64,000 bases of DNA from Porphyra umbilicalis. Its lineage: Eukaryota; Rhodophyta; Bangiophyceae; Bangiales; Bangiaceae. The stretch lies in the NCBI GenBank assembly GCA_002049455.2, contig KV918803.1, positions 62,001 to 126,000 on the forward strand. Direction: 5' to 3'. A program made the translations under genes and the position numbers. The notes beneath the pieces were generated by a model, which was given only the letters and a program-made list of their open reading frames with translations, had not been told where the DNA came from and did no database searches. The first letter of the stretch is position 1, and each line of letters starts with the position of its first letter. Shown piece by piece: positions 1 through 64,000 of this stretch.

Positions 1-905
1 GATAGTCCGAGTGTCACAAAGGTCGCGCATGGCCTATTCGAAGCCGAAATACGGCACGCGCACCCTATTCAGGACACTCGGACTATGCTACGGGCTCACT
101 CATTGGCTGGACACCAAATCATTGCAACATAAAACGTGTCTGTTGAAAAACGACCACGCCAAACGACGACGGCGAAACGATCGCCGCTTCACTCAAAGGC
201 TGGGAACGACAGGTGACCCAAGAATCGACACTTCCTGCCTCGACGGACGTAGACGCAATCAACGCGAGACGCCGTGACTTATCAAGGCGACACACACAAG
301 TCGCTTGCGGCCACTTCGAGGGCCCCCGGGTCTTGTGCGAACCTTCTGAGCCTCGCACGCTGCCGTAGCGTGTACGTCAAGGGACAGACGTAGAGCACCA
401 CTCTGTGCTTCTTTGCCTCCTTTCTTGTGGTCGAGTATGAGTGGCTCAAGGGAGTGAGCCGAGGCTGTCAACACTGGCACGGTGGCAGCCTGGGGTGCTG
501 CCATGTGTCAGATGATTGTCCCATATCGGTACGATCGGCCACTTCGCGTCGTGTATGTGCTTTGTGTCTGCGTCGTGGCAGACGATCGCGACCTTCTTCC
601 AGCCTGAGCACAGAAATCTCAGGCGGATCACGGGGATCTCGCTGTGCTGGCGCCTCTCTGATTCCACTGAGATATAGTCCATTGGAATAGACCACGAACG
701 ACCCACCGATGAACGTGACTATCGGCGAGAAAGTAGCCTACTCATGAGTAAGTCTATTGCGTATATCGTCCATTTCAGGCCTCGCCGTTAGGCGACCTCT
801 AGGAGGGTGCCACGTCGCATGCCCAGTTGAGAATTTAACAATATAGTCCCGACATTGCTGGCTTTGCTCTCAAGACAACGCAGTTCTGTCCCGTGTCTGA
901 ACCGA
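1..905 (+). repeat. Dispersed repeat family R1, copy A (cut by window edge)
   Basis: This stretch aligns, in reverse orientation, with 31560-32340: shared blocks include the GATAGTCCG start, a CTCATTGGCTGGAC block, a GGCAGCC..GCTGCCATGT block, a CGGATCACG/CTCGC block and a GTCTATTGCG block, all in the same order. By eye the identity is roughly 70-75%. Positions 1-16 and 73-88 also form an inverted repeat (GATAGTCCGAGTGTC against GACACTCGGACTAT). The other copy has long terminal inverted repeats, so this is probably a non-autonomous DNA transposon. The real left end lies outside the window. The short open frames here look like chance. Confidence 0.7.
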
Positions 906-1344
906 TTTTCCTTGATGTCCACGGCCCGTGCGCGAACCCGCACAGGCGCCGCCTGGTAAGCACACGAGGGTTCCAACGATTCCTACTGACGAGGACCGCC
1001 ACATCACCGAAATTAGTTCCAACAACCAGATGGTACTAGACGGCGGTTCATCGCAAAAGATGCTTGTGAATCGAAGTGCCTTTTTCCATGTCCCGTTATT
1101 CTGTACCTGGTGGGATGTCTCCGTTCGATATTTTCAGTATTCGTCCAGATCCATCATCGAAGAGAATAAATTCAATCTGTCTATCCGAAAAATATCCGAA
1201 ATCCGACTAATTGAGTGTCCTATTATACTGTTGATCCTGACTCTGTCCGGCCCAGCAAGATCCGATTTCGGATAGATGACTTAGGCAAATACTCAATCCA
1301 GAATGCATGTGAGGGGATGTGGAATATATCCTAATGCAATAAAA
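906..1344. other. AT-richer spacer, no gene recognised
   Basis: Base composition is clearly more AT-rich than the neighbours. Scattered TATCCGAAA and GGAATATATCC words resemble the ATATCC-rich sequence of the small hAT-like element at 19314-20065, so part of it may be an old relative. I could not define ends. The gypsy-derived sequence begins abruptly at about 1345. Confidence 0.4.
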
Positions 1345-4331
1345 AGTGGCTGATTCCAAAGCCCCTTGTAGTAATACCGCCGCATGGCCGCGTACATGCG
1401 GGACTCACCGGGGTGCCCCGCGAGGGTCGAGTCGTGCTCCAGGTCGACGACCTGCTCCTGCAAGGAGGTCGGGACCACCACTGGGTGTGCGCCGTCGGGT
1501 GCCGCGCGTCGGCGGAGGATCCCATCGGGGTCCTCGAAGAATGGGATGCGCCGGCCGGCGTTCAGGGCCTTGACAACCTCTTGGCAGTACCCATCCTGGG
1601 CTTGGGCCGAGAGCACCGCGTCGCGGTCGATGCCACGGACCGTGGGGCCGCCGACGTAGTTGGCGGCGTCGAGGCCCCGCACCGTATTGGCCCGCACGGC
1701 GAAGACGGGGACGGCGTCGTCATACGACGTCTGGTCGCTTCCCCCGCACTTCAAGCGGGAGATGGTATCCGCCATGTAATGCGTCATCCCCGGCTTGTAG
1801 GCGACGTCGAACTCCAAGTCGCTCAGGCGTAAGCGCCAGCGTGCCAAGCGGGGGTTTCCCGAGCCCTCGATGTTGAGGATCCACCGGAGGCAGTCGTGGT
1901 CCGTGCGCACGAGGAAGTGGTCCCCTTCAAGGTAGGGGCGGAGCTTGAGCGACTCCCAGACGACCGCCTGGCATTCTTTCTCCGTGACCCCGTAGGGGAG
2001 TGCATTTGTCGCCAGCCGCCGGCTGATGTATGCGACCGGCTGGAGCTTCCCGTCGTCTTGCTCCTGGAGCAGGGCGGCGCCCACTTGCGTCCCGCATGCA
2101 TCCACGTCCAGCACTTACTTCCGCCCGCGCCGCGGGAGTGCGAGGATCGGTGGGGTCGTGAGCGCCTCCTTGAGCCGTTCGAAATCCTGCTGCTGCAGTG
2201 GCGTGGCGGGTGGCACTAGGACAGGGGCCGTGGACCCCATGAGGTCCGTCAATGGCGCCGACATCGGGGCGAAGTTCGGCACGAACCGGCGGAAGACTTT
2301 TAACATCCCCACGAAGCTCCGGACTTGCGTGCGGGTCGCGGGGAAGTGCGCCGCGCGCAGTGCACGCGTGTGCGCGTCCATCACGCTGAGCCGGCCCGGC
2401 TTGATTTCGTGCCCGAGATACTCCACGGTCCTACAAAAAAACCGGCACTTGGGCAGCCGGCGTGTCACTTTCGCGTCGCACAGCAGGCGTAAGACGCGAT
2501 GGACGTGGCCCACATGCTCCTCCTCCGTCTTGGAATGCCAATGACATCGTCGAGGTAGATGAGGCAGCTTTGCCGCTTAACACCGGAGAAGATGATGTCC
2601 AGCGCCCGCTGGAACGTCGCGGGCGCGTTCGTCAAGCCGAACAGCATCCGTTTATACTGGTAGGCGCCCTCGTGGCACACGAAAGCCGTCTTCTCACGGT
2701 CTTCGGGTGCGATGGCAACCTGCCAGTAGCCGGCATTGCAATCCAGCGTCGAGAAGATGGTCGCCTCGCCAAGGCTGTCGATGCACTCGTCCGTTCGGGG
2801 CAGGGGGTACGAGTCCTTCTTGGTCACGACATTCAGCAGTCGATAATCGACGCAGAAGCGGAGGGTGCCATCCTTTTCGGGGACGAGCACGACCGGGAAG
2901 CCCCATTCTGACGACGTTGGTTCGATGACGTCCGCCTCCAGCTGCCGCTTGACCTTGGCCGCTTCGACCTCCTGTGCCGCGTGGCCCGCGCGACGCGGCG
3001 CGAAGCGGACAGGCCGGGCGCCGGCGGTAAGGTCAATGCGGTGTTGGGTGGCCTTGATGACGCCTCGTGCCTGGCCCGTCCACATTGCTTTGTGCTTGCC
3101 AAGCATGCGGCGGATCCGGGCGAGCAGCGCCGGGTCGGTATCCGGTAGTTCCACGTCCTCCACTTGGAATTGGGGTCCGGGTGCCCCTGCGGCCGGCAAA
3201 GCGTCGCCTTCACCCGGATCCCGGGGTCGCGCTGGCGTCGCGGGCCCCCCGTCCGCTGGCGCCGTCGTGTCTGGGCCCCGCCCCGGTGTAGGGTCGCACC
3301 AGGTGCCCAACACCGCGCCCACCACGCCTTCGGCGGCCGCTGCCGTCTTGACAGCTGGGGCGGGCAGCGTCTCGTGGGGTGCCCCGTGGGGCACCTGCAC
3401 GTCGCCCGTCGTGAGAACCTTGACGTAGCAGACGTTGGCCCTCTGCCGGAGGATGACCTCACGCGCGCCGAAATTTGTCACGATGACCGGGAAGGATAGC
3501 CCCGGCACGATGTCGTGCACGCCGTTGGCGATGGTGACACCATGTTTTGTGAACAGGAGTGAGGCTCCAAACACCTGGCCTTGGCCCCCTTACATGGTTG
3601 GCACCAAGACGACCGTGGCCGCTGACGGCGGGAGCCGCGTCCTGTATGTCTGTGTCGAGCGAAGAACGCGGGAGACGCCCATTGAGCGGTCGCCATCGTC
3701 CAATGGTCCCCGCAGAATCGCCGTGACGGACACGTCCGTCCAACGGATGGACCGGTCCCGAGGCAGGATGGCGTGGGCGTTGTCGTCGATGAACGTACAG
3801 CCCAGGATAACTGGGAGCGACAGGTCGTCGACGAGGAGGAAGGGCACAGAGACGATCCGGGCGCCCGTCTGGAGCCACAGCGTGACGGTACAGCTAGGGC
3901 GCAACCGCGCGTTATTGGCGTCCCGGAGGCGTACCTGCTCTGTCTTCTAGGAGGTGACCACCTGGCGGAGCCAGTAAGGGCCGAGGGCGTTCCGGCGGAC
4001 CAGGTTGGGGCCCGCCTTCGTGTCCACGACGACGCCAAACGCGACGAAGGACAGCTTGTCCAGGCCCAGTGAGGCCACGATGCGGTAGTTGCGAAGGCTG
4101 AAAAGCAGAACGTACCCGCCCCCGAACGGTGTGTGCGGCGCTCCCAAGGTGGCCGCGACGGCGGCGGCGTGGCGGCGAAAGCGGGTACGCTCGCGCCAGG
4201 CGCGCCGACCGAGGCGCCCTCGCAGCCCCCCCCCCGGTGCATGTCCCATTGGCGGGCGTGTCCACCTGGATGCCCTCCCGACCACCCCACGATCGGAGGT
4301 CGGAGTGGCCAAGGGCCAGTACCGATGCGGC
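1345..4331 (-). mobile_element. Ty3/gypsy fossil G1, pol region (protease-like, RT, RNase H, start of integrase)
   Basis: Read on the minus strand from 4331 downward. An upstream retropepsin-like region comes first, then a reverse transcriptase with the FCVDYRLLN block, the LFGLTNAPATFQR block and a YLDDV catalytic motif (about 2550-3050). The palm/connection follows (LGHEI, about 2410), then RNase H (LDVDACGTQVGAAL, about 2100; LVRTDHDCLRW, about 1880), then the H2C2 zinc region of integrase (about 1370-1450). The order RT-RNase H-integrase is that of Ty3/gypsy. The element is broken by several changes and lacks the rest of integrase and its 3' LTR. Its other pieces lie at 9291-10499 and 15459-18089. 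Confidence 0.85.
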
Positions 4332-4749
4332 TGTTGAAGAGCGGTGGGGATAGGGGTGGGGGGACCACGGTCAAGTGGTTCAGTGGCTCGAGCTTGTGTG
4401 TGTGTGTGCGAACGTGCTTTGTTGGTTGTCCTCAGGATCGCCCGCCTCTCCCAACCGAGAGCACCTCTCAAATAGTCCCCACCGGCCCAAGTGCTCCCCC
4501 CTCTCGCGCCCATACCGACGCCCACGCCATCGCACCAAATCGAATCACTCACCAAATCAAAAGTCACTAGAGCAAAGCGAAGATCAAATCCAAAACATGC
4601 CAAAAGTAACGCCCCAAGATGACCCAACACGAACGTGTGCAACTTGACCACGTCTTGCAAATGTACCATGTGGGGTACCATAAGGGTCACCGACCATCAT
4701 CCATCCGCGAACCGCCAGTGGAGCCGGCGACGAGCATCACAGTCCAACA
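4332..4749 (-). repeat. C1 3' LTR (418 bp)
   Basis: Starts TGTTGAAGAG and ends AGTCCAACA on the + strand. It differs from the 5' LTR at 8873-9290 at about 20-25 positions, but over much of its length it agrees better with the 3' LTR of C2 (15041-15458). Confidence 0.9.
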
Positions 4750-4784
4750 CTCCTCCTTGCTTGTTGCCGCGGCGGTTCTTGTTT

Positions 4785-7700
4785 TCAGCAAAGCCCCATG
4801 GCCTCGACATGCTTGTCGTGCTTGGTCTTTCCGAGCTCCTTCGTCATCGGGTCCGCCACCATGTCGTCTCTTGCACAAAGCTCCAGTGTCACCTTGTCCG
4901 TCGTGATGGCCTCGCGCACAAAGTGGTAGCGAATGTCGATGTGCTTAGTGCGCTTGTGCTCGACGGGGTTCTTGGAGAAGTCAATGCACCCGCTGTTGTC
5001 GACCTTGATGTTGATCGGCCCGCCCGAGATCGCTGTCCGCAGCCCTTGAGTTGCCACGCTTTGCACGAGCTTGTTGAGCCAAACAGCTTCCTTGCTGGCC
5101 CCACATGGAGCCATGTACTCGGCTTCCATCGTCGACAGCGCCACCGTCTGCTGCAACTTAGAACCCCAGCTGACGGCTGCTCCGCCAAAGATGAAGGTGA
5201 AGCCCGTCGTAGAACGTCGCGTCTCGTGGTAACCCGCCCAGTCGGCATCACTAAAGCCTTGTAGAACACAGGAAGAGTTCTTGTCGAAGACCAGCCCCTT
5301 GTCCATCGAACCCTTGACGTACCGTAGAACGCGCTTAATCGCCGCCCAATGCTCCTTTCTGTAGCACGAAACAAACCGACTCAGCTTCCCGATAGCGAAG
5401 GCGAGGTCAGGACGTGTCCCGACCATCAGGTACATAAGACTGCCGACGGCTTCGCGATAGGGCAGCGCGTCGTCGCTCACGTCGGCCTTGACCAGCTGCA
5501 GGCCCACCTCCAGCGGCGTTCGGATCGGGTTGCACTCCGCCATCCCGAACTTCTCCAGCACTTGCGCCGCGTACTTGCCCTGCGACAGCTTGAGGGTGCC
5601 CAACACCTTGTCACGTCTAATCTCTAGCCCGAGGATGACCTTCGCCTCGCCCAGGTCCTTCATCTCAAAACGCTTGTGCAGAGCGTCCTTAATCTTGTAG
5701 ATCGCCGCCAGGCTTGATGCCACCAACAGGAGATCGTCGACGTACACCAGGACGATGATGATTTCGCCGCCATCCATGAGGAGGTAGAGGCATGCATCCG
5801 GGTCAATGTTGTCAAACTTCTGCGACTTGAGGAAGTCGTCGAGCTTGGCGTACCACATCTTGGGGGCTTGCTTCAGCCCATACAGCGCTTGGAGGAGACG
5901 ACACACCTTGTCAGGATACGTCGGATCGACATAGCCATCTGGCTGCTCCATGTAGACGTCCTCGTCAAGGTCGCCGTTGAGGAATGCCGTCTTGACGTCC
6001 ATCTGATGTAGCTCCCACCCGTTCGCCGCCGTCATCGCCAGGATGCATCGATTTGTGGTAAACTTGGCCACCGGCGCGAACGTCTCGTTGAAGTCGAGCC
6101 CCTTGATCTGCCAGCTCCCCATGAAGCACAGGCGCGCCTTGTGCCGCGTCGTGTTGTTCCCGTTCTTGTCAACCTCGTTCTTGACCTTGTACACCATTTT
6201 GCCCTTCAGCACGCGTCGACTGGCCGGGCGATCCGTCAAGCGCCAAGTCTTGTTCTTGCGGATGACCTCCATCTCCTCGTCCATGGCAATCTTCCACTGA
6301 GCCGATTCCTGCCCTTGAGCGGCTTGCACGTACGTCGTGGGCGCCTCGTGAGCAACCAGGCTCACCGGGCGCCAGTACTCGACAGGGGATCGCCGCGCTC
6401 TGCCGCTCCGACGCAGCGTGTCGTGAGAGCCGGCACTACCTTGGTTGTCGTCCGCGGTCTTGTCAGATCCATCGTCTTGCTTGTCGTCCTTGTCGTCATG
6501 GTCAGCATCGACGTCTTTGCCGTCGCTTGCAGAGCGCGAACCCGTCTCGACTTCGACAACTTCGTCTCCGGGAAGCTCCTCCGCAACTTCTGGGACCTCG
6601 CTTATGTTCGTCTCGGCGAACACAACGCTTCGTGCCTTGACGACCCTGCCGTCGTCGAGGATGACCTTGTACGCCTTGCTGCCGTCGGGATTGCCTAAGA
6701 AGACGCCAATCGCCGCCTTGTCGCCAAACTTGCCGTCGATGTGACTCTTGTGCAGCACGACCCAGCATGTCGACCCAAACACCCGCATGTGGCTTACCTT
6801 GGGCTTATTCCCGGTCCACAGCTCAAAAGGCGTCTTGCCAACGGGAAGTGCCCGGCTGGTGACGCGGTTCTTGATGTAGACTGCCGTCTTGATGGCATCC
6901 GCCCAGAGATCTTGATCGACGTCCTTGTGTCGCATCATGGTGCGAGCCATCTCCACGAGAACTCGATTGAGCCGCTTAGCAACTCCGTTCTGCTGCGGCG
7001 TGTCGGGCACCGTGGTCTGGTGCGTCGTGCCGTTCTCATCGTGAAGAGCCTTGAATGCATTCGACACATACTCGCCGCCATTGTCGGAGCGCAGGATCTT
7101 GATCTTGGTTCCCGTGTGCAGCTGGGCCTTCGTCAGCCGCTCCTTGTACTCAGAGAGCAGATCGCTCTTCTTCTGCAGGAAGACCACGCCTGTCCAGCGG
7201 CAGAAGTCGTCGGTGAAGGTGCCAAAGTAGAGCGCACCGCCACGCGACGGCTCCGACATTGGCCCGCCCAGGTCCGAGTGCACGAGCTGCAGGCGCTTGC
7301 TGACTCGACCTCCTCCCGCACTAGGCATAGGCGTCATAGCCGCCTTCCCATACACGCACGGCTCGCAGACGTCCTTGACCGCCATGGAAGAGCACTTGAG
7401 TCCATCGATGTCCTTGTTCTTGATCATCCGCTTAACGCCAGCCACGTTGACGTGCCCAAGGCGCTCATGCCAGAGCTGAAGAGAGGCCACCGCAGCAATA
7501 TCCGACAGTGGGGCCATGTCCAGGTGGTAGAGCCCACTCTTCCGCGTGCCGCACGCAGCGACCTTGTCGCTAATCTTTATGATCGTTTTACCGCCCTTGA
7601 ATGACACTTCCGCACCACGCTCCTCCATCATGCCGACCGACATGAGGTTGAAGCCCATGGTAGGAACATGGAGTACCTTCTCCAACTTGATCTTGCGCAT

Positions 7701-7862
7701 CTTGCCGTGAACGATGACATTGAGCACGACGGTTCCGACGCCCGCCGTGGCTACGGACCCCTTGTCGCCCATGGTGACGCTGCGTCCCGTGGTCTTCTGG
7801 TAGTCGTCGAAGCATTCGCGCATCCAGCACATGTGTGCAGACGCCGCAGAATCGACAGCCAC
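4785..7862 (-). CDS. pol: C1 Ty1/copia pol polyprotein
   Basis: An open frame of about 1025 residues on the minus strand. Protease-like start (VDSAASAHM; family consensus has DSGA), then the pre-integrase HHCC region (LWHERLGHV with CEPCVYGKA), the rve integrase core (DDFCRWTG and the SDNGGEY block), and a DTPQQNG-type segment. A charged Asp/Lys linker follows, then reverse transcriptase (HQMDVKTAFLNGDLDEDVYM; VYVDDLLL) and RNase H (GFSDADWAG; STMEAEYMA; KHIDIRYHF). Its 5' end overlaps the gag frame by about 110 nt in another frame, an arrangement Ty1-type elements are known to express by frameshifting. The same layout is present in C2. Confidence 0.9.
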   Translation of the reverse strand: MAVDSAASAHMCWMRECFDDYQKTTGRSVTMGDKGSVATAGVGTVVLNVIVHGKMRKIKLEKVLHVPTMGFNLMSVGMMEERGAEVSFKGGKTIIKISDKVAACGTRKSGLYHLDMAPLSDIAAVASLQLWHERLGHVNVAGVKRMIKNKDIDGLKCSSMAVKDVCEPCVYGKAAMTPMPSAGGGRVSKRLQLVHSDLGGPMSEPSRGGALYFGTFTDDFCRWTGVVFLQKKSDLLSEYKERLTKAQLHTGTKIKILRSDNGGEYVSNAFKALHDENGTTHQTTVPDTPQQNGVAKRLNRVLVEMARTMMRHKDVDQDLWADAIKTAVYIKNRVTSRALPVGKTPFELWTGNKPKVSHMRVFGSTCWVVLHKSHIDGKFGDKAAIGVFLGNPDGSKAYKVILDDGRVVKARSVVFAETNISEVPEVAEELPGDEVVEVETGSRSASDGKDVDADHDDKDDKQDDGSDKTADDNQGSAGSHDTLRRSGRARRSPVEYWRPVSLVAHEAPTTYVQAAQGQESAQWKIAMDEEMEVIRKNKTWRLTDRPASRRVLKGKMVYKVKNEVDKNGNNTTRHKARLCFMGSWQIKGLDFNETFAPVAKFTTNRCILAMTAANGWELHQMDVKTAFLNGDLDEDVYMEQPDGYVDPTYPDKVCRLLQALYGLKQAPKMWYAKLDDFLKSQKFDNIDPDACLYLLMDGGEIIIVLVYVDDLLLVASSLAAIYKIKDALHKRFEMKDLGEAKVILGLEIRRDKVLGTLKLSQGKYAAQVLEKFGMAECNPIRTPLEVGLQLVKADVSDDALPYREAVGSLMYLMVGTRPDLAFAIGKLSRFVSCYRKEHWAAIKRVLRYVKGSMDKGLVFDKNSSCVLQGFSDADWAGYHETRRSTTGFTFIFGGAAVSWGSKLQQTVALSTMEAEYMAPCGASKEAVWLNKLVQSVATQGLRTAISGGPINIKVDNSGCIDFSKNPVEHKRTKHIDIRYHFVREAITTDKVTLELCARDDMVADPMTKELGKTKHDKHVEAMGLC

Positions 7863-8848
7863 GACTTGGAGATGTCATCGGTGTCAGCCGCATTGCCCAC
7901 CAGACAGATGGCGTCGTCGCTGTCGCTACCGTCGTCAGCCGCAATCGCGGCCGCCTTGTCCTGTCTCTTCTTCTTGGCCTTGAGCTCTGGGCAATCGTGA
8001 GAGATATGCCCAAACTTATGGCAGTAGTAGCACTCGATCTTGGAGAGGTCACCACGGCGGCCTTGACCTCGATAGCTGGCGCCGACGAGTGCCATGTCGC
8101 CAATGCGCTTCTTCGCCGGTGACTTGTCCGCCTGCCGCCGCTCCTCCTGAAGCAAGCGGCTCTTGACAAAGTCGAAGCTCAGCTCCGTCTCGCCCTTGGC
8201 GTCGAGAGCCACCAACAGGTTCTCGTACTTGTATGTCAGCCCGTTGAGGACGCTCATGGCAACGTCCATCTCCGTCACCTCGCGGCCCATGGCCTTGCGG
8301 TTCTCGCCGAGGTTGCGCACGCGGTTGATGTAGCCCAGCATGCCCTCGCTGACGGTTATTTCGACGGTGTAGAACTCGCGTCGCGCCTTCATCTTGTTCA
8401 TCAAACTCTTGCGCTGGAAGACACCTTGCAGCGTCGACCACATTTCCGACGTCGTCTTGCACCCCGCCACGTGCTCGAGCTGCTCAGATCCAAGGGTGAG
8501 CCCGATGATGGCGCTCGCCTTCGTTTCTCGACGCTTCCACACCGCCAACTCGCGGGCATCCGCGTCCGTCGGCTTGCCGTCTTCGTCAAGCATATCGTCC
8601 AGGTCGCGCAGCGCGAAGACCATCTTAATGCGCTGACGCCACTCGTGGAAGTTCGTCTCCGTCAACTTGTCGATCTTGATGCCGCCCATGCCTGCAGCGA
8701 TTCCGTCCGTGATGTCTTTCTTGTCGTAACGCCCGACCTTGCCGAGCCGTGTCCCTTGACCGTCACGTCCTTGAACCACCTTGACCTCGTCTTCTTCGCA
8801 CTTGCCGCGACCGCCGCGACACCAGCCGGCACACCTTGCTCTTGTCAC
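7751..8848 (-). CDS. gag: C1 Ty1/copia gag protein
   Basis: About 365 residues on the minus strand. The middle has the UBN2-type capsid region of copia elements (LTETNFHEWRQRIKMVF; a W..L..VF-type block, here WSTLQGVFQ; LNGLTYKYENLL). The C-terminal third has one zinc knuckle, CYYCHKFGHISHDC, of the CX2CX4HX4C form that binds genomic RNA. An acidic Asp/Ser tail follows. The upstream part of the open frame includes untranslated leader; a start at the MGGIKIDKL methionine is plausible. Confidence 0.85.
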   Translation of the reverse strand: MTRARCAGWCRGGRGKCEEDEVKVVQGRDGQGTRLGKVGRYDKKDITDGIAAGMGGIKIDKLTETNFHEWRQRIKMVFALRDLDDMLDEDGKPTDADARELAVWKRRETKASAIIGLTLGSEQLEHVAGCKTTSEMWSTLQGVFQRKSLMNKMKARREFYTVEITVSEGMLGYINRVRNLGENRKAMGREVTEMDVAMSVLNGLTYKYENLLVALDAKGETELSFDFVKSRLLQEERRQADKSPAKKRIGDMALVGASYRGQGRRGDLSKIECYYCHKFGHISHDCPELKAKKKRQDKAAAIAADDGSDSDDAICLVGNAADTDDISKSWLSILRRLHTCAGCANASTTTRRPRDAASPWATRGP

Positions 8849-8872
8849 AGCCCCGGCTCTCGGCCCATAACC

Positions 8873-9290
8873 TGTTGAGACGCGGTGGGGATAGGGGTGG
8901 GGGGACCACGGTGAAGTGGTTCAGTGGCTTGAGCTTGTGTGTGTGTGTGCGAACGTGCTTTGTTGATTGTCCTAAGGAATGCCCGCCTCTCCCAACCGAG
9001 AGCACCTCTCAAATAGTCCCCACCGGCCCAAGTGCTCCCCCCTCTCGCGCCCACACCGACGCCCATGCCCTCGCACCAAATCGAATCACTCACCAAATCA
9101 AAAGTCACTAGAGCAAAGCGAAGATCAAATCCAAAACAAGCCAAAAGTCACGCCCCAAGATGACCCAACACAAATGTGTGCAACTTGACCACGTCCTGCA
9201 AATGTACCATGTGGGGTACCATAAGGGTCACCGACCATCGTCCAGCCGCTGACCGCAAGTGGAGTCGGCGACGAGCATCACAGTCCAACA
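8873..9290 (-). repeat. C1 5' LTR (418 bp)
   Basis: Starts TGTTGAGACG and ends CAGTCCAACA on the + strand. For most of its length it is almost identical to the 5' LTR of C2 (10500-10917). The primer site of C1 lies just inside it, at about 8858-8872. Confidence 0.9.
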
Positions 9291-10499
9291 CTCAGGGCCG
9301 GACCTTCTTCAAGCTACGAAAGTTTCTCTCCAATACGGGAGCAGCCGCGCGCGAGGCCCGGGGAGTCAAGCTCCAAGCCAAGCCCAAAGGGGGCACCCCC
9401 CGGTCGGCCGGCGGCGAAGAACGGGAGGCCCGTCGGGCCCGGCCGGCTGCGTCCGTCGCCCTCCCGGTGGGAGCCGCCTCGGCCGCGGCGGCCCTGGCCA
9501 TAAAGGATTACGGGACCGAAGCGGAACGGGCCGAGTGGGCCGCGATACTGGCCGCAACGGCAGCGCTTGTCGCGAACGGCCCTCCGGGCGATGTCCAGGT
9601 ACTACCGGTTGATGGCCTCCGGCACGCGTCGGGCTGGAAACAACAGCCCGTGTGGGGCGTGCGCCCGGAGCTGTACCCCGTTCGTACGGGAGCGGGGCGC
9701 GGGCGCGGCACCCTGGCGCCGGGCACCCCCGTGCCCCCGCGGGCGGGTACCGTCTTTTCGAACTCTGACCGCCCACTGCGTATCCCTTGTGGCGGGGCCC
9801 CTCCGCCGCGCTATGGCGCAAGGGGCGGCGCGCCCGAGATGGGGGCCCCGCCCCGGCGGCGGGGGGCCTTCTCGTTCTGTGGCACCCTGGGACACTGAGT
9901 GTGGGAGAGCCCCGCCCAGTCACCCGAGGTGCGTGCCCACGGACGTGCGCTGCGCAAGGCCGTCGCGGCGCACCGGAACGGGCGTGGACCTGCACCGCCT
10001 GCGCCCTTGCCTTTGGGCTTGGGACCGCCCGTCGCGCCCCTGCCGCCGGCCGTGACCACCAATGCGTCCGGCCCGCCGGGCACGGCCGCGTTCGTGCACG
10101 CCGTAGAAGCGGATGATCGGGCGTACCCGGGCGCTGCCGGCAACGAGGGGGAGAGCTTTTCCGAGGAGTGGGCCGCGGGCGCCGACGACGCAGAACGCGG
10201 AGACGGCCGCCCTTGCCACGCCCAGGGAAACGAGTAAGGGACAGCCCCATGAGTGGGCTGCCCACGGACGTCGTCCGTCTCAAGGCTTACCGGCACTGCT
10301 ACATCACGGCGACCCGCCTGCACCAGGTCCGAAAGAGGCGGGCAGCAGCGGGATTCCCGCCAGTGCCCGCCTTCTGCCCCCGCATCTTAGCAAGGCCCGG
10401 CAAGGGCAGCAGTGCCGCGGCGGAAGTGCCGGACCACCACACCGTCTTGGCGGCGCCGGAGGCCACCAAGACTGTCCCTCCGCATCCGCCGGTCGCCGC
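9291..10499 (+). mobile_element. Ty3/gypsy fossil G1, gag C-terminal/nucleocapsid segment, flipped
   Basis: Plus-strand translation (GRTFFKLRKFL onward) matches the gag of gypsy element G2 at 63240-64000 (GGSFTKLKAHL onward) in the same order. It includes a proline/glycine-rich stretch and a zinc-knuckle-like FCGTLGH segment near 9880 that corresponds to CYDPGHWAEQC of G2 near 63790. The flanking parts of G1 (1345-4331 and 15459-18089) are on the minus strand, so this piece is inverted relative to them. It lies exactly between the two copia elements. Broken. Confidence 0.75.
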
Positions 10500-10917
10500 T
10501 GTTGGACTTTGATGCTCGTCGCCGGCTCCACTGGCGGTTCGCGGATGGGTGATGGTCGGTGACCCTTATGGTACCCCACATGGTACATTTGCAAGACGTG
10601 GTCAAGTTGCACACATTTGTGTTGGGTCATCTTGGGGCGTGACTTTTGGCTTGTTTTGGATTTGATCTTCGCTTTGCTCTAGTGACTTTTGATTTGGTGA
10701 GTGATTCGATTTGGTGCGAGGGCACGGGCGTCGGTGTGGGCGCGAGAGGGGGGAGCACTTGGGCCGGTGGGGACTATTTGAGAGGTGCTCTCGGTTGGGA
10801 GAGGCGGGCATTCCTTAGGACAATCGACAAAGCACGTTCGCACACACACACACAAGCTCAAGCCACTGAACCACTTCACCGTGGTCCCCCCACCCCTATC
10901 CCCACCGCGTCTCAACA
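10500..10917 (+). repeat. C2 5' LTR (418 bp)
   Basis: Begins TGTTGGACTT and ends TCTCAACA. Most of it matches the C1 5' LTR nearly perfectly, but the first about 60 bp are closer to the two 3' LTRs, so it looks mosaic. Confidence 0.9.
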
Positions 10918-10931
10918 GGTTATGGGCCGAG
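10918..10931 (+). other. C2 primer-binding site (initiator tRNA-Met anticodon arm)
   Basis: GGTTATGGGCCGAG directly follows the 5' LTR. Its complement, CTCGGCCCATAACC, matches the anticodon stem-loop of eukaryotic initiator tRNA-Met (CTGGGCCCATAACC) except at one base. Drosophila copia is known to prime from an internal fragment of this tRNA. The same site is present in C1 (minus strand) and, without mismatch, in C3. Confidence 0.7.
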
Positions 10932-10941
10932 AGCCGGGGCT

Positions 10942-12039
10942 GTGACAAGAGCAAGGTGTGCCGGCTGGTGTCGCGGCGGTCGCGGCAAGTGCGAAGAAGA
11001 CGAGGTCAAGGTGGTTCAAGGACGTGACGGTCAAGGGACACGGCTCGGCAAGGTCGGGCGTTACGACAAGAAAGACATCACGGACGGAATCGCTGCAGGC
11101 ATGGGCGGCATCAAGATCGACAAGTTGACGGAGACGAACTTCCACGAGTGGCGTCAGCGCATTAAGATGGTCTTCGCGCTGCGCGACCTGGACGATATGC
11201 TTGACGAAGACGGCAAGCCGACGGACGCGGATGCCCGCGAGTTGGCGGTGTGGAAGCGTCGAGACACGAAGGCGAGCGCCATCATCGGGCTCACCCTTGG
11301 ATCTGAGCAGCTCGAGCACGTGGCGGGGTGCAAGACGACGTCGGAAATGTGGTCGACGCTGCAAGGTGTCTTCCAGCGCAAGAGTTTGATGAACAAGATG
11401 AAGGCGCGACGCGAGTTCTACACCGTCGAAATAACCGTCAGCGAGGGCATGCTGGGCTACATCAGCCGCGTGCGCAACCTCGGCGAGAACCGCAAGGCCA
11501 TGGGCCGCGAGGTGACGGAGATGGACGTTGCCATGAGCGTCCTCAACGGGCTGACATACAAGTACGAGAACCTGTTGGTGGCTCTCGACGCCAAGGGCGA
11601 GACGGAGCTGAGCTTCGACTTTGTCAAGAGCCGCTTGCTTCAGGAGGAGCGGCGGCAGGCGGACAAGTCACCGGCGAAGAAGCGCATTGGCGACATGGCA
11701 CTCGTCGGCGCCAGCTATCGAGGTCAAGGCCGCCGTGGTGACCTCTCCAAGATCGAGTGCTACTACTGCCATAAGTTTGGGCATATCTCTCACGATTGCC
11801 CAGAGCTCAAGGCCAAGAAGAAGAGACAGGACAAGGCGGCCGCGATTGCGGCTGACGACGGTAGCGACAGCGACGACGCCATCTGTCTGGTGGGCAATGC
11901 GGCTGACACCGATGACATCTCCAAGTCGTGGCTGTCGATTCTGCGGCGTCTGCACACATGTGCTGGATGCGCGAATGCTTCGACGACTACCAGAAGACCA
12001 CGGGACGCAGCGTCACCATGGGCGACAAGGGGTCCGTAG
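10942..12039 (+). CDS. gag: C2 Ty1/copia gag protein
   Basis: Nearly the same protein as the C1 gag (two residue differences seen). UBN2-type capsid region in the first two thirds and the zinc knuckle CYYCHKFGHISHDC at about 11760-11801, then an Asp/Ser-rich acidic tail. The leader between LTR and coding region is short. The end overlaps the start of pol by about 110 nt in another frame. Confidence 0.85.
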   Translation: MTRARCAGWCRGGRGKCEEDEVKVVQGRDGQGTRLGKVGRYDKKDITDGIAAGMGGIKIDKLTETNFHEWRQRIKMVFALRDLDDMLDEDGKPTDADARELAVWKRRDTKASAIIGLTLGSEQLEHVAGCKTTSEMWSTLQGVFQRKSLMNKMKARREFYTVEITVSEGMLGYISRVRNLGENRKAMGREVTEMDVAMSVLNGLTYKYENLLVALDAKGETELSFDFVKSRLLQEERRQADKSPAKKRIGDMALVGASYRGQGRRGDLSKIECYYCHKFGHISHDCPELKAKKKRQDKAAAIAADDGSDSDDAICLVGNAADTDDISKSWLSILRRLHTCAGCANASTTTRRPRDAASPWATRGP

Positions 12040-15005
12040 CCACGGCGGGCGTCGGAACCGTCGTGCTCAATGTCATCGTTCACGGCAAGATGCGCAAGAT
12101 CAAGTTGGAGAAGGTACTCCATGTTCCTACCATGGGCTTCAACCTCATGTCGGTCGGCATGATGGAGGAGCGTGGTGCGGAAGTGTCATTCAAGGGCGGT
12201 AAAACGATCATAAAGATTAGCGACAAGGTCGCTGCGTGCGGCACGCGGAAGAGTGGGCTCTACCACCTGGACATGGCCCCACTGTCGGATATTGCTGCGG
12301 TGGCCTCTCTTCAGCTCTGGCATGAGCGCCTTGGGCACGTCAACGTGGCTGGCGTTAAGCGGATGATCAAGAACAAGGACATCGATGGACTCAAGTGCTC
12401 TTCCATGGCGGTCAAGGACGTCTGCGAGCCGTGCGTGTATGGGAAGGCGGCTATGACGCCTATGCCTAGTGCGGGAGGAGGTCGAGTCAGCAAGCGCCTG
12501 CAGCTCGTGCACTCGGACCTGGGCGGGCCAATGTCGGAGCCGTCGCGTGGCGGTGCGCTCTACTTTGGCACCTTCACCGACGACTTCTGCCGCTGGACAG
12601 GCGTGGTCTTCCTGCAGAAGAAGAGCGATCTGCTCTCTGAGTACAAGGAGCGGCTGACGAAGGCCCAGCTGCACACGGGAACCAAGATCAAGATCCTGCG
12701 CTCCGACAATGGCGGCGAGTATGTGTCGAATGCATTCAAGGCTCTTCACGATGAGAACGGCACGACGCACCAGACCACGGTGCCCGACACGCCGCAGCAG
12801 AACGGAGTTGCTAAGCGGCTCAATCGAGTTCTCGTGGAGATGGCTCGCACCATGATGCGACACAAGGACGTCGATCAAGATCTCTGGGCGGATGCCATCA
12901 AGACGGCAGTCTACATCAAGAACCGCGTCACCAGCCGGGCACTTCCCGTTGGCAAGACGCCTTTTGAGCTGTGGACCGGGAATAAGCCCAAGGTAAGCCA
13001 CATGCGGGTGTTTGGGTCGACATGCTGGGTCGTGCTGCACAAGAGTCACATCGACGGCAAGTTTGGCGACAAGGCGGCGATTGGCGTCTTCTTAGGCAAT
13101 CCCGACGGCAGCAAGGCGTACAAGGTCATCCTCGACGACGGCAGGGTCGTCAAGGCACGAAGCGTTGTGTTCGCCGAGACGAACATAAGCGAGGTCCCAG
13201 AAGTTGCGGAGGAGCTTCCCGGAGACGAAGTTGTCGAAGTCGAGACGGGTTCGCGCTCTGCAAGCGACGGCAAAGACGTCGATGCTGACCATGACGACAA
13301 GGACGACAAGCAAGACGATGGATCTGACAAGACCGCGGACGACAACCAAGGTAGTGCCGGCTCTCACGACACGCTGCGTCGGAGCGGCAGAGCGCGGCGA
13401 CCCCCTGTCGAGTACTGGCGCCCGGTGAGCCTGGTGGCTCACGAGGCGCCCACGACGTACGTGCAAGCCGCTCAAGGGCAGGAATCGGCTCAGTGGAAGA
13501 TTGCCATGGACGAGGAGATGGAGGTCATCCGCAAGAACAAGACTTGGCGCTTGACGGATCGCCCGGCCAGTCGACGCGTGCTGAAGGGCAAAATGGTGTA
13601 CAAGGTCAAGAACGAGGTTGACAAGAACGGGAACAACACGACGCGGCACAAGGCGCGCCTGTGCTTCATGGGGAGCTGGCAGATCAAGGGGCTCGACTTC
13701 AACGAGACGTTCGCGCCGGTGGCCAAGTTTACCACAAATCGATGCATCCTGGCGATGACGGCGGCGAACGGGTGGGAGCTACATCAGATGGACGTCAAGA
13801 CGGCATTCCTCAACGGCGACCTTGACGAGGACGTCTACATGGAGCAGCCAGATGGCTATGTCGATCCGACGTATCCTGACAAGGTGTGTCGTCTCCTCCA
13901 AGCGCTGTATGGGCTGAAGCAAGCCCCCAAGATGTGGTACGCCAAGCTCGACGACTTCCTCAAGTCGCAGAAGTTTGACAACATTGACCCGGATGCATGC
14001 CTCTACCTCCTCATGGATGGCGGCGAAATCATCATCGTCCTGGTGTACGTCGACGATCTCCTGTTGGTGGCATCAAGCCTGGCGGCGATCTACAAGATTA
14101 AGGACGCTCTGCACAAGCGTTTTGAGATGAAGGACCTGGGCGAGGCGAAGGTCATCCTCGGGCTAGAGATTAGACGTGACAAGGCGTTGGGCACCCTCAA
14201 GCTGTCGCAGGGCAAGTACGCGGCGCAAGTGCTGGAGAAGTTCGGGATGGCGGAGTGCAACCCGATCCGAACGCCGCTGGAGGTGGGCCTGCAGCTGGTC
14301 AAGGCCGACGTGAGCGACGACGCGCTGCCCTATCGCGAAGCCGTCGGCAGTCTTATGTACCTGATGGTCGGGACACGTCCTGACCTCGCCTTCGCTATCG
14401 GGAAGCTGAGTCGGTTTGTTTCGTGCTACAGAAAGGAGCATTGGGCGGCGATTAAGCGCGTTCTACGGTACGTCAAGGGTTCGATGGACAAGGGGCTGGT
14501 CTTCGACAAGAACTCTTCCTGTGTTCTACAAGGCTTTAGTGATGCCGACTGGGCGGGTTACCACGAGACGCGACGTTCTACGACGGGCTTCACCTTCATC
14601 TTTGGCGGAGCAGCCGTCAGCTGGGGTTCTAAGTTGCAGCAGACGGTGGCGCTGTCGACGATGGAAGCCGAGTACATGGCTCCATGTGGGGCCAGCAAGG
14701 AAGCTGTTTGGCTCAACAAGCTCGTGCAAAGCGTGGCAACTCAAGGGCTGCGGACAGCGATCTCGGGCGGGCCGATCAACATCAAGGTCGACAACAGCGG
14801 GTGCATTGACTTCTCCAAGAACCCCGTCGAGCACAAGCGCACTAAGCACATCGACATTCGCTACCACTTTGTGCGCGAGGCCATCACGACGGACAAGGTG
14901 ACACTGGAGCTTTGTGCAAGAGACTACATGGTGGCGGACCCGATGACGAAGGAGCTCGGAAAGACCAAGCACGACAAGCATGTCGAGGCCATGGGGCTTT
15001 GCTGA
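11928..15005 (+). CDS. pol: C2 Ty1/copia pol polyprotein
   Basis: About 1025 residues. Same domain series as C1: protease-like start, HHCC pre-integrase region near 12315-12450, integrase core near 12500-12850, acidic linker near 13200-13380, reverse transcriptase near 13540-14280 with the YVDD active site at about 14046-14057, RNase H near 14535-14950. Only three residue differences from the C1 protein were noticed. Confidence 0.9.
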   Translation: MAVDSAASAHMCWMRECFDDYQKTTGRSVTMGDKGSVATAGVGTVVLNVIVHGKMRKIKLEKVLHVPTMGFNLMSVGMMEERGAEVSFKGGKTIIKISDKVAACGTRKSGLYHLDMAPLSDIAAVASLQLWHERLGHVNVAGVKRMIKNKDIDGLKCSSMAVKDVCEPCVYGKAAMTPMPSAGGGRVSKRLQLVHSDLGGPMSEPSRGGALYFGTFTDDFCRWTGVVFLQKKSDLLSEYKERLTKAQLHTGTKIKILRSDNGGEYVSNAFKALHDENGTTHQTTVPDTPQQNGVAKRLNRVLVEMARTMMRHKDVDQDLWADAIKTAVYIKNRVTSRALPVGKTPFELWTGNKPKVSHMRVFGSTCWVVLHKSHIDGKFGDKAAIGVFLGNPDGSKAYKVILDDGRVVKARSVVFAETNISEVPEVAEELPGDEVVEVETGSRSASDGKDVDADHDDKDDKQDDGSDKTADDNQGSAGSHDTLRRSGRARRPPVEYWRPVSLVAHEAPTTYVQAAQGQESAQWKIAMDEEMEVIRKNKTWRLTDRPASRRVLKGKMVYKVKNEVDKNGNNTTRHKARLCFMGSWQIKGLDFNETFAPVAKFTTNRCILAMTAANGWELHQMDVKTAFLNGDLDEDVYMEQPDGYVDPTYPDKVCRLLQALYGLKQAPKMWYAKLDDFLKSQKFDNIDPDACLYLLMDGGEIIIVLVYVDDLLLVASSLAAIYKIKDALHKRFEMKDLGEAKVILGLEIRRDKALGTLKLSQGKYAAQVLEKFGMAECNPIRTPLEVGLQLVKADVSDDALPYREAVGSLMYLMVGTRPDLAFAIGKLSRFVSCYRKEHWAAIKRVLRYVKGSMDKGLVFDKNSSCVLQGFSDADWAGYHETRRSTTGFTFIFGGAAVSWGSKLQQTVALSTMEAEYMAPCGASKEAVWLNKLVQSVATQGLRTAISGGPINIKVDNSGCIDFSKNPVEHKRTKHIDIRYHFVREAITTDKVTLELCARDYMVADPMTKELGKTKHDKHVEAMGLC

Positions 15006-15040
15006 AAACAAGAACCGCCGCGGCAACAAGCAAGGAGGAG

Positions 15041-15458
15041 TGTTGGACTGTGATGCTCGTCGCCGGCTCCACTGGCGGTTCGCGGATGGATGATGGTCGG
15101 TGACCCTTATGGTACCCCACATGGTACATTTGCAAGACGTGGTCAAGTTGCACACGTTCGTGTTGGGTCATCTTGGGGCGTTACTTTTGGCATGTTTTGG
15201 ATTTGATCTTCGCTTTGCTCTAGTGACTTTTGATTTGGTGAGTGATTCGATTTGGTGCGAGGGCGTGGGCGTCGGTGTGGGCGCGAGAGGGGGGAGCACT
15301 TGGGCCGGTGGGGACTATTTGAGAGGTGCTCTCGGTTGGGAGAGGCGGGCATTCCTTAGGACAAGCAACAAAGCACGTTCGCACACACACACACAAGCTC
15401 AAGCCACTCAACCACTTCACCGTGGTCCCCCAACCCCTATCCCCACTGCGATTCAACA
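15041..15458 (+). repeat. C2 3' LTR (418 bp)
   Basis: Begins TGTTGGACTG and ends GATTCAACA. In its first two thirds it agrees with the C1 3' LTR (shared CATGTTTTGG and CACACGTTCG words) rather than with its own 5' LTR. Confidence 0.9.
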
Positions 15459-17441
15459 CTGGGTGTTGAAGTTCCGCCTTAGGGCCCGGACCTCCCGTCC
15501 GATGCCCTTGAGTAGGATACTTTTCAGCTCGGACTCTTGCAGGACCGAGCCCATAGCGCGTTTGGCATCGAGGATTTAGTTCGCGAACTCATGCTCGTCC
15601 TCCCACTTCTCCTCGGACGCTTGCATGAGCGACTGAATGTGGTCCACCAGGTCATCCCCGTCGAGGTTGGCGTTGAGCAAAGCGCGGACCGCGCGCTTGT
15701 ACCTGAGCTGCCGCGAGGCATGCTCATCCTTTGCGCGCTGGAGCACCCCGAGCACCTCGCTCGTGACGAAGTACTGCAGCAGTGTCACTGCCTTCCCCTC
15801 ATTTAGGCCGCTCCCGTCGCACGCCGTCTGGAAGTTTCCGAGGAACGGCACCAACCCCAGCGGGGTGTCACCCGCGAACTGCCGCGACGTGTGTATAAAT
15901 GCCTTGACGTCCGCGCGGATGCCGTGGATGGATTTGCCTCGCGGGAGGTGTGTGCGGCCTCCTCGCTGCGCGGGCCGGTACCGCTCCGCCGACAGTAGTC
16001 CCTTGAAACGGGAATCGACCACCGTGTCCTTCCGCTGCTCCCGTCGGAATTCGCGCAGCGCCTCTTGTACCAGGGCCCGTTGTGGCCGCTTGTCGGCCGC
16101 CCGAGCCCGCCCTCGGCGTCGAGTTGCCCCGGGGTCACTGCCGGTGGCGGAGGAGGAGGTCGAGCCGTTGCTGTTGTCTGTAGAGTCCGCCTCACTGGGG
16201 TCGGAGGACGAGCCCGGCGGACTCTTGTCACTTTCGGTCGACGATGGGGGCCCCGAAGGGGGGGGTGACGGGGCCCGTCTGGCGTGCTGACGCCCTCGGT
16301 GGCCCGTAGAGGGAACAGACTTCGGGCGCCGACGCTCGGCGGCCCTCTGGGACCGCGGCCGCGCAGGACGCGCGGCCGGCGAGGCAGCCACCGTCAAGGC
16401 GGGCCCCAACCCGGTAACGCCCCGCATCCGGGGGCGCTCCCCGGACGTGCCCGACCCGGTTTCCGGTGGTGCCGGTACGCCCGCGCTCGCGGGCCCAGGG
16501 AAAGGTCCCTGGGCCGCCGAGAGGGCTAGGGCAACGGCCGCGCCTCGCCCCGGGACCGGGGTCCCTTCCGATGCCGCGGTCGACGCCTTTTTCGCAGCGT
16601 CACGGAACACTTGAGAAAAGTGGCGCAGGTGCCCGAGGTCAACCGCCGCCCGCGGCAGTCCTGGAGTCGTGGCCCCGCCGACCTCCTGAAAAACTCGGCC
16701 CCGACCCGCCCGGCACGGACGGCGCGTCCAGTGACCAGTGTTCCCGGGTGGTACGCTGCCACTGTACCCGGGCCACGTGTTCCGGGGTGACCCCGAAAAC
16801 TCTCTGTAGCTCCCGACGCGGTTGCTCCTCTTCCTCCGGCGACAGCGTGTCCGTTGGTCGGATCGGTCCCAGGCTGGTGGGCTGCCCACCAGTCCGGGTA
16901 CCTGACGAGCTGCGCACCGCCTCCATGCGGGGTGGGCCGAAGGGCGGCGCCCCGACTGGGCACTGCCTATCCAGGGGCGAGGGATGAACACGTACGCCCC
17001 CACGCTGGGGCTCCACCGGCGTAGAAGTCCGTCCCGCGCCGGGGAGAGGGCGAGCCCCGGTGGTCGGCGTGCGGCCGCGGTCCTCGGGCAGGGAGTTCGA
17101 CGCACCTGCCACCGTACCGCGGCCACCACCCGGGACCGCCCTTCCACCGCCAACGAAGGCCACGGCGCCCAACGCCAGCGTTGCCCCGGGGTCTCCCGCC
17201 GGTGGCGCGTCCGTCGGGCGGCTAGTGCCGGTCATATCAAACGGAGGAGCGCCCTCCGTCGAGCGGGGAAGATGAGGAAGATCTGCGGGCCATGGAAGCG
17301 GGGCCCGCGTATCGGTCGGATGTCCTCCGTCACCGCACCGCAATACAACCCACGAGGGTCCCCCGACTCTTGGTAGCGAAAGAGGTGTCGATCCGCGATA
17401 CGCACCGCGTGCGTGCAGCGGGTCTCACCCAAAGCGACAAA
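15459..17441 (-). mobile_element. Ty3/gypsy fossil G1, gag region and leader
   Basis: Minus-strand translation gives a long Pro/Arg/Ser-rich N-terminal region and then a capsid-like segment (about 15580-16050) that matches G2 gag at 62600-63240: both have a V.SRFKGL / VTDPRFAPL block, a conserved Phe-Leu and Gln-rich helix series, and a VSETVMVVIRR / VTSEVLGVLQR block. The capsid C-terminus abuts C2 at 15459. The leader next to the LTR (17300-17441) has no obvious tRNA primer match. Broken. Confidence 0.75.
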
Positions 17442-18089
17442 TGTAGTACTACAATCTAGATGGGTTTCCTCAGAAGGAGAGAAGTAACGGCAGTCTCAGC
17501 CGCTCGCGCGACACCCGCTATGGGACTCGAGGTGCGGGAAGTCGGTCCGATTGAAACACCAAGACATCGAGTCACGGTTTACTTGCTGGCGACGACGGTG
17601 CCTCCCACCGTCGTCGCCCTTCTTCCTAAAGGGGCGATAATCGTCGCCCGGGCCCAATTTCCCCAAATGGGAATTGACCCGGGCCTTCACCAACCAATGC
17701 AGATGATTCCCTCCATGCATATCAAGTCCCCGGAGGCGATCATTACAGACGAGGGGGGAATACCGTCCCACGCGCAACGCGCTGCACCCGCCGCGTGGCG
17801 CCCGGTCGGCCGTCGCCTGCCGCGCCCTCTCGGGCGCGCCAGCGCCATCTCGGGCGCGCCAATCCGGCCTTCTGCGGGGCCCGCGTGCCGGGCGCGGCGG
17901 GTCGGGTACGCTCCCCGGGTGGCCCGAGCCGGTCAGCGGGGCCGCCCCCTCGCCCCGGTCCCCGCGTCGCCGCCGCGTCGGCAACCACCGCCGCTGGCGT
18001 CGTCACCCCCCTTCGGGTACCGCGTCCCCCGGCGTCGCCGACGTTCCTGCGGTGGCCCCCTCGCGCATAGGGGGCCCCGTAGTACTACA
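17442..18089 (-). repeat. Ty3/gypsy fossil G1, 5' LTR (about 648 bp)
   Basis: Bounded by inverted TGTAGTACTAC / GTAGTACTACA ends at 17442-17453 and 18079-18089. The interior has a run of about 10-20 bp GC-rich blocks and a GGGAATTG / CAATTTCC-type hairpin near 17650-17690. A related, shorter version of the interior (GCCCAATTTCCCC..GGGCGACGA) is found upstream of G2 near 62130-62200. It ends two bases before the 164-bp tandem array. Confidence 0.7.
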
Positions 18090-18091
18090 CT

Positions 18092-18840
18092 GGGTGACTG
18101 CGGCGGCGACGCCGAATGTGACCGACGGCTTGCACTTCCCGTCGGCGCCGTCGTCGACGAGGTTCCCCTCGTGGCTGACCATGACACCAACGTTGACGCC
18201 GTCGCCGTCGTTATCGTGCGCGCGTTGGAGGGCGGCGCAGTTGTCGCCGCCATCCGGGTGACTGCGGCGGCGACGTAGAATGTGACCGACGGCTGGCGCT
18301 TCTCGTCGGCGCCGACGTCGACGGTGTTCCCCTCGTGGTTGACAATGTCACTGACGCCAACGCGGTCGACGCCGGCGTGGTCCACTATATGGAGGACAAC
18401 GCACTGGTGGTTGCCATCGCGTCAACCGCGACGGCGATGCTCAAGGCAACCGTCGTGTTGGCCGGTACGTTGATGTCCGAAGGGACCGCGATGCGCTTTT
18501 GGTTGGCTACGTGACAGACGTCGACGTAATAGCCGCCGTCGTCGTGCGCGCCGAGCATGACGATGCAGGATTCGTCGTCATTCGGGTGACCGCTGCGGCG
18601 ACGAGGACTGCTACCGATAGCTTGCACACCCGTCGGCGCCGTCGTCGTCGTCGTTGCCGTCGTCGTTGGCATCGTGAGCGACACCGATGCGGTCGCCGCC
18701 GTCCCCATGCACGCCGGGGAGGGCGGCGCAGTTGTCGCCACCGTCCGGGCGACCGCGGCAACGTCATTCAAGGCGACCGTCGGAATGCGCTGCTCATCGT
18801 CGCCATTGCCGACGACGTTCCCCTCTTCATTTTTTCCCCT
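18092..18840 (+). repeat. 164-bp tandem array, about 4.5 units
   Basis: Unit starts marked by GGGTGACTGCGGCGGCGACG or variants lie at 18092, 18256, about 18420, 18584 and 18747, that is every 163-164 bp. Units share CCGACGGC, GTCGGCGCCG and TTCCCCTCGTGG words. The period is not a multiple of three, and the frame that reads VTAAAT changes from unit to unit, so this is better seen as satellite DNA than a repeat protein. Similarity fades after about 18840. Confidence 0.75.
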
Positions 18841-19305
18841 CCTTGTTGTTAATCTCGCTGATGACGCGACACCGAGGCTGACGCGGCCGTCGCCGGTGTT
18901 TCGCGCGACGCGAAGGGAGATTCAGTTGTCGCTTCTGACGCCCCAAACACGGTGGAAAAGGCTCAAAAGGCGACGGTCGTGTCGGTCGGCTCGTCAATGG
19001 AGGCGGCGGCTTTCGCGTTGGGCGTGTTTTTGCCGCGCACGTGTTGCTCGTGGTTGCCGACGGAGCGGGGGTGGACTTGGTCGGCTTTGGTGCCGTGCGC
19101 ACCAAGTGCGTCGCGCCCGTAATCGTCATTACCTTTGCGGCGGGTGCCGTGGGGGACAAGGGGACCGACGTGTTCCGCTCTTTGTCGGAGGTACGGCCGC
19201 CCACATGTCGCTGGCGGTTGGAAACGGGGCGTCGGGCGACGCAGTCGTCGCTGATATGGTGCACATCACGGTCGTCGCTGGCGTCCTTCACGGCCCGGAG
19301 GCCGA
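18841..19305. other. Unassigned GC-rich DNA between tandem array and hAT-like element
   Basis: No convincing gene. Plus-strand frames give Ala/Val-rich peptides without a recognisable motif. The last eight bases (19306-19313, GTCGTGAC) are the left target duplication of the next element. Confidence 0.3.
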
Positions 19306-19313
19306 GTCGTGAC

Positions 19314-20065
19314 CAGGGGTTGTCATGGATATATCCCTGAGGAATATATCCATGCATTATATCCGTATCCACTTCGGATACGGGCCGGGGACGCATATTC
19401 TAAATGCATTATGAGAAAGAGAGGAGAGGATATATCTATCCTGTCCGACAAAAATTGCAAGATTATATCAGATCCGTATTTCAGATATGAGAGGCAGGAT
19501 ACAGGGATATACAAGATTATTAAACTTCTCGGGCCGACAGAATTCCGGTACAAAGCAGTCCACCTCTCTTTTCCCAATCCGACCATCGGGAGATTCATGT
19601 GCAAGCATGTTGCAGCGACAAGCGGCAATCCCGCCCGACCCGGAAGAAACCGTTCAGGCACGCGACTCGGCCCGCTTTTGATACCAGCAAAGTGTGACAC
19701 GAGTTTCAGAACGGTCTATCTGACGACCGATTACAAAAATGGCGGGGGATGCCTGGACCGCGCCCGTGGGGGCGCACACATCAAATGTGAATATCACGTC
19801 GTACTTGACATCCATTTAGCACTCAACAAGTGTCTGAATGGCGTCTTTCTCTGGCCCTAATTGTGCGGCCTGACGGACTTGTAGGAATATAATCGGATAC
19901 GATAATCGTACTCAGATAGGGATAAAATCTACGTAATAATCCGGTTTCGGAGGCAGATATCCGCGTCCGGATCTTTGTTAAGTGATTTATCCGTAATCAG
20001 ATACACCGCATCGGCGTGTATCCGTATCCTATTTCGCCTCGAAATGCATATCCTGACAACCCCTG
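19314..20065. mobile_element. hAT-like non-autonomous transposon, 752 bp, perfect 8-bp TSD
   Basis: Ends are CAGGGGTTGTCA (left) and TGACAACCCCTG (right), a perfect 12-bp terminal inverted repeat followed by partly matching GGATAT words. It is flanked by GTCGTGAC at 19306-19313 and 20066-20073. An 8-bp target duplication with CAGG-type ends is the hallmark of hAT transposons. The interior is AT-rich compared with its surroundings, with many GGATATATCC-type motifs, and encodes no transposase. The 183-residue open frame across it (19309-19860) shows no known motif and is probably not a gene. Confidence 0.9.
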
Positions 20066-20352
20066 GTCGTGACCCGCGCCGACGTCGTCATGTGGAACCG
20101 TTCATGCTTTATGACTGTAGAGCGTGGCGCGAGGAGATGATAGGGCGCCCTGTCTTAAACGGAGTGCGGGTGGAAAATCCGACGTTCAGCCCGTGGATCA
20201 CGTCACAGCGCCGAGAATACAAAGCAAGACACACGCCTGCAACGAATTGAATGGCAACCGGGCTCCGCAGAGAGTCACACACCTCCACTACTCAAGACCA
20301 CACACTGTTTTAAGGGCACCGTGCACGAAAAAAGCGGGTCGGGCGGCACCTA

Positions 20353-21393
20353 CTAGCGGCCGGCCGGCGACTTCCCCTTGCGCGACGGCGGGAGGCACGC
20401 GTGGTCCTCAAAGTCCCCCGCCGTCTTGTACAAACACTCGCACCGGGGACAGGCCATGTAAAGGACCGCCCCCGCCGGCACGACCGCCATTTTCCGGGCA
20501 GGTGAACTGCTCATCCCTGGCGACACAGCGCTGCCGTTGCGGCTCGTCGCCACGCTGCCGTCACGGCTAGCACCACCGTCTTGGCGCAAGCCGCTTCCCC
20601 CCTCCAGACGAGCAACCTCCTCGTCACCGCGCGCCACCGCCGCATCCGTGCCGCCCGGTCCAAGCCGCGCGGTCGCCGAACCGCCACCGTCGTCCCGACG
20701 GCGCTTGCGACCGGGGCGTCGACCAACATCAGGTGCACTCGAGTCAGCGCCACTGGCAACGGCGGGGGCAAAAACAGCTGCCGCCCGTGTGCCATCTTCC
20801 TCCGCGACGTTGGTGTTCTTGTCAGCATGGTCCCCCGAATCGTTGTCCGAGGTGTCGTTGTCGCTTGATACGTCCTTATCCGCGTCGATGCGCGCTTGCC
20901 GGAGCAGGCGCCCGAACTGGGCGTCATCGGCTCCTGCGCGGTGCACCGCGGCCATGGCGGCACGCAGATGAGGGACGAGGCGAGCGAGGTCATCGATGCG
21001 ACCGCCATGACGGAGCACGTCAATGGCGCGGCGGTGGCGCTCGCCCGCCACGTGCATGAGCAGACTCAACGGCGCGTCGATATGGATGCCGCACGACGGG
21101 CACGACCAACGTACCGCAGGAATCTCAGCCGGCGCGGTGATGGCGGCAGCAGCAAGCGTACGCAGATGGCGTTTGCCGGTGATGTGACGGTCCGTCACAT
21201 GGCCCCCACACTCCGGGATCCAGATTCCCCGGAAATATGCCCCACTACCGCATACTTCAAATTGTTCCGTTGGCGACCCACTTGTGATCATCTCGTGGCT
21301 CGCCAACCACAACCGCAATCCCAATACTTCCCTGGGATTCATAACCCCCTCGAGCCGGCCCCTACTTAAGGGCCTAATTTTGTGTAAACCCAA
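20353..21393 (-). CDS. Zinc-finger protein, about 346 residues, uncharacterised
   Basis: Intact minus-strand frame with three separated zinc-binding-like segments. Residues about 48-76 hold VC..PEC and HITGKRH (an H-x5-H with the GKRH signature of U1/JAZ-type fingers, but irregular Cys spacing). Residues 98-120 form CPSC-x12-H-x5-H, a good U1/JAZ-like C2H2 finger. Residues 315-333 form C-x2-C-x12-H-x-C near the C-terminus. Between them lie an Asp-rich acidic stretch and an RKRRRDD basic run that could be a nuclear signal. U1/JAZ fingers usually bind double-stranded RNA or RNA-protein complexes, so a nucleic-acid-binding role is likely but inferred. The start could be Met18 (MNPREV) or Met35 instead of Met1. 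No intron is needed. Confidence 0.65.
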   Translation of the reverse strand: MGLHKIRPLSRGRLEGVMNPREVLGLRLWLASHEMITSGSPTEQFEVCGSGAYFRGIWIPECGGHVTDRHITGKRHLRTLAAAAITAPAEIPAVRWSCPSCGIHIDAPLSLLMHVAGERHRRAIDVLRHGGRIDDLARLVPHLRAAMAAVHRAGADDAQFGRLLRQARIDADKDVSSDNDTSDNDSGDHADKNTNVAEEDGTRAAAVFAPAVASGADSSAPDVGRRPGRKRRRDDGGGSATARLGPGGTDAAVARGDEEVARLEGGSGLRQDGGASRDGSVATSRNGSAVSPGMSSSPARKMAVVPAGAVLYMACPRCECLYKTAGDFEDHACLPPSRKGKSPAGR

Positions 21394-21545
21394 CTTGGAT
21401 TATCGACTTATGTTACTTTGTGCCCCTGACTCCGGGGCGCCGCGAGGGTGTCACGTAGCACCCTTCCCCCCGCCTCTACTCAAGGCGGTATTCGAAGCTT
21501 CGGCCGTCCTCCGGGTTATGAGCCCAGTGGGCCCTGAGGAGAGGG

Positions 21546-21667
21546 CTTTCCGTGGGTCCTTTGAGGGTGTCTGAGGAGGGTTTTCCGAGGGTCCGTTGAG
21601 GGAGTCTGGGGAGGGTTTTCCGAGGGTCCTTTGAGGGTGTCTGAGGAGGGTTTTCCGAGGGTCCGAG
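21546..21667 (+). repeat. 35-bp minisatellite, about 3.5 units
   Basis: The word TTTTCCGAGGGTCC recurs at 21581, 21616 and 21651, with a variant (CTTTCCGTGGGTCC) at 21546, giving an exact 35-bp period. Units alternate between CTTTGAGGGTGTCTGAGG and CGTTGAGGGAGTCTGGGG versions. The minus-strand PSENPPQTPSKDPRKT peptides from it are an artefact of the repeat. Confidence 0.85.
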
Positions 21668-21845
21668 GGAAACGGATGGGATAAGAGGGTGAGGCGTGAG
21701 TGTCGCCTCGAGGCCTTCGACGCGGGCAAGTAAACTTCCGGTCACACAACTCGTGTTTGTCGCTCGGGGCGCCTTCCCCCGGTCGACGCCGTGCGTGTGT
21801 GCTCTTCGGGGTTTCCTTCCGGGGCGGGTATTCCCCGACAGGACT

Positions 21846-21925
21846 ACCCGGCGACACGGTTTGGCTCGCCCTCCCCCCAACTGGGTGGGGTGGGCTGAGC
21901 GTGTTGTCACAGGTCACGCGCTGCT
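21846..21925 (+). repeat. Dispersed 75-bp repeat shared with 61585-61655
   Basis: GACACGGTTTGGCTCGCCC, then a C-run, then GAGCGTGTTGTCACA is found again at 61591-61651 with about 80% identity by eye. The second copy lies upstream of gypsy G2, so this may be a scrap of an LTR. Confidence 0.6.
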
Positions 21926-23049
21926 CCTAGCTCAATATCTCCGTCAGTGTCATCCTGCAGACAGTGCACTCGCACAAGTTCGAAGTTCCCCAGACGAACG
22001 GGGGGAGGTCACCGGAGGGGGGCCTGGGGGGGGGGCGGCCGCCATGGTGCCAATGGAGGAGGGGCGAAAAAGGAGAGGAGAGAGGGCGGCAACAGGGGAC
22101 GCAACGACGGGGCTGGCACGCCGAAAGAGGGTCAGGGCCATGAGCATCGAGCTTGGTGTTGCACGGGGGCGCGCCGAGGTTGGTGGCAGGTGCCGACCAG
22201 CGACGAGATGGTGCCAGTGCCAAGGCACCAGCCCAGGCTGCCGCCTGTGGTCGCGGACCGTGGGCACGCTGATTTGCTGAGGCCGGCGCAGACTCGGATG
22301 ACCGGGGGTGCCTTGACTGCACAGTCATGTGAGGAACACTGCAATTTAATTTACTGCTGTCTCCCGTGGACCAATGACGAAGAAGTACCTCGGGAGCAGA
22401 TGGTCAATTGAATGCGCCTTACCGAAATTTTCTGGTTAAACAGTCCAATCTACGACCGCGCATCCGACATGCCTGCAGTGGGGTCTCCGAGAGGAACCAT
22501 TGCTCGCCGTCCTGCCCAACATGACTTCTTGTCGTGAGTTCCCTGCGCAGGAGAGTGGCGACGGCGCAGCAGGGTGTCGTGGTCGGAGGGGTGGCAAGCA
22601 CGGCCAGATGGCCGCTATGCTTTTTTCCTCCCTCGAGCGCCCTCGTACGGGCCACTGATGACCGCCTACCGCCAGTGGGAAAGCAGCCAGCCTGCCCCGC
22701 CGGCTCCATTGCACCGTTAATGCGAAGACGTGCTGTGCTTGCTGGATTCGATACTTGCCCGCAATTTCCGACTGATACGCGTATGTCGAAGGCAGTTGCC
22801 CCCAGCTGACCAATAGCGGAACAGAAAGTGCAACATGGTGTGTAATTGAACGAAGAATGAGACCTTGAATTGGCACGGCTTTCCACCTTGATCTGTGCAT
22901 CCGACGGCATGTGAAGGAGGGACTATTCCTCGCCGGAGCCCGGGCTCCCTCGGACGTCCCGCATTTTCGGTCATCTGGGCTGTGCTTGGCCACTTGAATG
23001 GGACAGTCACTCCCTCATCCCCTCCCTCACCACCCCACTCACCGCTGCG
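21926..23049. other. Intergenic, no gene recognised
   Basis: Contains a G-rich tract at 22015-22040 and several short frames on both strands with no motif. The 133-185 residue minus-strand frames overlap each other and lack plausible composition. May include the promoter of the F-box gene, but no TATA-like box was seen. Confidence 0.3.
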
Positions 23050-25263
23050 GTGCGCGTGCCTTCCATGCCAACTACCCTATCAGCGACTCTTCTTCCCCGC
23101 CCGTGGGAAATGCTGAGCCGACCTGCCTCCCCCCTCCCCCACGGCCGGCACCCACACCCCTGCCAACGCTGTTGGGGACGTCTCGGCCGCGTGCCTGGAC
23201 GCATGGCGCCTTTTGGCGTGCGCCGTGCGCACCGACTGCCTTCCGCTGGTCGGCGGAACCGAGGTGGGCAGCCTCAGGCTGATACTTGCACGACGGCGGC
23301 AACGCCCCGCATTGCTTCCCTCCCTGATCTGCCCAACGACGTCCTGCAGCTTTTGTTCAACCATCTGTGCGCGTCTGACCGCCTCGCGCTTGCAGATGTG
23401 TCTACAAGCTGGCGAGCAGCCTGCGTCGTCGACGGCCTGTACGCCACTGCGGCGGCGGCGGTGTTGTCCAGCGCGGCGACGCCGACCGAGTCCAACAAGT
23501 TCGGGCGCACGAGGTTGGGCCCCCGTTGTGGGATTCAGCAGGATGGCCTGTTGCTCGGAGAGCCTCTCGTCCCACAGCCTTCTATGGCCTCACAGGGACG
23601 GCTGGTTGTCCTCTGCCCCCGCGTTATCGCCAGCTTAAGCAAGTTATGCAAGGCGCTCGACCTTGCCGCCCCGGCGCCCTACGACGCCCTCGGCTGGGCT
23701 GACACCCTCTCACAATTTTCTCCACAGCAGCTGGCAAGCCTCCTTGTATGCGGCCGTATGCGCAATCACGATGGCGTGTCGGCGTGGGAGGCGCGACAAG
23801 TGTGGGGCGTCCGCCTCGACATCGGCTGGGTCGACGGTGCTGACGTCCACGGCGTCAATGTCTTCGGGGGGGACACGCCCGACGTCCTGTTCAACCTCCG
23901 GGCTGCCCTTCGAGTCGCGTTTCTCGATGTCGGTAACTTCATTTCGCCTGTTGGCGTGACGAAATGCGCTGCTATGAAGACGGTGCTGACCAACCTTCGC
24001 CGTCGGGCGCGGCGCGTGCTCGTCGTGCGACGACTAAATGTATATCTCATGCACTAAAACCTGTCCCAAAAATTATGTGGGAGCGTCGGAACTGGTCCTC
24101 TAGGAGCCAAAGTCCCTCAGATGACAGATATGGGAGTTCCGGTGGTACTCCGAAAAAAAGGGGCTGTAAGTGCGAGAAGCGCCTGAATGCGCGTGGGTTG
24201 CGCGACACTGGTGAAGTGCTGCTTCCGGTTTCCAGCTCAGCAATAGCCGTTGCAACAATGATCCAGCTGATAAATACAGTCCACTCAAACTGATAGGGCG
24301 GATCAAGCCGGCTGGCTTGCATGCGACGAAAACAAGAACATGCAATCAAACAGTGTCCCCGATTCGTAATCTGTGCGACCAGCGAGTGACATGAAACGAT
24401 ACGGCCGAGTCCAAGGGCCGGCGCTTCACTTTCGGTCCCGACCGCCAGCGCTTCCGCAATGCTCAGTTTCGACTTCTAATAGGCTGTCAGGCTCGTCATG
24501 TACATGCTCACAACTTTCCCTGGTCGAGCACGCCTCAGATGCCCATCATGGAAGCATGGCGTCAACGAGGGCGCAAAAAGTACCGCAAAACCGGCACCCT
24601 ACTTTTTCTGCACGCACGACAAAGCTCCAAAATACAGTCCACACATCCACACATCAACGGAGCGCATAGGCGGAAAGCTTGCGAGTTAGTGGTTCTTTTT
24701 ATAGCAGAAAAGTTGGCATTGGGTGCGATGGTGTCCGTCTCTGGTGGGCCTGAACATGCGTCGCCGCCAGAGGTTTTAATGCGTGAGATCCACCTTTAGT
24801 GCGGAACTACTCGGGCAGTGACGCTGCAATTCTTGCGGGACCCTCGGGGCGCCGCCCATACCTCATCAAGTGGATGAGCATGGCCATGGGCGTAGAGCGC
24901 TCGCCCATCTTGAACTTCCTCGACGGCGCTCCGACCGTCGACGAGGCGCACGTCGCCGCCCTCTTGGGCTTCCTTGCGGCCATCTACGACCAGGCGGCAA
25001 TTGCTTGGCCCAAGATGGGGCAACGTCACGCCTGCACGCACTGGGCGACAGTGGAACGGCTCGTCGTCCGCGTTGCGGTCTATGCGTTTGCCCTCGGGGA
25101 TACTGGTGATACGATTGTGGCAGACGTGGCCGCTCACATGGCTTGCCTGGGCGTGGCCCGTGTATGCACCTCGCTAGGGCGGCGCCGTGGTGCCCTGCCG
25201 CTGCGCGGCCGCTGTGCCATGGCCCCTTGCCGCTGCGCGGCCGCTGCGGCGTACCGTTGCTAG
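23050..25263 (+). pseudogene. F-box protein gene interrupted by a 766-bp element
   Basis: The 5' half (23050-24033) encodes an N-terminal low-complexity region and then a clear F-box at about residues 88-125 (SLPDLPNDVLQLLFNHLC..DRLALADVSTSWRAAC), the motif that binds Skp1 in SCF ubiquitin ligases. Residues 126-328 have no repeat I recognise. A transposon with inverted ends occupies 24034-24799; the current frame reads nine residues into it and stops at 24055-24057. Beyond it, 24808-25263 continues in the same frame once an 8-bp target duplication is allowed for (YSGSDAAILAGPSGRRPYLIKW onward), with a helix-rich tail and a stop at 25261-25263. This reads as a host gene recently disrupted, unless the element is spliced out. 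ATG at 23203 is an alternative start. Confidence 0.7.
24034..24799 (+). mobile_element. Inverted-repeat transposon family T1, copy 1 (766 bp) inside F-box gene
   Basis: Left end CTAAATGTATATCTCATGCA and right end (reverse complement) CTAAAGGTGGATCTCACGCA form an imperfect terminal inverted repeat of about 29 bp. Flanks TGCGACGA (24026-24033) and TGCGGAAC (24800-24807) agree at five of eight positions, compatible with an aged 8-bp hAT-type duplication. No transposase is encoded. A second copy in opposite orientation lies at 60091-60834 and matches over nearly the whole length. Confidence 0.85.
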
Positions 25264-26639
25264 CGGGGGATGCAGCAGTCCTTTCGCGTGGCGATGGTAG
25301 CTCCATGCTATGGTCGCTGCTGGCAGGGTGCGGGCGAGAGGACGCCCTCAGACGTCGGCCATACACCGACGGATACGATTGACGTGGGCAGGGACTACAT
25401 TGGCGACGACGGGGGTGACGAGCGGGTGGGGGGGTGGGGGGGTGGGGGGTGGCGCTTGTCGCGAGGTGTGTACATTGGTAGCAAGAAAGACGCGTGCACA
25501 CAGGTGGGTCGCGTCAACGTACGCCCCTCGCCAAGAGCGACAACGCCTACGACTAGTGGCCCCTCAACACCCTAACGTCACCCGTCGTGCACGAGCTGCC
25601 ACATCCCCCGGCGCCACACACCCCGGCACTCGCACGGAACACGGCGGTGACCACGGCGGCGACCTAAAAGTGCCCATCCTTCCGCTCCGTGTGGCGCTAG
25701 CCGCCGTGCAGGGCCATGTACACGCCGCGCAGCCGGCGGGACCATCCGGTGCCGCCCCCCCCACGCCCCCACGAACCCTGGCGCGCGTCCTATGCTTGGC
25801 AGCGGCGGCGTGTCGGACACCCCCGGCACCCCCCCTGCCCCACCCTCCCTGCCGCCCGTCGTCGCTCTCCTGTAGACGGCATCCGCCCCCCACCCCCAAG
25901 CTCCACTGCTGGAACACGCCCTCTGCGTCACTGTTGTCGCGCTGACAGCGGACCGCTCGCTGCGGTGCACCCGCCGCCGGCAGTCGGCCGCGACATCGGC
26001 CTCGCGGCCGCCGCGGCGGCGTGCGACGCCAATGGCCCCACCCCTATGCGGTCGTGCGGGTGGCCGCGGTGCCGCTCGCAGCCGTCGCCGTCGACGCGAC
26101 GGCATTGGGAGATTTGATGGCAGGCGAAAAGGATGGGGGGCTCGTCGCCGTTGTCACGGATGCTCTCGGTCGCCTGTTGGCGGCGGGCGGCGGTGGATCG
26201 GGAGGGGGCGGGCTCCCGCGCACGCTCGCCGCCCCCCTGGACGTGGGGAAGGGCGCCCACGGGTGCATGTCGCGGCCACCCCCGCCGGCGGGCTCGGCCT
26301 TCTGCCTCCTGGCCGTCGAATGCCACCTCGCCGTGCTCCTGGCCGTCGAATGCCACCTCGCCGTGGCCGTTGGACCCGTCACGCGCCATGGCGGCGCCCA
26401 CCACGGCCTCCTGCCACGGTCGCGACACCTGCACCGGCCGACGGCACGGCAGCGGCGACCACACCATCGCGGGCCAGCGCGTCCGCCATGCCGCCGTCGC
26501 CCGGAGAGCAGCCCAGCGAGCTGCCGCGAACAAAAAACCGCGGCCGCTCCGGATTTTCGATCGCGACAAGCGCGTCCGCCGAGCGAGGCATGTTGCCTTC
26601 GGCCAGCGCGCCCCGCTAGAGCGTGGCGCGGGGCGTCGC
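25264..26639. other. GC-rich low-complexity DNA, no supported gene
   Basis: Includes a G-rich stretch (25425-25455), C-rich stretches and a tandem pair of 30-bp units (CCTGGCCGTCGAATGCCACC repeated at about 26308 and 26338). Long overlapping frames exist on both strands (up to 503 residues on the minus strand), but they are Ala/Arg/Gly-rich, overlap each other and show no motif, as expected of GC-rich non-coding DNA. A short frame near 26040-26200 (VAAVPLAAVAVDATALGDL) resembles alanine-rich peptides coded in the other GC-rich blocks at 29230-29685 and 59174-59550. Confidence 0.4.
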
Positions 26640-26930
26640 GTCCGTCGTCCGCCGCTGCCGCCGTCGACGCCGTCGGCCGCTGCCGCCGTCGGCCGCTGCC
26701 TCTGCTGCACACGCTGCCGTGCGCCGCAGCCCCCGCCGTCCGCCGCTGCCGCCATCCGACGCCGTCCGCCGCCCCAGCTGTCCTCCGCTGCCTCTGCTGC
26801 AGCCGCTACAGTGCGCCGCCGCCCCCGCCGTTCGCCGCTGCCGCCGTCCGCCGCTGCCGCTGGCGCCAACGCCTCCAGCGCCGCCAGCGCCGTTGCAGTT
26901 GCCGCTCCTTGCCCACCTTCCTCGGCAGGC
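26640..26930 (+). repeat. CCGCTGCCGCCGTC-type low-complexity repeat
   Basis: Degenerate tandem copies of GCCGCTGCCGCCGTC and CCGTCCGCCGCTGCC cover most of this stretch, with interspersed CTGCTGC words. It explains the long alanine/proline/arginine-rich frames on both strands. Confidence 0.7.
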
Positions 26931-27455
26931 ATGGGGGTGACGGCGCCGCTGGTGGCGTTGCACGCGCCGCCGCCACCGTAAGCGCCGCCGCCTCTCGTTC
27001 TCACGACGGGGTGCAGCCACACCCACCGCCAGGACACGTCCCCCCCCCCCCCCTCCCAACCCCCCGCTGATGCACCCCACGCAGAGCCACGCAGAGCGTC
27101 GCAGCGCCTCCGGTGACACATGCAGCGGCCGCCAGAACACGGCGGAGAACACGGTGCGCCACCGCGGACGGTGGCTCCAAAGACGAGGAGACAGCTGAAT
27201 ATGGCGTAAGGTTCAGGGTAAAAGCCTTGCCCAGCTTCCCCTCCAGCCTCGTGCTTCCTTGCACACGCCGATGCACACACGATGAGGTCACACGATCCTT
27301 TCAGGAATTTAGATGTCCACGAACGCCGACTGCTGATTGGCTGTCCGTTCCCGCATATTGCTGACAGCACGTTTGCAACCGTCCCGCATAAGAAACGGAA
27401 GGGGGTCCGTTTTTTGTGGAAGTGCCATATTATATGCACCCCTGCATAGTACGGT

Positions 27456-28207
27456 TGTTGAGTGCGCCCATGGCGCTCTTTTTGAACGCATTTTAGGCGC
27501 TCAATGGGCGCTCAGAGGGCGCTCGAGCGCCCAGCGCCCACGGTTTCCTGGGCGCTTTGATGGGCGCTCTGAATAATAATTGTCGTAAGATTTTAACTAC
27601 GTGGTCGACCGAGTGCCCGAAGACTCTGTCTGCAGCCTCTATGGGCGCGCAGCCCTGGCTGCAGGTGCCCCAGCGGTAAGGAGGCAAGGGCCCGTCAGGA
27701 GGTGGCCATGGCACCAGCGATGGCCCTCGTCTTGGCGCCAGAGCAGCAGCATCCTTCTCAACCACCTCCCACGACTGCATGACATCTTTGGCACGGATAT
27801 CTACTTGGCCAAGGCTGCAGACGTGAATAGGTCGGCGTGACTGTGTATGGTGTGCGTTTGTTTCTTGTCCTCATGGCCGGACGGTCTGGTTGTCTACATC
27901 ACCACCTGGAACATATTCAGCTGTTCTCTTGTTTGTCCTTGGGAGCTGCCGCTGTGAGCGGCACGCAGACACATTGGGGCTTGCGGATGACCGTCAACAG
28001 TCCTTCTTTCACATGCATAGAGAAATTCACAGATGGTCGCTAGTTTCCACGAAACACAGTGAAAACGTAAGAACAAGAGCGGACTACCTGATCATTTTTG
28101 GGTGCTACAACGGGCGCTCGAGGGGCGCTCAGGGCGCACTGAGTGCTCAAAGGGCGCTCAGGGGCGCATTATTCACCAGCGCCCCGAAAATCGGGGCGCA
28201 CTCAACA
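27456..28207. mobile_element. Inverted-repeat element with GGGCGCTC subterminal repeats, about 752 bp
   Basis: Ends TGTTGAGTGCGCCC (27456) and GGGCGCACTCAACA (ending 28207) are inverted repeats. Both subterminal zones (27470-27580 and 28110-28200) carry many copies of GGGCGCTC / GAGCGCCC, and the interior is AT-richer. No convincing target duplication. No transposase. The dense subterminal repeats look like transposase-binding sites of a hAT- or CACTA-type family, which is inference. Confidence 0.7.
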
Positions 28208-28339
28208 GGCCTACTGCATGTTAACGAGACATCATTGCACTGGAGATTCTGACATCTTCTACACGAAAAAAGAGAGCTACTTGAAGGATTGTCAGCTGAC
28301 AAAAAGGGTGGACAGCATTGGAGAATGACTGTACTTAAA

Positions 28340-28415
28340 TAGGCTCATGACAGAAAGTACATATGGTGTCTAAGGACGCGGAGTTGGTTCTGGAATGGAA
28401 TAGCCGATAGAGATA
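28340..28415. repeat. Dispersed repeat shared with 40050-40165
   Basis: GGCTCATGACAG, GTCTAAGGAC, GAATGGAA and AGCCGATAGAGATAGCCTGA occur here and at 40060-40160 in the same order. On the minus strand both copies read GYLYRLFHSRT, so they may be a shared remnant of an old element or gene. Confidence 0.7.
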
Positions 28416-28520
28416 GCCTGACAGTCCCTGTGACAGCCTGTGACAGCCCCTGTGACAGCCTGTGACAGCCTGTGACAGCCCCTTTGACAGCCTGTGACAG
28501 CCTGTGACAGCCCCTGTGAC
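28416..28520 (+). repeat. 10-12 bp minisatellite (CTGTGACAGC)n, left part
   Basis: About nine copies of CTGTGACAGC with occasional extra CC. It continues on the other side of the hAT-like element at 29976-30003, showing that the element landed inside the array. Confidence 0.9.
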
Positions 28521-29975
28521 CAGAGATGGGAGGTGATTTTTATTTGACTTAAATCATGCTGATTTTAATGATTTAAATCAGTTACTCGGAGGGTCTCATG
28601 ATTTAAATCACATGGGCATTGCCCTGCTTACACTGATGCGACCTGACACTGCGGGTGTGCACCGACGAGCGAGAGTCATGGTCATCGTTGAACTCTCGCC
28701 GACCGCCGGCGCGACGGTGACAGAGCGGGGTGGGGTGCGCAACGCCGCGACGGCGGGGATGGGAGGCATGAGCGCCGCGCACGCCGCGTCAACGACAGCG
28801 ACCGTGCGGAGCGTAGCGAGCGCCGCCGTGAACAGGTGCGGATCAGCGGCGGGGGTCCCCGCGGGCGGCAGGAGAGCGACGAGCGGGGCGGGGAGGGGAA
28901 GGAGGGGGGGGAGGGGGGGAGGGTTCCCGCCCTCACCCCCGCCGCCGCCGCCACCAACGGCGATGGGCGGAGGGCCCGCGGAGGCGACGCACGCCAAGCA
29001 GCGGGTGCGGGAAAACACGCCCGCCACGGCCGTCTACGCGTTGTCGGGGGTGAGGAGGGACCACACCATCGCGGTGGCGGCGAGCGTGGCGGGACGGGCG
29101 CCCGCCGCGGCGCCGCCCGCCGCCGCCGCGGCCACGGCGGCCGCCGCCGGCGTACCCCGGACCACGTCCAACCCGGATCGCCCTCCGCCGTCGGCGGGGA
29201 GTGGCGCGTCGACGGCGGCTTTGGTGGCTTCACTGCCACGGGTGGCGACGCGAAAGGCGGCCGCCACCGCTGCCGGCGCAGCGAGCACCGGGCGATGAGC
29301 ACGGCGGTGAGTGCCAGCAGCCCCCCCGGGCGACCATTTCGACCCGCACCCACGGATTGGCGGCGGCATGCGCGCCAATGGCAGACGCGACAGCGGTGAC
29401 GGTAGGGAGGCAGTCGCCGGCGTCGACCACCGCCGTCCACGCGCCGCCCGCCACGACGGCCGCGAGAGCGGAGAGCAACGCGGCCACGGTGCCGCCGTCG
29501 ACGGCGGCAGCCTCGGAAACTCCCGCGCGCTCCCTCGTCATCGTGGTGCCGAGGGCGACCCACACCGCCGTCACGGGCAGCCCCGACAGGTTCGCCGCGG
29601 CGGCGGCGGCGGCGGCGGTGGCGGCGGTCACCTCCGCCACGGCGGTGACCGCCGGGTAGGGCGGCGGCGGACCCCCCCCCGGCACCCCGTCGCCATCTCC
29701 ATCCCCTGCCGCTCGCCCCCCCCCCCCGACTTGTCGACGGCCGCCCAGTCGGTGACGCCCACCGCACGCGACACGAAGGAAAACACCAGCGTTAGTGGTC
29801 CTTATCAGGCCGTATCACGTGGTATATGTACTTATATTCATACATAACGAGCCTAAATGATTTAAATCATGCCGGATGATTTAAATCAATAAAAATCACG
29901 TCATACGAATAAAAATCAAGGGTTGATTTAAATCACCTTTACCCGGCGCCTCAAATGATTTAAATCACACCTCTG
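28521..29975. mobile_element. hAT-like element with AT-rich ends and GC-rich cargo, 1455 bp
   Basis: The left end starts CAGAGATGGGAGGTGATTTT and the right end, reverse-complemented, starts CAGAGGTGTGATTTAAATCA. Flanks CCTGTGAC (28513-28520) and CCTGTGAC (29976-29983) give an 8-bp duplication, though the surrounding array makes this less decisive. About seven copies of the palindrome TGATTTAAATCA lie in the two subterminal zones (28540-28612 and 29860-29965). Between them, 28680-29770 is extremely GC-rich and quite unlike the ends, suggesting captured genomic DNA. No transposase is visible. Confidence 0.8.
29230..29685 (-). other. Possible captured coding fragment in hAT-like cargo
   Basis: The minus strand reads an alanine/valine-rich, partly hydrophobic peptide (NLSGLPVTAVWVALGTTM; GTVAALLSALAAVVAGG). 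A related-looking peptide is read on the plus strand at 59174-59550 (AAATAVAAIAVPVLPAVFG). The similarity is weak and composition-driven similarity cannot be excluded. I do not recognise a family. Confidence 0.25.
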
Positions 29976-30216
29976 CCTGTGACAGCCTGTGACAGCCTGT
30001 GACAATGCTTTAAGCCCGAACGACGGACCGCCGTGCGGCATTGACGTCCCCCCGCCCCAGATTGCCGCACCTCCCCGCGCGCCGTCGCCAGCCGGTAGCG
30101 TCCCCCCTCCCACTCCCGCTCGTCCACATCCTGGGCCTGACAGACGCTGCTTTGACGACCCCGACGGCGCCATCGTACGGATTGTACGCTCGCCCCCGCC
30201 GCACCCGCCGCCGCCC

Positions 30217-30852
30217 ATGCACGTCCGTCGGCTCGGGGTCGCCGACGCGGACGCGGCGGCGGCCATCACGGCTGCGTCACTCACGGCCATCACGGCCACC
30301 ATCTACCGCCCGACAACGGTGCGTGCGTTGCAGCTGCTCTACGACGCTGCCTCGTGGGCGGCGACCGCCGCGGGGACGACCGTCGGCCTCGTTGCCGTCG
30401 ACGGGGCGGACCTCCTCGGCGTCGTGCGGGTGACGCTGCCGCTGACGCGCCCACGCGGTGGGGCCCGCCGCGACGGCGGCGACCGCCCGCCCGGCGGTGA
30501 CGGCGACGGCAACGGCGGCAGCGACGACGGCGGCCACGGCAGCGGTGTGGGCGGCGACGCCGCCCCTGCGGTGCTCTCCGCCCTCTTTGTGCACCCCGCC
30601 GCGTGCCGCCGCGGTGTCGGTGCGGCGCTGGTCGCCGCGACCGAGGCAGTTGCCGCCGCTGCCGGCGCGCGCGCTGTCTCTCTCTTGTCGTCAACGACCG
30701 CCGTGGTGCTGTACTGGCGGTGTGGCTACGCCGCGTCGGGGCTCCCCGTGGGGCAGGACGACCCGCTCGGGCCGGCGCTGCCAATGGCCAAGGCCCTCCC
30801 GCTGCCAGGGGGGGACGCGGCGGCGGCGGCGCACGCCCGTGGCGGCGTGTGA
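30217..30852 (+). CDS. GNAT-family N-acetyltransferase, 211 residues
   Basis: GCN5-related acetyltransferases move an acetyl group from acetyl-CoA to an amine. Residues 1-20 (MHVRRLGVADADAAAAI) are a typical GNAT beta1/alpha1 start. Residues 57-75 (VGLVAVDGADLLGVVRVTL) form beta2-beta4. Residues 121-140 (SALFVHPAACRRGVGAALVA) are motif A with the R-R-G-V-G acetyl-CoA pyrophosphate loop. Residues 164-171 (VLYWRCGY) are motif B with the usual aromatic-Gly end. A Gly/Asp-rich insertion at about 80-113 interrupts the beta4-beta5 region, as is common in low-complexity-prone genomes. Start chosen at 30217 because the domain begins there; the frame is open upstream to 29989 but that part is proline-rich. 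Substrate unknown; single-exon gene. Confidence 0.85.
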   Translation: MHVRRLGVADADAAAAITAASLTAITATIYRPTTVRALQLLYDAASWAATAAGTTVGLVAVDGADLLGVVRVTLPLTRPRGGARRDGGDRPPGGDGDGNGGSDDGGHGSGVGGDAAPAVLSALFVHPAACRRGVGAALVAATEAVAAAAGARAVSLLSSTTAVVLYWRCGYAASGLPVGQDDPLGPALPMAKALPLPGGDAAAAAHARGGV

Positions 30853-31535
30853 GCCGAGCTCGACCGTGTGGGGGGGTGGGGCGGGGGCCCACGTGTGAGA
30901 ATGAAGCGTGCGTGCGCAGCCATGGAGCTAGGTCGGCAGTGCTTATGCCAAGGCATGCCGCCTCAGGAGCTATGAAAACCACGCGCATATCAAGTGGCGG
31001 AGCTCATGTAAAAGAAAAAAATAGGGGGGGGGGAGGGGATACTATCACAGCTCCGACTGGCATGCGGCTGGGACACCCAGGCCCGCCCACGGCCCGGGGC
31101 CTGACGGTCGTGACCGAGAGTTTTTCAACCTGCCGCCCACGGCTTGGCGCTTGGCCGTACGGACGCGTGGCTGTGACGGCGGTTGCAGCGCCGCTCGGCG
31201 CGCCCACGGCGGACGCGCTCTTTCGCGCTCGTGCAACGCCCGCCTGTGGCTTTGGTGCAATCGGGCGGGTGGGCGCTCGCTTCGTGCCGCCGCCGAGAAC
31301 GACCGGTCGTCGCAACGCAGCGCGGTCGGCGTGACGCCGAGCGGCCGGCTCGCCGGCGCCCGCCCGGTCGCCGCGGCGCGCGGCGGCGCGGCTCAGCCGT
31401 CGCTCAAGGGCATTCCGAGACGCTTGGGGCGAGGTAGGAATCGGGCATCTTTGTTTTCGCAGAAGATCCGCGAATATGAGCTGCGAAGATCAGCACCGCA
31501 CTGGGGGGGGGGGGGCGCGCCAGATGCAGATCAAG
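30853..31535. other. Downstream spacer, no gene recognised
   Basis: Contains poly-G/poly-A tracts (31016-31035, 31502-31515). Short arginine-rich frames on both strands look like chance. Confidence 0.3.
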
Positions 31536-32068
31536 CTCTCGAGAGCTTCGCAGATCGTGTATTAATAGTTGCCTTCAGACCATTTTCTTGTCGACCCATT
31601 CTCCCCCATGAGCAAACCTACCAATGTCAAAGGACTATCCTTAAAATATCAATTGGGCTTGCGACGTGGCGCCCCCTCACAGGCCGCCTATTGTAGACTC
31701 CTGAAATGGGAAATATGCGCAATAGAGTTACTCCTGACAGGGCTACTTTTTCATCGATAGCCCTCTTTGTTGGTGGGCGGTTCGTGGCCCATCCCTCGTA
31801 ATAAACCGTTCGAAGAATCTCCGAGCCTCCAGCGAGGCGTGATCCGCGAGATCCGCTGCAGATTGCGGTCGACAGGCCGACGAAAGGCAGCGATCGACTG
31901 ACTCGAAAGCAGACACGAAGCACAAGTATGGCCAGAACTGGAAGATCGTCGTCATAAACGTGGATTGAGTGATACATGGCAGCTCCACAGGCTGCCACCG
32001 TGCAGGGCCAGGACGATCTGTCAGCCAATCACACATGCAAGAATCACAGACGGGATTGTGTGCATCCA

Positions 32069-32170
32069 CACAGCGCCACACAGCGCCACATAGCGCCACA
32101 GAGCCACACAGAGCCACACAGAGCCACACAGAGCCACACAGAGCCACACAGAGCCACAGAGCCACACGGC
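32069..32170 (+). repeat. 10-bp tandem repeat (GCCACACAGA)n
   Basis: About ten units: first ACACAGCGCC versions, then GCCACACAGA versions. It lies inside repeat R1 copy B; copy A lacks it, so it expanded after the copies separated. Confidence 0.9.
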
Positions 32171-32509
32171 GCCGTCTGGTTGCACGGGTCGTGGGCGTGG
32201 GACACGTGTTCGATCAATGTCATTTTGACGTCCAGCCAATGAGCGGACGTCTAGGATAGTCCTTGTCCAGAATAGGGGGGGCGTGCCGTATTTTGCCTTC
32301 GAAGAGAACATGCGCCCTCGATTATGTCACCCGGACTATCGGACCGAGATGTAGTTATCTAAATTCATTGTGGTGAATCTCGTTCCTTAGGGCACCGTTA
32401 CATTGACGAGAGCGTGGATCGTGGACCAATAAGCGAATATAGACACGTTGCACCAAAAAACGAGACACATTTTGTTGGTCCATCATTGCTTGGTTTGCTC
32501 TCAGGCCCG

Positions 32510-32555
32510 TGATGTAAAATGATTATAATCAAATAAAAATCACCTGCCACCTCTG
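32510..32555 (-). repeat. hAT-type terminal fragment related to the 28521-29975 element
   Basis: Read on the minus strand it starts CAGAGGTGGCAGGTGATTTT and continues TATTTGA, matching the left end of the 28521 element at nearly every base. Only the end is present. Confidence 0.7.
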
Positions 32556-32691
32556 GCTGCTGGGCTCTGGGAGCATTCTTAATTGTGGGGTACGAACAGG
32601 AATAGGAGTGCTGCCATTAATAACATGGGGTAGAATGGGTCGACAAGAAAATAATCTGCCGGCAACTACACTGACCCGAAGCTCTCGAGAG

Positions 32692-34046
32692 TGTGGTGCG
32701 GAGGTCTGACGCGGAGGGGTCGCGGCGTGCTGGCGGCAATCGGTTGCGGCCAGGAGGGCTCAATCGTGAGGCCGTAATACGATATCATTTGTGGGTTCAT
32801 TTTCGCTGGTCACTTTGCAGGTCTGGCTGCGAAAACACCGGCACCCGTTTCCTTCACGCTCGGGGCGCGCCTCAACCCGCCCGACGGCAGCTGAGTGTCA
32901 AGGCACTGCCACGTCCCGAGATCCAGACGCGGGCGCCCGTCAGCCGGCCAGCCACAGCTGCATGCCTCGGTGTGTGTGTCCCCCCTGCCTCCCCCCCCCG
33001 CATCCAGCATCATGCGGATGATCTGCACACTTCTTTCTCCCGTGTCGAGCCGACCGCCCGTCGGTCGCTCGGGGCGCATGCGATTGGCCGATGGGGCGGC
33101 GGCGCTGTCATCCCCGTCACCCCTCATCGCCGTGGTCGCACACATTGCGCACGCGTCGTGGCGGCTAGGTTCCACCGCTACCGGAGGGGTCGGCGCGCGC
33201 AGTGGAGCAATCATTGCTCGTTGTCCTCATGATGAGAAGGGGGGACGAGGCGCTGGGGAGGAGGCGCTTCTGCGTCCGAGCGCACCAGCGCTCGTTGCTG
33301 GATCCACCACGAGCCCGCTGTTCCCCCAAATCGCCCGTACAAAAACTTGCTCGACCCCTCGTAAACGCCTGAACGAGGCGTTTTTCTTGTAAGAGCAATC
33401 CCAACAACACGAATTAGCGTAAAAATATGGTCTACGTGTCAGCTAATCGGAATGATTCTTCATGTGCAATTGTCAGCAACTTCGCCGGAAAATTGCCGAA
33501 TCTTCAGGTGCTGGTGTGAGGATGATTCCCACTGAATATCGGTGCAGACAATCTTCGAGCACTTCTGAACACCACTGCGGGCTCTGTCTCCAAGATCAAC
33601 AAAAAGTGGGCATAGTTTGATCCCATGGTCAATGCGCGCCAGTTCTGCGAACCTTCGGTGGGGGTGTTCAAGTGTGGCAGTTCTCAGTGTTAAGGAATCG
33701 GGGAGAAAACGCTGTGTAGTGATTTCCACATACTTTAGCTTCGGTATGTGAATGTAGACCCTTTTATTGACAATTACGAAGCATATATATATGGCAGTTC
33801 GGAACAGTGTGGGAACGTTTCGGGTGCCCAATGACATCCACACACGTCGTTCACGTGGCAGCCTTGAATGAGTTCGGGTTCGGAGTGGATGTGGCGTTGG
33901 TGGCTCTGCTCTTAGTTTTACTTTGTGCTGCGAATACGTCGGTGAGCAGCACTCTGCGCCTCACAGTGCATGCAAGCCATGTGCACGCCCTCGCACCAGG
34001 GGCAGGAACAGCCACGCAGCAACGCCAGAAGATCGAGGTCGAAGAA
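32692..34046. other. Mixed intergenic DNA, no supported gene
   Basis: The GC-rich part (32692-33340) is followed by an AT-richer part (33340-33850). A 127-residue minus-strand frame at 33460-33843 has a more protein-like composition than most (KYVEITTQRFLPDSLTLRTATLEHP) and could be a gene remnant, but no family is recognised. The hairpin AACGCCT..AGGCGTT followed by T's at 33363-33385 resembles a bacterial terminator but is probably incidental here. Confidence 0.3.
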
Positions 34047-34178
34047 CAGCCGTTCTCCCAATCATCCCGCACTCCTACAGTTGCAAAAGAGTTTCAAATC
34101 GGCCTCTATGACCCCGCTGAGGCCGATTTGGAACTCTTTTGCAACTGTTGGAGTGCGGGATTTTTGGGATAAGGGCTG
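34047..34178. mobile_element. Palindromic Tc1/mariner-like MITE M1, copy 1 (about 132 bp)
   Basis: CAGCCGTTCTCCC at the left and a diverged inverse at the right, with GTTGCAAAAGAGTT..GGCCTCT in the arms. Nearly the whole element is one inverted repeat. The right end abuts TA (34179-34180), which is also part of the TAA duplication of the next MITE. An intact-looking copy is at 38473-38604. Confidence 0.8.
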
Positions 34179-34181
34179 TAA

Positions 34182-34744
34182 GAGCGTCTCCACCAATGGA
34201 GCCAAAAGCCAAAGCCAAACGTCACGAGTGCCCAACGTGTGGCCCTGTCACTGGCTCTCCAAACGTCGATCCAAAACAAAGAAGGTCACGTCTCAATCTT
34301 GGGCTCCCCTGGATGCTCACTATGGGTGGGCCTCTCTTGTGGCCGACAGACCATCCACGAATGCCCGACAAAGAATCTCGGTGGATGGCCGATCGCCATA
34401 TCACTGTTTACATGCCACGTGTCACGCTTTCCATTGGCACAGGTTGGCTCAAAATGGAACCAGGGGATGGCTAAACGGTTTGGGGAGCATCCAAACAGGT
34501 TTGTTTGGAGTGGCGCGCCTCCAAACGGGCCCGTTTGGACTGGCCCTGCCGTTGAAGATCCAAAACGAGAGCAATCGCGTGTCATGGACACGAGGTCGAT
34601 TAGGCGACTAGAATATGTGAGGATGGTCTATTTTTGGATTGTCACACCCTAGTTTTGGATCGCATCCCAGCCTCCAATGCCCGTTTGGCAAAACCGTGCC
34701 ACGTTTAGGCGTTTGGGTGTTTGGATCCATTGGTGGAGACGCTC
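34182..34744. mobile_element. PIF/Harbinger (Tourist)-like MITE H1, 563 bp, TSD TAA
   Basis: Ends GAGCGTCTCCACCAATGGA and its inverse, flanked by TAA on both sides (34179-34181, 34745-34747). A three-base TWA target duplication with GAGC..TCTCC-type ends is the Tourist/PIF-Harbinger pattern. The interior shares CCAAACG / GTTTGGA words and a GTGTCACGCTTTCCATTGG block with H2. No transposase. Confidence 0.88.
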
Positions 34745-34852
34745 TAATAGTCGCACCTTTGAGCTCGAAGTGTACCTGAAGATCTATCGGTACTTGTGAT
34801 TTTCAACTGGTTGACTTGACACTCTTCCTCCGAGAAGATCTAAGTTGAGTTA

Positions 34853-35396
34853 GAGCATCTCCACCAATGACTCCAACCGTCGAAACAGCCAAACGTGGCA
34901 CCGTTTGGCCGACGGGGGCATTGGTGGAGAAAGTGAGGTCCAAAACTAGTGTGTGACGGTGGTGTGACAGCCCAAGAATAGCACTTCTCACATTTTCTAA
35001 TCCCTTAATGCATCTCGTGGTGGCCACCCGGGATCGCTCTTCTTTTCGAGCTCGAACGGCAGCGCCACTCCAAACACGCCTGTTTGGAGACGCCTCGAGT
35101 CGTTTGGCCAACCCCTGGTTCCCTGTTCGGACCACGAAAGCCAATGGAAAGCGTGACCCGTGGCTTGCAGACAGTTGCGAGACGATCTGGCAGTCATAGA
35201 GATTCTCTGTAGTGCATCTGTGGGAATACTGGCGTGCCACAGAAGAGGCCCACCGCCAGAGACGTCGAGACGAGCCCAAGTTTGAGACGTGATCTGCTTA
35301 GTTTTGGCTCTGCGTTTGGAGAGCCAGTGACAGCACCACACGTTGTGCACATGTGGCCGTTGGGTTGGACGGTTGGCTCCATTGGTGGAGATGCTC
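34853..35396. mobile_element. PIF/Harbinger (Tourist)-like MITE H2, 544 bp, TSD TTA
   Basis: Ends GAGCATCTCCACCAATG and its inverse, flanked by TTA at 34850-34852 and 35397-35399. The interior is a diverged copy of H1 in the opposite orientation (AAGAGCGATCCCGGGTGGCC on the minus strand corresponds to CGAGAGCAATCGCGTGTCAT of H1). Confidence 0.88.
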
Positions 35397-35399
35397 TTA

Positions 35400-36248
35400 G
35401 GAGACCATGTGACTCGGCTGGTCTAACATTGGAGAAACTCCGGGAGCTACTCCCGGTCGGCGTGTCGATGTTTCTGACGCTCATTTGGTAGCGGCGCGGG
35501 TGCGGGCGACGGGCGGTCGACCGGTAAGTTTTGGGTCCGGCGTCCCCGTCTCGAGGACACCAGCACATGTTCCATCGACGCACGAGTCGGGCCGTGAAGG
35601 CAGTGCCCGCTTCACGCTGGCGAAACCCCATGAGTGACCGTCTCGGTGGCCCTGTGGCCGCCGGGGCGGCTTCGTCCCGTTCCACTCGGCGTCGCCACTT
35701 GAAAGCGGACGCGTCGGTGCCAATCAGCCCGCGTCAATCGCACTGGTGGAGGCGCACAGCGCCGCCGGCACAGAGGCCCGCGGACGTGCCAAGGATCGTT
35801 GTTCGATCGCCCGTGCTTTTTTTGCTGGGGCGGAGCAGCGAAACGACACATCCCTTCGCCTGGATGGACGACGGGGGGATGGGTGCCCCGGCACTCCGCA
35901 TGCTGCGGACGGCCGTAGCGGCTCCGTATCATGCTGGAGTGGCTGGCCGCCTTGGGCGACCACCCGTCGCCCCGCCTGCTCGCCACACCGGTGGCAGAGG
36001 CAGGGAGGAGACGCTGCCGCCTCAGCCGCCCCCCCACCAGTATCCCGCCCGCGTGCGTGTCCCCACCCGGCGACGAGGCTTGCTGGCCGGGGCGCTACCT
36101 CGATGACCGCCGCCGGCGAGGCGTGCGATACGCGTAAACCAGATCGTGGTGCGCGTCGAGAGAAAGAGGCGGAAGCAGGCCGCGGGCGGGCAGAGGCACA
36201 TGACTGCATCGCCCCGGTGGATGGAGCCACTCGGCGCACCCCTCACAT
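35400..36248. other. GC-rich intergenic DNA, no supported gene
   Basis: Overlapping Arg/Pro/Ala-rich frames on both strands, none with a motif. Nothing else seen. Confidence 0.3.
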
Positions 36249-36249
36249 C

Positions 36250-36690
36250 AAGTCTATCGGTGTGCCATTTTGCCATCCGATGGCCAAGGGCATCTCTATC
36301 GGCAGGTCATTTTGCCATATCCTGTGCCATATTGCTATCCTTCGTGCCAAATCTGCGCAGGATAGCCAGAAGGATATAGCTATAGCCATCCTTTGTGCCA
36401 AAGACGTGGACCAATAGAACGGCGAGCAACAGCGTCTCTCGAACGTGCCAGTTCGGAACTGTTGTGGCTACCTTACTGCGGGCCCTCTGTGCGCGGAATT
36501 AGAACCATGCAAGGCGATCATCTGTGCCGGAATGTGCTTTGCGAGTCATCCGAGACGTATGGGCCTCCAGAAGGGGGTGAGCAGCTGGATTTGCAAATAT
36601 AGCACAAGAATTCACTGATAGAGATGCTCTTGGCTACAGCAAAAAAAATATGGCCAGATGGCGATTGCACAATGGCCCACGGATAGACTT
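36250..36690. mobile_element. Nested inverted-repeat MITE, about 440 bp
   Basis: The outer arms AGTCTATCGGTGTGCCATTT and AGTCTATCCGTGGGCCATTG (minus strand from 36689) are inverted repeats. Inside them GGGCATCTCTATCGG (36285) and the inverse of GAGCATCTCTATCAG (36627) form a second pair. The repeated TGCCATTTTGCCAT and TAGCCAT words suggest one copy inserted into another. The ends resemble H1/H2 (GAGCATCTC), but no clear target duplication was found. Confidence 0.6.
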
Positions 36691-36978
36691 GCTCTCACCC
36701 GCCAGCTGTTGTGGTACGCCCGTAGCCATGATGGCTGGGGGGTCTCGTGGGCGGACCCCCCAGGGGGCAGTGTGCGACTGCGACTGTTGGAGCAGGCAGC
36801 ACCCGACCAGCCCCACTGCCACTGCCCCATGCCTGGGAGCGGTGGTGGCTGGTGCTTGGCGCCGGTCAAGCCGTCGACGCTGTCCGACACGCGCCTGCTG
36901 CTGCCTCCCGCCCCGCGCCTGGTCGCATCCGACGGAGCAGTGCGGCGCGCCACACCGACCGCTGCGCTGGTGGGTGAG

Positions 36979-36986
36979 TACAAAAG
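36979..36986 (+). promoter_or_regulatory. TATA-like box TACAAAAG upstream of secreted Cys-rich gene
   Basis: TACAAAAG lies 174 bp before the ATG at 37153. Similar boxes sit at 44572-44579 (minus, 153-160 bp) and 46889-46896 (164 bp) before two other genes, so the spacing looks like a shared promoter layout with a leader of about 130-140 bases. Confidence 0.55.
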
Positions 36987-37152
36987 GGGCGACCGGCGAG
37001 GACAACCGAGGACCAGACCGCCAATCCCATCACACACACGTATCCCGCCGCGTCTGACTCCAGCCTACACCCCACCTCAAGCCTGCCCCATCTTTCCAAC
37101 CTGCAGCGAGCAGCTTCGTGGGCTCATCACCCCCCTTCCCTCCCCCGCCGCC

Positions 37153-37575
37153 ATGGCCGTCCCCAAGTCCCTCTTCGCGTCCCTCGCGGTCGCGCTGCTC
37201 GCCCTCCTGTCGGTGGCCGCCGTGTCGCCCGCCGACGCTGCTGTCGCCGTCCAGGCGGCGCCTGACCCCGAGGCCCTGCACATTGAGGGCCTGTCGCGCG
37301 CCGATGAGGAGCCCGCCCTCGCCTCCCTCACCGTCCGTAGCCCGTACGGGGTTTGCAAAGGTTACTTCCAGTGTGGCACCAAGTCCGTTACCGTCGAGGC
37401 CAAGAACACCTACCTCTGTTACTACAAGGAGGCCAAGTCCAGGTCAACACGCTCAAGCTCGTGCAACACCCTGCCGTACAACTGCAAGCCGGCCACGTGC
37501 ACCGGGTGGCGGGTGTGCAAGTGCGACCAGTGCAAGAGGGTCACGTTCACGTTCCCAATCTACTGCGAGCAGTAG
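37153..37575 (+). CDS. Small secreted cysteine-rich protein, 140 residues
   Basis: The start has a perfect GCCGCCATGG context. Residues 1-30 are a clear signal peptide: Lys5, a hydrophobic core (LFASLAVALLALLSVAAV) and an Ala-x-Ala-type cleavage region near AADAA. Residues 31-65 are an acidic propeptide-like segment. The mature part has ten cysteines at about 68, 74, 89, 104, 111, 116, 122, 124, 127 and 138, enough for five disulphide bonds, with a dense C-x-C-x2-C cluster. No family recognised. Small secreted Cys-rich proteins in fungi act in the wall, in defence or as effectors; here the role is unknown. A TATA-like box lies 174 bp upstream. The open frame extends upstream to 36658, but that is untranslated leader in my reading. 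Single exon. Confidence 0.82.
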   Translation: MAVPKSLFASLAVALLALLSVAAVSPADAAVAVQAAPDPEALHIEGLSRADEEPALASLTVRSPYGVCKGYFQCGTKSVTVEAKNTYLCYYKEAKSRSTRSSSCNTLPYNCKPATCTGWRVCKCDQCKRVTFTFPIYCEQ

Positions 37576-38472
37576 ACGGCCGATTGTAGGGCCTGGGGGA
37601 GGGGGGGGGAGTTGGGGTAGGGTGGAGTGGAGCCCAGGCGCGGAAGCGCGCGCTGGGATGTGTATGCGGTCCTTGTGCAAGTCCGTTTTGGCCGCCCTCG
37701 GCAACGGGGAGCGGCTGCCGTCGACCGCGTAAATTGTTGTTGTTGCTTGACAATGGACGCCGGCTGCATGGTTGCTGTGGACTGCTGTGGCCTTTCATGG
37801 TCGCAGAAGCTGCCAGAAAATGGCAACAGAGTAGAGACGAGAGAGCATGCGTCCTTCGCTCTACAGGGAGAGCAGAGGCTCCGTGGAGTGGAGGTGGGAG
37901 AAAATCTGGTCATGCCATGACGATCCGCGTCACCAACCCCTCAACAGCTTCCGGCGCAGAGGGGTCAAGCAAGAGAGTCACTCCTGTCAAATCACACTTC
38001 TGCACCTCAAATCACATCCGATTCACCCACTCTGTGCATCCCCTTCATCTGCGGCGAGCGGCATATCGCCCAGAAAAAGGTGTCCCTGTGCACATTTCTG
38101 CACATGGCTGTGCTCCTCATACCATGAGCTTCCCGCCCATGTCTTGTTATGCCCAAAAATATTGAGAGATAGGTACTAAACCATGCCACATGTACGATCT
38201 CTTGGGTGATGCGCTTCACAGCTACGTCCGCTATGATCCGACTGGCCCCAGGCAGCTGCAAGCAGAAAGAGGCACCCTAGTGTCCCCTCCTCCCATGCTG
38301 CATGCATTTTGCACAAAAACCCAGACGAAAAGCCCTGTTCGTCCGCGCTGTGGACCTCACTTCCACAGAAGTCCCCAACTTGTAGCTACTTTTCTGGTGT
38401 CCCCCCCCTACGACCTGATCTGTGGAGGCAGCTGGTCCGCTATACCTTCTCAATTATCCCTTTAGCTCTCTA
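37576..38472. other. 3' flank of the Cys-rich gene and spacer
   Basis: Contains a G-tract (37590-37612) and then AT-richer DNA. No second gene supported. Two 140-residue frames here have no motif. Confidence 0.3.
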
Positions 38473-38604
38473 CAGCCGTTCTCCCAAAAATCCCGCACTC
38501 CAACTGTTGCAAAAGAGTTCCAAATCGGCCTCTGCGGGGTCGTAGAGGCCGATTTGGAACTCTTTTGCAACTGTTGGAGTGCGGGATTTTTGGGAGAACG
38601 GCTG
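38473..38604. mobile_element. Palindromic Tc1/mariner-like MITE M1, copy 2 (132 bp), TSD TA
   Basis: CAGCCGTTCTCCCAAAAATC at the left end is mirrored exactly at the right end. Apart from a short centre (CTGCGGGGTCGTAG) the two arms of about 59 bp pair almost perfectly. Flanked by TA at 38471-38472 and 38605-38606. TA duplication and CAG-type ends fit Tc1/mariner MITEs. The transcript or single strand would form one long hairpin. Confidence 0.92.
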
Positions 38605-38606
38605 TA

Positions 38607-40049
38607 TGAGCATATGGGCACGTAAAAAGAGCTATGCGAACGCTCCACGGTGTCCGCCCTGGCGGGTTCATACGCCTCCTGCTGTTCCCATGCCAGCAGC
38701 CTAGAGTCGTTCGTACAGCATACTGTTCCAGGCACGCACAGAGGGAGCTAGCTGTTGCGGAGCAATCAAAGACACACCTGCGTCCATCTGGGGTACAATA
38801 GTCTTAGTTTGGGTCACGTTCAAGCAGGCTGCGCAGCTGTATGTTGTTTTTGGCGTTCGTCATGCTGCTGGTCACGTCTGCATCCACGTTCTTCGCTGTT
38901 TGTGTGATAAGCCATCGATCCATACACGGTTTTTGACGTGATTCTAGCATCAGCTGACACCCAGGATCATTTTGGCCCACTTCTTTTCAATCTGAGGTCG
39001 CCTGTACGCCAAGTACGGCTCACGAAAGAGCGAGTCCCGAGGAAAAGTGCATACAGAGACTGGGACATGGCCCGATCTCTGTTCTCATTGTTCTAGCAGT
39101 GCGTATATACTCGCAAGAGTATGGAGAAACCAATGCGGAAGAAGAAACGTGCACGGTTAATGCGAAAATGGTCTGTCTACTGGGAGGTTGCCTATCATCT
39201 GACTGTTTATGAACAAACAAACACAGAGAAATAGAGCGTGGGCGAGACGTAGCGAAGAAAATGTATTTTTATTAAGCTGATGACGTAGCAGAATATGTTC
39301 TGTTCAGAAAAGCGTTGCCTGGCCTCTCTGTTTTTTTGCTTTTATTGCGGCATTGTGTCTCCCATATAGGCCCAAAATCGGGCGGATCGGTGCCCAACAC
39401 CTGATCTGTAAGCACCAGTTTTTGATCCCGTCAGAGCATTGTTAACAATGAGATGCTATCGCCATATTCACGCCACGTTGCACAACGTGTCCCAGTAAGC
39501 CCCTGAAGTCCGACGTAACACCACTTTTTAGACAAAGAAGCCCTTTTTTTGTTCGGGCCATGGAAATCGAACTACCTACTTGATTTTGGCTGCCGCTGCC
39601 CCAGAATAGCTGTGCGGCTATCGCTTTTCTATGTCGAGTCGGAATAGCTTTTGTCATAGCCGAGGCTATCTCACGAGAGCCTCTGATTGGCCCGTGTGAT
39701 TGATCAACGACTCGTTTCACAGCAAATAGTAGCACGTGGCTGCAACGTGTGCGCCACGTCTGCAAGATTGACTGCCAGTGCCTTCTGGGCAGAGATGGTC
39801 GCTGTTCCGGAACGTCCACATGAGCTGTCGTACATGGCTACGGTCCTACAGCCACGCCCTTCTAGGCGCGGACGTCTTCAAGCGCTGCACGTTTTGACCT
39901 GTTTCTTTGTCCGTCTGCCGACGAGCGTTCTCTGCGCCTTCGTTGTGGTTGATACGGCTGCTCACCACAGTTGTCAACTGCCGCTGCTGTGAATCAAGTC
40001 CTGGCGGAAAATATCGTCGTGATCGGGCCCAGAAATGACATGGTGTAAG
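38607..40049. other. AT-richer intergenic DNA, no supported gene
   Basis: Only short frames with no motif. A TTGTTAACAA palindrome lies near 39440. Confidence 0.3.
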
Positions 40050-40816
40050 GGATCCTGCAGGTACTTAGGCTCATGACAGCAAAGCAGCCAACCGCTGACG
40101 TACATGTGGCTGTCTAAGGACACGGACTTGGTTCTAGAATGGAACAGCCGATAGAGATAGCCTGAGTTGTTGACAATGCTCTCAGGGCACATTTTCTTGT
40201 GCGGATCATCATCTTTGCGCCTCCTCCCCAACCTCATTCGACTGCTTGAGGCCATACAGCCTGCAGGGTTGCGCCCATTGTAGCGCGTGGTGACCTTCCT
40301 GTTACCAAAAAAACAACCACAAAGTGGCAGACGGCTCGCTGCGCTTGTAAACGGTATCTTGAGTGGATGCTTTACTTTCAGTAGTCCGTCTACCGGCCCC
40401 ACACCGCACGCCTCCCCCCCCCCTCCACCGCCCATCGACAAAAAGCTGGTGTCTCCCTGTTTTTTGGGGGCCACTGAGGGTGCGCAGACACCCTCCACTG
40501 TCAAAGAAGACCTCCCCTTGACAAAGGCACAATTCACCTGGCTCCAGGGACTCGATATCGACACCAGTTGCCGCTCTCCTGGTGGGATTGCCCCCCGATG
40601 ATGCAGAGTGAAGGACGTGTAGTTTCTTGGTCCTTCAGGCCAATCATCACATACCTTCACACAGGACTGGAATATGCCCCTGCTTGGCCTATGCTCAGCT
40701 CTAGATGCCAGGTCTGTTTTACTCAGTCGTCTGGACGGCGCAGACTCTAGATTTCTGCCCCTTCTTGCCGTTGACTTGGTCAGAAGCAGGCAGAAAGGTG
40801 GCTCAGGGAGCTGCAA
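39974..40816 (-). pseudogene. 280-residue open frame ending in a repeated segment, unknown
   Basis: The minus-strand frame has mixed composition, without a Gly/Ala/Arg bias, but no motif. Its C-terminal part (GYLYRLFHSRTKSVSLDS) is shared with the fragment at 28340-28415, so it is more likely a remnant of a dispersed element than a unique gene. The upstream part includes a run of glycines from a C-tract (40410-40430). Confidence 0.3.
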
Positions 40817-41720
40817 TCGACTGCTTACAGTCGGATCAGTCTGTAGGCACCCGGTCAGTCATTGGGCAACCTCCCGGTACGTGAAAATCGATTTGACTGC
40901 GCTTCATTGATCATGTCCGAGTACTACGGGCCCCGATCTAGACGACGGAGAGCCACGCAGTGCTCCCATTGTACCCCAGATCGTCAGAAATATCGACACT
41001 CTGAACAGGAGCCACTCCCGTTCAGTCCGCCCGTTCGCGAACGCAGTACTGGACGGGAGCCACTCCCGTGCCAAACATGTTCAGGTGCAAGGCAACAGTC
41101 ACGAGGCCCGCGCCGTTTCGAAGCCTCCATGGGCTTAGATGTGGTAGCGGCAGAGCAAGTAAGGACCGATGCCGGGAGTGAGAGTTACCATTGCACCTGC
41201 GCAATTTTGGTCGCCCGGTTGCCTGGCCGCAGCCATCCCGGTACTGCAGACGCGGCCGCGGTACGGGGTACGGTATCTGTTTCTTTTCGGGCGGGCTGCC
41301 TACCATGCTGCGCTTCCCTTTTGGACCTCCGTGGTGAGCACTTTGTAGAGTGACTAGTCGAGAATATGAAGCGTACCAGATAGGCCGACGACGGGCCAAT
41401 GCGGTACGCCGCGGTGGTACAAACAAATGAACAAAACAAGCAGCCGACCCATCCACGGGGCGCGGCGTCAACAGGCGTAGCCCCTGGTGGGCAATGGCAT
41501 ACAAAGCAGTAACACACAAATGCGGGGTACATAACTCCGCCGGCTCACGGGCCGCTCTAGGGCGCAGTCGACGGGCCGCCAGGAAAGCCAAAGCATGGAG
41601 CGACACCCATGGACGCATGCAAGCTCCCTCCGATGGGACCAACTCCAATGACATGAAGAGTAAGGCACTCTCACTTGTCCAAGGTTAGTCGAGCGAGCCC
41701 CTTCCTCATGACGTGACGGA
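40817..41720. other. Intergenic DNA with a GAACAGGAGC-type palindromic repeat
   Basis: 41005-41085 has GAACAGGAGCCACTCCCGTT and further GGGAGCCACTCCCG palindromes. A related cluster lies at 58235-58340. Otherwise no gene seen; the last 200 bp are probably the 3' flank of the next gene. Confidence 0.4.
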
Positions 41721-44419
41721 TCAGTCGAGCTCCTCGTAGACGCCCTCCATTGCATGAACGACAGCGGCGTGCGCGGCGGCAACGGCCGCGCGCTCCTCTG
41801 GACCCTGCGCCTCGTCATCAGACGGCTCCTCGATGTCGCTGCCTCCAGCGACCCGCCCGCTATCCCCTGCCATGTGTGTCTGCATGACGCCGTTCCCGAC
41901 AGCAGGGGCCGCAGCCACCGACGGCGGGCCGACGCCGGGAGATACCGGCGGCAGCGGCTCGGCAGAGGCAGACACAAGCGGCTTTCGGTACGACGGATTG
42001 TCCCGATGCGGATCCGCCCCGTCGACGAGGCGCAAGCCGTTGCTGCTACGAGAGCCTTGTGCTACGAACAGGTTGCGCACGACGGAGAGCTCCTCGACCC
42101 ACTCCGACCTGTGGCCCGCGTTCAGGCCCGGAGACGTCTCCACCGCGCCCTCGTCATCCGACTGGCTCGCCGCCCGCCTCTTGAGGTGGGACCTGATCTT
42201 CATCGTCACCAGCGCCACGTGCGCCGTCAAGCAAGAAATGACGTCGTTGTTGCCTGCCACGCCGCCGCCGGGCTCAGAGAAGCGACCTACAACTCCGAGC
42301 ACAGAGAAAACGACGCGGAGCGCGCGGATGAGACCGTCGCGGTAGACAAGCTCCGTCATGAACGCGTTATGCATGAGCAGCATGTTCGCCTCTTGCGAGT
42401 CGAAGACCACCTCGTACTTCGTCTGCGTGCCACGGGCGCGCCGCAGGGTACCGATGTCCGCCTGGTCGTTGACGAAAGCAGAAAAAGCGGAGACGGCCTT
42501 GTTACCAACGCGCTGGTGAAAGTGCGAGACGGCCCTGTGCAGGTACCGATACGCCATCGTTGTGTTGCGGCGGGGAGGCACAGCCGATGCTCCGTCGCGA
42601 GTCGTAGGCGGAGACGCCGCCTGCGGCCCGGCAGTGTCACGAGGCTGCCGCTGAGGCAGGCACCAGCGACGCGCCAACAAGTCGTCCGCTTCGCGCACGT
42701 CTACGTTGAAGCGCTCCGCTGTCCAGTTCTTCATTAAGACGTCGACATCGGCAATGTCGACCCACACGTCCGCCGCACCGCGTGGCGCCTCGAACTTGGT
42801 AAGTAGGAACTCTACAACCTTTGGCTGCAGCAGGGAAATTGAAGCACAACCACTCTTACATTGATACGGAGCCATGAGCGAGCACTGAGGTTAGTTGCGG
42901 AAGCGAACAGCGCGCGCGGGGCTGGGCAGGCTCGTGAGAAGCCGGCCTCTCCAGACCGTCACATTCAACAAAGAGCCAGGTGTACAATTTCGGACACTCG
43001 AGCCGACATGGACATGTCTGCTGCGCAAGCGCCTGAGTGAATACATACCTTGAGGTCGAGAACCCACCGAGAATCGTGCTGCTCCGTCGCCAAAGCAGAC
43101 CTAGCGGCCACGCCACCAGCCAGAGTAGCCGCAGCACCGTCCAGCGCCGCACTCGTCCCAGGCGCGGCAGTAGCCGCGCGGTCAGCGGTCACCGACGTCA
43201 GCACCGTGCTCACGTCGCCGGAGATCGTAACAAGCGTGCGGCGTTGGAAGACCAGCGACGCGGTTAATCGGTCCACGAGCACGGCAATGTCATCAACATT
43301 CTTGGTAACGGCGCGTAGCTGGCTGTTCAGTATGGCCACCTCCTTGCGCTGCGTCGTGATTTCACGGCGTACGCCGGCAAAGCCGCATGTGGTCGAACGG
43401 ATCATGTCAGCCACGTGCGCGGCGGTCGCAGGTGCGGCCGACGAGGTGTTTCCAGCCCTCCCCGTAGGCAGCGTCGCGCCGGCACGCACAGACAGACTGC
43501 CGCCGTTGGCCGCCGCCGGACTCGCACGCGAGCGTGGCAACGCGCCTCCACCGTCAGGCAGCGGCGCAGCAATCCCGGAAGAAGCGCCCGCACGTCCCGT
43601 AGGCGACGCCCTGCCGCGCGCGCGGGCCCCGCGGCTTCCACCGCCCAAACCTCCCCTACCAGCGATGGCCTGGCTGGCGCCAGCTCCAGCCCCACCGTCG
43701 CCCGGTGGTCCGCCGCCATGTGTCGACGGTTGGCGCGGCGGGGAGCAACCAGGCGTGGCTGCGCCGCGACGTTTCTTGTTCGTGGGTCGGCTTGAGGCGG
43801 CCATTTGCCGTGGCATGGTGGTGCCTGGCGCAGCGTACGGGGTGCTCTCTTCGTCACCTTCCTGGTCCCACTCATCGTCGTCGCTGTCGTCATCGAGGCC
43901 ACGCCGCGCGTGGGAGGGCGGCGCGGCAGCGGGCGCCGCTAGCGACGCCAAGGCGCCTTGAAAAGAGCCAGTGACACCGAACGCGGCGTCCGCCGAGGCC
44001 GTGGCCTCCAAGGGCGGCAGCGAGTGCCCTCCAGCTACCACGCTGGAAGAAAAGCCAGCACCGCCGTTGTGCCCGCGCGGCGTCGCCACAGCAACAGCGC
44101 ATCGCGCCACGTGCGATGGCGACTGGCGCACAGCTGCCGACGTGGGCGGAGTAGCGCCGGACGACCCGGAAGCATGATGGCGCAGCCACGAAGCAGACGC
44201 GTTGACCAGAGGCGGCGCGGGATGACCCTCCTGCGTGTAGAGCGCCGGCGTTGTGGGGCCGTGCCCGGCGGGGGACAGGCGAGCCGCCACCTCCGCCGCG
44301 TACCGCAGCCCACTCATCACCCGAGTAGGCCGAGCCCTGTTCGGTGCCACCGAGTCATCTTGGTCGTTGTTGACGTAGGCTAGGGAGCCGGCACGCGCAA
44401 GACCGTACAGCGCGGACAT
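41721..44419 (-). CDS. Large disordered/coiled-coil protein, about 844 residues, two exons
   Basis: Exon 1 is 44419-43049 (457 codons) and exon 2 is 42884-41721 (387 residues plus TGA). They are separated by a phase-0 intron with GTATGT donor, CTAAC branch-like site and CAG acceptor. The start is chosen at 44419 for its GCCGCCATG context; a TACAAAAG box lies 153-160 bp upstream. Exon 1 encodes a long low-complexity region (Ala/Gly/Pro/Ser, an Asp/Glu run DDDSDDDEWDQEGDEE and a basic KKRR run) and then about 60 residues with coiled-coil character (REITTQRKEVAILNSQLRAV). Exon 2 has a more globular segment (VVEFLLTKFEAPRGAADVWV; FHQRVGNKAVSAFSAFVNDQ) and an acidic tail. No family recognised. It is divergent to the transposase candidate at 47053 and could be its partner protein (as TnpA/TnpD in CACTA elements), or an independent nuclear gene. 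Confidence 0.65.
42885..43048 (-). other. Spliceosomal intron, 164 nt
   Basis: On the minus strand it reads GTATGT...CTAACCTCAG. The upstream frame would otherwise stop at 42965; splicing is phase 0 and leads directly into the 388-codon downstream frame. A second possible mini-intron (GTAAGA..CTGCAG, about 36 nt, in frame) just after the acceptor may or may not be used. Confidence 0.75.
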
Positions 44420-44571
44420 GGCGGCGAGAAGTAAGGTGAAGAAGCACGACGACCACGGAGCAAAGGAGAAGGGGACCAAGAGGCAGGGATAGGATGGGTG
44501 CAAGCGAAGGCAAGGTGGAAAGGGATGGGATGGTCGAGCGTCAGGATGGGCTCAAGAACCGGGTGCGGCAG

Positions 44572-44579
44572 CTTTTGTA
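44572..44579 (-). promoter_or_regulatory. TATA-like box TACAAAAG upstream of the disordered-protein gene
   Basis: TACAAAAG on the minus strand, 153-160 bp before the ATG at 44419. Same sequence as the box before the Cys-rich gene. Confidence 0.5.
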
Positions 44580-46182
44580 CCCTGCCAGCGCACCAGGTCG
44601 GAGCGTTCGCTGAGATGCCTTGCCCACACGCCGGTGCGGAGCGCTCGCAGGTGCTCGCGTGGCCGACCACCTCCTAGTGCACAGCCGCGTGGGAACTCAC
44701 AACGCACCCGTACGAGGGAGGTCCACAGGCACCCACCATTTCGATTTACGCACACGCACATGCATGTGCCACACATCGAATGCAAGTACCACACACGGCG
44801 TCGGCGACAAAGACAGATCGGCGCCGGCCTCTCGGCACTCTGGAGCATGGCATGCGGGGCTTGCGCACGAGACAATAGCGGGGGGGGGGAAGTGATGCAG
44901 ATCGGTTCTCGCTCGCTCAATGCAGCACAAATGCTCGAGGGCCGGCACGGGGTCAGTCAGCAGAGGCCAGGAGGGAGCTGAGCAGCGAGATGGATGCGTT
45001 GGCGGGCTGCAGGAACCTTCTTGCCAGTGAGAAGACGTAAGCGGGTGAGGGGTCACAGCGACGGAGCGGCATGGCGAGATCCTCAGCGCACAGCACTGGA
45101 GCGGGGGCGCAGACAAGGATCGAGGACGAGGCGGGCTGGCGGGCACAGTCTCGGTGATCGGAGGACGAACAGCAACCGCAAGGTGCTGACGAATGTGGAG
45201 GACAGCGATTCGCTCCCCTCGAAAACACGCGGATGACGATGTGCACAATCGCCGTTGAAGCAGAAAGAATATTCGCGAAAGTGTCGTTCTTGGCCGCTCG
45301 AATTGTGCACATTGATTCGAGCCCAAGTTCGAGGGCGCCACTTTGCTCAGAGACACAATGTTATTGGACAAAGACGCCGGTTATTTGGGACACCGACAGG
45401 TGAGCCCCCTGCTCTTCATCTATTTGGATAGGGCTTCCGAAACCGCCGGGAAATTATGAGATAAAGACCACGTCAAAACTCCTGCTGCCATGGTTCACAA
45501 TTTGGCAGAGCCCCGTCAGCGACCAATTGACGCAGGCCACTGTTGCAGATCTGACCGACAGGGCTGGCGCGCGCGCTTTCTCCTCAGGCTCTGTCGGCCA
45601 AGGAGAATGTTTCGACTTGGACGGGGCATCGTCTGCTTTCGCCCGTGGTCCACAGAAGGCACTCCGCAAGTGGGGACATTGCGGACGATGCGGTGAGTGA
45701 CGGCCAATCTCCAACCAGTGCGCACCGGTGGACGGGTCGCGCGTCATCGCGCCGTGTCGCTCCGCGTGTCTCCGTGCCCCCGTTGAGCTACGGATAGGGC
45801 TCTTGGCAGGTCCGATGCGGCGCTTTGTCGTTGTCGGGGCCGTAGACCCGGGGATCTCGCATTGTTCGTTGCGCTGCTTGGCTCTGTACGACGCGGTCGG
45901 CTCCGGACTGAGCTCCACTTCATCGTGAATCGGGCGGCACCGTGCCGCACGAGGCGCTTGCGCAACCCATCACGCTCTGCGACCGCCGTTTCCAGCCGGG
46001 GGCCTCGGACATGCAAGCATCGGCGTGGCGCACGCGTACCACGAGGAGCATGAGACACTTTTCCCGCGGGTTGACGGCCTTCTATATTGCGTGGCGCTTG
46101 TTCCGTTTCATGCGCAGGTGGAGCTACGGTGCCGGCCGGCGCCGGCGGCGCACACGGGAGCGCCTTGGCCTACCAGCACCAC

Positions 46183-46208
46183 GGGGGGGGGGGGGGGGGG
46201 GGGGGGGG
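46183..46208 (+). repeat. G26 homopolymer
   Basis: Twenty-six consecutive G residues followed by A and five more G. It could form G-quadruplex DNA and is also a likely site of sequencing length error. Confidence 0.95.
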
Positions 46209-46888
46209 AGGGGGCTCGAGAGATTGGTGGTGGGGCATGTGCTTGGGCGCACCCGGCGCGGGAGGGAGACGCCGAGGACGATGGGGACCCCCGGGCGTCA
46301 TTGGGCACAGGCCACGCAACTGCTCCTGTTCTTGCGGTGGGATGTGTGGCAGTGGCATCCACTGCGTGATCGCCCACGCTTGCGAGTGCCGCTACGATTG
46401 CGTCTGTCCGGTAGCGACGGCGCGCATGCGGCACACGAGTGAACTGCTACGCTCGCACTGGCGATTACGCATCGTTGGCGCAGGCGCGAGGACTGAGTTG
46501 CTGCGCCTGCGGCCGTGCGCGCGGGGAGTTGCACGCCACAAGCAAATGTCTGGTCGTTGCAACAAGGCGGTGGAGCGTGTGTGCACGTGGTACGGCCGGT
46601 AGGGGGGCCAGCTACCGTCTTGCACCAGCCAAATTGGAGCGACGCCCTCCACCCACCGCCTTGCGTCTGCGAGGGGTCGGCTAACCGGAGTGCATCTCTT
46701 TTGTGTCTTTTTGGCCACTGTCGGCATGTTTTGGCCTTTGTCCTGCCTATGGCACTCGGCCGGTGCGCTTGGGTCAGAAACATGCAAACCTCGGAGGCTC
46801 CGTGAGGTCCAGACGCGGGGGATTCCAGCGGGCTTGGGCACGCACTAACTGAGGATGTCAAGGTCTCGCTGCCGACGCGCTGTGGCTC

Positions 46889-46896
46889 TATAAAAG
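46889..46896 (+). promoter_or_regulatory. TATA box TATAAAAG upstream of transposase candidate
   Basis: A consensus TATAAAAG, 164 bp before the ATG at 47053. Placement matches the boxes of the two other genes. Confidence 0.65.
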
Positions 46897-47052
46897 CTCA
46901 TGTCTTGGTCTTGTCGACCCTGTCCTCAGACGCGCACTCATCGATAGACGCACCCGTCACCTCGACGGAACTGCGACCACAGACGCGCTACTCCTGGCGG
47001 TGCGCTGTGTCCTTTCTTCCACACTCCCTTTGCCCCACACCTCGCCGTTGCC

Positions 47053-50000
47053 ATGTCCCTGTCCCAGCGCGCAGTTGCGCGCACCATTCCGTGCCCCTTT
47101 TGCTGCCTCTCCTTCGCCAAGACGATCAACCTGGCTCGGCATGTGCAGACGTCGCATAAGAACGAGAGCCGCTGCGCGGCGGCTGCCGCCGCGGCGTCCG
47201 TGACGTCTCAGTCGTTTACTCGTGACTCCATGGCCGCAATGGCAAGCGCGCCGGGTCCGCCGCTTTTGGACGTGAACATGCCGGCGATGGACGTGACCGG
47301 CACCGCTGACGGCGGCTTGGCGTCGCAGAACAAGGACACGGCCATCGCGGATGTGGCTATGAAGGGGCCCTTGGCGGGCGTGACCGGCACGGTAAGCGCC
47401 GGCGAGGCGCCGCATGACGACGACGCGGCCACCGCAGAGGCGACCCCTAATGGGCCTGTGGCGAGTACGGTCGGTTGCGGCTTGGAGACGCACCAGCTGC
47501 AGGCCGACAGCGACGGGGGCAACGACCTCATTGGCGCATGGCTCGACGATTCGGAGTCTGAAGACGAGGACGCGGCGGCCGCCCACGATGACGCCATTGG
47601 TGCGGCCGCCGTTGACCTCCTTTCCGCGCTACCGCGGCACGTTTTTTTGACAAGCACGGCGGCACGCATTCGGGCGTACTACCGCGCCTTCCCCGAGACG
47701 TCTCAGTCTTCACTTGTCGTGCCGCCGTGGTGCGCTAGCCGCCCATTGCGCTTTTCGACGCGGGCCTTGCGGTGCGCCCTCCGTTTCGCTTTGACGGCCG
47801 GCGGCTGTGGTTTGACGGAGCGCGACCACGTGGCGTACGCACAGTCGCTGTGTGTGGCTGAGCGGGAAGCGACGAGGGGCACAAACTTGGTTGGCTCCGT
47901 CTCGGCCGCCTTCCCATCGGCCCACGGCTTCCTTACTGCCGCGCGCCATGAGCAGAACCGCGTGCTGGCGGCGCGCCGCTGGATGATGGTCAACATTGAG
48001 ACCGGCGGGCGCACGTTTGTCTATTACTACCGGGACATTCTTGGAGTCGCGTTAGATTTGATGGCGCATGCTGAGCGCGTGTCGTTCGGCGACATGACGA
48101 CGGCCGCGCAGGACGCAGTGGCGGATGACCCGGCCGGATGTGACGTCCGCGACGACCACGAGCGTCAAGGAACGCTGGACGCGGACCTGTACAAGCAAGA
48201 TAGCCGTCAGGCGCGGCGCATCCATGGGCCCGACGCGCGGGTCCTGGCGGTCCAGCTGCATGCGGACGAAGCACTCGTGTCGTGGAGCGGCGCCCACTAC
48301 ATTTTCCCTCTGCGCGTCAACGTCCCTAACGTGCTTGACGGCGGTGGCCAGTGGCAGACGGTCGGCTACCTCCAGCACATTTCTAAGGCGGTCGAGCACA
48401 GCGCGGCCGCGAGGCTGGCCGTGAGCGACATGCGCAACGACCTGCTCCAGCGCTGCCTGGCGGTGTCACTGCGTGCCTTCACGCGCGCAAGTAAAGAGGG
48501 CGTCACGGCGCCGGTGGCCGGGCACGGCTCCGTCATGCTCGTGCCGCGAGTTTTGGGCTTGGTTGTTGACCAAGTGGAGGAGCGTAACATGTTGGCGCTC
48601 ATGGGTAATCGATGCCGGTACTTCTGCTCGCTTTGCATGGAGGACAAGAATACGAGAGGCGGTCTTCTGGGAGTACGCGCTGTCGATCGCGATGTTGTCA
48701 CAACTCTCGATGCGCAGATGGCGGCTGCTGTCGTGCGCGCGGAGGACGCGCGCGCGAGTCGGCGCCGCGCCCTCGGTCGCGATCACAGCGCGCTCGCGTT
48801 TGTGCCCGCCCTGGGTGCAGTCCACGGTCTCGGTACGGGCGCTTACAACCTGTACCGCGTCGTCTCGTTCGACTTGCTGCATGTTTGGAAGCTTGGTATC
48901 CTCCGGCTACTGGCTCAGCGCCTGCCGGCCGTACTGCGTGCCCTTTGCGCAGGCGGCGGTCTTGCGCGTCTAGGCACGGTGCAAGACACACTGGACATTC
49001 TCAACCTGCGCGGGTTTCAGCTGGGTCGCAACTGCAAGGTGACACCGTCTGCACCAGGGTATGTTCTGGCGTCGCCGCTGTAGGCAGGGGGGGGGCACTC
49101 GTTGGGCTGTGTGCGGGCCGCGGTGTCTTCTCCAACGTGTCGCGAGGCGGGGACGCGCCGAGCGCAACGCCTGCCGGCCGGATGCGCCCGTGTGCTAAGT
49201 GGTCCACAGAGAGCTGACACGAGAACTGACCTGACGCACATTCTCTACTATCGCACTTGGCTCGGCTTCGGATGAACCTATTCCTTTATGCAGTTGTTTT
49301 GTACCGACCTCAGAGCCGCAAGCCACAATGACCGGTCGCAGCTGGCGGCACTTTAGCATCTTCTGGCGCTTCATGGTGGCCGGGCTCATCGGCGTGCCCG
49401 ACACAGGGGAACCCGCCGCAGCAACATTGGATGGCGTCCCGGTGGCACCAACTAGGCGGATGCCCCACGGCCCGGGCGGGACGGGCAGCACGACGGGCGA
49501 GACGTCCAGCGATGACGACAGCAGTGTCGCCAGTGCATCTTCCGGCGGCTCCGCGGGCGTTGATAGCAGCGACTTTGATGACGGCTGGGTGGCCGTGCCG
49601 GGGGACGACTTGGCCGTCGCCGACGACTCGGTCGGCGCTTTGCCCAACATGGATGTGGCCTCTTCCAGTGCGTACGCGGAGCACTTCTGCGATATGCCCC
49701 TGCACGAGGCGTACCTGGTGTTGTTCTGCCAGGCGGCGCGCGTGGGTGGTATGCTGTTTGGTGACAACGTTGCTAATGCGACTGTCGTCACCGAGGCGGA
49801 CGTCAACGACATTGACGAGGCCGCCAAAGAGCTCGGCGTCGACTTCATCCAGACGTTGTACGGGCACGTAAACACGACTAAGCTGCACCGCCTCGTACAA
49901 CACCTGGGCGAAGAGCTGCGGAATCGTGGCAACCTCTGGGAGGGCGACACGTCGGTCAACGAGAAGCTGCACGGCAGCTGCAAGTGCATGTTTAAGCGCA

Positions 50001-50769
50001 GCAACAAGCGCGGCCCCGGTGTTGCTCTTCAGATGATGCGATGCGAGGAGACGCAATCGGCGGTCATCAAGGAGCTGTGCGAGGCGGACGATGATGAAGG
50101 AAGCGGCGTCCCTTCCGAGGAAGACGGCGGCCACAGCCAGGCCCCTGCCCCGCCTACGCAGACGTCGGACCTCACGTTCACGGGCCGTGCGCAGCGCGTG
50201 GCTGTCACCATTCTGTGCCGCATCCCCGCTTTGGCCAACTTGGGCGCGGTTCTGCGCCTGCACGACACCGCCTGGGTCACACTGCATCGCACTGTCCGTG
50301 TCATGGCGCGTTTCGAGTGGGGCGCCCCGCCAGTGCTGCAGCACCTACGTGCAGCGGACAGCTTCTTTGGCAAGCCATGGTACTCTTTTGTTCGCTATGA
50401 GAACAATGACGGCGACCTCTGCTGGGGCCGCATGCGCCTCGTTCTGCGCTCTCTTGACGGCGAGGCCTGCAGCTGCGTGGTCGTGCAGCGTATGCGCCGC
50501 GTGCCGAGCCCGCGGGGGTGTGCGCTGACGCGGTATGGGTGCGTCCGTCTGGCGTGGGAGTTTCCCATGACGAAGACTCCCACCCGGCCCTGGAGCTGGT
50601 TGACGCCGCCCGCATCCTTCGTGCGGAGGACGTCCAGGTGGACTGGCGCGACCTTGGAGAACGCCTCGGTCTGCGCGCCATGCCGAGCAACCAGCCGGAC
50701 ACGCCGGCGGAGCGCCGGGCCTCGCGTTATTTCACTAACGTGTTCTATCCGTGGACGACCCGTTGTTGA
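47053..50769 (+). CDS. DDE-type transposase candidate with N-terminal C2H2 finger (CMC/Plavaka-like)
   Basis: Exon 1 is 47053-49058, exon 2 starts at 49294; GTATGT donor and TTTATGCAG acceptor, in frame. Residues 14-35 are a C2H2 finger (CPFC-x12-H-x4-H). After an acidic linker come a motif-rich core: an ADEALVSWSG segment (about 48265), CSLCMEDKN (about 48630), FDLLHVWKLGILRLL (about 48870) and, in exon 2, LWEGDTSVNEKLHG..KRSNKRG (about 49935). The D-(DLLH..KLG)-(E.LH..K..SN) order recalls the CACTA/Plavaka/Tnp2 group, in which an N-terminal finger is also usual; this is recognition by eye. Near the 3' end the coding frame changes: a short intron (GTATGC at 50490 to AG at 50575, with CTGAC inside) would explain it, a frameshift would too. 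The end (YFTNVFYPWTTR) meets copia C3, which is inserted in the last codons. No TIRs found. Confidence 0.6.
49059..49293 (+). other. Spliceosomal intron in transposase candidate, 235 nt
   Basis: GTATGT at 49059 and TTTATGCAG ending at 49293. The upstream frame stops at 49081-49083 if unspliced. Splicing completes a glycine codon and enters the 49328 frame 11 codons before its first Met, giving CFVPTSEPQAT before MTGRSWRH. Confidence 0.65.
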
Positions 50770-51136
50770 GCATGGCTCAGCAATTCCATTTGTCTGTACT
50801 TACCCGGTTGAGCATTGGGACTCAGTTTTGGGTATTTACCTATGCACTTGTTGTATGTTTTGTACTTGTGTGTACTTGATTTGTTGGTCTCGTAGTGGGC
50901 ACTCTCTGCTGGGTTGAGCTCGGGGGGGGGGGACTTGTGTGGGGAGGTGCATGCCCGTTCTGGGAGGTGCGCCGCGGACCGCGCGCACTGAGAACTGAGG
51001 CACGTGGGTGTGCTCCGAGAGCGGGCTGCCCGACGACCTGTCCTGGGGCCGCCTGGGGTACATTAGGTGGCTGGACACGGCCCAGGACCTCTGCCATAGT
51101 AAAACAACGCACCCACTTGACCACACCGACTTCACA
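50764..51136 (+). repeat. C3 5' LTR (373 bp)
   Basis: Begins TGTTGAGCATGGCTC, ends CCGACTTCACA. Includes a G10-type run at about 50921-50931. Confidence 0.95.
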
Positions 51137-51150
51137 GGTTATGGGCCCAG
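51137..51150 (+). other. C3 primer-binding site matching initiator tRNA-Met anticodon arm
   Basis: GGTTATGGGCCCAG is perfectly complementary to CTGGGCCCATAACC, the anticodon stem and loop (CAT anticodon) of eukaryotic initiator tRNA-Met. It does not match the 3' CCA end of a tRNA. Drosophila copia uses this half-tRNA priming; most plant and fungal Ty1/copia elements pair with the tRNA 3' end instead. Confidence 0.8.
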
Positions 51151-51292
51151 TGTCGCTGGTGGTCATCGTCGTCTGCCGTGCCCTTGTTGGCGGGACGACC
51201 TTGGTTGGGTTGCCGTGTGTTCCGGCGTCCGGCAGGTGGGTTTAGCCTCCCACGTCGTCAGTGCCGCGCCTGCTGGCGTGGTTGTCATCGTC

Positions 51293-54200
51293 ATGTCGGA
51301 GTACGGCCGCTACGCTGGCCCTCGCTTCGCGCAGCTGGACGACGACTACAAGGTCTGGGCTGTGTACTGCCGTGCACAGATGATCAAGGAGAAGGTTTGG
51401 GCTGCGGTTGTGACGGACCGCCCCGCGTCTGGGAGCGGTGCCAAGAGCGACGTTGCAACTGAGGCGTGGGACCTCATGAACGAGTCGGCCCTGGCGACTA
51501 TCCAGATGTCGGTCAAGCCGGTTCATCTTTATTCGGTGACGGCGGTCAGTACGGCCAAGGAGGCGTGGGATGCGCTCAAGGACATCTTTGAGGCGCGGGA
51601 CAACGCACGCCTGCTGCAGCTCATGCATGAGCTGAGCAACCTCAAGAAGGGCAGCGACGAGAACATCATCAAGTACACGTCGCGCGCCAAGGGCATCCGT
51701 CAAGAGCTCTCCATGCTGGGAAATCTGGTGGACGAGAACACGCTTGTCCTGCAGATCCTGTCGGGCCTTCCGGCCGAGTATGACATGATCAAGACCGTTC
51801 TGGAGAACATGGACGGGAAGCGCAACCTCGCTGACGTGAGCGCCAAGCTGCTCACTGTGGAGCAGCGGGGGAGCCATGGGCGGTCGTCCTCGGCGACCGG
51901 CGTCAAGTCGCAAGCGTTTGCGGCAACGGCTTCAAAGAAGCCGTGGGACAAGCGCGCGGTCGTGTGCTACTACTGCGACAAGAAGGGGCACATGAAGCGC
52001 GACTGTCTCAAGAAGAAGGCCGACGACGCCAAGGGCAACAAGAAGCCAAATGGCGGGCGTCGTGAGGGTGGCGGTGGAGGTGGTGCACCTCCCCGCGCCG
52101 CATTGGCCTACGCTGCGTCGGCAGGCCAGGCCGGGAAGCTCAACGCTTCCGGGAGCACCAGCGGGTCCTCGACCTGGGTGTTGGACTCGGGTGCGACCAG
52201 TCATATGGCCGCCCAGGACGCGGGTTTCACCGTCAAGACGACGGGGAGCGGGGCCAAGGTCACTCTAGCTGACGGCCACAAGGTGCCCATCAAGGGGCAC
52301 GGATACGCGTCCATGGACGTGGGGAAGGGAATCACCACGGCTCGCATGGTCCTCGATGAGGCCATGCTTGTGCCGGATCTGACAGACAACCTTCTGTCGG
52401 TCCGAGCGGTCGACCGCTGTGGCGGTGCCGTGGTGTTCGTTGGCGACGCCTGCTATATCCTCAGTGATGGGGAAGCGGTGCTCGTGAGCGGAGTTTTGAG
52501 CAACGCGTCTGTCGTCGGCTCGGTCAACGAGTCGGAGAACTACGTGCTCAAGGTGACTCCGGTCACGGCGTCGGCCAGAGCCGCCTCCACGCACATGGAC
52601 GGCGAGGCAGAGCTGTGGCACCGCCGGTTCAACCACTTGGGTTTCGAGAACCTCAAGCGTGTGGTTGGGATGGTCGATGGGATTCCATCGACGGTAGCCG
52701 ACGCCAAGCGCGTTCCTGGTACGGTATGCGTGCCTTGTGTCGACGGAAAGATGGCGCGTTCTCCGCATCATCGCTCGACAACGACCACCACCAAGTGCGA
52801 GTTGACGGACGTTGATGGGCCGTTGACGGCGTCGCTGGGCGGCTCTGTCTACTTCGTGACTCTGATGGAAGACTCCACTGGGTTCATCACGGCGACGCCC
52901 ATCAAGTCCAAGGGCATGGTTCCGGATGTCCTCAAGGCCCGCATCAAGCAGCTAGAGACCCTAACTGGGCTTAAGGTGAAGCGGGTTCGTCACGATGGCG
53001 CCAAGGAGTACGTGAGCCGCGACCTCCAAGCCTGGTATGAAGACAAAGGCATTACGTCTGAGAAGACGGCGCCGTACTCTTCGCAGCAGAACGGGAAGGC
53101 AGAGCGCGCCAACCGGTACATCATGGAGCGCGTCCGTGCGGCTCTTCTGGACGCCGGAGCGGAAGAGGAGCTGTGGGCGGAGGCTTTGTCATCCGTCATC
53201 CACGTGCTCAACCGATCCCCCAAGGCGGGTCAAGATGTGACCCCGCTGGAAGCCCTCACGGGGAGACGCCCCGACGTGAAGGGATTTCGGGTCTGGGGGA
53301 GCCGGGCATGGGCTCTGAAGCCCAAGCAGCAGCAGCGAAAGCTGGAACCCAGGACCGACGTCGGCCGTTTTGTCGGCTACACTGTTGGTGGCAAGGCCTA
53401 CCGCATCCTAGAGGATGGCTCAAACAAGGTCTTTGAGCGCCGAGATGTGCTCATGGAGGAGACCTCAAGCAAAGCCATCAAGATGACCTCTGTCCCTGGC
53501 CCTGCTTCCACCCCTTTCCTGACCAGTCAGACGGATGGTGACAAGGAGGACGGCGCCATGGACATGCTGGAAGCGGAAGCCGCAAGCGGGGACGAGTATG
53601 CCTCGCAGCAGTCGTCAGAGAGCGACGTTGAGCCGGACGAGGCTTCCGGGCTCGACGCAGAAGACGGAGATGACAATGACGCCGGCGAGGACGCGGCGGA
53701 TCATGATGGACACGACGTGCTGTCTGGATCCACCACAGAGAGTGGTGACGACGGGGTGCAAGCACTCCGGCGGTCGAAGCGCAAGCCGGCACCCAAGGTT
53801 ACCTGGTGGGAGCGTAACCCAAAGGCATACGCTGCAGAAGGACCCAAGGGCGGAGATCCGTCGGGATGGGACCTGACCAAGGCGCCAGCCAATGCGAAGG
53901 AGGCGCGTGCGCGATCGGACTGGCCGCGTTGGAAGGCGGCTGAGAAAGAAGAGTACCTCGCACACAAGAAGCTTGGTACCTGGTCCAATACCAGGAGCAG
54001 CAACAAGCGTAAGGCTGTCAAAACGCGGTACGTGTACGACATCAAGCACGATGCTGAGGGCAACATGACTCGGTACAAGGCGCGACTGGTGGCGCAGGGC
54101 TTCAACCAAGTGCCGGGGCGCGACTTTGATGAGACATGGGCACCAGTGCCGAGCTCGGCCACGACACGCGCGCTCTTCGCGGTGGCGGCGGCCAAGGACT

Positions 54201-55471
54201 GGGAAGTTCACCACGTGGATGTGAAGACGGCCTTCCTCAACGCAAAGATGGACAAGGAGATGTACATCAAGCTTCCGTTCGGAGCCGAGCCAGGGGAGGA
54301 AGGTGATGTCCGCCGTCTGAACCTGGCTCTCTATGGGACCAAACAGGCGGGACGATTGTGGGGCATCAAGCTTAACAAAGAGCTCAATGCCATCGGAGCG
54401 GTCCGGTCCAAGGTGGACCCGTGCCTCTACACGTGGAGCCACCCTGTGCACGGGCTTGTCTACATCCTCGTCTATGTGGACGATCTCATTGTGGCTGGAA
54501 AAAGCCTCGAAGGGGTCCAGATGGTCAAGGCATCGGTGTCGGCGTCTTTCGACGTACGCGACATGGGTGAGGTCAAGGACTTCATTGGCATGAAGGTCAT
54601 GCGAGATCGGGCTGCCAAGGTGATCACCCTGAGCAATCCGGGGCATGTCAGTTCCCTGCTTGAGGCTTTCCAGATGGACAAGTCTGCGCCTAACAAGACG
54701 CCCATGGTGTCAGGTGCCAAGCTTTGCAAGACGGGGGAGAATCTACTGCCCGAGGGCAACCGGTACGCCGAGCTTGTTGGCTCGTTGCTGAACCTCTCCA
54801 CGACGACGAGGCCGGACATTGCCTTTGCCGTGGGCGTGCTCTCTCGCTACATGTCATGCCCCGAGGAGGACCACATGCGCGCGGCCAAGGGGGTGCTCCG
54901 ATATCTTCGCGGGGCTACGCGACTAGGGGTCGTGTACGGCGACGACAAGCCTCTCCAAGGGTACGTTGACGCAGACTGGGCAGGCGATATTGACGCTCGT
55001 CGGTCGACGACGGGCTTTGTCTTCACCCTCAATGGCGGGCCGATATCGTGGACGAGCAAGCGCCAGTCGACCGTGGCGACGTCAACGGCCGAGGCCGAGT
55101 ACGTCGCCGCCGCTATGGCGACCAAGGAGGCGCTGTGGCTGCGCAAACTTCTGTCGGAGCTGGGCGTCGACGGGGACGCCGTGCCCATGGGGGAGGACAA
55201 CCAGGCGTGCCTCGCTTTGGTCAACAATCCCGAAGCCACCGGGCGTACCAAGCACGTAGACGTTGCGTACCACATGGTGCGCGACTACGTCGCGCGTGGG
55301 GAGGTTGCCTTCTACTTTCTTCCCAGCGCCGACATGCCCGCAGATGGCATGACGAAGCCACTGCCGGCCCCGGCGTTCACCACATTCCGGGGCGTCATCG
55401 GCGTTGGCTCGGATCTGGGCACTTCGGGGAGTAGCGGCACGCGGGCCCTACGTCCTGCGCCGCAGTACTGA
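51293..55471 (+). CDS. gag-pol: C3 Ty1/copia gag-pol polyprotein, about 1392 residues
   Basis: Start chosen at 51293 (ATG before SEYGRYAGPRFAQLDDDY); the frame is open further upstream but that is leader. In order: UBN2-type capsid (LMHELSNLKKGSDENIIKY; LPAEYDMIKTVLENM), zinc knuckle CYYCDKKGHMKRDC (51965-52006), protease with WVLDSGATSHM (about 52175), HHCC region (LWHRRFNHLG..CVPCVDGK, about 52614-52745), integrase core (about 52800-53200; HDGAKEYVS, SSQQNGKAER), acidic Asp/Ser linker (about 53520-53790), reverse transcriptase (about 53950-54720; VDVKTAFLNAKMDKEMYI, LVYVDDLIV), RNase H (about 54955-55330; YVDADWAGDIDARRS, STAEAEYVA, KHVDVAYH). Gag and pol share one frame, as in Drosophila copia and plant Ty1/copia. 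Confidence 0.95.
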   Translation: MSEYGRYAGPRFAQLDDDYKVWAVYCRAQMIKEKVWAAVVTDRPASGSGAKSDVATEAWDLMNESALATIQMSVKPVHLYSVTAVSTAKEAWDALKDIFEARDNARLLQLMHELSNLKKGSDENIIKYTSRAKGIRQELSMLGNLVDENTLVLQILSGLPAEYDMIKTVLENMDGKRNLADVSAKLLTVEQRGSHGRSSSATGVKSQAFAATASKKPWDKRAVVCYYCDKKGHMKRDCLKKKADDAKGNKKPNGGRREGGGGGGAPPRAALAYAASAGQAGKLNASGSTSGSSTWVLDSGATSHMAAQDAGFTVKTTGSGAKVTLADGHKVPIKGHGYASMDVGKGITTARMVLDEAMLVPDLTDNLLSVRAVDRCGGAVVFVGDACYILSDGEAVLVSGVLSNASVVGSVNESENYVLKVTPVTASARAASTHMDGEAELWHRRFNHLGFENLKRVVGMVDGIPSTVADAKRVPGTVCVPCVDGKMARSPHHRSTTTTTKCELTDVDGPLTASLGGSVYFVTLMEDSTGFITATPIKSKGMVPDVLKARIKQLETLTGLKVKRVRHDGAKEYVSRDLQAWYEDKGITSEKTAPYSSQQNGKAERANRYIMERVRAALLDAGAEEELWAEALSSVIHVLNRSPKAGQDVTPLEALTGRRPDVKGFRVWGSRAWALKPKQQQRKLEPRTDVGRFVGYTVGGKAYRILEDGSNKVFERRDVLMEETSSKAIKMTSVPGPASTPFLTSQTDGDKEDGAMDMLEAEAASGDEYASQQSSESDVEPDEASGLDAEDGDDNDAGEDAADHDGHDVLSGSTTESGDDGVQALRRSKRKPAPKVTWWERNPKAYAAEGPKGGDPSGWDLTKAPANAKEARARSDWPRWKAAEKEEYLAHKKLGTWSNTRSSNKRKAVKTRYVYDIKHDAEGNMTRYKARLVAQGFNQVPGRDFDETWAPVPSSATTRALFAVAAAKDWEVHHVDVKTAFLNAKMDKEMYIKLPFGAEPGEEGDVRRLNLALYGTKQAGRLWGIKLNKELNAIGAVRSKVDPCLYTWSHPVHGLVYILVYVDDLIVAGKSLEGVQMVKASVSASFDVRDMGEVKDFIGMKVMRDRAAKVITLSNPGHVSSLLEAFQMDKSAPNKTPMVSGAKLCKTGENLLPEGNRYAELVGSLLNLSTTTRPDIAFAVGVLSRYMSCPEEDHMRAAKGVLRYLRGATRLGVVYGDDKPLQGYVDADWAGDIDARRSTTGFVFTLNGGPISWTSKRQSTVATSTAEAEYVAAAMATKEALWLRKLLSELGVDGDAVPMGEDNQACLALVNNPEATGRTKHVDVAYHMVRDYVARGEVAFYFLPSADMPADGMTKPLPAPAFTTFRGVIGVGSDLGTSGSSGTRALRPAPQY

Positions 55472-56350
55472 ACCCCCTCGGGGGGGGCGGCGGTTGGCGG
55501 CGGAGTGGCGGTGTCGGCGGCTCGGAACGGCTTCGGGTCGATTGGGCGGTTTACGGCGAAGTCGGGGGCTGGGCTGTATCAGTACAGCCCTCCTCGGAAT
55601 CGGGATCCGATTGTCGGCGGGCTGTACTGATACAGCCCGAGTCGGATTCGTGCCGAAATTCGTCGATCAAGTCGACGTTTCGCCGATCGAGTCGGGGGCG
55701 GCCGGTCGAATCGATGTCTACCGAACGTTTCGTCGGACGATCCGATCAACATTGGACGACCGCGTCAATTCGATTTTCGGCCGGGCGGTAGCCGTTACGG
55801 CTGTACTGATACAGCTCCAGGCCCTTGCATCGCTACGAAGGCAGCGGCTTGCGTCGCCTTTACGCCGACTGGGTGGCCTGCGGCGGTCGGGCGGTCGGCT
55901 AAGGGCTTCTCCGATGCTGTCCGCGTCGACCGAGGCGGACTTGGCGGACATCGTTTTGTTTTTGTTTTAAGTGGCGGGGGGAGGGCTGTACTGATACAGC
56001 CCAGCTTCATGCGTCTCGACCAAGTCGGCGGTTTGCGTCGACTTTGCGGCGGTTGGGCGGCTTGCGGCGGCCTGGCGGTCGGCTGGCGGGTGCTCTGATG
56101 CTGTCCGAGTCGGCGGTTGTCGACTTGGCGGTGAGCGGTTTTTTGGCCCACATCGCGTTTTGCGGCCAAGTCGGGGAGGGGGGGTTCTGTATCAGTACAG
56201 CCCAAAACTGATATGGCTTCCCGAGGAGGGCTGTACTGCTACAGCCCGGGCCCGAGCAGCGGCGATCGGGAAGCCAAATCAAGCTGTAAGCCGGAAGCCG
56301 GGCTACCTTGCATCCGGACTCCGGAACCGTCACAATGTAATTGGGGGGAG
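55472..56350 (+). other. C3 3' non-coding region with six hairpin repeats
   Basis: No gene. Six copies of GGGCTGTACTGATACAGCCC or variants lie at 55571-55590 (reversed), 55619-55638, 55798-55818, 55983-56002, 56184-56203 (reversed) and 56228-56247. Each is an 8-bp inverted repeat around a 4-base loop. Between them are loosely repeated GTCGGCGG / GGCGGTTGGGCGGCTTG words, so this is a degenerate, roughly 100-200 bp modular array. Function unknown. Confidence 0.85.
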
Positions 56351-56722
56351 TGTTGAGCATGGCTCAGCAATTCCATTTGTCTGTACTTACCAGGTTGAGC
56401 ATTGGGACTCAGTTTTGGGTATTTACCTATGCACTTGTTGTATGTTTTGTACTTGTGTGTACTTGATTTGTTGGTCTCGTAGTGGGCACTCTCTGCTGGG
56501 TTGAGCTCGGGGGGGGGGACTTGTGTGGGGAGGTGCATGCCCGTTCTGGGAGGTGCGCCGCGGCCCGCGCGCACTGAGAACTGAGGCACGTGGGTGTGCT
56601 CCGAGAGCGGGCTGCCCGACGACCTGTCCTGGGGCCGCCTGGGGTACATTAGGTGGCTGGACACGGCCCAGGACCTCTGCCATAGTAAAACAACGCACGC
56701 ACTTGACCACACCGACTTCACA
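56351..56722 (+). repeat. C3 3' LTR (372 bp)
   Basis: Same sequence as the 5' LTR except about three substitutions and one G fewer in the G-run. Confidence 0.95.
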
Positions 56723-56727
56723 CCCGT

Positions 56728-58440
56728 GACCAGCAGCCGGGCTTCTGAGTCGGTGGGCGAGTCGGTGCCTATGAACGGGCCGTGTGGAGCGCTTGTTTCT
56801 GTTGATGCAGTCGGGTTCCCGGTAGCCGACTGATATGTCGGTTTGAGGTTTCTGCGCGTTCGTCTCGGGGTGTGTTTGGACCACGTGAATAGATACAAGT
56901 CGTTTCCCCGTGTACGCACACATCTCCTTTTCTGCATCCTCCGCGTCAGGGACTACGAGAGCTCCCGAGTCTCGGGAAACTGTGGCAAGGTGAGGCCGCC
57001 GCCGCGGGTGTCGGGCGGGAGCTTGCCTACGCCCGTGCAGTCGGCCGTCGTCTCAGACACGCGCTCCGTAACGCCAGTATACTGGCACACATACGGGCAC
57101 GCTCCACGCGCCCGCCGGCGGCAGGGTGGCCGAGGCTAATGAAGAGGCAACGGCGGCGCCCGCTCCGACACGGCTGCCACACTCTACACGCGCTTCAGCA
57201 GTACGCGCGACGCATTTCCGCCACGGCGGCCGTGTGGCCGGCGGTCAGCAGCACGGCGATAGCCGCTGCCGTCGCCCGACCGCTGCTGTCCTCGGCTGCT
57301 GTCGCCACCGCCGGGCGGGGGAGAGATGGCGTCCAGGTGTCGGCCTCGGCCGGGACGGCCGCTTGCCGCGTCCGCGGCCGCTCGCGCGGCCGACGTGGCC
57401 GCCACGGTGGTCATCGCGCTGCTACGCAGCGGTGTCGGTGACGGCAGCGTCGGGCCGCGGCTGGCGGCGTGGTAGCCAGCCGTCGTGGGCCTGGTGGCCG
57501 TGCGCGTGGCCGCGGCGGCGGCGGGCGGTGAAGAGCATCGGCGTCGGCGGGGGTGCGTCGTCAAGTCCACCGCGACAACCGTGGCGCTGGCTGCGGCCGC
57601 CGAGCGCCTGGGCGCCGACGGCGGGGGAGGGGAAGGGGATAGGGGGGGGGGGCCCGTCCGTGCCTCACAACACGCCCGCGGGCAATGGGCCGCGCAATGC
57701 GCCCCCACCAACGCCAACGGCCGCCGCCACGGGCGGCCATGTCGGGCACCGACGCCACGGCGGCCACCAGGTGCGGCGTGAGGCAGAGCAAGTCGGCCGC
57801 GGCGTCGTCACCGTAGCCACGTCCGGTGGCGGAAAGAGTTCCCGCCGTTGCCGCTGTGAGGGTGCGGCGGCAGGCCCGCGCGTAGACGGCGACGGCGGAG
57901 ACATGGCCATGCCCATTCCTCGTGCCTGTCGAAACCGTACAGAGGCAATGCCTTCGTCACTCTGCGTCCGTGGACGGAATAATAAAGACCCAGGGCAGTC
58001 TCATTGTCGAACAGGTGGCGTCGTCGGACTGAAGTCGGCAATGACCGCGTGGCTTCCCTTCCCCTGGTTGCAATTTCGTGCCACGCGATCCGCATGCGAC
58101 GTATTAGAGCCGAGATCGACGTGATTGTTCAAGTTAGCACTCTCATTGGCCCGCGTTAGATTTTGCTTAGCCGAGACATCGAGACCGCGCAACGTCTGCA
58201 AGGTCCGACCGCGGGAGGCTGGCATCGATTTCCTGAACAGGAGCGACTCCCGTTGAGGCTCATGTTCACGAACGGGAAGCTGAACGGAACTGGCTGCCGT
58301 TCAAGCTGCCCGCGGACGAGAATCCCGTTCAGCCTCCCGTGCTGATTGCATTCTTTGTGACGATGGACGCAGCCTCATACGCTCGGTAGAGACTTTGGCT
58401 TCTCACTCCGACCAGCTGACCAGCGGGGGCGGACGTATGT
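56728..58440. other. 3' flank of the transposase candidate, then GC-rich DNA without supported gene
   Basis: Directly after the C3 target duplication the old 3' end of the transposase gene continues for a few codons (DQQPGF, then TGA). 57126-58124 has a 332-residue frame and overlapping frames on both strands, Ala/Arg/Gly-rich, no motif; treated as GC-rich non-coding. 58235-58340 has GAACGGGA / TCCCGTTC palindromes related to 41005-41085. Confidence 0.35.
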
Positions 58441-60090
58441 CAATACGACGGTGTGCGCGCGGTGGCTACCTCTCTCACGGAGCCAACACTCCTCCTCGTC
58501 ACCTCCTCACAACCGAGGGAGATCACTTGCCGTCTGGCGAGTGCCCCTGCCGCCTTCGTGGTGCCTAACGACGGCGGCCGCCGCACGTTCTTTCTGCCGC
58601 GCCGCGCCACAATCATTGGCAGGGGCGGCCGGGGGCCACAGGGAGCCGTCCAGAAACTTCCCGGGGAGGCGCCCCGCCCAGCCAACGGTGCTGCACCTCG
58701 CACCGCCGTGTCGGCGCTCATCCCCCGCTTGGCGACCGGCGGCGAGTGAGGTTCGGCATCAACCGCGGCGACAACGACCACCGCCGCCGCCGTCGCCGCC
58801 ACCCCCACCCCCCGCCGCCGCCCTCGTCGGCGGGCGGCCGCCATGGGGAGCCTTCCCGCGCCGCCGCACGCCTCCACTGGCCCCTTCGCGAAGACAGCGA
58901 CCGCGCGTCTCCCGTAGCTGACGCGGCCACAGCTTTCGACGGCGGTGGCGGCAGCGCCTTCGCCGCCGGCGTTAGTAGGGCCGCCCGCCAGCTGCAAAGT
59001 GGGGACCGGAGCGCCGAGGAGGCGCCGCCTCCGCCGGGGTGGGTGTCCGATTTCGCGGCCGTGGGAGGGCGTCGAGGAGCCGCTCGTCAGTGCACGGAGT
59101 GGCGCCGTCCGTCGGAGGGCCCGCGAAGGGGGCACCGCCGGGCAACCGGGGGCGGCCGAAAGGGGGTGACGGACTAGATGTTGCCGGAGCTCCGTCCACT
59201 CCTCGGGTCGGCGGTGAAGCGGGCGGCGGCGGCGGCTCGTGCGAAGAGGAGCTCTTCGGCGGCGGTGCTTGCGCTCGACGCGACGGCCGTGGACATGACA
59301 GCCGCCGAAGCCAAAGGGGAGGAGAGGGCAACCGCGCCGGTCGGGGAGACGGAGGCCGCCGCCGGCCGCCGGAGGCTGGTCACCACCGTCGCGGCCACGG
59401 TGGCCGTCGCCACCCGCTGCCACGTGCTCCTTGATGAGCGAAGCGCTGTGTTGGCCGCCGCCACCGCCGTCGCTGCCATCGCCGTCCCCGTCTTGCCCGC
59501 CGTATTTGGCATCGCGGTGCGACTGACAGGCGACTGCTGGTGTTGGTGACTGGGGCGGCGCCAGACAGTGGAGCGGGGCTCGTCGCGGCGGTCATTGCGT
59601 GCCTGCCCATCCCGTCGCCGCCGCCGCCCGCGTCCTCGTTGGAGGTGGGCAGCCACGGCGACGGCGGCAGCGGCGTCGCGGGGGTGGAATTGCAGTCGGG
59701 TGCGAAGGGGGTGTGGGTGGAGCCTCCCCCACTGTCGCTCCTCGCGCACGTCACGGAATCCGCCGCGCTCTCTGCCGATGCGTTGCGGTCGGCGGAAGCG
59801 GGCCCCGCGGAAACGTTAACCGCCTCGCACTCCCTGGTGCCCTCGTGCGCGCGTGTGCTCGCAACTGTCCTCGTGTGGCCAGTGGCACAGCAGGGTACAA
59901 AGCTGCGCTGACATACAGAAAAACACAGAATTTGACAAAAACCGACTCCACCTGATCCAGGAGAACAGAAAAATGCGATATGGTTCGAATCGGATGCCGA
60001 ATTTCGGCTGGTGGACCACGAGAAGGGACCTCCTTTGGGGCAGGTTGCTATTTATGACGGTTGCGGCCGGCTCTCTCGGTAGACACTTGT
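58441..60090. other. GC-rich block, coding status doubtful
   Basis: Overlapping frames on both strands up to 327 residues. The plus-strand frame at 59174-59550 is the least biased (Ala/Val-rich with two hydrophobic runs, AVLAAATAVAAIAVPVLPAVFGIAV) and weakly resembles the peptide from the minus strand of 29230-29685. The plus-strand frame at 58453-58749 (SQPREITCRLASAPAAFVVPNDGGRRTFFLPRR) has a more normal composition. No family recognised for either, and no promoter or intron signals seen. Confidence 0.3.
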
Positions 60091-60834
60091 CTAAGGTGGA
60101 TGTCACGCATTAAATCCTCTGGCGGCGACGCATGTTCAGGCCCGCCAGAGACGGACATCATCGCACCCAATGCCGAATATTTCGCTATAGAAAGAACCAC
60201 CAACTCGCAAGCTTTCAGTCAATGCGCGCCGTTCCGATGTGTGGACTGTATTCTGGAGCTTTGTCGTCCGTGCAGAAACAGTAGGGTGCCGGTTTTGCGG
60301 TACTTCTTGCGCTCTCGTTGACGCCATGCTTCCATGACGGGCATGTGAGGCGTGCTCGACCAGGGAAAGTTGTAAGCATGTACATGACGAGCCTTACAGC
60401 CTATCAGAAGTCGAAACTGAGCATTGCGGAAACGCTGGCGGTCGGGACCGAAAGTGAAGCGCCGGCCCTTGGACTCGGCCATATCTGGTCGCACAGATTA
60501 TGAAGCGGGGGCTACCGTTTGAATGCATGTTTTTTTTTTCGTCTCATGCAAGCCAGTCGGCATGATCCGCCCTATCAGTTTGAGTGGACTGTATTTATCA
60601 GCTGGATCATTGTTGCAACGGCTATTGCTGAGCTGGAAACCGGACGCAGCGCTTCACCAGTGTCGCGCGACCCACGCGCATTCCGGCGCTTCTCGCACTC
60701 ACAGCCCCTTTTTTTCGGAGTACCGCCGGAACTCCCATATCTGTCATCTCAGGGACTTTGGCTCCTGGAGGACCAGTTCCGACGCTCCCACATCTTTTTT
60801 GGGACAGGTTTTAGTGCATAAGATATACCTTTAG
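60091..60834 (-). mobile_element. Inverted-repeat transposon family T1, copy 2 (744 bp)
   Basis: Matches 24034-24799 in reverse over nearly the whole length, with ends CTAAGGTGGATGTCACGCAT and (inverse) CTAAAGGTATATCTTATGCA. No clear 8-bp duplication at this copy; the outer flanks instead form a short inverted pair (CGGTAGAC / TCTACCG). No transposase. Confidence 0.85.
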
Positions 60835-60844
60835 TCTACCGCAT

Positions 60845-61110
60845 GCATCATTTGATGCCCTGAGCATCATTTGATGCGCTTTTTTGGCACCATTTTTTCG
60901 TGCTTCTCGGCCTCGCACGCTCCTTTTAACAACAGAAACGGACTCAGAGATGCTTTCTTACTCTTGGGGGAACTTGGAGCCATTGTGCTACGGATGCAAA
61001 GGGGGGGTGCTCCAGACGCCAGAATATGGGGGGTCGAACCGTCGTTGTCTGGCCCTGTGAGAGGGTACATCATTTGATGCACCACCGGGCATCATTTGAT
61101 GCCATTTTGA
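60845..61110. repeat. Inverted-repeat cluster with CATCATTTGATG motif
   Basis: GCATCATTTGATG occurs at about 60847, 60866, 61068 and 61090. The two left copies with their spacer are roughly mirrored by the two right copies, so this may be a small element of about 265 bp with repeated ends. The motif itself is nearly palindromic. Confidence 0.6.
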
Positions 61111-61126
61111 TGTAGAATAGACACTA

Positions 61127-61162
61127 CAGCCGTTCTCCCAAAAATCTCACACTCCAACTGTT
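61127..61162 (+). mobile_element. Half copy of MITE M1
   Basis: TACAGCCGTTCTCCCAAAAA, then TC.CACTCCAACTGTT, the left arm of the palindromic MITE at 38473; the second arm is missing. Confidence 0.75.
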
Positions 61163-61584
61163 CCCTGGCCTGTAGGTCAGGGTATCTACCAACAGGGTGA
61201 AGACCGTTTCTATCTTCTTTGAGAGCTAGTGCACGTTGCGGGAGTACTTGTTGAGACCGAGAAACACATCCTTTTCGCTCGCTCTGCAGCCCCTGGAAGT
61301 TTCGTCACCGCTTCTTTGCACTGGAAACGTTGGTACGCGTTGTCGGGTGCCTCGTACCAAGTTGGACGCCATGGGGAGGTCTTGTTCGCGCGTACGGTTC
61401 GCGACAGTGTTCATAGCGCAAGAAGCTGGATGGAAAGGGTCGTGAGGCGGGGTGAACGGTCTACGGGGCCCTCCGGCGGTGTGACACAGAATACTGTCGA
61501 TGGTACTTTGAGAGCGGCGGTCTCGGATGTTTCTGAGGGCGTTTATTTGCAGTCAAACGCTTGAAAGCAGGAAGTTGCGAGGCG
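61163..61584. other. Intergenic, no supported gene
   Basis: A 111-residue plus-strand frame (61229-61564) without motif. Nothing else seen. Confidence 0.3.
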
Positions 61585-62595
61585 CGCGACGTGACACGGT
61601 CTGGCTCGCCCTCCCCCCCACTGAGTGGCGTTGGGTGAGCGTGTTGTCACACCCTTGTCGGTGTCTTGGCGGCTGCTGACCCAGTCAACGGCGGCGTCAC
61701 AGGTAGCAGGCACTGCGGGAACGTGCAGATGCAAGTCGGCCTTCGAGTGCGCCTCGTGGTGGGTCGATCGGACGCGCACGGCCTTGGTGTGCTTGCTGCG
61801 TGTAGCACCACCCGGCGGGGGGTGGCGCTGGCGGTGAGCGGGCGCGGCGTGGGAGGCGCAAGCGGGCCCGGAAGCCGCGGGCAACACGGCTCACCCGCTA
61901 GCACAGGGCGCGGGATGGACGACACACCGACGAGGCGCGCGCCGCGCGCCCAGCCACGCCGGGCCCGCCCGTGGGCGGTGGGCGCGGAGGGCGGCCGGCG
62001 CCCCCGCGTGGCCGCACCACGGGCCGCCACGTCAGGGCGGGGTGCGTGGCCCAGATTCCCCCTCGTCTCTACTTACCGCCTCGGTGGACTTGTCTTTCAT
62101 CGAATTTAGTAGTATTGGCTGGTTGGCGGTGCGGGCCAATTCCCACTAGGGGAATTGGGCCCGCACGTCGGTTTCCGTCATTAATAGGACGAAGGGCGAC
62201 GACAAACCCCAACGGACGGTAGCGCGGCTCAGATGGGGACCCGCACGTGGCGCCACGGGCGCATCGCGCGCGGATCTCGGCGATCGACCGGGCGTCGCCC
62301 CGAGACGGCGGCCGACACGACCGAGTCGCGGCTGCTCATGGCGGAAATGCGGCAGGAGCTCGGAGAGCTCCGCCGCCTACGCGACCAAATTGTGGAGACG
62401 GCCTCCTCGGCGGCTATCCCCGACACGCTGCCCCCGCCGGCGCGAGCGGCCCCGCGAGCGGCGCCAAGCGCCTCCGCCCGATCGGCGGCGCCGGCACCCG
62501 GGTGGGCCACGTCGCCGGCCGGCGGCGTCCACGCGGGCGCCCACTAGTCCGATAGCGAGGTGCACTCGGAGGCCACGGGGGAGCCCGCGGCATCC
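61585..62595 (+). mobile_element. Ty3/gypsy element G2, LTR-like and leader region
   Basis: Contains the 75-bp repeat shared with 21846-21925 and, at 62120-62205, a CAATTCCC..GGGAATTGGGCCC hairpin plus GACGAAGGGCGACGAC that match the interior of the G1 LTR (17600-17700 on the minus strand). Clear LTR ends were not found. Broken. Confidence 0.5.
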
Positions 62596-64000
62596 ATGGC
62601 GGAGTTCCGCGAGTCGATCGTGGGCGAGGCGGTCCGGCGCCTGCGTCGCGACCAGCGGCTGGAGCGGGTCACGGACCCCCGGTTCGCCCCATTGTTCAAG
62701 ACGGACGCGTACCGTCTGTTTGACCGCACGCCTGGGTTCTCGCGTACCCAGCGTGCACAGCAGCGGTACAACCGGCGGGACCTCAAGGAGATGATGCTGA
62801 CGGAGGACCGGCGTTGGGACGCCAAGGATCGCGTGAGCGTGATCAACTTCCTGCGGAAGCTCAAGAACTCGTGCGACGCCCTCGGCGTGGCCGAGTGGGC
62901 CGCGGTGTACCTGCTGCAGTGGCTGGTCTCCGAGACCGTCATGGTGGTCATCCGCCGCGTGGTGCCCATGGGCAGCGACACGGCGGCGGTTGCCGCCCAG
63001 CCCAAGTTCAAGCACATCATCCGGGAGCTGCTGGAGGAGTACTTGGACGAGGACGTCCTCTCCGACCGCCTCCGGGAGCTGCAGTACGCGAAACAGCACG
63101 CCTGGGAAACCGAAGGGCAGCTTGGCGACCGCATCGTGGCGTTGAAGGCCGCCCTCGGGGCACTCCTGGACGGCAAGGAGCTAAAGGCGGTCCTGGTGCA
63201 GGGCGTGGGGGAGTCCCTCGGGGCCGCCGCGCGGCAGTACAAGACGGCCGGTGGGTCGTTCACTAAGCTGAAAGCCCACCTCGAGAGGGAGGGAAAGTCG
63301 TCGCGCGCTCTGCACAAGACCAAGCTGGCGCTCAAACCGCCAGCCCGGAACCGGTTGTCGCTGAAGCCACGGAGCAAGGCCCCCGCATCGAAGGCGCTCG
63401 GGGGCGCCGCCCCGGTGGACGGGGACGTCGCCAAGGTAGCCGCGGCCGCCGCGTCCTGGGACTGGCACGCGGCGCAAGCCGCCTTCGCAGCGGCCGAGGT
63501 GGGGGATTCGCAAACCCTCCTGGCCGGTCAGGCCGAGTCAGCCCCGGCTGCGTGGGGACCAACCCCTTCTCCCCGGACGGGCTACCGGCGTACGACGGAG
63601 TTCGCGTCCCCGCTGACACGCGGGCCAGGGCCGGCCGCGTCCGGCGCTGCGGGGAGCCGGTTTGGGACGGGGGTCCCCATTCCTGGGCACCGCAATCACG
63701 CGTTTTGTCACGCGGGGCGTGACCCCGCACACCCACGCGGGTATCCCGCTAGTGGACCCACGCGCCGTCGGGGGGCCTACGTCGTGTGCTACGACCCTGG
63801 ACACTGGGCGGAGCAGTGCCCCATCATGACCCCGGGGCAGCAAGAGCGCACTCGTCACGCCCGGGAGGCGGTCCGGCGCGGACGGTCGACGACGGGCGGC
63901 GGCCCGGCGGCGGTCACCGCGCAGGCGGCCGCCTCGGGGGTCCACGTCCTCCAGGAAGTGGAACGCAACCCCGAATCCTACGAAACCGACGAGGGAACGA
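62596..64000 (+). mobile_element. Ty3/gypsy element G2, gag region, runs off the window
   Basis: A frame open from about 62596 to the window end (468 codons). Capsid-like part (VTDPRFAPLFKTDAYRLF; VSVINFLRKLKNSCDALGV; WLVSETVMVVIRRVVPMGSD), then a helix series (KELKAVLVQGVGESLGAAA), a Pro/Ala-rich linker and a zinc-knuckle-like CYDPGHWAEQCP (about 63790). The same protein order is seen in pieces of G1. Pol must lie beyond 64000. Confidence 0.7.

Follow-up and report, generated by a model that had tools for sequence, protein, structure and literature searches.

Two inverted copia elements with exchanged target-site flanks border a flipped 1.2-kb gypsy segment in an assembled sequence from Porphyra umbilicalis

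In this study we analysed a window of 64,000 nt from Porphyra umbilicalis (the whole stretch of DNA, to which all positions below refer) and found two nearly identical copia elements, C1 and C2, that lie in opposite orientations inside one decayed gypsy element and enclose a 1.2-kb gypsy segment that is flipped relative to its flanks in the assembled sequence. We consider that the best explanation, with a probability of roughly 0.6, is that two copia elements inserted into the gypsy element, that recombination between them flipped the middle, and that the core of the two copies was homogenised by conversion. The two copies and their reading frames are as follows.

4332-9290, minus strand: C1, copia-order LTR element of 4,959 nt, with LTRs of 418 nt each at 4332-4749 and 8873-9290
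4788-7874, minus strand: C1 pol frame, 1029 aa stop-to-stop, in which integrase precedes reverse transcriptase
7754-8920, minus strand: C1 gag frame, 389 aa stop-to-stop, with Retrotran_gag_2; its start extends into the LTR
10500-15458, plus strand: C2, copia-order LTR element of 4,959 nt, with LTRs at 10500-10917 and 15041-15458
10870-12036, plus strand: C2 gag frame, 389 aa stop-to-stop
11916-15002, plus strand: C2 pol frame, 1029 aa stop-to-stop

As inverted arms, C1 and C2 differ by 30 mismatches per 4,959 nt with zero gaps and are spaced 1,209 nt apart, and all four element termini read TGTTG or CAACA, in agreement with the TG...CA rule of LTRs. In C1, Retrotran_gag_2 in the gag frame is followed by gag_pre-integrs, rve and RVT_2 along pol, while the sole match of C2 pol among solved structures (E up to 0.001) is the integrase 7z0h_W, which we take to be that of Ty1. 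On the domain order, rather than on the flanks, both are assigned to the copia (Ty1/copia) elements. Conserved catalytic motifs of the copia protease and integrase provide the reference for calling altered residues. The third integrase catalytic residue is replaced by lysine in both C1 and C2 and is intact in all four comparators (a second copia, 7z0h_W, L001 and L002), and the protease motif is changed alike in both copies and intact in the single comparator. These altered motifs suggest, therefore, that C1 and C2 are copia members by descent that are probably no longer autonomously active. The occurrence of the same protease and integrase alterations in both copies is also consistent with an overwriting of one by the other.

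The 5-mers that flank the two elements fall into two pairs, one for each of two target sites, a and b.

4327-4331, no strand: left copy of target site a, GCGGC, the exact reverse complement of 10495-10499
10495-10499, no strand: middle copy of target site a, GCCGC
9291-9295, no strand: middle copy of target site b, CTCAG, matching the reverse complement of 15459-15463 at 4/5 bases
15459-15463, no strand: right copy of target site b, CTGGG

An earlier note on this DNA had described C1 on the minus and C2 on the plus strand with flanks that do not match inside either element and pair across the elements instead, and our comparison bears out both statements. Neither copy by itself has a matching target duplication (0/5 and 1/5 bases), a mismatch that is understandable because inversion predicts exactly such flanks, whereas across the elements the reverse complements agree at 5/5 and 4/5 positions, or 9 of 10 bases. 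When four 5-mers were drawn at random from the window 1,000,000 times, a crossed pairing of at least 9/10 appeared with a frequency of 5e-5 and either pairing with one of 9.9e-5, so that chance, at about 1e-4, is disfavoured as the origin of the crossed flanks. The two copies of site b differ at one base in five, and we count this mismatch against the best explanation.

The gypsy sequence around and between the copia elements, with a second gypsy gag elsewhere in the window, comprises four features.

1296-4326, minus strand: left gypsy flank, with a protease-like motif near 4033, reverse transcriptase, RNase H and an integrase zinc-binding domain
9291-10499, plus strand (flanks minus): flipped gypsy segment, with the C-terminal part of gag and the stretch ahead of the protease; four in-frame stops
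15464-16076, minus strand: right gypsy flank, with gag homology and one in-frame stop
62548-63999, plus strand: second gypsy gag, extending past the window end; the reference for collinearity

The host element carries RVT_1, RT_RNaseH and then Integrase_H2C2 in this order on the minus strand, and we presume that the motif near 4033 is protease-like. With reverse transcriptase and RNase H ahead of integrase, it is classified by its domains as a gypsy (Ty3/gypsy) LTR element. This host is a decayed element that encloses both C1 and C2. No LTR pair around it was found by a repeat search of 1-22000 or by self-BLAST, and no frame of at least 120 aa was found in 1-1292; its left end may be truncated. 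To the right of the gag homology the open frame runs on to 17231 without a Pfam match. The second gypsy gag likewise has no match in Pfam and is named from its match to the right flank together with a motif that we take to be zinc-knuckle-like.

It is this second gag that reveals the orientation of the middle. In the right flank the gag homology is read on the minus strand and can be aligned with the second gypsy gag as far as residue 211; in the middle it is read on plus and picks up at residue 213, and the break coincides with the copia insertion site to within one residue. Plus frame 2 of the middle aligns with residues 213-433 at a score of 142 (z 8.5; best of 200 shuffles 104), while the other five frames, with z from -1.0 to 2.1, do not rise above the shuffled controls. 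Since the collinear gag is read on plus in the middle and on minus in the flank, the middle is flipped relative to its flanks, just as the earlier note had proposed for 9291-10499, and the pol domains on the left are on the minus strand as well. When the middle had previously been compared with the second gag with low-complexity and composition corrections off, frame +0 had matched several target frames, with E down to 6e-10 among the matches listed; these matches were composition-driven and were dropped. In the shuffle-controlled alignment frame +0 reaches 81, below the best shuffle (98). When one 5-nt copy is counted per site, middle frame +2 corresponds to the reading frame of gag as well as to that of the protease-like motif; at site b the collinearity is given by a gag homologue, and at site a, where there is no protein homologue, by frame agreement only, which has a chance of 1 in 3. 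The middle's frame at site a contains the four stops, which we also count against the best explanation.

According to the best explanation, two copia elements would have inserted separately and in opposite orientations into a gypsy element with its sense on the minus strand, one at site b inside gag and one at site a between gag and protease, and each insertion would have duplicated 5 nt of its target. The inverted copies would then have undergone homologous recombination, flipping the 1.2-kb stretch and leaving each copy with one duplication from each site. The arms would also exchange sequence without crossover, so that a core of about 4.7 kb is homogenised by gene conversion, and the 95-198 nt at the outer LTR ends, which adjoin non-homologous DNA, would retain older differences. 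We infer this order of events, and also that the flip is a change in the organism and not one made during assembly.

The reason for including conversion is found in the distribution of the differences between C1 and C2, which are concentrated in two outer ends.

4332-4529, minus strand: outer end of the C1 3' LTR, with 13 differences from C2 in 198 nt
9196-9290, minus strand: outer end of the C1 5' LTR, with 9 differences from C2 in 95 nt

Mismatches affect 22/293 of these outermost sites and 8/4,666 of the inner sites, and the best two-rate split found by scanning (19 in 159 nt, 11 in 4,800 nt) was matched by 0/300 uniform placements. Within the copies the two LTRs differ by 3.6% and 5.5% (15 and 23 differences), whereas the inter-LTR parts of C1 and C2 differ from each other by 0.15%; across the copies there are 11 differences between the 5' LTRs and 13 between the 3' LTRs. 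None of the 30 variable LTR sites shows the pattern expected of untouched insertions or of a bare crossover, and we thus rejected a crossover without conversion. Gene conversion or a similar process is required besides the crossover because the LTR sites defy a bare crossover and because the core is near-identical where the ends are divergent; the arm core appears to have been homogenised, most simply by gene conversion. A crossover in the element with the C1 core copied onto C2 accounts for 19/30 variable sites by one split, conversion without crossover for 15 and no conversion for 0, a weak preference, as the segment borders for the 19-versus-15 scoring were picked after the mismatches had been seen. 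Given the crossover, conversion would probably have run from C1 to C2. A pattern in which both copies are chimeric fits 0/30 sites, a signal that is unreadable once the core has been homogenised. CpG decay is not favoured as the source of the LTR divergence: the 30 arm mismatches consist of 14 transitions and 16 transversions, and 10 of them touch CpG. The proposal of the earlier note, two insertions into one gypsy element followed by recombination that turned over the middle, is strengthened by the gag collinearity and by the agreeing frames at both sites, but its bare crossover is insufficient, and a flip made by the assembly would leave the same flanks.

Such an assembly flip is the most serious competitor, and we regard it as possible though clearly the less probable of the two. 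It supposes that the copies carry their own matched duplications and that the assembler turned the 1.2-kb middle between near-identical 5-kb arms that no read spanned, the core near-identity perhaps being partly copied consensus. It predicts identical crossed flanks and identical collinearity after un-flipping, and repeat collapse or polishing could likewise yield a near-identical core whose divergent ends are anchored in unique DNA. However, 0 N in 64 kb suggests long reads or clones, which would often span 5 kb, the inner 4,666 nt retain 8 differences where a core copied outright would have 0, and short reads would hardly be confused if the cores truly differed by several per cent like the ends.

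A more speculative reading, which we think rather improbable, is that the locus acts as a live flip switch, in which the arms recombine repeatedly. Both orientations of the 1.2-kb middle would then coexist, either within the population or between cells, and these exchanges would hold the 4.7-kb cores similar while divergence builds up only in the outer LTR ends. If so, LTR age would be misread here, the pair being young by its core (8/4,666) and old by its LTRs (3.6%, 5.5%).

It is very unlikely that two copia DNAs integrated at once, each bridging site a and site b, to produce the inversion in one step with no recombination of resident copies. This would yield the same product topology and the same crossed 5-nt duplications, but it demands two simultaneous irregular integrations, and we know of no such case for copia elements, which counts against it. 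LTRs alike at birth would also be expected, and they now differ by 3.6% and 5.5% against 0.15% between the LTRs, so that conversion would still be required. For DNA transposons, aberrant transposition is considered as an alternative in the part of the 2z3 study drawn on here (PMC2775673).

Two insertions with gene conversion only, the flanks having arisen by chance and the gypsy element having been rearranged earlier in some other way, have hardly any probability in our view: a non-crossover conversion of C1 by C2 accounts for 15/30 variable LTR sites, but the middle is flipped, the gag alignment breaks within one residue of the copia insertion site, and chance flanks have a frequency of about 1e-4. 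Equally disfavoured is a single copia insertion later copied by an inverted segmental duplication, for although the 5'-5' (11) and 3'-3' (13) LTR differences across the copies are fewer than those within them (15, 23), the arms are homologous only up to the element termini, beyond which flanking DNA would be expected to have been carried along, and the four flanks form two site pairs.

Database searches gave few relatives. None was confirmed in viral_contigs for copia pol, the gypsy pol fragment, the second copia or the second gypsy gag, none was found by protein search of phage records, and Rfam gave nothing at gathering scores. In genome_contigs there were two contigs with copia sequence, both assigned to a bacterial MAG, whose best segments are 33% and 35% identical, a distance too great for polarising the changes in the LTRs.

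Inversions of this kind, between oppositely oriented transposon copies that have swapped target duplications, are known from earlier work. BuT5 is a transposon other than an LTR element. In the portions of the Drosophila reports cited here, inversion 2z3 of D. buzzatii has inverted copies of Galileo at both ends with exchanged reverse-complementary duplications (PMC2775673), and inversion 2s of D. mojavensis has duplications exchanged and reverse-complementary across copies of BuT5 (PMC3355041). C1 and C2 resemble the former in facing opposite ways on either side of the inverted stretch, and both cases in their exchanged, reverse-complementary duplications. As far as these portions go, theirs are chromosomal inversions with non-LTR transposons, whereas ours involves LTR retrotransposons and a 1.2-kb stretch. 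The 2z3 account presents Galileo as a cut-and-paste transposon, reports uninverted chromosomes with single target sites and calls the copies chimeric (PMC2775673); in contrast, the chimera signal here is erased by homogenisation, and the orientation is known from one assembled sequence.

The locus would thus join two processes, an inversion by recombination of inverted retrotransposon copies and a homogenisation that fades toward non-homologous borders. It alters no general picture. It cautions that, for one locus, opposite ages may follow from the LTR clock and from the identity of the whole elements, and it illustrates that a small inversion is testable from a single sequence through a paralogous gag. 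Gene conversion of LTR elements is reported, in the sections cited, for human LTRs (PMC4921805), plant LTR elements (PMC7251063) and crapaud of Podospora anserina, in which 7/150 full copies have two unlike LTRs, attributed to conversion or ectopic recombination (PMC10787394). The human section gives more frequent conversion with closer spacing of linked copies and maximum tracts of 14-450 bp (PMC4921805). As in these cases, unlike LTRs occur here within one copy, but the tract covers nearly the whole element and ends short of the outer LTR ends. The palindromes of the willow sex chromosome, as outlined in the excerpt cited (PMC7023750), likewise have inverted arms held alike by gene conversion, although the arms here are two transposon copies and not a duplicated chromosomal stretch.

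The most likely origin of the locus is the insertion of two copia copies, inversion of the DNA between them by recombination and homogenisation of the copies by gene conversion. The two copies, C1 and C2, lie in opposite orientation inside an older, decayed gypsy element, and between them is a gypsy stretch at 9291-10499, here called the middle. The features that the argument needs are these:

4332-9290, minus strand: C1, 4,959 nt, inverted arm
10500-15458, plus strand: C2, 4,959 nt, inverted arm
62548-63999, plus strand: second gypsy gag, an open frame that runs off the window; match to the right gypsy flank and reference for collinearity

The arms, 1,209 nt apart, differ by 30 mismatches and no gaps, and each has LTRs of 418 nt and stop-free gag (389 aa) and pol (1,029 aa) frames, which are out of phase with each other. 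C1 pol has the copia order, integrase ahead of reverse transcriptase. Of solved structures, C2 pol matches just one at E up to 0.001, the integrase 7z0h_W (E 1.1e-14), which we take to be that of Ty1. The window's second copia element (50764-56722, plus strand) differs from both: its LTRs of about 373 nt are 98.9% identical, it has a single stop-free frame of 1,490 aa with the usual protease and integrase motifs, and its pol shares about 32% identity with that of C2.

The earlier note held that the middle lies opposite to the gypsy DNA on either side, and collinearity with the second gypsy gag bears this out. On self-comparison of the window, the right flank (minus strand) matches this far-end frame at 30% identity (E 4e-19). 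With gag residues counted from base 62614, right-flank residues 9-213 (of 214) align to residues 1-211, and the middle, in plus frame 2, covers residues 213-433 at a score of 142, which is 8.5 SD over the mean of 200 shuffles (best shuffle, 104); its remaining five frames give z values from -1.0 to 2.1 in this control. The first 60 residues of the middle alone, in frame 2, again start at residue 213 (score 49), and the other frames score 30-38 and align elsewhere. Since the right flank ends at 211 and the plus-strand middle begins at 213, gag homology is lost, to within one residue, where the copia element inserted, and is taken up again by the middle on its opposite strand. The 5-mers flanking C1 and C2 were also as the note had read them. 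Within elements they agree at 0/5 and 1/5 positions, and across elements, as reverse complements, at 5/5 (site a, 4327-4331 with 10495-10499) and 4/5, the single mismatch sitting at site b (9291-9295 with 15459-15463). Among 1,000,000 random draws of four window 5-mers, crossed pairing of at least 9/10 occurred at a frequency of 5e-5, and at least 9/10 by either pairing at 9.9e-5. The second gypsy is cut off by the window's end and so offers no homologue to align at site a, where the check used reading frame alone, with one 5-nt copy counted per site. Counted in this way, both gag and a sequence near 4033, which we take to be a protease-like motif, correspond to frame +2 of the middle, a frame with four stops. 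Such agreement is expected by chance in one case out of three, so site a rests mainly on the exact 5/5 flank pairing.

The arms have not diverged evenly. In the 5' LTR, C1 and C2 differ at 9 of the outer 95 nt and at 2 of the remaining 323 nt; the 4,123 nt that separate the LTRs hold 6 differences; and in the 3' LTR there are none in the inner 220 nt and 13 in the outer 198 nt. With borders set post hoc, this is 22 in 293 nt (7.5%) at the outer ends versus 8 in 4,666 nt (0.17%) inside. The best two-rate split found by scan, 19 in 159 nt versus 11 in 4,800 nt, was matched in 0 of 300 uniform placements. The LTRs of a newly inserted element are identical at birth, yet those of C2 now differ at 15 and those of C1 at 23 of 418 sites, so that cores 99.85% alike are unexpected unless homogenised later. 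Of the six differences in the stretch between the LTRs, all but one alter an amino acid (gag 2/2, pol 3/4), and thus no constraint is visible since homogenisation, although sequencing error would give the same look.

The four LTRs vary at 30 sites, none of which shows the pattern of two untouched insertions, with LTRs paired within elements. Neither does any show that of a bare crossover, with the 5' LTR of one element paired with the 3' LTR of the other. Pairing of 5' with 5' and 3' with 3' is found at six; at first sight these sites speak against the recombination proposed in the note, but not decisively, because a crossover inside the elements, followed by copying of the C1 core onto C2, makes them differences between insertions. 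When eight distinct schemes were compared by the number of variable LTR sites explained with one split, this internal crossover with C1-to-C2 copying accounted for 19 of 30, C2-to-C1 conversion without crossover for 15, and four other conversion schemes for 5, 9, 10 and 10; both schemes that lacked conversion explained none. The data demand homogenisation of the cores and only lean towards a crossover, which is carried by the flip and the flanks rather than by the LTR sites. Two insertions and inversion by recombination stand on the flipped middle and crossed flanks, but a bare crossover fails at all 30 LTR sites and homogenisation has to be added.

Both copies have an altered protease motif, intact in the second copia, and a lysine as the third catalytic integrase residue; the conserved residue is kept in all four comparators (the second copia, 7z0h_W and two outside contigs). 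The significance given to these motifs is our assumption. Lesions in common would follow if one copy had overwritten the other, but also if a single defective parent had been mobilised in trans. The two contigs, VBAU01000265.1 and VBAU01000180.1, encode copia-type pol and are binned in a Bacteroidetes MAG, probably as eukaryotic contamination. Searches of viral contigs, genome contigs and phage records found no close relative.

In the proposed history, two copia copies would have entered the older gypsy element in opposite orientation, recombination between them would have inverted the middle, and gene conversion would have homogenised the arms, sparing the outermost 95-198 nt beside non-homologous DNA. 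Inversion and conversion may have come in either order, possibly in more than one round. The main doubt is that the assembler may have flipped the middle, from which identical crossed flanks and identical collinearity are expected; against this, the 64 kb contain no N and eight differences remain in the core, but neither point is decisive. Inversion between copies of a transposon, with target duplications exchanged, is documented in Drosophila for Galileo (PMC2775673) and for BuT5 (PMC3355041), as is conversion among LTR elements in human (PMC4921805), plants (PMC7251063) and Podospora (PMC10787394). The present locus unites the two, an inversion with exchanged duplications as in Galileo and BuT5 and LTR-element conversion, in an LTR element.

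Other repeats occur in the window. An imperfect long palindrome (34179-35399, 68% self-complementary) within 34046-38611 resembles a foldback element and is accompanied by two related stretches of about 140 nt (34046-34185 and 38465-38611). An inverted repeat pair of 0.76 kb (24032-24796 and 60093-60836) is 90% identical across 35 kb, and 1-869 and 31610-32340 are related in opposite orientation (70-77% identity in two pieces). A unit at 17974-18825 is present in four diverged copies spaced by 164, 164 and 327 nt. The 20 window frames scanned yielded a single non-transposon domain above its Pfam cut-off, an F-box in a 380-aa frame at 22915-24057.
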